Below are positions 1 through 25,805 of a stretch of 25,805 nt of DNA, one piece after another (positions within the stretch are counted from its first letter, which is position 1; each line of letters begins with the position of its first letter). This DNA comes from a virus, in IMG/VR virus record IMGVR_UViG_3300023210_000188, positions 1-25,805 of that record; one strand, given 5' to 3'. Below the pieces are notes generated by a model. That model ran no database searches. It was not told where the DNA came from and saw nothing but the letters and a program-made list of their open reading frames with translations. A program made the position numbers and the translations under genes.

Positions 1-236
1 CCTGACTGATCTGTAACAAGACCAGACAAGTCAGCAAATGTATCAGATAAGTCTGTGATACCTTCGTAAGGATTTATAATATCAGGACGCTGGTTTTTAA
101 CAGTTTCCATTTCACCTTTAAGTTTTTTTTCTCTATCTCTAGCTCTTTTGGCCTGCTTTTCAGCGTATGCTATTTGCATACCAGCGGTAACGACTTGTGC
201 CCCTGCTTGCGCGTAAGAACCTCCTCCATCTGCCAT
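1..236 (-). CDS. Possible internal virion protein, N-terminal part only
   Basis: The gene starts with ATG at 236 and runs off the left edge, leaving about 78 codons. The visible part begins MADGGGSYAQAGAQVV, a Gly/Ala-rich stretch. A strongly charged helix-forming segment follows (about residues 25-45, rich in Lys, Arg and Glu), then an NPYEGITDLS motif at about residues 55-64. From memory, a similar opening (charged helix, then INPYxGxTDLS) occurs in marine phage proteins near the end of the structural block, thought to be internal or ejected virion proteins. That assignment is from recall, not a search. It is the last gene of the visible structural block, 12 bp after the GNAT-like gene, a plausible place for an internal core protein. 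The leader before the ATG is A/T only. Confidence 0.6.
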   Translation of the reverse strand, partial: MADGGGSYAQAGAQVVTAGMQIAYAEKQAKRARDREKKLKGEMETVKNQRPDIINPYEGITDLSDTFADLSGLVTDQS

Positions 237-248
237 AATTATTTTTTT

Positions 249-635
249 TTAATTTACAACCTTAAAGTAATGATCAACTTTAACATCACCTTTTTTCCAA
301 CCGCAATTGCTTAAAGCGGTTCTTATTCTGTTAGTATCAGTTGTTGTTAAGAGTATTAAGACACCCAACTGTTTAACATATTTTTCTATAGTTTTGTACA
401 GTAACTCTAAGCCAACTCTGCTTCTTTTAACTTTTTTATTAGAGTGTGCAAAAACAGTTAAAGCCGCTTGATCAGCAACAAACACTCCAACACAGTAAGT
501 ATCATTACCGTTTTCATTTAAAACGAAAATATCGTAAGGATAAAATTCTTTTGCTGGAACTTGAAAGTCATGTTCTTTAGACCAATTAACTATTGTTGGA
601 TAAAATTCGTGTATATTTTTTATTTTTATTTCCAT
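249..635 (-). CDS. GNAT-like acyltransferase-fold protein
   Basis: This 128-residue protein probably has the acyl-CoA N-acyltransferase (GNAT) fold. The pattern is a helix-rich N-terminus, then a hydrophobic strand with aromatic residues (about residues 47-60, TYCVGVFVADQAALTVF). Next come a basic turn and helix (KKVKRSRVGLELLYKTIEKYV, about 67-88), a strand LGVLILLTTTD, and a late helix NRIRTALSNCGWKKG with a final strand YFKVVN. The strand-helix-strand order and the GW near the C-terminus match the end of small GNAT proteins. A clear Q/RxxGxG/A acetyl-CoA loop is not obvious, so activity is uncertain. The gene lies 5 bp after the 491-residue tail protein. Phages often carry such small GNAT-like proteins among structural genes with unknown substrates. 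Product family is inferred; being a real gene is well supported by spacing. Confidence 0.55.
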   Translation of the reverse strand: MEIKIKNIHEFYPTIVNWSKEHDFQVPAKEFYPYDIFVLNENGNDTYCVGVFVADQAALTVFAHSNKKVKRSRVGLELLYKTIEKYVKQLGVLILLTTTDTNRIRTALSNCGWKKGDVKVDHYFKVVN

Positions 636-640
636 TTAAT

Positions 641-2116
641 TTAATAGTTTGACCCTACAAACTCTGATGAAACAGCAAACAGCTCTTTCATTTTACCGAA
701 GTCCGTGCTACCGTCTACAGACATTTTAACTGTAGCAAAATAACCTTTTATACCTGTAATAGCACCACCAAAAGATATTTCACCAGGCGCTGGCTGTGAA
801 TTGTTTACTAAGTTAGCAACATATCTATTTTCTTGACGATCAAAACCAGCGTGATATATAGGTGGAATTAATTGTCCTGGATAAACCCTGCCAAGTGAAT
901 CGTAAGCTCCTTCATTATAACTATATATGGACTGAGTTGTATCGTTAGTCTCTATGGTATCATAGTTTTCTGGCTGACCATAGCTTGGTATACCTTTGCC
1001 AGTTGGGTCAGACGTAAAGCTTTCAACTTGCCAACCGTTAGACCCTTCATAAGATATTGTTTTAAAATTCTTTTGTATACTAGGGTTTGGATTAAATATA
1101 AACGTTATGCTAGGGTTTTGATATTCACCGTAAAATGTAGCTCTATTAGTAGTTACATCGCTAGCATTGTGCATGTATACACCTTTATTTATATTAACTT
1201 GATTGCCAGAGTTACTTATAAAGCTGACGTCTTTAGGTACTGTATAAAAAGAACCTTTAATGCTAAACATGGAAACTGGTTTATAAGAATAAAAACTAGT
1301 CCAACCTCTTACCTCTTCGTCATACGAAATTGTTTTAAACTTATTACTTTCTGCCGGCTGTAAAGATAAAACATATTGTTTAGTATAATTATCCCAACCA
1401 CCGTAAACCTTACCAGTTGACTGTACAGTATCTAAACTAGTTAATTGATCTCTAAAAAAGTCTTTCATGCCGTAAGCTGATATCTCTGTAAGACCATCTT
1501 GAGACAAGCGCATTACAGCGTTTCTATCTTTATCTGTAAAGTATTTTCTATAACCAAATGCAGCGAAGCTTTCTGGGTTTCTACTTATACCATAGTTACC
1601 AGCGTAAGGTACAATTTGGCCTATAACTAAATTAGTAGATGTAACTGAACCTTGACCTTCAGCTGAATATATAGCGTCTTTATCTATAAGAGCTCTATTA
1701 ACTTTGCTTTCTTGAAATACAATTAAGTTAGTATCTTCAGCATATAGCTTTTGTATACTACCATTAGCGGGATCTACTGCTTTTGTTATATCCTCACCTA
1801 CACTAAATACATTTGTTTTATTAATACCTGTTCTAGAGTTAAATATACCAGAGTATATGAGCGCATTTATTCTCTTAGAAGAGTTTGGTTCTTCTTCTAT
1901 TAAATAAGCTTTAGCTCCAAAACTAACCGATGTATTGTTGTAACCACCTTTTATTCTAGCTTCTTCAACAAACCACTCTTTGTTATTATTAACAGCGCCT
2001 GATTGAGGGTAAGTATTATCACCTCTTGATCCATTCCAAACAGGATTACCATCACCATCCGTAGTCTTCCTAAGAACAAAGGAGTTAAAATATTTTACTT
2101 CAATTATAGCTGCCAT
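641..2116 (-). CDS. Tail structural protein, likely beta-propeller or fibre-like
   Basis: A 491-residue protein, Asn/Ser/Tyr/Gly rich and almost entirely beta in character, with no Cys clusters and no membrane segments. Repeated short blocks of alternating hydrophobic residues (for example KTISYDEEVRGWTSFYSYK near residue 260-280 and again KTISYEGSNGWQVESF near 355-370) look like related blades or strands. The FKTISY motif occurs twice. It begins MAAIIEVKYFNSFVLRK, directly after the giant nozzle-like gene, with a 29 bp gap holding an AT-rich leader. By position and composition it is probably a tail nozzle, stabilisation or receptor-contact protein. No catalytic motif was seen. It could instead be the C-terminal half of a split nozzle protein, since in related short-tailed phages one protein carries the full propeller. 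Confidence 0.6.
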   Translation of the reverse strand: MAAIIEVKYFNSFVLRKTTDGDGNPVWNGSRGDNTYPQSGAVNNNKEWFVEEARIKGGYNNTSVSFGAKAYLIEEEPNSSKRINALIYSGIFNSRTGINKTNVFSVGEDITKAVDPANGSIQKLYAEDTNLIVFQESKVNRALIDKDAIYSAEGQGSVTSTNLVIGQIVPYAGNYGISRNPESFAAFGYRKYFTDKDRNAVMRLSQDGLTEISAYGMKDFFRDQLTSLDTVQSTGKVYGGWDNYTKQYVLSLQPAESNKFKTISYDEEVRGWTSFYSYKPVSMFSIKGSFYTVPKDVSFISNSGNQVNINKGVYMHNASDVTTNRATFYGEYQNPSITFIFNPNPSIQKNFKTISYEGSNGWQVESFTSDPTGKGIPSYGQPENYDTIETNDTTQSIYSYNEGAYDSLGRVYPGQLIPPIYHAGFDRQENRYVANLVNNSQPAPGEISFGGAITGIKGYFATVKMSVDGSTDFGKMKELFAVSSEFVGSNY

Positions 2117-2145
2117 ATTTTATTATCACTTGTTATGTCTATATA

Positions 2146-5100
2146 TTACAATTCAAAAATAGTAGAAGTTGCAAAAACCATCGTTCCATTACTTTTAGCA
2201 GTATATCTTTGCACTAGTGAATAAGAGTATATTTGCCCAGCTGGAACAGTTAAAAACCCTTTTGTTCCCCACTCATCAATAGGTATAATTTGACCATTAA
2301 CTTCTACCTCAATATTTTCAGGTTCGTAGTTAGGAACATAAGTTTGATTGGAACTATATTGTGTTTCTGTACCCATCTTGTTTGTACATTTTAGGCATCC
2401 TCCAAACCCTACTGTTGTCGTACATTCGCCGTCACTTGGCGTAGGCCATTTATTAGATCTTATAATTATTCTACCTACACTTTCTACGCTTAATATAGTT
2501 TCAGCTACATCTTGAGCCCCAAGCGTGCATAAATAACCTGTAGTGCTTCCATACGAGCCTGGTATAGGACCACCCTCACTGCCTTTGTTTATAGAAACAC
2601 CTATCTTTATTGGTGCGTTAATATTTTGACCAGCTGTTACTTGCAAAGTTCCGGTTATTTCTTTTTCAAATGTATTGCTATTTGTAGACAAACTTTCGCT
2701 TGTTTTAATAATTTTACCATTACCATATACAATTTCTCTAGACTGAATACTAGAATCTTTACTAACAAAATCGCTAGGCTTAGAAGTTCCTTTTACTTTT
2801 TTACCGCTTTTAAATTCAGCTATCCATCTTCTATCGTCGTCAGTATCTCTTGGGCTTATTATTATTTCTTCACCTCTGCCGTGAGCGTGCGAGTTGTCAG
2901 ATCTATTGTAGCCAAAAGTTAAATCAAGAGTTTGGGATGGCATCCAATTTGTAGCTTCAGTGTCTATTTTACCTACAACTGGACTTCCAAGAGGTGAAAA
3001 AGATCTATAACCTGTAAAGTTTAAAAGTTTAGTACATTTTTCGTCTTCGTAAAATCTAGTAACATATTTACAATGCCACTCTCTAGCGTAAACCTCTTTA
3101 ACAGGATCGTCGTAAGAAGCTTCCAAAGCAGATTGCCAATTTATATCACCTATTTTATACGCGTATGATATAGGGTTTTGTAAATCAAAAGCACCTGAAT
3201 TTTCCATACAAGCTCTATCTATACCTACAGGGTTATAAAAATCTCCATAAGATAGATATACACCAGGAACTCTATACTTTGAGGCAACTGGATTTTTAAT
3301 TTTTTCATTACAATTAGTTGGTGTTGGAGTTAATAAGCCAGAAGTATTATTACCACAATCTGTATTTGATGAAACTGGTGATGGAAAAGTACCAAACGGA
3401 TATCTAATTAACAATCTATAGTCACCATATTTTGGATCACCAAAGTAAATTTGATCTTTACCAACAACAAACGTAGTTACTTTTTCAGAAGCAGGTTGTC
3501 CTTTTAGAAAAATACCTTCAGGATCTACGGCGTTAGTAAATAAATCTCTATCGCTGTCAGCTTTCCATAGTTGAAAGTTAACTTGTGATATGTTTTGAGG
3601 AGGTATAACCGAAGCCACAGCATCACCAATTGTTAAAGTTGAATTATCTTTATTTAATATAACGCCAGTGCCGTTATAAGTATCACTAAATGTTAGTCTA
3701 GGTTGTACGCTGGCTTGTTGCGTGCCTCCAAATAAACACTCATTACCCTCTATATCTATTGCTGTAACCCAATTGTTCGGATAATCTGGCGACTCTGTAT
3801 CTCTGTACTGTAAAACAATAGGAACTCCTAACTTAGCAATAGAGTCACTGCTAAAGCCTTGATTGCAATAATAGTTTTTGTAACCACCTACGATAGATTT
3901 AAGATAATCAAATTGACTAGAAGAATGGCGAACTTGTACAAACATACTACCTTCTTTCAAGTTGGTAGTTTGAAAATCATTTGGATTTGGATTAGTTGTT
4001 TGAGTGTATTGGTCACCTGGGATTGGACCTATATAAGGTTGATCAAAAGCTGGCATCCAAAAAAAATCGCTCGCATTGCCAAAATAACCAGTGCTTATAT
4101 TAGATTTACTTGTAAAATTAGCATTAGAAAAAGTATAAGCCGAACACTCAGTATTAACCATGTTTTGAAAAACAACGTCTCCATCAGCGCTTATTGTTGC
4201 TGGTAGAGAATTTAATATACCTGCTGATCTATCAAAAGGTTCATTGTTTTGTGCGTTTGATGGATCTGATACCCAAAAATAACCAGCACTTTGTTGGTTT
4301 TTTGTAATAAAAACACCCTCACCTAAAGATTTACCTAAAAAAATTGTTCCAAGATTTGCAACTGACTCGCCTGATATATTGTTAGTACACCAAACGTCAT
4401 CATTAACTTTTTGGTAATTTGGTACTCCATCGCCGTCAGTTAATACATCGGCTATTATCTGCACGTTATGCGTTGCTTGACCACCAGCGTCTTTTAATAC
4501 AACTGTTAAATTAAATGTACCTCCAACATCATCTGTCGTGGTAAATAAAATACCAGTATCAGCTCCTATAGAAAAGTTATTGTTAGTATCACCTTGAATA
4601 GACCACTCTAAACCTACTTGCTTAGCGCCATCGACATTACTTATAGTTCCATTAACACCTTTAAATTCATATATAGATTGTTCAGATACATTTATATTAA
4701 AAGTTGTTGGAAGTTCTGTATTTGGATCCCCATCGCTAGCTAATATAGTAGGATTTACATTTCTTAATCTATTGTTAGGTTGAACAAAATCAGTGTTAGC
4801 ATCAGGTGAAGCCACGGAGCTTAAGTTAAAAACAAACTCGTAGTTATCTGTAGATGGTGAAGTTGAAGAATAAACAAATTCTTTTTTAGTTTTAATATGA
4901 TAACTATCGTACGCTAATGTACCGCCTCCTGGTATAGCTTGATTTTTATCAACTTTAACTAAATCAAACTTATCCTTAACACTTTCATCTTGAGGATTAA
5001 AAACATTCCAACTGTTTAGTATAGAATCGTTTATAGGTACAAAACCTGTAGCATCAGTAGTTTCAGGATAAAAGTTACCAGTAACAACGGTGCCTATAAC

Positions 5101-7527
5101 GTCATCTTCTCTTAAGTTAAAACTAAAGTTTTCTAAACCTATAGCTACATCGTTTTCAGAATTAGCTACTAAATAATTTAAATCATTTACTAAACCTGTT
5201 GTTGATGTTTCCCAGAATATTTCCAACCTTGAAACTACTGGATTTGTTTCTAGTACACCTAGAAAATAAGGGTATGTGTTTTGTTTTTTAGGATAACTAC
5301 CTAATATTGTAGAACTATAAGCCTCGCCTGCTTTTGATGTAGAAAGCCTTGCAACCAAAGGATTTGTGGTTGATTCGTATATATCCGCAAGAGGATCAAT
5401 AGGGCTACCACTATTATCTAAAAATATATCTCTATATTCAGCTAACGCAGGCACATCAGCGCCTTTGCTAGTAGGAAAAAACGGTTCATTAAAAGTAGGA
5501 TATACACCTGATCCGGTGGCATCGTAGTTAGGTGTAACTCTAGGAAATAAAGTTACTTCACTTCTAAATTGTTTTTGCTCGGGACCTATATCGGTTACAT
5601 CTTTAGGTACTTTGTTTATATTGTCTGATATTAAAGACACTGTTGATGTTGTGCCAATAGGATTGCCAGCGGTAGTAGCGGCGTTAGGATCTCCTTCTAT
5701 TATACCACCTGTATAAACATTATAGTACTCTTGCTCTGTTTGCTTTACAACTATTTTATAGCTATACCAACCTAGCGGGTTGTAATTAGCATCATCTGGA
5801 TTTCCGTTATAAATACCAGGCCAACCTGTTCTGTAGGAAGGATTAACAGGTCCTATTTGATCATTAAAAACCATTTTAATAGAATCACCAGCCCAGTCAG
5901 CGACTTTATCGTTATCATATCTATTTTTGTCAAAATAAGGGTGATATGTAGTAGACCCATAAAACTTACCTAAAACATCATCTGGTTGGTTTACAGAAGA
6001 CAATACTACTGTAGAAGACCTACCAAATCTATCTGACAAAACAACACCAACTTGGTAGTTTCTGTTTTGTTTTACAGTGTGCGTTGGATATTCTACAGAG
6101 CTAGTTCTATATCCACTTCTGTTTTTTGGAACACCGGCTTCAGATACAGATAAAGGATATTTATCTGAAACTGCTACATTGTAATTTAAATGTACAGGCG
6201 GTGTGTGCTTATCTTGAAAGTTTCCATATATAACTCTGTTACCAGAAACTTCTTGACTAAACGCTCTTACTGGGACTTTATCGTAAACTCTAATTAACTC
6301 TGCTTCTGGTAAAGTTTTATATGGTTTTCTACCTTGATACTTATAAGGATAAAACCACTGAAGCTCTGTTTGCTTTTCACCTCGGCTATTGTAAGATTCA
6401 GCAAGAACAGTAGAAAACATTTTAGAGTTTATTTCTTCTATTGTTATTGTATCTACAACTTGCACAGCAAGACCGTCAGACTCTTTGTATATAATATCTA
6501 ATTCTAAAACTTTTAAACCATTGAATTTAGCTACGTTATCTATATACTCTATTTGTTCAGACGGTAAAGGTATTAAAAGTTCTATTTCATTAGCTTTATT
6601 TTCCATAAAACTAACTGTGCTACTTCTATATGCATCTTGCTCGTCTGCTGAAGTAAATGGTATAGGATTAGAAGAACTGTCTTCAGCTGTACCTAAAAAA
6701 TAACCATCTTGCTCTGGTATAAATGCCTCCTGAGTAAATGGCGCCAACAGAGAATATTCACCGTCATTAAACTTAAAACGATAACTAAATCTTACAAATT
6801 TATCTTTTAAAAAATCAGGATCACCAGCGTAATTTTCGTCGTAATATGGATTATCAACCGTATTGTTTGGTAAATATTCGCTCGTGGCATCAATCATAGT
6901 GGTGCCAATTGCATTTATAATATCTTGATCTTTGTAAAGTTGTATAGCTTCGTATGGATTATATTTGGCTATTGATATATTGTCTTCGTTGGTATAATAA
7001 GTTGGTGATGTGTTTTGAGGGTCTGGGTTTGCGAGACTTATGTTTATTTTTCTAGGTTGATTTCTATTATCAGTAAAAAATAATAAATTTTCTAAAACAT
7101 TAACACCAATTATAGGATGCGTAGTTGAAAAATTTAAAAACGCACCTTCAACTAATTTAATTAAAGTATGTGTTGTTACATTAAAAGAATATATAAAGTT
7201 ACTAGCTGTAGGTTCGTATTTAAAATTAACTTTACTATCAGCAAAAACTTCATCTGTGTAGTCTGTTAAAAATAAAAACACTGTATCTGTAGATTTATCT
7301 ACATAATGACCTATTACTTTTATACTGTCTATACCTGTGATTGACTTTAAATCAACATTACCCAACAATATGTTACCTAATACATTCTCTAACGCTCCAA
7401 CGTCAGGCCCTTCTGATTTACTAACTTGTATGTTAAGTCCTTCTCTATATTCACCATTTGGTAATAACCTGGCATCCAGGTCCTGGTTCATTTTAGACTT
7501 AATAAAAGCGTTTGTAACTTTAGCCAT
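2146..7527 (-). CDS. Giant tail nozzle/stabilisation-like protein with cadherin-like insert
   Basis: At 1793 residues this is the largest protein of the window. It begins MAKVTNAFIKSKMNQDLDAR followed by LLPNGEYREGLNIQVSKSEG. That opening, then GALENVLGN and strands such as VFLFLTDYTD and LLFFTDNRNQPRKINIS, is the signature I associate with T7 gp12-like nozzle (tail tubular B) propellers in crAss-like and marine podoviruses. About residues 940-1030 look like a cadherin-type Ig domain (NNFSIGADTG, then FNLTVVLKDAGGQATHNVQI). A Cys-containing region lies near residues 1350-1700, ending in CTLGAQDV, GFGGCLKC and a beta-rich tail. Typical gp12 proteins are roughly 800 residues, so this one carries large extra domains, possibly for surface contact. 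It sits between the connector genes and another tail protein. The nozzle call is an inference from N-terminal resemblance and position. Confidence 0.7.
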   Translation of the reverse strand: MAKVTNAFIKSKMNQDLDARLLPNGEYREGLNIQVSKSEGPDVGALENVLGNILLGNVDLKSITGIDSIKVIGHYVDKSTDTVFLFLTDYTDEVFADSKVNFKYEPTASNFIYSFNVTTHTLIKLVEGAFLNFSTTHPIIGVNVLENLLFFTDNRNQPRKINISLANPDPQNTSPTYYTNEDNISIAKYNPYEAIQLYKDQDIINAIGTTMIDATSEYLPNNTVDNPYYDENYAGDPDFLKDKFVRFSYRFKFNDGEYSLLAPFTQEAFIPEQDGYFLGTAEDSSSNPIPFTSADEQDAYRSSTVSFMENKANEIELLIPLPSEQIEYIDNVAKFNGLKVLELDIIYKESDGLAVQVVDTITIEEINSKMFSTVLAESYNSRGEKQTELQWFYPYKYQGRKPYKTLPEAELIRVYDKVPVRAFSQEVSGNRVIYGNFQDKHTPPVHLNYNVAVSDKYPLSVSEAGVPKNRSGYRTSSVEYPTHTVKQNRNYQVGVVLSDRFGRSSTVVLSSVNQPDDVLGKFYGSTTYHPYFDKNRYDNDKVADWAGDSIKMVFNDQIGPVNPSYRTGWPGIYNGNPDDANYNPLGWYSYKIVVKQTEQEYYNVYTGGIIEGDPNAATTAGNPIGTTSTVSLISDNINKVPKDVTDIGPEQKQFRSEVTLFPRVTPNYDATGSGVYPTFNEPFFPTSKGADVPALAEYRDIFLDNSGSPIDPLADIYESTTNPLVARLSTSKAGEAYSSTILGSYPKKQNTYPYFLGVLETNPVVSRLEIFWETSTTGLVNDLNYLVANSENDVAIGLENFSFNLREDDVIGTVVTGNFYPETTDATGFVPINDSILNSWNVFNPQDESVKDKFDLVKVDKNQAIPGGGTLAYDSYHIKTKKEFVYSSTSPSTDNYEFVFNLSSVASPDANTDFVQPNNRLRNVNPTILASDGDPNTELPTTFNINVSEQSIYEFKGVNGTISNVDGAKQVGLEWSIQGDTNNNFSIGADTGILFTTTDDVGGTFNLTVVLKDAGGQATHNVQIIADVLTDGDGVPNYQKVNDDVWCTNNISGESVANLGTIFLGKSLGEGVFITKNQQSAGYFWVSDPSNAQNNEPFDRSAGILNSLPATISADGDVVFQNMVNTECSAYTFSNANFTSKSNISTGYFGNASDFFWMPAFDQPYIGPIPGDQYTQTTNPNPNDFQTTNLKEGSMFVQVRHSSSQFDYLKSIVGGYKNYYCNQGFSSDSIAKLGVPIVLQYRDTESPDYPNNWVTAIDIEGNECLFGGTQQASVQPRLTFSDTYNGTGVILNKDNSTLTIGDAVASVIPPQNISQVNFQLWKADSDRDLFTNAVDPEGIFLKGQPASEKVTTFVVGKDQIYFGDPKYGDYRLLIRYPFGTFPSPVSSNTDCGNNTSGLLTPTPTNCNEKIKNPVASKYRVPGVYLSYGDFYNPVGIDRACMENSGAFDLQNPISYAYKIGDINWQSALEASYDDPVKEVYAREWHCKYVTRFYEDEKCTKLLNFTGYRSFSPLGSPVVGKIDTEATNWMPSQTLDLTFGYNRSDNSHAHGRGEEIIISPRDTDDDRRWIAEFKSGKKVKGTSKPSDFVSKDSSIQSREIVYGNGKIIKTSESLSTNSNTFEKEITGTLQVTAGQNINAPIKIGVSINKGSEGGPIPGSYGSTTGYLCTLGAQDVAETILSVESVGRIIIRSNKWPTPSDGECTTTVGFGGCLKCTNKMGTETQYSSNQTYVPNYEPENIEVEVNGQIIPIDEWGTKGFLTVPAGQIYSYSLVQRYTAKSNGTMVFATSTIFEL

Positions 7528-7533
7528 TTAATT

Positions 7534-8766
7534 TTAGTGTTTAATCCATTTAGACTTACCTCTAAAAGTGTTTATAATTTCAGTAGGTTTAATGTTTGAT
7601 AGTCGTATTTTAGTGTTTCTTATTTTAGCGCTTTTCTCTTTCTTTAAACGCTGCACTATATACTCTGGTTGATTAATTTTGCTAGCTATAATAGCATGTA
7701 ATATGTACGCATACACAGCTTCTTCGGCTAACTTAGGTACTTTCATATCATGATCGTAAGCCAAACCGTCAGATATATACTCTAACATTATTAAGCTATC
7801 AACTAAGTTGTTTGAAAAAGATATCTTACCGTTTTTATAATCCATTAAATAGTAACCGTTTATATTAGCAAGTTCAGTATCTAATCCATACTGCTGACCT
7901 TGCAAGCCCCAACCTTGAGGCCAGTCACCATTTTGATAACCTAATCCAACCCAGTAATCGTATAATTCTTTTCTATTTTTTAAATCGTTGTTGTCCCAAC
8001 GCTTGTTTATTTGAGATGTGCCATTTAAATTTTCACCTTGATTGTCCTGAATAGGTATACCAGCACCATCTTGAATAGGCACGTCATAAGCCCTACCGCT
8101 TAGTTCAGTAGGATATATAGGATGTTTAACACCTTGACTATCTATTCTTGACAAGCTAACTAAGTTAACATAATCTTGTGGTATAGGTATACTTAAACTA
8201 ATAGGTACACTAAGCTCTTGAGAGTTAATAGCTTTTAACGTATCATAGCTTAATTCTTGTAAAGCGCGTTTAGCGTGAAATATAACGTCTGTTCTTTTAA
8301 CGCTCGGTATAAGTTTACCATCGCCAACGTAAGCTAACTGAAAGTTATTTATTATATCAGATATTTTTATATAAGAATAACTATTGTAATTGTTTTCTAC
8401 TGTGTCACCATAAGCGTCTTCATTACCATACTTGCCACCTGATTGAGACTTTAACTGTACAGTTAGATATGTACCAGCGTTTAATGTAGAGCCAATGTCA
8501 CTTGATATAGTTATAGTGTTATCAGACAGCGTATAAGGAATCCAGTTATCAGACTCTGGTGTAAACTCTATCCAACTTCCTGGCGCTCCAGTTGAACTAG
8601 TGTATATTTTAAAGTTGTTTAACGGGTAATCTACAGCTGAAGGGTCGTAATTAACAAGTTTCATGTCAGTATTAAAGCCAAAATTAAATTGGCTTTGACT
8701 AGCTTGAACTATTACAGTCTGCGCTCCTGCGTAATATTGTTGATTAGTTTCGGTTATTAAAGACAT
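7534..8766 (-). CDS. Head-tail connector or tail tubular A-like protein
   Basis: A 410-residue protein with two parts. An N-terminal beta domain (about residues 10-115; VIVQASQSQFNFGFN, then WIPYTLSDNTITISSD) resembles the small beta module seen at the start of T7 gp11-type proteins. A helical adaptor-like region follows: a helix with YIKISDIINNFQLAYVGDG, then SVKRTDVIFHAKRALQELSY at about 158-177 and PIPQDYVNLVSLSRID. The C-terminus returns to helices (KLAEEAVYAYILHAIIASK) and a very basic tail. Helix, PxDYVxxxxL strand, then C-terminal helix matches the adaptor/gatekeeper folds that sit under the portal. It lies between a second adaptor-type gene and the nozzle-like gene, with gaps of 3 and 6 bp. 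The precise ring in the neck cannot be assigned from sequence alone. Confidence 0.65.
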   Translation of the reverse strand: MSLITETNQQYYAGAQTVIVQASQSQFNFGFNTDMKLVNYDPSAVDYPLNNFKIYTSSTGAPGSWIEFTPESDNWIPYTLSDNTITISSDIGSTLNAGTYLTVQLKSQSGGKYGNEDAYGDTVENNYNSYSYIKISDIINNFQLAYVGDGKLIPSVKRTDVIFHAKRALQELSYDTLKAINSQELSVPISLSIPIPQDYVNLVSLSRIDSQGVKHPIYPTELSGRAYDVPIQDGAGIPIQDNQGENLNGTSQINKRWDNNDLKNRKELYDYWVGLGYQNGDWPQGWGLQGQQYGLDTELANINGYYLMDYKNGKISFSNNLVDSLIMLEYISDGLAYDHDMKVPKLAEEAVYAYILHAIIASKINQPEYIVQRLKKEKSAKIRNTKIRLSNIKPTEIINTFRGKSKWIKH

Positions 8767-8769
8767 TTA

Positions 8770-9537
8770 TTAACTTTTTTCATTTACTTCTTCAGCTTGT
8801 ATTTTAGCTGCAGCTGTTTGAACTATTTGAGGATCACGTATAACTATACCGGCGTATAGTAATATTTTTATAATTAAATCAGTCTGTTCTGACGGATGTA
8901 ACTCGAAGTCTTGAGATCCGCCAGTTTCACTATATAGCGTTTTATCGTACATGTATTGACCTTTTTTACCTACTTTAAAACCCCAATGTACATTTCTAGG
9001 TGTCCTAATAAAGTCTACAGAAATATCTGAAGTTATGCTTTTAGGTTCTATCATTATCTTGTTACTTTCTAACAAATAAACAGGGAAATATTCGGAAGGT
9101 TTTGTGAGATTAGATTTTTTAATAAAGTAAAAATCTGTTTTATCTAATCGCTGAGCTTCTACTTCGTGTTTGTACACAACGTTACTAATCATGTATATAG
9201 AAGACTCAGTAGGTTTAGTTTGCACAGGTACGTATTGTACACCAAAAGTATCACTAACAGGCAAATAAAAACACTTGTTGTTTGAATCATAAAAGCAAGA
9301 GCCATTTGTTTTAAATATAGACATTTTGTTGTCTATATTTTCTACTCTGTTACCGTAGTCTGTATTTGTTTGCGGCACACGTAACTGCTGGTTTAAGTCT
9401 TCAAAATACTTTTCAAATATTTCAAGTTGAACCTGTGTACTTATACTATTAAATTCAGTGGGTGTCATGTACCCGCGCTGTTCTTTATTTAGTATAAGTA
9501 AAACAGTTTGATATACTGTGTTTACGTTTATTGCCAT
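8770..9537 (-). CDS. Adaptor/neck structural protein
   Basis: I place the start at ATG 9537 (MAINVNTVYQTVLLILNKEQ), giving 255 residues. A longer frame opens at 9594, but its extra 19 codons translate straight through a perfect GC-rich hairpin. Starting at 9537 leaves a normal AT-rich leader. The protein begins with a helix, then YMTPTEFNSISTQVQLEIFE, a pattern common at the start of phage neck proteins of marine phages. A long beta middle follows (FYLPVSDTFGVQYVP, then FPVYLLESNKIMIEP). The C-terminal helices FELHPSEQTDLIIKILLYAG and QIVQTAAAKIQAEE resemble the core helices of head-tail adaptors. It precedes the 410-residue connector by 3 bp. Function is inferred from order and pattern; a head-completion protein is the main alternative. 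Confidence 0.6.
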   Translation of the reverse strand: MAINVNTVYQTVLLILNKEQRGYMTPTEFNSISTQVQLEIFEKYFEDLNQQLRVPQTNTDYGNRVENIDNKMSIFKTNGSCFYDSNNKCFYLPVSDTFGVQYVPVQTKPTESSIYMISNVVYKHEVEAQRLDKTDFYFIKKSNLTKPSEYFPVYLLESNKIMIEPKSITSDISVDFIRTPRNVHWGFKVGKKGQYMYDKTLYSETGGSQDFELHPSEQTDLIIKILLYAGIVIRDPQIVQTAAAKIQAEEVNEKS

Positions 9538-9560
9538 TTGTATTTTTTTATTACAATAAA

Positions 9561-9580
9561 GAGGCGGCGCAAACCGCCTC
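9561..9580 (-). terminator. GC-rich hairpin before the adaptor gene
   Basis: GAGGCGG (9561-9567) pairs perfectly with CCGCCTC (9574-9580) around a 6-base loop. In the minus-strand RNA the stem is followed by UUUAUUGUAAUAAAAAAA, a weak U tract. It lies 17 bp after the stop of the 256-residue gene and 23 bp before the ATG at 9537. It may be a partial terminator, an RNA-processing or stability hairpin, or may tune the next gene's translation. Confidence 0.55.
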
Positions 9581-9597
9581 AATATTATTATCACATG

Positions 9598-10368
9598 TTA
9601 TAGAAGTTTTTTCTCGATTGATTTGTATACCTCTACGCCTTCGTCTGTCTTCAAAAAAGAAGCAAACGCGCTGTAAGGATTTTCATCAAAAGGAACAATC
9701 ATTAGCTTCTTATCGTTCGAAGCCCAATGAAAACTTTTTTGATCTGCAGCTAAATAAATTACATTAGCTTCAGTTGCTTTAATAGCGAAGTTTCTTAGCT
9801 CTACATTTTCATCATTTGCTAGTGTCAAGAACAGTGTAGAGTTCTTTTTAGCAAACAATAGTAAGTCTCTTTTTATTTCTTTTGAACTCATAGAAGAAAC
9901 TTTTGATCCAACCTCAACTCTTAATATAGCTTCAGCGTGATCTACATCCAGTGATCTAGCTAAATTTAAAGCTTCAATTTGGTACTCAAGATCCTCTAGC
10001 TCATCTGTTGCAACCTCTACTTTATCAAACTCATAATATATACCACCTTTTCTTGGATGGTATAGTGATAGTAGTTTTTGTAGATTTTGTTTTTCTTTAG
10101 AAACAAATAACACACCATCTTTAAATATAACATGGCCAAGAGTAGCTTCGCCTTTTTGCTCATCTACAAATGGACTGTTCATATTAGTAGCATATCTAAG
10201 TTCTCTTTGCTCACCTTTTTCTTCGTCAAACCACAATAGTGGAAATCTACGCGAGTGTCTAGATTGTATAGTATATGTTATTGGTTGTTTATTTCCTTTT
10301 AAGATATATGTTCTATCTTTCATTTCCCAGCTTTTTTCAACTGAGGGTTTTTCTTTTGTTTTTGCCAT
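9598..10368 (-). CDS. Unknown protein after the capsid gene, possible virion component
   Basis: I do not recognise this 256-residue protein firmly. It starts MAKTKEKPSVEKSWEMKDRT with a basic tail. A beta region follows (TYILKGNKQPITYTIQ, then RRFPLLWFDEEKGEQRELRY), ending in GHVIFKDGVLFVSKEKQNLQ at about residues 78-97. After that come acidic and hydrophobic helices (DELEDLEYQIEALNLARSLD), then KEIKRDLLLFAKKNSTLFL and a charged C-terminus. The half-beta, half-helical layout without catalytic motifs suits a structural or auxiliary protein. It sits between the major capsid gene and the neck genes, and is flanked on both sides by strong hairpins, so it may be expressed as a separate mRNA unit. 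A head decoration or head-closure role is possible but unproven. Confidence 0.5.
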   Translation of the reverse strand: MAKTKEKPSVEKSWEMKDRTYILKGNKQPITYTIQSRHSRRFPLLWFDEEKGEQRELRYATNMNSPFVDEQKGEATLGHVIFKDGVLFVSKEKQNLQKLLSLYHPRKGGIYYEFDKVEVATDELEDLEYQIEALNLARSLDVDHAEAILRVEVGSKVSSMSSKEIKRDLLLFAKKNSTLFLTLANDENVELRNFAIKATEANVIYLAADQKSFHWASNDKKLMIVPFDENPYSAFASFLKTDEGVEVYKSIEKKLL

Positions 10369-10405
10369 GATATAATATAATAAAAATGTTAATAAGAGTA
10401 ATACC

Positions 10406-10430
10406 TACCCCCGTCGGTAAGACGAGGGTA
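10406..10430 (-). terminator. Ten-base-pair hairpin just after the capsid gene
   Basis: TACCCCCGTC and GACGAGGGTA flank a 5-base loop, 19 bp past the capsid stop. Read as plus-strand RNA the stem has a C-A mismatch. Read as minus-strand RNA that pair becomes U-G, giving ten consecutive pairs, so the structure fits the transcribed strand. The RNA after it is GGUAUUACUC then AT-rich sequence, not a clean U run. A stabilising or processing hairpin for capsid mRNA, or a leaky terminator, are both possible. Confidence 0.6.
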
Positions 10431-10448
10431 AATACTACATAAGTACTA

Positions 10449-11900
10449 TTACGCAGAAGCTGTAAACAACACGAAGTTGTTTGCACCTTGTGTAACCAAA
10501 CATCTTTCTGAAAGGAAGTGTACTTGCATTGCGTCAAGCGCAGAAGTGTAAGCACCACCTACAGAACCAGTAATCCAAGACTTCATGCGTCTGTCATCAG
10601 CTTGTGAAGCACGATAACGCACGTGAAGGAATGGACGACGTATGTTAGTTCCAAGAATCTGATCGTAAACAGTTGATGTACCAGCAGGAATAAGAACTCC
10701 TTCAATACCAGAAACTGCAGTGGCGCCACGAGTAGAAGCGTCATTTAAGTATTTCCAGTCAGTTTTGTAGAAGTCATATGAACCTCTGCGGAAACCGCTG
10801 AACCCAAGGTTCAATGCCATTTCTTCAGAGTTTTCAAATAGTCCGTAAGCTGTACCACCCTCAGAACCATTAGACACGCCACCTAGCATATCATCGATTT
10901 CTAGAGCTAATCCTCGGTTTACAAATAGCATATTTTCTTCAATAGCTCCTTGAGTATCAAGGTTTTTCAAAATGCTATCAAAGTCTGTTAGACTACCGTT
11001 TGCTCCACTAAAGTTATTAATCTTGTTTCCACGATCTCCAACAGCAGCGAAAAGTCCTTCAGTACCTTTATATCCTACAGTTCCGGCTCCAAGCGTGGAT
11101 GTTCCACTTACTTTTTCGCCTTCAACTAAAGACATTTCTAAGTAATCTTCAAAACGTAAACGAGTTTCAGACTCAGCTTTTAGATACCATAGAAATCCAG
11201 ATGTACCATCTTCAGTAGCAACTTCAACCCAACCAATCTGAGCTGTGTCAGATCCATTGATTTGAAATTTATCTTTGATGATAATAGGTGAGTTTGAGTA
11301 CTGAGTAAAAGAAGGAGTGATTGAACGCTCGCGCCCATCAGCTGTACCTTTCTTAAATTCAGAACCGTATACAAAAATCTTAAGATCTGTTTGACCTGTA
11401 AGATCTACTTCTGTAACACCACCACTACCGTGAAGGTCAACCTGAGTATAAGGTTTCACTGTTAGTGTAGCTAGCGTAGCAGACGTATCAGCACTAATTT
11501 CAACAAAACATTTTAGTTCTGCTCCACTAGAAGGATCCATTACTACGATAGTGTCATTTGCAGAAACAACGTTGGAAACAAAATCTTTTCCTGCCGCTGC
11601 ATCAAGTGCAAATGTTAGTGTAGTAGCTGAAGCACAAGTAACACTGTTGTAAGCAACGTGCAAGCGATTCTGTTCGCTCCAAATTACTTGATCAGATGTC
11701 ATTGGCATTTCAGCTCCTACCATACGTAAAAAGCCAGATAGAGTACGGTTTCCGTATCGCTCTACTTCAGCTTCATAAATTTCGGGTAGATACTGTTGAG
11801 CAAAATCATTAGTTCCGTCGTTGAAACTTAGATAGTTGGTCTCTAGTACCTGTTGTTTTTGACTCGGCTTAATTGCGCCGAAAGTTGGGTTAACTGCCAT
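10449..11900 (-). CDS. Major capsid protein
   Basis: A 483-residue protein with a typical HK97-type major capsid length for marine and crAss-like podoviruses. It opens MAVNPTFGAIKPSQKQQVLE, followed by a conserved-looking block with YLPEIYEAEVERYGNR (about 37-52) and FLRMVGAEMPMTSDQVIWSE. A beta insert covers about 85-180. The strong motif GSDTAQIGWVEV lies near 216-227, followed by TSGFLWYLKAESETRLRFED, a spine-helix-like segment. The C-terminal third includes WITGSVGGAYTSALDAMQVH. The family is recalled from uncultured marine phage capsids and not searched here. It lies after portal and scaffold-like genes, the classic order. By eye its GC content is visibly higher than its neighbours', as expected for a very highly expressed gene. 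It is the most likely client of the encoded chaperonin (inference). Confidence 0.88.
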   Translation of the reverse strand: MAVNPTFGAIKPSQKQQVLETNYLSFNDGTNDFAQQYLPEIYEAEVERYGNRTLSGFLRMVGAEMPMTSDQVIWSEQNRLHVAYNSVTCASATTLTFALDAAAGKDFVSNVVSANDTIVVMDPSSGAELKCFVEISADTSATLATLTVKPYTQVDLHGSGGVTEVDLTGQTDLKIFVYGSEFKKGTADGRERSITPSFTQYSNSPIIIKDKFQINGSDTAQIGWVEVATEDGTSGFLWYLKAESETRLRFEDYLEMSLVEGEKVSGTSTLGAGTVGYKGTEGLFAAVGDRGNKINNFSGANGSLTDFDSILKNLDTQGAIEENMLFVNRGLALEIDDMLGGVSNGSEGGTAYGLFENSEEMALNLGFSGFRRGSYDFYKTDWKYLNDASTRGATAVSGIEGVLIPAGTSTVYDQILGTNIRRPFLHVRYRASQADDRRMKSWITGSVGGAYTSALDAMQVHFLSERCLVTQGANNFVLFTASA

Positions 11901-11918
11901 TTTATTAAATCTTTATAA

Positions 11919-13136
11919 TTAATTAAATCTTTTTGTTTTAACTCTTAATTTACTAGAATCTGCTCCGCTTATAGCTTTTACTTTTAATCCTCCTACAAAT
12001 ACATCGCCTGTCGGTGTTTTTCTAGGTTCAGTGCTTATGTTTTTTGATTTAGCTATCTGATCCTTAACAGCGTCAACTCTGCCTTGCTCATAAAAATGAG
12101 AAGCTAAAGTGTCAGCATTTCTAGCCGCATATAAAGCTTTGTGGTAACCAGCATGATCAGAAACTTCTCCATCTTTATTTAAGAACGTCTTAATAAAATT
12201 ACCGATGTCTCCTTGCTCGTTAGCTAATTCACTAGGATTTTTAACGCCATACCTAAACTTCTTTTCCCCAACTTTAAAGTCAAAACCTTTGAATTCACTG
12301 TTGAAAAGATTACTGGTGTTATTTTTAAATCTTTCGTGTTTTTGCTTTACTGCTTCTTGTTCTTGATTATATCGGTCGAAAAAGTCAACTGCTTTTTGTT
12401 GTTCTTGATTTACGCCCGGTCTCAACTTGATCTCGTCGTAGTATTTACTCTTCAATCCCTCTAAAAAGTTTTTGGCTTTTGCAACTTCTTCTTTATACGC
12501 AAGTTTCTTTTTGCGTATATCTCTTTCATCATCTAGTTCATCGTCATAACTAAAGTCTTCCATTAAAAGACTTATATCCTCAGCGTCTAAATGTGGTTTT
12601 GTTTGTTTATAATATTCTCTAATTAATGTTGCTTGATCAACATTGGAATAATCTGTGTTTAAGCGAACATAGTCTTGTACAGTACCACCTGTTTCTTTCA
12701 TAAACTTAACTAGTTTATCTACGTTTTCAGGAAGCTCTTCTTTTAGTTGAGCTTGTGGTTCTGCTTGAGTAGGTTCTACTTTAATATCTTTTTTATCTTG
12801 ATCAACAGTCTCATCTGTTATCTCTTGGAGAGGCGACTCTTGCTGTTCTTGTTCAGTGGGTTCTTGTAATTCTTGTCCCACTTCTTGCAATCCCACTTCG
12901 GTTTCTTTCCCTGCTTCTTCGCTTGACTCATCTGTGCGTAGCACGCTTTCCTCTGCGCTTGTGTCTTGAACGGCATCTTCTTCTTTTATTACAACTTTAG
13001 TTACCTCTTGTTCTTGCGGCGGTTCTACCCCAGTGCCTTTTATTTCTACTTTAACAACTTCAGGGTTGTCCACTAGTTGTTTTGGCTTAGTTTTTTTAAC
13101 TTTAAACTCGCCTTCTTGTTTAACTTCTTCTGACAT
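11919..13136 (-). CDS. Acidic scaffold-like head assembly protein
   Basis: A 405-residue, highly charged protein between portal and capsid genes, the usual slot for a scaffolding or head-maturation protein. Residues 1-135 are low complexity, dominated by Glu, Gln, Thr, Val and Lys (segments such as EVGQELQEPTEQEQQESP), and probably disordered. From about 133 on (ELPENVDKLVKFMKETGG) it becomes helical. A very acidic stretch DFSYDDELDDERDIRKKK is followed by long helices (KEEVAKAKNFLEGLKSKYYD, then DRYNQEQEAVKQKHERFK). The C-terminus is basic, ending LRVKTKRFN; basic C-terminal tails bind capsid protein in several known scaffolds. No protease motif was noticed. The scaffold role is an inference from position, charge and helical content; an initial head-vertex assembly factor is the alternative. 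Confidence 0.68.
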   Translation of the reverse strand: MSEEVKQEGEFKVKKTKPKQLVDNPEVVKVEIKGTGVEPPQEQEVTKVVIKEEDAVQDTSAEESVLRTDESSEEAGKETEVGLQEVGQELQEPTEQEQQESPLQEITDETVDQDKKDIKVEPTQAEPQAQLKEELPENVDKLVKFMKETGGTVQDYVRLNTDYSNVDQATLIREYYKQTKPHLDAEDISLLMEDFSYDDELDDERDIRKKKLAYKEEVAKAKNFLEGLKSKYYDEIKLRPGVNQEQQKAVDFFDRYNQEQEAVKQKHERFKNNTSNLFNSEFKGFDFKVGEKKFRYGVKNPSELANEQGDIGNFIKTFLNKDGEVSDHAGYHKALYAARNADTLASHFYEQGRVDAVKDQIAKSKNISTEPRKTPTGDVFVGGLKVKAISGADSSKLRVKTKRFN

Positions 13137-13166
13137 AATAAAATAATATATAATTAATAAAAATTT

Positions 13167-15575
13167 TTACCTTGGCTCAAACTGTTCTAAACCAAAACCA
13201 CCTAAAGAATCATTACCAGCTGACTCAAAGTTCTTTGGTAATTCATCGTTTTGGCGCTGCGATATCATTTCAGACTGTTGAGTACCTATAATTCTAGCAC
13301 GTTCGTCTTTACGATTTTCTATTTCTTTTTCTTTTTGTTTTTCAATATCAGCTCTGGCTTGAGCTAGCTGCATATTGTATTCAAACTCTTGAGCCATTAA
13401 TTGCTTTTTAATTAAAGCTTCTTGCTCCATTTTCTTTATTTCAAACTCAGTTTTAGCTTGCTCTATTTGTACTTTTGTTTGAGCCATAGCTTGATCTTTT
13501 TGTACTTCAGCCATAGCAGCTTTCTCTGTAGCAGCTGCATTGGCCTGAGCTTGAGCTTGTATGTTTGCTTGTTGAGCAGCTTGAGCTTCTTCAGCTTTTA
13601 CTTTTTGTCTAAACTTAAGGTATTGATTAGCTAGTTTAATATTTTTTATTTCTCTAATATCAATAGCATCTTCTAAACCTATTTGTCCAGATTGCAAAGC
13701 TACTTGAATATTTTGCTCTAGCTTTTGCTGCTCTTCTTCGTCTGGTTCTAGTTCTAAGAATATACCAAACTCATGTATACTTAGCTTATCAATTTCTTCT
13801 AGCGTAGCTATGTTAAATTGATTTATACTACCCATTAAAGCTTCTTTGGTTAACGGAAAACTTAAAGCATCTGCAGCTCGTAAGCTTATATTTTCTGCAG
13901 CTCTAACTGTTAAATACATTAACGACTGCAATACGTGCTTTGTAGCTGTGTTAGAGTTAGCAGCAGCAAGTTTCTGTAAACCAACTAAAGCGTTTTTATC
14001 TGGTTGGCTACCATCACGAGCTTCGTTTAATCCAGTTACATCACGTATCATTTGTAAGTAGTATTGATACGTTTGTATTAAAGACTGTATTTTAGCCATA
14101 CCGCTAGAAGTCTGCAACTCTTGTATTGGCACTTGACCTCTATTAGGATCGCCATCTTGAGTCATAGATCTACCTACAATACTACCAGTTTGGAAGTACA
14201 TGTTTAAAGCTTCTTGTGGGTTGTATGTAGTTCCATTACCTAGATCAACTTCAGATAAACCATCAACGTCAACATAAACACCGTCTGGCACCATGCGGGA
14301 CATTACCTGTTGCAACTTTAAATGTGTAAGCTGAATCATGTCTGCAAAACCAGTAATACGATTTACTAAAGAATCAATGCGACCTTTATACATACGTGGC
14401 GCTGATATAGCATAGTTCATATTAACCTTAGTAACATCACCGTAAGGTCTTGACATATTTTCAGATAACCTCCAGTCGAGCATTGAGTTCATACCTAGGA
14501 CTTTAGCGCCTGCGTATAAAACCTCTATACTTCTTGAGACTCTTTCAAAGTTATCGTTTGGTGGAGGGTTAAATGTGTCAGGTTTTTCTAATACTTTTTC
14601 TAAACCTTGATCAGTCTTTTTTATTTTAAATACTTGATCGTGATACGTCTTGTATTCAAAGAATAATATTTGAACCTGATCTCTTTGATCTTGGCCCCAC
14701 CAATTTGAAGTATAATTACTACTGCCTGGGTATTTTTGTATTTCTTCTAGTTGCTCGTCGTCTAAATAAGGAAACAAACGTTTCACCTCAGACAAACTCA
14801 TACTTTTAACTTCACCAACGTAATATATGTCTTCAAAGTTAGGATCTTCTGTATAAGAATAAACAAGAGAGGCAGGGTCCACGTGATCAACGGTGATACC
14901 TTCAGATAAATTAAAGCTAGTTTTTACAGCACCTATACCTAATACAGTAAGATCGTAAGCAACTCGCTTTTTAACTTCGCTATATTTGTTGTAATCTAAT
15001 ACATTAGATATTAACTCCTCTTCTGCTATCTCTACACTTTGTTTATAATTTAACTGCATGTATAGATCTAATTCATTTTGATCTTTAGGTAGACTAGCAG
15101 GGTCTGGACTAGCGTAAAAGTTTTTACCAAGCGCGGCATTTAGGGTTTCAATGGTGTTTTTGTTTTCCATATCTCTAACAGCTGCCATAGCAAAATCTGT
15201 TCTTTGTTTTATAGAGTATGGATCTTGTGCAAAAGATTTTAATTCATAACCTTTATCAGTCATACCGTTAACTACAATATCTACAAACTTAGATAGTATA
15301 GGCACTGGCTTCCAGTCAAGATTTAAATAAGACAAATCGCCATTTATAGCCAACTCGTCTTTGTATTTTTGTATAGACTGTTCACCTCTAGCGTATAATT
15401 TTAATCTGTTAAAATTTTGAAAGTTAGCTGTAAACCTTTCTAGTCCACCTCTATTGCTTCTAAACCATTCATTTTCAACAGCGTTACCGACTTGTAGCCC
15501 ATAGTCATAAGAACTCTTAACCTCTTCAGGTACCACCTGATCTGGAAATGAACTATTGTAGTTAGTATAAACCAT
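13167..15575 (-). CDS. Portal protein
   Basis: An 802-residue protein directly after the large terminase (4 bp gap), in the canonical portal position. The N-terminal part contains KLYARGEQSIQKYKDEL (about 59-75) and LSYLNLDWKPVPILSKFVDI (about 81-100), then VVNGMTDKGYE. I associate this set with portals of crAss-like and uncultured marine phages. The central region has KKRVAYDLTVLGIGAVKTSF and the VDHVDPASLVYSY strand-turn typical of portal wing domains. The region near 500-530 (QTYQYYLQMIRDVTGLNEARDG) is the likely stem/crown helix, as MRDVTGxxE-type motifs are common in portals. Residues about 655-760 are a long Gln/Ala/Glu coiled coil (AEEAQAAQQANIQAQAQANA), presumably the barrel/crown. 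It forms the dodecameric DNA channel and terminase dock. The start ATG follows an A/T leader, CATAAATAAATG. Confidence 0.88.
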   Translation of the reverse strand: MVYTNYNSSFPDQVVPEEVKSSYDYGLQVGNAVENEWFRSNRGGLERFTANFQNFNRLKLYARGEQSIQKYKDELAINGDLSYLNLDWKPVPILSKFVDIVVNGMTDKGYELKSFAQDPYSIKQRTDFAMAAVRDMENKNTIETLNAALGKNFYASPDPASLPKDQNELDLYMQLNYKQSVEIAEEELISNVLDYNKYSEVKKRVAYDLTVLGIGAVKTSFNLSEGITVDHVDPASLVYSYTEDPNFEDIYYVGEVKSMSLSEVKRLFPYLDDEQLEEIQKYPGSSNYTSNWWGQDQRDQVQILFFEYKTYHDQVFKIKKTDQGLEKVLEKPDTFNPPPNDNFERVSRSIEVLYAGAKVLGMNSMLDWRLSENMSRPYGDVTKVNMNYAISAPRMYKGRIDSLVNRITGFADMIQLTHLKLQQVMSRMVPDGVYVDVDGLSEVDLGNGTTYNPQEALNMYFQTGSIVGRSMTQDGDPNRGQVPIQELQTSSGMAKIQSLIQTYQYYLQMIRDVTGLNEARDGSQPDKNALVGLQKLAAANSNTATKHVLQSLMYLTVRAAENISLRAADALSFPLTKEALMGSINQFNIATLEEIDKLSIHEFGIFLELEPDEEEQQKLEQNIQVALQSGQIGLEDAIDIREIKNIKLANQYLKFRQKVKAEEAQAAQQANIQAQAQANAAATEKAAMAEVQKDQAMAQTKVQIEQAKTEFEIKKMEQEALIKKQLMAQEFEYNMQLAQARADIEKQKEKEIENRKDERARIIGTQQSEMISQRQNDELPKNFESAGNDSLGGFGLEQFEPR

Positions 15576-15579
15576 TTAT

Positions 15580-17805
15580 TTATGTTATTATTTTTGAATT
15601 AATTCCTTGGTTGTCATATCTTTTGAAACCAAGAGGCACCACGTTTGTTTGTTTCTCAGCAACAGGTCTATATTTATTTCTGTTGCAAGCCATTATCGCT
15701 AAACCAGAGCTAATTGAAGCATCATGTTTAGTTCTACTATTTATATTAAACGTAGCCCAATCTTCTAACGTTTCTTGAAAGTACATATTACCGTATGAAT
15801 CATTTATAATACCTACGTGGTTTTCTATGTAATATTCTATAGCGGCAGCGTGAGCTTGTTTAATATCTTCACTTGAGTTAGGTATTCCACCTATTTCTTT
15901 TTCAGACGTTGATAGTTTGTGATAAACTTTATCAGGTCTGTTTATTGAAAACTGTCTATAACCTCTACGTTTTAAATAATATAGCAATCGAGGTTTATTG
16001 TTTTCCGCAAGTATAGGCATACCATAAAATACTAATGCCATTAAAACATCTTCAAAAAATATTTCAGCTGTTTGTGGTCTTGCTATATATTCTAAAAAAA
16101 ACATATTAGGCGGAGCATCTTCCATGCTAAACTTTGTTAATCCATGCAAAGATCCTTTAGAACCTTTACCATCAACAGTGCCTGATATATCGTAACTATC
16201 ACATCCAAAAGCACCTATGTGTTCATTACCTGGATATTTAACGTTATTTTTTAGTATAACTTTGTTTTGTAAATGTAACGGCGGTACCCATGACAATAAA
16301 AATCTACCGCTATTGTTTGGGGTAAACGTTACTATAGAATCTTTTATACCATTACTCCATTGAAAATTACCTTTAGTTAAAACGCCAGAGTATTTTAAAT
16401 CTTCATTGTAATCTATTTGTTCATATATCTTTGCTAGATTAAACAAAGACTCTTTCGCCTCGTCTCTGAACGCGTGTTTTTCTGTTCTCGGAAACTGACG
16501 ATAATATTCATTTAAAGAGTCTTGATCGTTCTTTAAACCTTCAACTTCGTTTTCCCAATACTCTATTACACCTACTTCAATTTCAGACCCGTCAATGCTT
16601 TTGATCGGGGCTTGGGGTGTTTCGAAAACAGGTAATCCATAAGTATCAATGTATCCTTCGTAGTTCCATTCCATAGGTATGAACAAACTATATAGTCCTG
16701 AGCTAGTCTGTCCATTGCGGTTTCTTTTGGTAACATCTGATTCATAATAAAGTTTTTTAAAGTTTTCACCGCCTTTATCTAATGCGTTTGATGTTGAACC
16801 CATCATACACTTACCTACGATTCTAGATCCTAATCTAAGTGTAGTTTTTGTTACGCGCCAGTTATTTAAAATGTTATCCGGACGCTCCCACTTACCTGAT
16901 TCATCGTGGGCAAGAAGCTTAAGTTTTTCACCGTCATATGAGTTGTCACCTGTGTTTTTCCAGTCAATTGTTGTATCAAGCCCTTCGAGCTCTTCCGTTT
17001 CAATACCCTGATCAAGTTTTTTTCTTGTAAGTTTTGAAGCCGGCACTCTGTACGCGAGTTCTGTTTTAGGACGGTCCATACCGTCTTGTATGGGTTTGAA
17101 AAAGAAGGGGTAATTAACTGATATTGGTACAACTTTGTCGGTAAACATTTTTTTCGCGTCCGCACCTGACTTTGATAATATTCCAAAACGTGCATCGGAA
17201 GATATAGTTGCTTGATTAACAAGCTCTCCTGATGCCATGAATGAAAAACCAGAGCGTCTGTTTTTGAGGTATGCCATTCCGTAACAACGTTTATCTGCTT
17301 TACACGCTTCCCAGAAGATAAAGAAAACCCTATTTGATTCTCTATAATCTGCGGCTCCAACGTCAATTTTACTCCACTGCAGGTACATGTAATGAGAACC
17401 AGTAACATAAGTAGGATTACCTTTGTTGTAAAACCAAAAACCTTTATCACGTCTTTCAAACTCTTGGTCGATAAAATCATACCATTGCTCTTTAAAATAT
17501 TCTGGCTTTTGATTAAATTCAAAAACACTTTTTATTTTATCTAAATCTTTGGGGTAATCAAGTCTTTGCCAGAACTGATCTTCTTTTTTGTTAGATCTTT
17601 TATAACTGTTTTCTGCATCAGGTAAAGCTATTTTAAGATTTTGTATTTCTATAACTTCACCTATTTTACCGGTTTTACTTATAACTACTACATCATGTTC
17701 TTTATTGTAGCCATAATCCCATTTTTTATACCTATTGTTTTTCTTTATTACGCTAGGTTTTATGTGGCCCGTTAATGTATTTACAAGCGTTTGTTGATAA
17801 CTCAT
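15580..17805 (-). CDS. terL: Terminase large subunit (packaging ATPase and nuclease)
   Basis: A 741-residue DNA-packaging motor. The ATPase half shows a variant Walker A at about 180-188 (LKNRRSGFSFM, with Phe where Lys is usual, and basic residues upstream). It has a clear Walker B LKLLAHDESG (D301, E302) and a coupling-type motif MMGSTSN (335-340). The nuclease half is RNase H-like: GAFGCDSYDISG (D536) gives the first metal ligand, ILAENNKP (E601) lies at the second site, and KHDASISSGLAIM (D695) gives the last acidic residue. These are the expected spacings. Its start overlaps the preceding small gene by 4 bp (ATGA), a coupling typical of small and large terminase pairs, and portal follows. 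It cuts concatemers and drives DNA into the prohead. Confidence 0.92.
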   Translation of the reverse strand: MSYQQTLVNTLTGHIKPSVIKKNNRYKKWDYGYNKEHDVVVISKTGKIGEVIEIQNLKIALPDAENSYKRSNKKEDQFWQRLDYPKDLDKIKSVFEFNQKPEYFKEQWYDFIDQEFERRDKGFWFYNKGNPTYVTGSHYMYLQWSKIDVGAADYRESNRVFFIFWEACKADKRCYGMAYLKNRRSGFSFMASGELVNQATISSDARFGILSKSGADAKKMFTDKVVPISVNYPFFFKPIQDGMDRPKTELAYRVPASKLTRKKLDQGIETEELEGLDTTIDWKNTGDNSYDGEKLKLLAHDESGKWERPDNILNNWRVTKTTLRLGSRIVGKCMMGSTSNALDKGGENFKKLYYESDVTKRNRNGQTSSGLYSLFIPMEWNYEGYIDTYGLPVFETPQAPIKSIDGSEIEVGVIEYWENEVEGLKNDQDSLNEYYRQFPRTEKHAFRDEAKESLFNLAKIYEQIDYNEDLKYSGVLTKGNFQWSNGIKDSIVTFTPNNSGRFLLSWVPPLHLQNKVILKNNVKYPGNEHIGAFGCDSYDISGTVDGKGSKGSLHGLTKFSMEDAPPNMFFLEYIARPQTAEIFFEDVLMALVFYGMPILAENNKPRLLYYLKRRGYRQFSINRPDKVYHKLSTSEKEIGGIPNSSEDIKQAHAAAIEYYIENHVGIINDSYGNMYFQETLEDWATFNINSRTKHDASISSGLAIMACNRNKYRPVAEKQTNVVPLGFKRYDNQGINSKIIT

Positions 17806-18074
17806 TTTGATCTACCTTCAGCAAAACCCTTGAACGACTTAGCTTTTGATTCTTTCTTGTTAGAGTCTAGCATAGATCTTTCTTCTTCTATCCTGTTTAA
17901 TATTTCAAACGCGTCAAATATAGCTAGCTTTTTAGTTGCAGCAGCGTTCTTTAAACGATCAGCAGTTATATCGTCACCAGAATCTACAATAGGTTCTTTA
18001 GCAACTTTTATTAATTCATCAACCGCTCTCTGTCCAGCTTGGATTATATTCTGTTTCGTTTCCTTGACGCTCAT
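17802..18074 (-). CDS. Candidate small terminase subunit
   Basis: A 90-residue, mainly helical, charged protein overlapping the large terminase by 4 bp (ATGA). It begins MSVKETKQNIIQAGQRAVDE, continues ADRLKNAAATKKLAIFDAFE (about 39-58) and ends in a basic tail, FKGFAEGRSK. Predicted helix-helix layout and position immediately before the large terminase suggest a DNA-recognition subunit or a packaging adaptor. It is shorter than most small terminases and I see no clear helix-turn-helix, so the assignment rests on context. Its first 56 bp lie inside the end of the tandem GroES-like gene, in another frame, implying translational coupling. An alternative is an unrelated structural helper conserved at this locus in marine phages. 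Confidence 0.5.
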   Translation of the reverse strand: MSVKETKQNIIQAGQRAVDELIKVAKEPIVDSGDDITADRLKNAAATKKLAIFDAFEILNRIEEERSMLDSNKKESKAKSFKGFAEGRSK

Positions 18075-18624
18075 ACTTAATAACTATATCATTTGATTTC
18101 ATACAATACAAGAGTTGTTTATCTACAACAAACTCAAACTCACTTAAAGGTTTAAACCCTACGTGGTCCTCTGGGTTAATATGGATAGCTTCTAATGAAC
18201 TATTACCATATTTTAGTATACCACGTAAGGTTTTAAGTTTATCACCTCTTATATTTTGTTTTTCTAAAACAGGTTTTACAAAACAATAATCATTATTAGC
18301 GTACCATTGGTTATCTCTATAGTACATGTATATTTGATCATCGGTTGCAAAATACATATTATCTTTAAAATACTTAGAACTATTCTTTTCTTTGCCGCGT
18401 ATATCGTACCAACGTCTAAATAAATTAAAGTGAACTATAACTTTGTCACCTTTTTTAATAAGTGTTTTGTAAGCAGCTGGAACTTCAACAACCTCTGCTA
18501 ATCTATTAACAAAGTTGTGATCTTCGATTCCAGCGTTTAGTATTAATATTTTATTATCAATATTTATTTCATTGTTATATCTTTCACCTATGGGTTTAAC
18601 AATGAATTGAAAAATACTTTTCAT
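18019..18624 (-). CDS. Tandem GroES-like co-chaperonin (two fused barrels)
   Basis: I read this 201-residue protein as two GroES-like beta barrels in one chain. Module one (about 6-104) has FIVKPIGERY at the first strand (GroES pattern xIxPLxDRV), then KILILNAGIE where the GroES mobile loop carries its I-V-L triplet. KKGDKVIVHFN (57-67; GroES KVGDKVLF) and YFATDDQIYMYY (91-102; GroES YLIxxxxDILAII) follow. Module two (about 112-186) has CFVKPVLEK, RGILKYGNSS, PEDHVGFKPLSEFEFVVD and LLYCMKSNDIVIKYE. It matches the C-terminal half of GroES especially well, but has only a short linker where the mobile loop would be. The stop of the preceding gene overlaps its start as TAATG. It opens the packaging/head block. 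A role with the phage GroEL in folding head proteins, like T4 gp31, is an inference. Confidence 0.62.
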   Translation of the reverse strand: MKSIFQFIVKPIGERYNNEINIDNKILILNAGIEDHNFVNRLAEVVEVPAAYKTLIKKGDKVIVHFNLFRRWYDIRGKEKNSSKYFKDNMYFATDDQIYMYYRDNQWYANNDYCFVKPVLEKQNIRGDKLKTLRGILKYGNSSLEAIHINPEDHVGFKPLSEFEFVVDKQLLYCMKSNDIVIKYERQGNETEYNPSWTESG

Positions 18625-18851
18625 TAATATTCTAAGTCATACTCAACAGATATAGCCATGTTAGAATTAAATTTCTTCCATGGCAATACCTCGTTGTTTT
18701 TTTTAATATGTATGTTATAAGAATTATCAGACTCTTCAAAAATAATATAAGATATAACGTGACCGCCATAAACCTCTTGACCAACAGAATAATGCATTGC
18801 ATCGTTCTTATAGTCAGAACCTATACTGATTTTTCTTATAACGCTAGACAT
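18624..18851 (-). CDS. Small beta-rich protein of unknown function
   Basis: A 75-residue protein, beginning MSSVIRKISIGSDYKNDAMH, then HYSVGQEVYGGHVISYIIFE and a last strand region SNMAISVEYDLEY. Alternating hydrophobic residues suggest four or five strands in a compact barrel-like fold. No Cys, no signal peptide and no catalytic motif were seen. From memory, close relatives occur in uncultured marine phages, also near head genes, but the function is unknown. It overlaps both neighbours by one base in TAATG junctions (18851 and 18624), so it is probably translated by re-initiation with the coiled-coil protein before it and the tandem GroES-like protein after it. A chaperonin-related or virion accessory role is only a context guess. 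Confidence 0.55.
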   Translation of the reverse strand: MSSVIRKISIGSDYKNDAMHYSVGQEVYGGHVISYIIFEESDNSYNIHIKKNNEVLPWKKFNSNMAISVEYDLEY

Positions 18852-19123
18852 TAATCTTTTTTCTCTTCTTGCTCAATAACAGTATACTCACCTGTGCCAA
18901 TATCAATATTCACTGCACCGTATTCTTCCTCTAACACAGGTTTAAATTCTTCAACCTCTTTAAGCACACCTGCGTATTCATGTAGCAGTTGGTGCTTTTC
19001 GTTTTCAATAAAACCAATTTGCCTTAGCAATTGTGTAATTTTGTTTTGTTGATCTTGAATTTTCTCCAAGTGTTCTTGGGAAATTTTATTAGATTTACTT
19101 TCCATTTGTTTTACTTTACTCAT
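18851..19123 (-). CDS. Small coiled-coil protein
   Basis: A 90-residue soluble protein dominated by a coiled coil over about residues 10-60, with Gln/Lys/Glu/Ile/Leu heptads (EHLEKIQDQQNKITQLLRQI, then HQLLHEYAGVLKEVEEF). A short acidic tail ends VIEQEEKKD. There is no signal sequence or membrane helix, so a spanin is unlikely despite its place after the holin-like gene. Its role is unknown; oligomeric adaptor or assembly factor are possible. It begins after a leader of only A and T (TAATTAATTAAATTAAATC) and its stop forms a TAATG overlap with the next gene. An internal ATG at codon 7 would give a slightly shorter product. Confidence 0.55.
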   Translation of the reverse strand: MSKVKQMESKSNKISQEHLEKIQDQQNKITQLLRQIGFIENEKHQLLHEYAGVLKEVEEFKPVLEEEYGAVNIDIGTGEYTVIEQEEKKD

Positions 19124-19149
19124 TTGATTTAATTTAATTAATTAATATA

Positions 19150-19548
19150 TTACTTATTGTCACTTGATTTTTTGCTCTTTTCCCACGTACGTCCAACAAA
19201 ATAAGCGCCGTACACTGTTATTAATAGCGATTGAAATATTGGGATATATTCCTCAGCAACTTTAAACCCGCCAATATTGCCATCAAAAAACGCAAGCGCA
19301 GTAAATATAACTGTGAGATATATTAATACTATTGGCCTTATGTTTTTAGATAAAAATGAATCTGATTGCATGTCAAGTTTCCAGCGTTCGGTGATTTGAG
19401 TCTGCGCATCTTGATCCGCTTTTTCTAATAACTCTTGGATCTTTTGTTTAGCATCTAATCTTTCTTCATCTGTAGTTGTAAGCTTATCGATTACATTACC
19501 TACGTCTTTAATTATACCGCCTGATAAAAGACTTAAAAGTTTTTTCAT
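19150..19548 (-). CDS. Holin-like two-helix membrane protein
   Basis: A 132-residue protein with two membrane helices, at about 71-89 (RPIVLIYLTVIFTALAFF) and 102-119 (IPIFQSLLITVYGAYFVG). The N-terminal 65 residues are amphipathic and charged (ERLDAKQKIQELLEKADQDA), leading to WKLDMQSDSFLSKNIRP. The C-terminal tail is basic (RTWEKSKKSSDNK). Long soluble helix, a W..D motif and NIRP at the first membrane helix resemble the three-helix holin-like family found in gene transfer agents and many marine phages. If it is a holin it would permit release at the end of infection. No endolysin lies beside it, so membrane anchoring for another purpose remains possible. Its ATG overlaps the stop of the 322-residue gene in TAATG. 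Confidence 0.62.
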   Translation of the reverse strand: MKKLLSLLSGGIIKDVGNVIDKLTTTDEERLDAKQKIQELLEKADQDAQTQITERWKLDMQSDSFLSKNIRPIVLIYLTVIFTALAFFDGNIGGFKVAEEYIPIFQSLLITVYGAYFVGRTWEKSKKSSDNK

Positions 19549-20516
19549 TATTTATTCTGATTAAATCTTTCCATGACTTGCGATTGGTAATTTTTTACAT
19601 TTGATCCTGCATATAATGGCTTTATATCTTGATATCCAGAAACTTTACCTTTCTTTTCATGTCTTTTACTTTTATAAGTAGGCATTTGAGTCGACAAAAG
19701 CTCTTCTTGAGTGTATGGTTTAGACACTTGATACGACTCTCTAGCCGGCGTAATTTGGTTTAAAGTTCTATTTATAGTCTTGTCCAGAGTGAATATTTGA
19801 TCGTTTGTTAAGTTTTCACCGTACTCTTGTTTAATGTAATCTAAAGCTTGTGTAGGTGTATAAACGCCGCTACCTACTAAAGCTGTGTATTGACCAGCCG
19901 CGTTGTACGCTATACTATCTTGTTGCGACTGTTTGCTTCCTTGGCTTGTAAACGGTAAACTACCCATATAGTCTTGAGCAAATTGATTACCCATTTTAAC
20001 CGCATCTATAGCAACTAAATCTTTAACGCCTTGCTGGATTTGAGTTTGGTTATACTGATAATCTTTTTGTAAAGCTTGTTGTTGACTAACACTAGTGTCA
20101 CTAATAGCTCTTTCTTGTGTATCAATAGAGGTCTCACTACCGCCACCTTGTCTTAATTCATTGAGAGCTACAAATCTATTTTCTTCTGTTTGCTTAGCTG
20201 CTTCATCAGCTCGTCTTTGGTTTATTTCTAAAAACCTTTTATTTTGAGCACTTTGCTGTTCTGGAGTTAACGCGTTGTAAGCGTTCTTAGCGGCTTGAGA
20301 CGTATCTACTTGCATTAAGTCAGGAGTAACTTCATCGTAAACTAATTGATCACTAGATGGTGCTGTTTGACTTACAGTTGTTTGTTGTTGAGATATAGTT
20401 GGTATATCACTAGCGCCACCATGAGGGTGGCCGTGTGTTGCGGAAGCTGAGTGAGCAAACGGATGCTTACCACCTGTAACTCTTTTTACGTTTTGGTTTC
20501 TTAACTTAAATGCCAT
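19548..20516 (-). CDS. Gln/Ser-rich unknown protein with MAFKL N-terminus
   Basis: A 322-residue protein I do not recognise by function. It starts MAFKLRNQNVKRVTGGKHPF, followed by a His-rich stretch AHSASATHGHPHGG (about 21-34). The middle is Gln/Thr/Ser/Ala rich, with helices such as LTPEQQSAQNKRFLEINQRR. Later comes ALDYIKQEYGENLTNDQIFT, ending in a basic Lys/Arg segment KSKRHEKKGKVSGYQD. No membrane helix or catalytic motif was seen. Its first five residues match those of the HExxH peptidase 0.5 kb upstream (MAFKLNN), which hints at a shared short N-terminal signal. Composition suggests a flexible virion or ejected protein; that is inference. The small 62-residue gene ends 6 bp before it. 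Confidence 0.55.
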   Translation of the reverse strand: MAFKLRNQNVKRVTGGKHPFAHSASATHGHPHGGASDIPTISQQQTTVSQTAPSSDQLVYDEVTPDLMQVDTSQAAKNAYNALTPEQQSAQNKRFLEINQRRADEAAKQTEENRFVALNELRQGGGSETSIDTQERAISDTSVSQQQALQKDYQYNQTQIQQGVKDLVAIDAVKMGNQFAQDYMGSLPFTSQGSKQSQQDSIAYNAAGQYTALVGSGVYTPTQALDYIKQEYGENLTNDQIFTLDKTINRTLNQITPARESYQVSKPYTQEELLSTQMPTYKSKRHEKKGKVSGYQDIKPLYAGSNVKNYQSQVMERFNQNK

Positions 20517-20522
20517 ACCTTA

Positions 20523-20711
20523 TTATTTATAACTACACCCTTTTTTAGTCATTGGGTGATTCATATTCATTGCGTGCTTACCATAATTTAATGGTCCTGT
20601 CTTTGCTTCACCGTATTTAGATAAACAATGTTTAGACATGAAGGTTCCTTTCTTAGACAAAGGTCCTACATTCCCTTCTTTAGATTGTGTGTTTGGACTA
20701 GTGCTTGGCAT
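20523..20711 (-). CDS. Short His/Met/Lys-rich protein with GPL motifs
   Basis: A 62-residue protein beginning MPSTSPNTQSKEGNVGPLSK and ending MNMNHPMTKKGCSYK. It has two Cys (about 29 and 59), many Lys, Met and His, and two GPL sequences (NVGPLSKKG and KTGPLNYGKHA). It lacks a hydrophobic core, so it is likely disordered. Its reality is supported by exact packing between neighbours (11 and 6 bp gaps) and by GPL/GPI echoes in the 60-residue protein of the same cassette. Function unknown. An internal ATG at codon 25 (MSKHCLSKYG) is an alternative start that would drop the first GPL motif. Confidence 0.48.
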   Translation of the reverse strand: MPSTSPNTQSKEGNVGPLSKKGTFMSKHCLSKYGEAKTGPLNYGKHAMNMNHPMTKKGCSYK

Positions 20712-20722
20712 GATTTTAATTT

Positions 20723-21046
20723 TTAAGTTATTTTTTCTGCAAATTTATTTGCATAATCTTCCCATGGTAGTTTATCGCTACCTTCTTTCATGTTTTTTCT
20801 TGAGTATGTTTCGCCTTTATAGTACACGTTGTTATCGTCGTAGTTTAACGCACCGCTTTTAATTTGTTGCATATGGCCTAACTCATGAGCTAATACTTCT
20901 TTGTATTGTATAGGATCTTTAACGTCCTTGCTCATAAGTATACTACCATTGTTCAAAGCTTTACCTAATACTCCTTCTTCTAAGTCTACATGGTATAGAG
21001 GCGTGTTGTCTACTGCGTATGGTGGATTATTAAGTTTAAAAGCCAT
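20723..21046 (-). CDS. Small HExxH zinc metallopeptidase-like protein
   Basis: A 107-residue protein with a zinc-peptidase signature: VLAHELGHMQQ, giving H54, E55 and H58. A candidate third ligand is E96, in LPWEDYANKFAEKI near the C-terminus. This resembles small zincin-like proteins seen in marine phages, with a GxLxYDxxxVYxKGxxYxR segment (here GALNYDDNNVYYKGETYSRK) between helix and tail. It is far shorter than most metallopeptidases, so substrate and activity are unknown. It begins MAFKLNNPPYAVDNTPLYHV, sharing MAFKL with the 322-residue protein. Its start overlaps the stop of the 52-residue gene as TAATG. It may trim a virion or host wall-associated protein, or act as an ejected enzyme; both are inferences. 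Confidence 0.65.
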   Translation of the reverse strand: MAFKLNNPPYAVDNTPLYHVDLEEGVLGKALNNGSILMSKDVKDPIQYKEVLAHELGHMQQIKSGALNYDDNNVYYKGETYSRKNMKEGSDKLPWEDYANKFAEKIT

Positions 21047-21204
21047 TATTTATTATTATAAGGAAACATTTTGTTTAATTTATCTCTTCTAGCTCCACAA
21101 CCACATGGTACATTCAAACCATCAGAAACTTTATCTACAATTGTTTTAACCCCAGTCACTGTTGTGAATTTCTCTATTGTGTCACCTAAGCCTCTTGATT
21201 TCAT
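21046..21204 (-). CDS. 52-residue CxC protein missed by length cut-offs
   Basis: This gene encodes MKSRGLGDTIEKFTTVTGVK then TIVDKVSDGLNVPCGCGARR and DKLNKMFPYNNK before TAA. It has an N-terminal helix, a central PCGCGxR turn with two Cys, and a short helix ending LNKMFPY. Similar small proteins (RGLGDTIxKxTxxTGIKxxVD, a CGCxxR turn, then LNxxFPY) occur, from memory, in marine T4-like and uncultured phages; their role is unknown. Packing is exact: 4 bp after the 176-residue gene and a TAATG overlap with the peptidase gene. This supports a real gene although it is too short for many callers. Whether the Cys pair binds metal cannot be told from two residues. Confidence 0.66.
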   Translation of the reverse strand: MKSRGLGDTIEKFTTVTGVKTIVDKVSDGLNVPCGCGARRDKLNKMFPYNNK

Positions 21205-21208
21205 TTTA

Positions 21209-21739
21209 TTAATATCTATTTACATATGGAGTCATACCAGTAGCTTGACCCTTGTTATACGTGTCTATTTCTGATTGGCTATAATTACGATCCTTAATGT
21301 TTCTTCTAGCAGTCTTTATCCCTTGTACTCTTTCATTACTTCCAACTTGTTCTCCGCCAAACTTAGTTGCAAGATTACCTTCGTTTAAGTCACTTAAAAT
21401 TCTTGTACCTACAACTTCAGGAGCATTGCTAACAAAACCCTTTGGAACTGGATTACCAAATTCATCTAAAACAGGAGTGCCGGTGTTGTTAAATGGTGAG
21501 TGATGTTTTTTGTTATACTTCATATCACCAGCTAACTTTGAAATATGCTTTTCATCGTTAGTCATCTGCTTATCACTACCACCATGCTTAGCATCATATT
21601 TAACGTCTCTTTTTAAATAATCAATATGAGCCGCGTCATCTTTTTCAGATGCATTATAATTACCTCTAGTTACAGGTGTTCGCGAGTGTCTTGCATTGCC
21701 AGTGTACTGACCATAGTGTCCTTTTTCCATAATTACCAT
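21209..21739 (-). CDS. Unknown protein with two HIxxLxxDxKYxxKH repeats
   Basis: Up to 176 residues. The first ATG at 21739 lies inside the end of the upstream gene; codon 4 (ATG at 21730, MEKGHYGQYTG) starts 2 bp after that gene's stop and may be the true start. The N-terminus is rich in His, Arg, Tyr, Asn and Gly. Two 19-residue repeats follow: DAAHIDYLKRDVKYDAKHG (35-53) and DEKHISKLAGDMKYNKKHH (62-80), sharing nine identical positions. The C-terminal half (VLDEFGNPVPKGFVSNAPEV, then ATKFGGEQVG) is polar and ends YSQSEIDTYNKGQATG. The pattern is unlike any enzyme. Small repeats with conserved His could be a helical binding unit. Function unknown; a member of the small-gene cassette. Confidence 0.55.
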   Translation of the reverse strand: MVIMEKGHYGQYTGNARHSRTPVTRGNYNASEKDDAAHIDYLKRDVKYDAKHGGSDKQMTNDEKHISKLAGDMKYNKKHHSPFNNTGTPVLDEFGNPVPKGFVSNAPEVVGTRILSDLNEGNLATKFGGEQVGSNERVQGIKTARRNIKDRNYSQSEIDTYNKGQATGMTPYVNRY

Positions 21740-21999
21740 TTTACTTTGTCAGCCCAGTAAGCGGCAGACATTTTACCTTTTTTAATGTTTTTTGCATGAC
21801 GCGCTTTAAAACTAGCACGGCGTGCTTTTGATTTTGAATCTTGCTTTTTACCGGCGGTGCTTACACCTTGTTGACCAAACCTAATTATTTTTTCTTTACC
21901 GCCTTCACAAGCTTTTACAACATGTGATTTAGTCTTATGACCTGAGGTTTTTCTAGGCTTATTACATTTTAAGGTTTCTTTGTTTACCTTGCTAGCCAT
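21733..21999 (-). CDS. Small basic protein with AxYWxxKxW tail
   Basis: An 88-residue, strongly basic protein. It opens MASKVNKETLKCNKPRKTSG, then KSHVVKACEGGKEKIIRFGQ (about 25-44), SKARRASFKARHAKNIKKGK and the tail SAAYWADKVKW. Two Cys (C12, C33) and the GGKEKxIRFG then RxSFKARH then YWADKVKW order match, from memory, a family of unknown proteins carried by many marine phages. Its charge suggests nucleic-acid binding or packaging inside the virion, but this is unproven. It is tightly packed between the 60-residue gene (1 bp gap) and the 176-residue gene (overlap). Confidence 0.62.
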   Translation of the reverse strand: MASKVNKETLKCNKPRKTSGHKTKSHVVKACEGGKEKIIRFGQQGVSTAGKKQDSKSKARRASFKARHAKNIKKGKMSAAYWADKVKW

Positions 22000-22000
22000 T

Positions 22001-22183
22001 TTACTTTCCTCCAGCTTTCATTGTTATAGGTCCAGCTTTATATACAGGCATATCTTTAGATACTTCCATACCTGTAATACCTGAGCTATTGCCTTTTCCT
22101 TTTGGAAAACTTGTTAGATCTAACGGTCCGTCCCATACTGCGTTTTCACCTACCGCTCCGTGTTTTAGTGGTTGCTTTGCCAT
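22001..22183 (-). CDS. 60-residue protein with GPL/GPI motifs
   Basis: This polar protein starts MAKQPLKHGAVGENAVWDGP, then LDLTSFPKGKGNSSGITGME, and ends AGPITMKAGGK. It has few hydrophobic residues and no Cys, so it is probably disordered or folds only when bound. It shares the Gly-Pro-Leu/Ile theme with the 62-residue protein. Gaps of 2 and 1 bp to its neighbours support a real gene. No function can be assigned; a short virion decoration or assembly peptide is a guess. Confidence 0.5.
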   Translation of the reverse strand: MAKQPLKHGAVGENAVWDGPLDLTSFPKGKGNSSGITGMEVSKDMPVYKAGPITMKAGGK

Positions 22184-22185
22184 AA

Positions 22186-22713
22186 TTAATTATTTTGTAG
22201 TTTTTCGTTTGCTTTTGATGCCATGCTTTCAAGAGAATCTCTTCGCTCAAAATTTTCTTTATCTTGCTGTAATTTTACATCTATTTCGTCTGATGTAGCA
22301 CTTGGCGTATTTTCATCTACCATACCAAATATTCCACTTCTAAATCCGCTGTAATCAGCAAACTGACCTGGATCTGTAGTTGGATTTACTGACGCATATT
22401 GCCTATTAAAATTCGGCATCATGTTTTTTTTTAAAGGATCACCTTCAGATTGGTCTGCTGGCAGCTGTTTATTTAATGCGTGCTTTTCTAGCTTAGCTAA
22501 GCCAGGCTGCATGTTCATTACGTGTTGGCGTTGTTGCTGTGTTCCAAACACTTGATCAGCTACACCCAATGCTGTGGGGTCCATTCTAGTCATTGCTCCA
22601 GAGTAAGGGTCTTGCATAGCATTCATATCCATTTGTCTAGGCCCTCCAAATACAGCGTTCATACCTACTTGACCAGTGTTACCAACAAATGGTAGTCCAT
22701 CTTTTTTATACAT
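22186..22713 (-). CDS. Met/Asn/Gln-rich unknown protein
   Basis: A 175-residue protein. The first 70 residues are rich in Met, Asn, Gly and Gln (NAVFGGPRQMDMNAMQDPYS, then VFGTQQQRQHVMNMQPGLAK). A helix AKLEKHALNKQLPADQSEGD follows, and a C-terminal helical segment with many charged residues (VKLQQDKENFERRDSLESMA, then KANEKLQNN). No transmembrane helix or enzyme motif is apparent. Composition resembles phage internal or minor virion proteins. It lies 2 bp after the winged-helix-like gene and 2 bp before the 60-residue gene. Function unknown. Confidence 0.52.
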   Translation of the reverse strand: MYKKDGLPFVGNTGQVGMNAVFGGPRQMDMNAMQDPYSGAMTRMDPTALGVADQVFGTQQQRQHVMNMQPGLAKLEKHALNKQLPADQSEGDPLKKNMMPNFNRQYASVNPTTDPGQFADYSGFRSGIFGMVDENTPSATSDEIDVKLQQDKENFERRDSLESMASKANEKLQNN

Positions 22714-22715
22714 AA

Positions 22716-23159
22716 CTATCTTTGTTTATCTTTGTTTACGTTATTTATAGAAGTAATAAGAACTTTGTCTGTATAAGTTTTACCTTTCATTATCTTATTT
22801 CTTCGCTCACTAGTAGGTATATCCTCTTCTCCTAGCATTATTCTATACACTCTTTGTATTAGTTGTTTGCATTTAAAAGAAACTTTATATATATTATACT
22901 TTTGTGTAATTCTGTTTCTTTCTCTCCATACCACTATCCAGCCTTCTTTCAAAAGTCTATTCCATCTCCTGTTGTCCCAGCTGTAAGAATAACTGCCATC
23001 TTCAAAATCTTTTTTAGTAAAAAGATCTATACAATCTAAGTATATTAAAAGCTCTAAATCAGCATCGTTTAAACTGTTGTTACGACAAGCCCACTTACGT
23101 ATAATACGGTAATGCTTTAATATATTTAACTGCTTAATGTCACTAGCCTCTATTCTCAT
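22716..23159 (-). CDS. Putative winged-helix (MarR-like) protein
   Basis: A 147-residue basic protein. The first 75 residues are helical (SDIKQLNILKHYRIIRKWAC, then SLNDADLELLIYLDCIDLFT), followed by DNRRWNRLLKEGWIVVWRER and KYNIYKVSFKCKQLIQRVYR. A helix, an acidic LLIYL helix, a WNRLLKEGWI recognition-like helix-turn and a beta wing are arranged like the MarR-type winged helix, with aromatic and basic residues on the wing. A motif GEEDIPTSERRNK and a KGKTYTDKVLI tail follow. I recall the same order in marine phage proteins. It could regulate the phage's own genes or host genes. Its ATG overlaps the GroES stop (ATGA), so it is cotranslated with the chaperonin operon. Confidence 0.55.
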   Translation of the reverse strand: MRIEASDIKQLNILKHYRIIRKWACRNNSLNDADLELLIYLDCIDLFTKKDFEDGSYSYSWDNRRWNRLLKEGWIVVWRERNRITQKYNIYKVSFKCKQLIQRVYRIMLGEEDIPTSERRNKIMKGKTYTDKVLITSINNVNKDKQR

Positions 23160-23416
23160 AACAACACAACAACATCTTGTAATTTTATAACTGTATATTG
23201 TTCGTCGTTAATTTCTATTTTATGACCACTATGTCTATCATAATATATAGCATCGCCTTGCTTTACAACTTCTACTTGATCACTAACAGAAACTACATTA
23301 GCTTCTGTATATCTTATATCTTCTCTGTCTTTAACCGACAGCACTAAACCACCTTCTGTTTTTTTGTTAGATACTGGTTTAGGTTTTACAATTATATTAC
23401 TGCCTACTGCCTTCAT
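23156..23416 (-). CDS. groES: Phage GroES-like co-chaperonin
   Basis: An 86-residue GroES homologue, slightly short of the usual 94-97. The first strand MKAVGSNIIVKPKPVSNKK corresponds to GroES KxRPLxDRV. The mobile loop is KKTEGGLVLSVKD with a LVL triplet (24-26) where GroES has I-V-L, the part that docks onto GroEL. VKQGDAIYYD (51-60) matches VKxGDxVxF, HKIEINDEQYTVIKLQDVVVLL matches the last strands ending in DILAII. The roof-forming beta hairpin is shorter than in E. coli GroES, as in T4 gp31. It overlaps the GroEL gene by 20 bp, unlike bacterial operons in which GroES comes first; here GroEL comes first. It caps the folding chamber in the cytoplasm, presumably with the encoded GroEL. Confidence 0.86.
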   Translation of the reverse strand: MKAVGSNIIVKPKPVSNKKTEGGLVLSVKDREDIRYTEANVVSVSDQVEVVKQGDAIYYDRHSGHKIEINDEQYTVIKLQDVVVLL

Positions 23417-24950
23417 CGACTCTAAGATTATTGATTACACAATCAGTTGACAATATTGTTGTAGCTACAGACGCTGCGTTTAGCAAAGCGCTTTTAGTTA
23501 CAAGCAGAGGATCTATAATACCAGACTTAATCATATTTACCATATTTCCTGTAACCACATTTAATCCTCTGCCTTTAACTTTAGGTAGCTCGTATTCAAC
23601 TATACCAGCATTATCTAATATAGTTTTAAATGGAGCTTTAATTGCTTCTAGCAAAACCTCTTCGCCTTTTGACTTTGGTTTTATAAAGCTAGACGCATTT
23701 AAAAGAGCTATACCACCACCAGGCACTATACCATCTTTTATCGCAGCTTTTGTAGCACAGATAGCATCTTCAACCCTATCTCTTTTTTCTTTTAATTCTA
23801 CTTCAGAGTTAGCACCTACTTTTACAATTGCTACTTTAGCTGATAGCATTGCTAATCTTTTTTCGTATTTGTTTTTAGTAGCAGCTGATGAGGCGTTTTT
23901 TATTTTATCCTTTATATCCTCTATTAAATCTTCTAATTCGTTAGAAGACTTATCTACTTGTAAGATTGTTTCTGTTTGATTTGAAACAGATTTAACACAC
24001 TCACCTAAGTGTTCTGGCTGTATTAAATCCATGTCATCACCTAGATCTTCATTTATAATTGTAGCACCAGTAAGCATTGATAAGTCTTGTAATACTTCTT
24101 TTTTACTTACACCATACACAGGCGCATCTACTATGTTTACTTTTATATTACCTTTTAGCTTGTTCATAGCTAAGGCGTTTAAAACTTGCTGCTCAGCATC
24201 ACCGATTATAAGTAGCGATCTATTGTTTTTAATAACATACTCTAATATGTTTTGTATTTTACGTACGTTTGGTATTAAAGATTCTACAATTAAAACTAAA
24301 GGATTTTCTAATTCAGCTGTACCTTTTAACTTGTCAGTTACAAATGAATCATTTTTAAAACCTTTATAGTACTGAACTCCGTCGACTATTTCACAAAAAG
24401 TTTCTGGTTGATCGTTTATTTCCATCATAACAACACCTGTATTATCAACAGCTCTAAAAGCGTCTGCAATGATACTACCTATTTGTTTATCGTTGTTAGC
24501 TGATATGGTAGCTACTTGATCAATCATTTCACCCACCACAGGTGTACTGTTTTTTTCTAAATAAACTATAACTTTATCAACACCAGAGTTAATACCTTCT
24601 TTAAGATCTCTAGTGTTAACTTCTTTTTTATAAGAGTTTTTTAAGAGTGCGTGTGCTAGTACTGTAGCCGTTGTTGTTCCATCGCCAGCTTCTTGCACAG
24701 TTTGCCTAGCCGCTTGTTTTAAAAGCGTCGCACCCATGTTTTCTACAGGATCTAATAGTATAATACTATCAGCTACTGTAACTCCATCTTTTGTTATAAC
24801 GGGTTGGCCCGCACCATCCTCCAGTATAACGCACTTGCCGCTAGCCCCAAGTGTGGAGCTAACAGCTTTAGTGAGATTTTCTATACCTTTAAATATTTTG
24901 TCTTTAGCATCACTGCCAAAGTTTAAATTCTTAACTATTGCGTCAGACAT
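23397..24950 (-). CDS. groEL: Phage group I chaperonin GroEL
   Basis: A 517-residue chaperonin with all hallmarks of GroEL (usual length about 540-550). ATP-site motifs are visible: TLGASGK (33-39; usually TLGPKGR), ITKDGVTVA (52-60), GDGTTTATVL (89-98), RVEDAICATKAA (392-403; catalytic Asp D395) and PGGGIALL (410-417). The apical domain spans about 185-370 with GFKNDSFVT, SLIPNVRKIQ and LLIIGDAEQQVLNALAMNK. It ends VDEGSRQ and lacks the GGM-rich tail found in bacterial GroEL. It forms ATP-driven rings that fold proteins in the cytoplasm. A few phages (for example Pseudomonas EL) encode GroEL, usually without a partner; here GroES follows, overlapping by 20 bp. The leader AATTTAATTAAATCAAATATG has no Shine-Dalgarno. 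Not a host fragment: it sits inside a phage operon. Confidence 0.95.
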   Translation of the reverse strand: MSDAIVKNLNFGSDAKDKIFKGIENLTKAVSSTLGASGKCVILEDGAGQPVITKDGVTVADSIILLDPVENMGATLLKQAARQTVQEAGDGTTTATVLAHALLKNSYKKEVNTRDLKEGINSGVDKVIVYLEKNSTPVVGEMIDQVATISANNDKQIGSIIADAFRAVDNTGVVMMEINDQPETFCEIVDGVQYYKGFKNDSFVTDKLKGTAELENPLVLIVESLIPNVRKIQNILEYVIKNNRSLLIIGDAEQQVLNALAMNKLKGNIKVNIVDAPVYGVSKKEVLQDLSMLTGATIINEDLGDDMDLIQPEHLGECVKSVSNQTETILQVDKSSNELEDLIEDIKDKIKNASSAATKNKYEKRLAMLSAKVAIVKVGANSEVELKEKRDRVEDAICATKAAIKDGIVPGGGIALLNASSFIKPKSKGEEVLLEAIKAPFKTILDNAGIVEYELPKVKGRGLNVVTGNMVNMIKSGIIDPLLVTKSALLNAASVATTILSTDCVINNLRVDEGSRQ

Positions 24951-24979
24951 ATTTGATTTAATTAAATTATATTTATTTT

Positions 24980-25264
24980 TTACTCAAAGGTTTTTACTAC
25001 CTTAGGTCCTTTTACAAAGTCAAGCTTTTTAGCGTAATGATCAATGCTACCATCAATAGCAGCCTCAGCGCCATCCATAGTTTCTCTACGAGTTACATCT
25101 TCCCACTTATCATTTTGATCTTTGTATTCAGTTTGAAAAAATCCGTTTGGTAGTTGTACTATTCGCCAATTTTTCTTTTCAGCGATATGCTTCCAAAATT
25201 TTACTTGGTCTTCGGATATTTGCGGTTGACTACTCCACGTGCTAGTCTTATAATATAGTGTCAT
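24980..25264 (-). CDS. Small conserved-looking protein, MTLYYKTSTW type
   Basis: I choose ATG at 25264 (MTLYYKTSTWSSQPQISEDQ, 94 residues). A longer frame opens with GTG at 25330, but its 22 extra codons run through two inverted repeats and are better read as leader. The protein is alpha/beta: a short strand, helix DQVKFWKHIAEKKNWRIVQL, then strand GFFQTEYKD and W. A motif VTRRETMDGAEAAIDGSIDH (about 58-77) and a basic end KLDFVKGPKVVKTFE complete it. From memory similar proteins with the ETMDGAEAAIDGSIDHY block occur in many marine phages; function unknown. It directly precedes the chaperonin operon (29 bp gap). Confidence 0.62.
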   Translation of the reverse strand: MTLYYKTSTWSSQPQISEDQVKFWKHIAEKKNWRIVQLPNGFFQTEYKDQNDKWEDVTRRETMDGAEAAIDGSIDHYAKKLDFVKGPKVVKTFE

Positions 25265-25350
25265 TGGTTTTGGTTTTATATTAGTTTGTTTGGTTGCTCT
25301 AACCCGAGCAGGGTATACTTTATATATCACTTATTTTTAGTGATTTTTAC
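25265..25350 (-). promoter_or_regulatory. Possible structured leader with two inverted repeats
   Basis: Between the 108-residue gene and the ATG at 25264 lie two short inverted repeats. One is ATCACT...AGTGAT (25326-25331 and 25339-25344, 7-base loop). The other is TGCTC...GAGCA (25295-25299 and 25306-25310, loop TAACCC). A GGTT/AACC pairing (25292-25295 with 25301-25304) competes with the second stem. On the minus strand, TATATAAAGTATAC between the two stems could be a promoter core. Function is inferred only from structure and gap length. Confidence 0.35.
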
Positions 25351-25677
25351 TTAATCCGCTATTATCATAGTTACAGAGGCTGGGTTTACTTGATCCTCAA
25401 TAGAGGCTGCGATCGTAGCTTCTATTTGAGCCACTTGCTCTTCACCCATTGCTGCTTTGCACCAAGCGACAGCATCTTTATTTGTTAATTCATTAAAAGG
25501 TTTAAAATCTTCTATGTCACTAACGTTTAATATTTGAGTTCCAATTAAATCGCTTTGGTAAGCGGTTTCACTATCTTCACCTAATACGTAATAGTGTACG
25601 TTATACACAACGTCGGCATACTCTCCATCTTGTGGGTAAACATCAACTGTTTTACAGTTCCATTCGTAATTTATCAT
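25351..25677 (-). CDS. Unknown phage protein, MINYEWNCKTVDVYP type
   Basis: A 108-residue protein. It starts MINYEWNCKTVDVYPQDGEY, then VVYNVHYYVLGEDSETAYQS, GTQILNVSDIEDFKPFNELT and AVAWCKAAMGEEQVAQIEAT, ending PASVTMIIAD. A strand-rich N-terminal half and a helical C-terminal half are suggested. I recall very similar proteins (WNCKTVDVYP, YNVHW, IGTQxLDVSDL, a W..AMG..E helix and QxxPxSV near the end) in marine cyanophages and other uncultured phages, where they are found near structural genes. Function is not known. It follows the cut gene at the right edge with a 12 bp gap and an AT-only leader AAAAATAAATAAACATG. Confidence 0.66.
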   Translation of the reverse strand: MINYEWNCKTVDVYPQDGEYADVVYNVHYYVLGEDSETAYQSDLIGTQILNVSDIEDFKPFNELTNKDAVAWCKAAMGEEQVAQIEATIAASIEDQVNPASVTMIIAD

Positions 25678-25689
25678 GTTTATTTATTT

Positions 25690-25805
25690 TTAAGCTAATC
25701 CTTTTATTTGTATCCCTACGTTCATATATCTCCAATAACCATTCGCTTGAAATTGCAGTCGAACTTGATCGTTAGCGTTGAACACAGCGTTTTCTCCAAA
25801 ATCAA
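25690..25805 (-). CDS. Unknown protein, C-terminal end only
   Basis: The gene enters from the right edge and stops at TAA 25690-25692. The visible last residues are DFGENAVFNANDQVRLQFQA followed by NGYWRYMNVGIQIKGLA. This is an open frame with beta-like alternation; aromatic residues and a G-Y-W-R-Y turn are visible. The next gene starts 12 bp after its stop, the same close spacing as elsewhere, supporting it as a real gene. Product cannot be named; 37 residues are too few. Confidence 0.5.
   Translation of the reverse strand, partial: DFGENAVFNANDQVRLQFQANGYWRYMNVGIQIKGLA

Follow-up and report, generated by a model that had tools for sequence, protein, structure and literature searches.

A crassvirus-type tail muzzle encoded by two adjacent genes, with a cadherin-like pair at its tip

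Gene content of the locus

The DNA analysed here, hereafter called the window, is a whole virus record of 25,805 bases. An open frame on the minus strand (7527..2146) encodes a protein of 1793 residues, designated MUZ-N. The original prediction of a frame of this length at 2146-7527 was confirmed, on the minus strand, and the ORF is real; the plus strand of the same interval, read in frame, contains many stops. The downstream neighbour (2116..641, minus strand), designated MUZ-C, encodes 491 aa and begins 29 bases past the MUZ-N stop. Upstream of MUZ-N, PHROG matches identified the terminase large subunit (15580-17805), the portal (13167-15575), and several products of virion-protein families, a gene set consistent with the order of head and tail genes in Calle_1 and elemoF.

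The gene just upstream of MUZ-N (7534-8766, minus strand) encodes 410 aa, and its match to phrog_13977 begins at residue 124, so the product has an additional N-terminal stretch. The phage also carries a GroEL gene (23397-24950; phrog_5725, E 8e-131) and a GroES-like gene (18019-18624; phrog_13932, E 5e-20), both on the minus strand.

Homology of the two genes to the crassvirus muzzle

Profile comparison revealed that MUZ-N is the N-terminal part and MUZ-C the C-terminal part of a crassvirus muzzle (gp44 of PhicrAss001), MUZ-N not being a complete nozzle. In a profile alignment with hhalign against gp44 and five fused (single-gene) relatives, MUZ-N 1-515 (5983..7527, minus strand) aligned with gp44 1-430 (E 2e-45), covering the ring-joining start, the first propeller blades, IG1, and the start of IG2. 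With the same panel, MUZ-C 96-365 aligned with gp44 1030-1285 (E 9e-40), within a segment (MUZ-C 96-491 plus stop; 641..1831, minus strand) that holds the C-terminal muzzle domain and would also contain the other propeller blades. A single family, phrog_14478 (1474 positions), spans both genes, with positions 3-184 on the start of MUZ-N and 920-1253 on MUZ-C. MUZ-C also matched Pfam crAss_MUZ_C (PF25729; 44.8 bits) and the end of the crAss_MUZ model (PF25731; 31.8 bits), both above the cut-off of 27. PF25731 gave no match on the N-part of the window, and among the N segments of the lineage it matched 5 of 43 at E ≤ 0.1 (best 8e-12). tblastn with each protein returned 87 phage records, from phages of Flavobacterium, Cellulophaga, Tenacibaculum, and Maribacter plus one uncultured phage. 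Searched singly against PDB sequences, neither MUZ-N nor MUZ-C had any match up to E 10, and searches with two profiles found no muzzle; one of them gave two weak KIAA0319-like/KIAA1837 matches, in the cadherin region, and the other none.

The homology of both parts and the gene structure are strongly supported, and because two genes rather than one polypeptide are involved, the system is a split variant and not an ordinary member of the muzzle family. The 491-aa gene, missed in the original prediction, encodes the C-terminal part of the same protein. The long protein had been described as more than twice the usual size, which did not hold: gp44 is 1371 aa long, complete fused relatives (n = 44) span 1318-1910 aa, and the ORF encodes just a portion of the muzzle. 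The T7 gp12 nozzle, at about 794 aa, is much shorter.

The 1793-aa protein might instead form the end of the tail tube alone, the 491-aa product being a different tail protein; its N-part does include both ring-joining and IG regions, and its length would suffice for an independent protein. However, the 491-aa protein aligns with the very part of gp44 that the long protein lacks, the muzzle C-terminal domain was matched in 42 of 42 relatives of the 491-aa protein (crAss_MUZ_C, E ≤ 0.01), and residues 1034-1793 match no muzzle family. We consider such an oversized nozzle very unlikely, and regard it as highly probable that MUZ-N and MUZ-C together constitute one crassvirus-type tail muzzle made of two polypeptides. 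The two would very likely co-assemble, since in the alignment to gp44 each half covers only a portion of the propeller.

Structure prediction

The AlphaFold model of MUZ-N residues 1-1080, built with 43 sequences, was of middling quality (pLDDT 64.8, pTM 0.58), and most of the first 53 residues were below pLDDT 50. The first Foldseek match of the model was the gp44 muzzle (7qok_A, E 7e-7), with TM-scores of 0.21 and 0.17, so low that the match is not one of a single rigid body. VIA-align superposed model residues 63..784 on 7qol_P 66..934 (Z 11.9, 4.4 Å, 328 residues), leaving residues 1-62 uncovered; the match includes MUZ-N 516-785 (5173..5982, minus strand), which corresponds to the crass-type insertion region and the end of the gp44-like core. 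The nozzle-like peptide that had been quoted from the N-terminus corresponds to residues 9-28, and the alignment and the model bear out a nozzle-type N-terminus. Passages of PMC10172136 describe the ring-joining domain and propeller of gp44 as resembling the T7 nozzle; given the structural match to gp44, the predicted N-terminal fold is thus related to a propeller nozzle. The T7 nozzle itself was absent among the fold-search matches listed for the MUZ-N model. AlphaFold modelling of MUZ-C alone failed (pLDDT 42), so the assignment of its propeller blades comes from sequence comparison alone.

Position of the break

According to passages of PMC10172136, gp44 is built from a ring-joining domain and a seven-bladed propeller, with IG1 lying between blades 2 and 3 and IG2 inserted into blade 3, between 318 and 1021. 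The crass domain is inserted in IG2 at 453-904 and 940-1012, and muzzle length varies through insertions in just these IG/crass regions. The break between MUZ-N and MUZ-C lies in the IG2 loop region, at about gp44 905-1012 and placed within about 100 residues, which in gp44 is the outer tip of the tail. MUZ-C 96 aligned with gp44 1030, and MUZ-C residues near 86-91 (LIYSGI) aligned with LTYSGV of the elemo muzzle, placing the last IG2 strand most probably in MUZ-C, within the segment 1-95 (1832..2116, minus strand) that forms the start of the second chain. Since the break falls in IG2, two chains translated separately would have to come together to complete both this domain and the beta-propeller.

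The exact break is blurred, because the start of MUZ-C and the end of the N-core both aligned with one segment of the elemo muzzle (about 974-1010); the end of the N-core was taken from locus L051 (residues 778-804), whose counterpart in the window is about 756-786. Either one of the two alignments is due to chance or the strand was duplicated at the break. A motif-based measure of IG2 loop length, which worked in 20 of 44 fused muzzles and 55 of 87 split N-parts, was not used as evidence.

Tip domains of MUZ-N

The gp44-like fold ends at about the start of the second IG2 insertion of gp44, and the cadherin-like pair follows at that place. Residues 790-1033 (4429..5160, minus strand) are modelled as a tandem pair of cadherin beta-sandwich folds. 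The second repeat (921..1033) superposed on cadherin-23 EC9 (7uqu_BBB) with Z 10.2 over 97 residues at 2.6 Å, and the whole of 790..1033 matched two-repeat cadherin chains with Z about 10, the rmsd for the pair being mostly 8-10 Å. The cadherin-like domain predicted near 940-1030 is thus present by fold match, at 921-1033, as one of two repeats. Pfam Cadherin on residues 961-1019 (E 0.031, 15.1 bits) fell under its cut-off of 28.8, which is why we use the term cadherin-like; among relatives it was found in 6 of 43 at E ≤ 0.1, the best at 3e-4. Two profiles of the cadherin region, built from 43 and 39 split-lineage sequences, matched 76 and 82 of the 87 split N-parts and none of the 44 complete fused muzzles, each at E up to 0.01; many of the split matches arise by construction, whereas the zero in fused muzzles does not.

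Past the pair, the window has a further 760 residues (1034-1793 plus stop; 2146..4428, minus strand), a Cys-rich and fast-diverging tip extension that matched no Pfam or PHROG family. The predicted Cys-bearing C-terminal region proved sharper than claimed: all 13 cysteines of MUZ-N lie at 1047-1714, none at 1-1046, and none occurs in MUZ-C. The region past the pair is the fastest-diverging and the most length-variable. Compared with locus L007, the window showed 96% identity over residues 1-1033, 86 and 84% beyond, and 97% in the C-parts; compared with L008, identity along the N-part, from core to tip, was 64, 61, 37, 43, and 23%, with 70% in the C-part. Complete split N-parts ranged from 1036 to 1851 aa (n = 87), six being longer than that of the window, and the short N-part of L051 (1042 aa) ends right after the cadherin-like pair.

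Such rapid divergence is the pattern expected of an exposed, host-facing region, and the extension may bind a receptor; its role is the least certain part of our reading. There is a real, somewhat less than even chance that the pair and the extension instead serve as structural spacers, lengthening the tail tip or bracing it. Cadherin-like and Ig-like repeats are often spacers, few split N-parts lack the pair, and Pfam and PHROG revealed no known binding domain; however, the part past the pair diverges fastest and varies most in length, a tendency of host-facing regions. The proposed fusion of a nozzle with surface-binding domains is thus partly upheld, by the cadherin-like insertion and the fast divergence past it, but not as an oversized one-chain nozzle, since the next gene would complete the propeller. 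Nor is the suggested recognition inside the tail tube protein supported: the position of the added domains corresponds to the IG2/crass loop region, on the outer tip of the tail.

The gene junction and its conserved element

The junction of the two muzzle genes (2117..2145, minus strand) carries a conserved element, AACAAGTGATAAT. Across 88 loci, MUZ-C lay in frame 0, 2, or 1 relative to MUZ-N in 36, 28, and 24 cases, respectively, a random relation, and the intergenic gap was 1-62 bases in 83 loci and 390-871 bases in five. The first Met of the C-part was invariant (42/42), and stops separate the two genes. A single muzzle chain could in principle be produced by translational frameshifting, stop readthrough, or hopping, and the adjacency of the genes, with short gaps in most loci, and the conserved element at the junction would be compatible with this. 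However, the random frame relation, the intergenic stops, the invariant first Met, and the five loci with long intergenic stretches containing ORFs all argue against one chain, which we judge highly improbable, and for two separately translated chains.

Four of the five long gaps (L229, L233, L261, L262) contain a small ORF with a KDIDI run; the one tested, from L261, gave a weak nucleotidyltransferase PHROG match (E 2.6e-4). In the fifth (L084:11145-12015), a 263-aa ORF had no PHROG or Pfam match.

The junction element, AAGTRATWAT, was found at most 45 bases before the MUZ-C start in 59 of 88 loci, whereas its frequency in the rest of these loci predicts 0.06. The exact motif occurs once in the window, at the muzzle junction; with one mismatch allowed it was not enriched in the window alone (18 observed vs 23.7 expected). 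A longer form occurred at 85 places in the 88 loci. The muzzle junction accounts for 58 of them, and another 21 separate the counterparts of the 256-aa gene and of the next gene (8770-9594); 4 fall within mapped genes (3 MUZ-N, 1 MUZ-C), and 2 are elsewhere. In fused loci it was found at 1 place in 51 loci. Our guess is that the junction element is a transcription or RNA processing signal.

In the window the conserved intergenic element AAYAWGTRAYWAT is present on the minus strand at 2120-2135 and 9585-9600; in the split lineage it marks two tail-gene junctions and occurs almost nowhere else. The copy at 9585-9600 precedes a G+C-rich hairpin followed by T-rich sequence. The gene 8770-9594 (minus strand) has an ATG at 9537, past the hairpin, where its family profile begins, and its listed GTG start is probably wrong.

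Distribution and origin of the split

HMMs of both muzzle ends were applied to 269 sources (268 loci and the window) and classified 146 as split, 98 as fused, 22 as N only, and 3 as C only. Twenty of the 22 N-only loci are cut off by the contig edge, and the other 2 stop 53 and 122 bases short of the end of the locus. The 98 fused cases comprised 79, 9, and 4 from three locus searches, five annotated phages, and crAss001. The raw 146 split cases comprised 61, 78, and 4 lineage loci, the window, Maribacter phage Panino, and L144, so that the true lineage count is 144 with the window. Of the three sets that yielded the lineage loci, two came from searches that kept 80 loci each of more candidates, the split loci thus being samples, and the third set contained 4 bacterial MAG contigs, all split. 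Some contigs were fetched twice, and the 146 cases hold 114 distinct C sequences.

Among the 164 lineage loci fetched, all 143 with both parts visible (61 + 4 + 78) were split, which excludes an assembly error or a single broken gene. The other 21 comprised 19 N-only loci (17 running off the contig, 2 ending 53 and 122 bases short) and 2 C-only loci.

For a tree of the C region, rows with fewer than 300 residues of this region, rows at least 90% identical to a kept row, and C-only rows were dropped, reducing 225 rows to 140. All 88 split rows, the window included, fell on one side of a single branch (SH-aLRT 95), and one split/not-split change was needed, as against 42 in shuffles. This was a quick tree, and crAss001, phi13:2, and Gundel had very long branches that the program flagged. 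With one change and crAss001 outside, the split is a derived state that arose once. The locus in the window thus represents a crassvirus muzzle whose split is derived and conserved and whose tip carries a cadherin-like pair.

Two apparent splits were rejected. Maribacter phage Panino (L006) has a frame change at 10817-10820, elsewhere in the gene, and was placed with fused muzzles in the tree; L144 is a fused-type gene with in-frame stops TAA and TGA at 7723 and 8482. The annotation of two muzzle proteins in Panino is due to this frame change in a fused-type gene, which is an error or a real frameshift.

Comparison with known systems and proposed mechanism

The split system resembles PhicrAss001 gp44 (PDB 7QOK, 7QOL; PF25731/PF25729) in its homologous N- and C-terminal parts, its C-terminal Pfam domain, and the structure match over residues 63-784, and differs from the single gp44 gene in having two genes and in adding a tandem of cadherin-like domains plus a Cys-rich extension to the loop region of IG2. 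Fused muzzles, namely those of Cellulophaga phages Calle_1/phi38:1 and phi13:2, Tenacibaculum phage Gundel_1, the Flavobacterium elemo phages, and Caudoviricetes sp. MW202828, are homologous over both parts at about 25-37% identity, but these are single chains of 1324-1613 aa, and fused muzzles lack matches to the cadherin-pair profiles (0/44 complete rows). The T7 gp12 nozzle is a single chain; as described in passages of PMC10172136, it shares, via gp44, the ring-joining and propeller domains but lacks IG and crass domains. No split muzzle was described in the matching passages of the one review retrieved on split muzzles of crAss-like phages, in a search of mainly open-access papers; papers listed on crAss-like phages, cadherin, and tails included none on a muzzle, judging by titles or abstract starts, and passages of PMC8776804 (Calle, Gundel) contained no 'muzzle', 'nozzle', or 'crAss'.

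In the arrangement that we propose, the N-terminus of MUZ-N would join the ring, followed by the first propeller blades, IG1, the greater part of IG2, and the crass-type insertion, and the chain would end in a long tip extension with the two cadherin-like domains and the Cys-rich, fast-evolving region. MUZ-C would contribute the last strand of IG2, the remaining propeller including the gate region, and the C-terminal domain. The chains would associate during assembly to give six N+C pairs plugging the tail end, and contact of the tip with a cell would open the gate; for the split muzzle, we infer the hexamer, the gating, and the host contact. With a free MUZ-N C-terminus, tip domains could grow and diversify without having to be threaded between the two halves of IG2. 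More tentatively, and with odds somewhat below even, the whole phage lineage may build its tail gate from two separately translated chains broken in the host-facing tip loop, the free end serving fast-evolving cadherin-like and Cys-rich modules and a conserved upstream signal of the second gene's own balancing the subunits.

In crAss-type virions the muzzle is believed to control DNA and cargo-protein release, and the fused relatives examined make it as a single polypeptide. The natural, conserved split reveals a site at which the gate protein can be opened, points to the tip loop as a site for adding possible host-facing modules, and gives access, through a naturally two-chain muzzle, to the movements of IG2 and the gate. 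In this phage group, muzzle length and completeness will be misjudged unless both genes are counted.

Hosts and additional observations

The titles of the four MAG contigs include Bacteroidetes and Flavobacteriaceae, which suggests that the hosts of the split lineage belong to that phylum. One contig was titled Ilumatobacteraceae and was probably misbinned. A 99.6-kb contig (IMGVR_UViG_3300046002_004363; L094 and L097) contains two different elemo-like fused muzzles and possibly represents two genomes joined in assembly.
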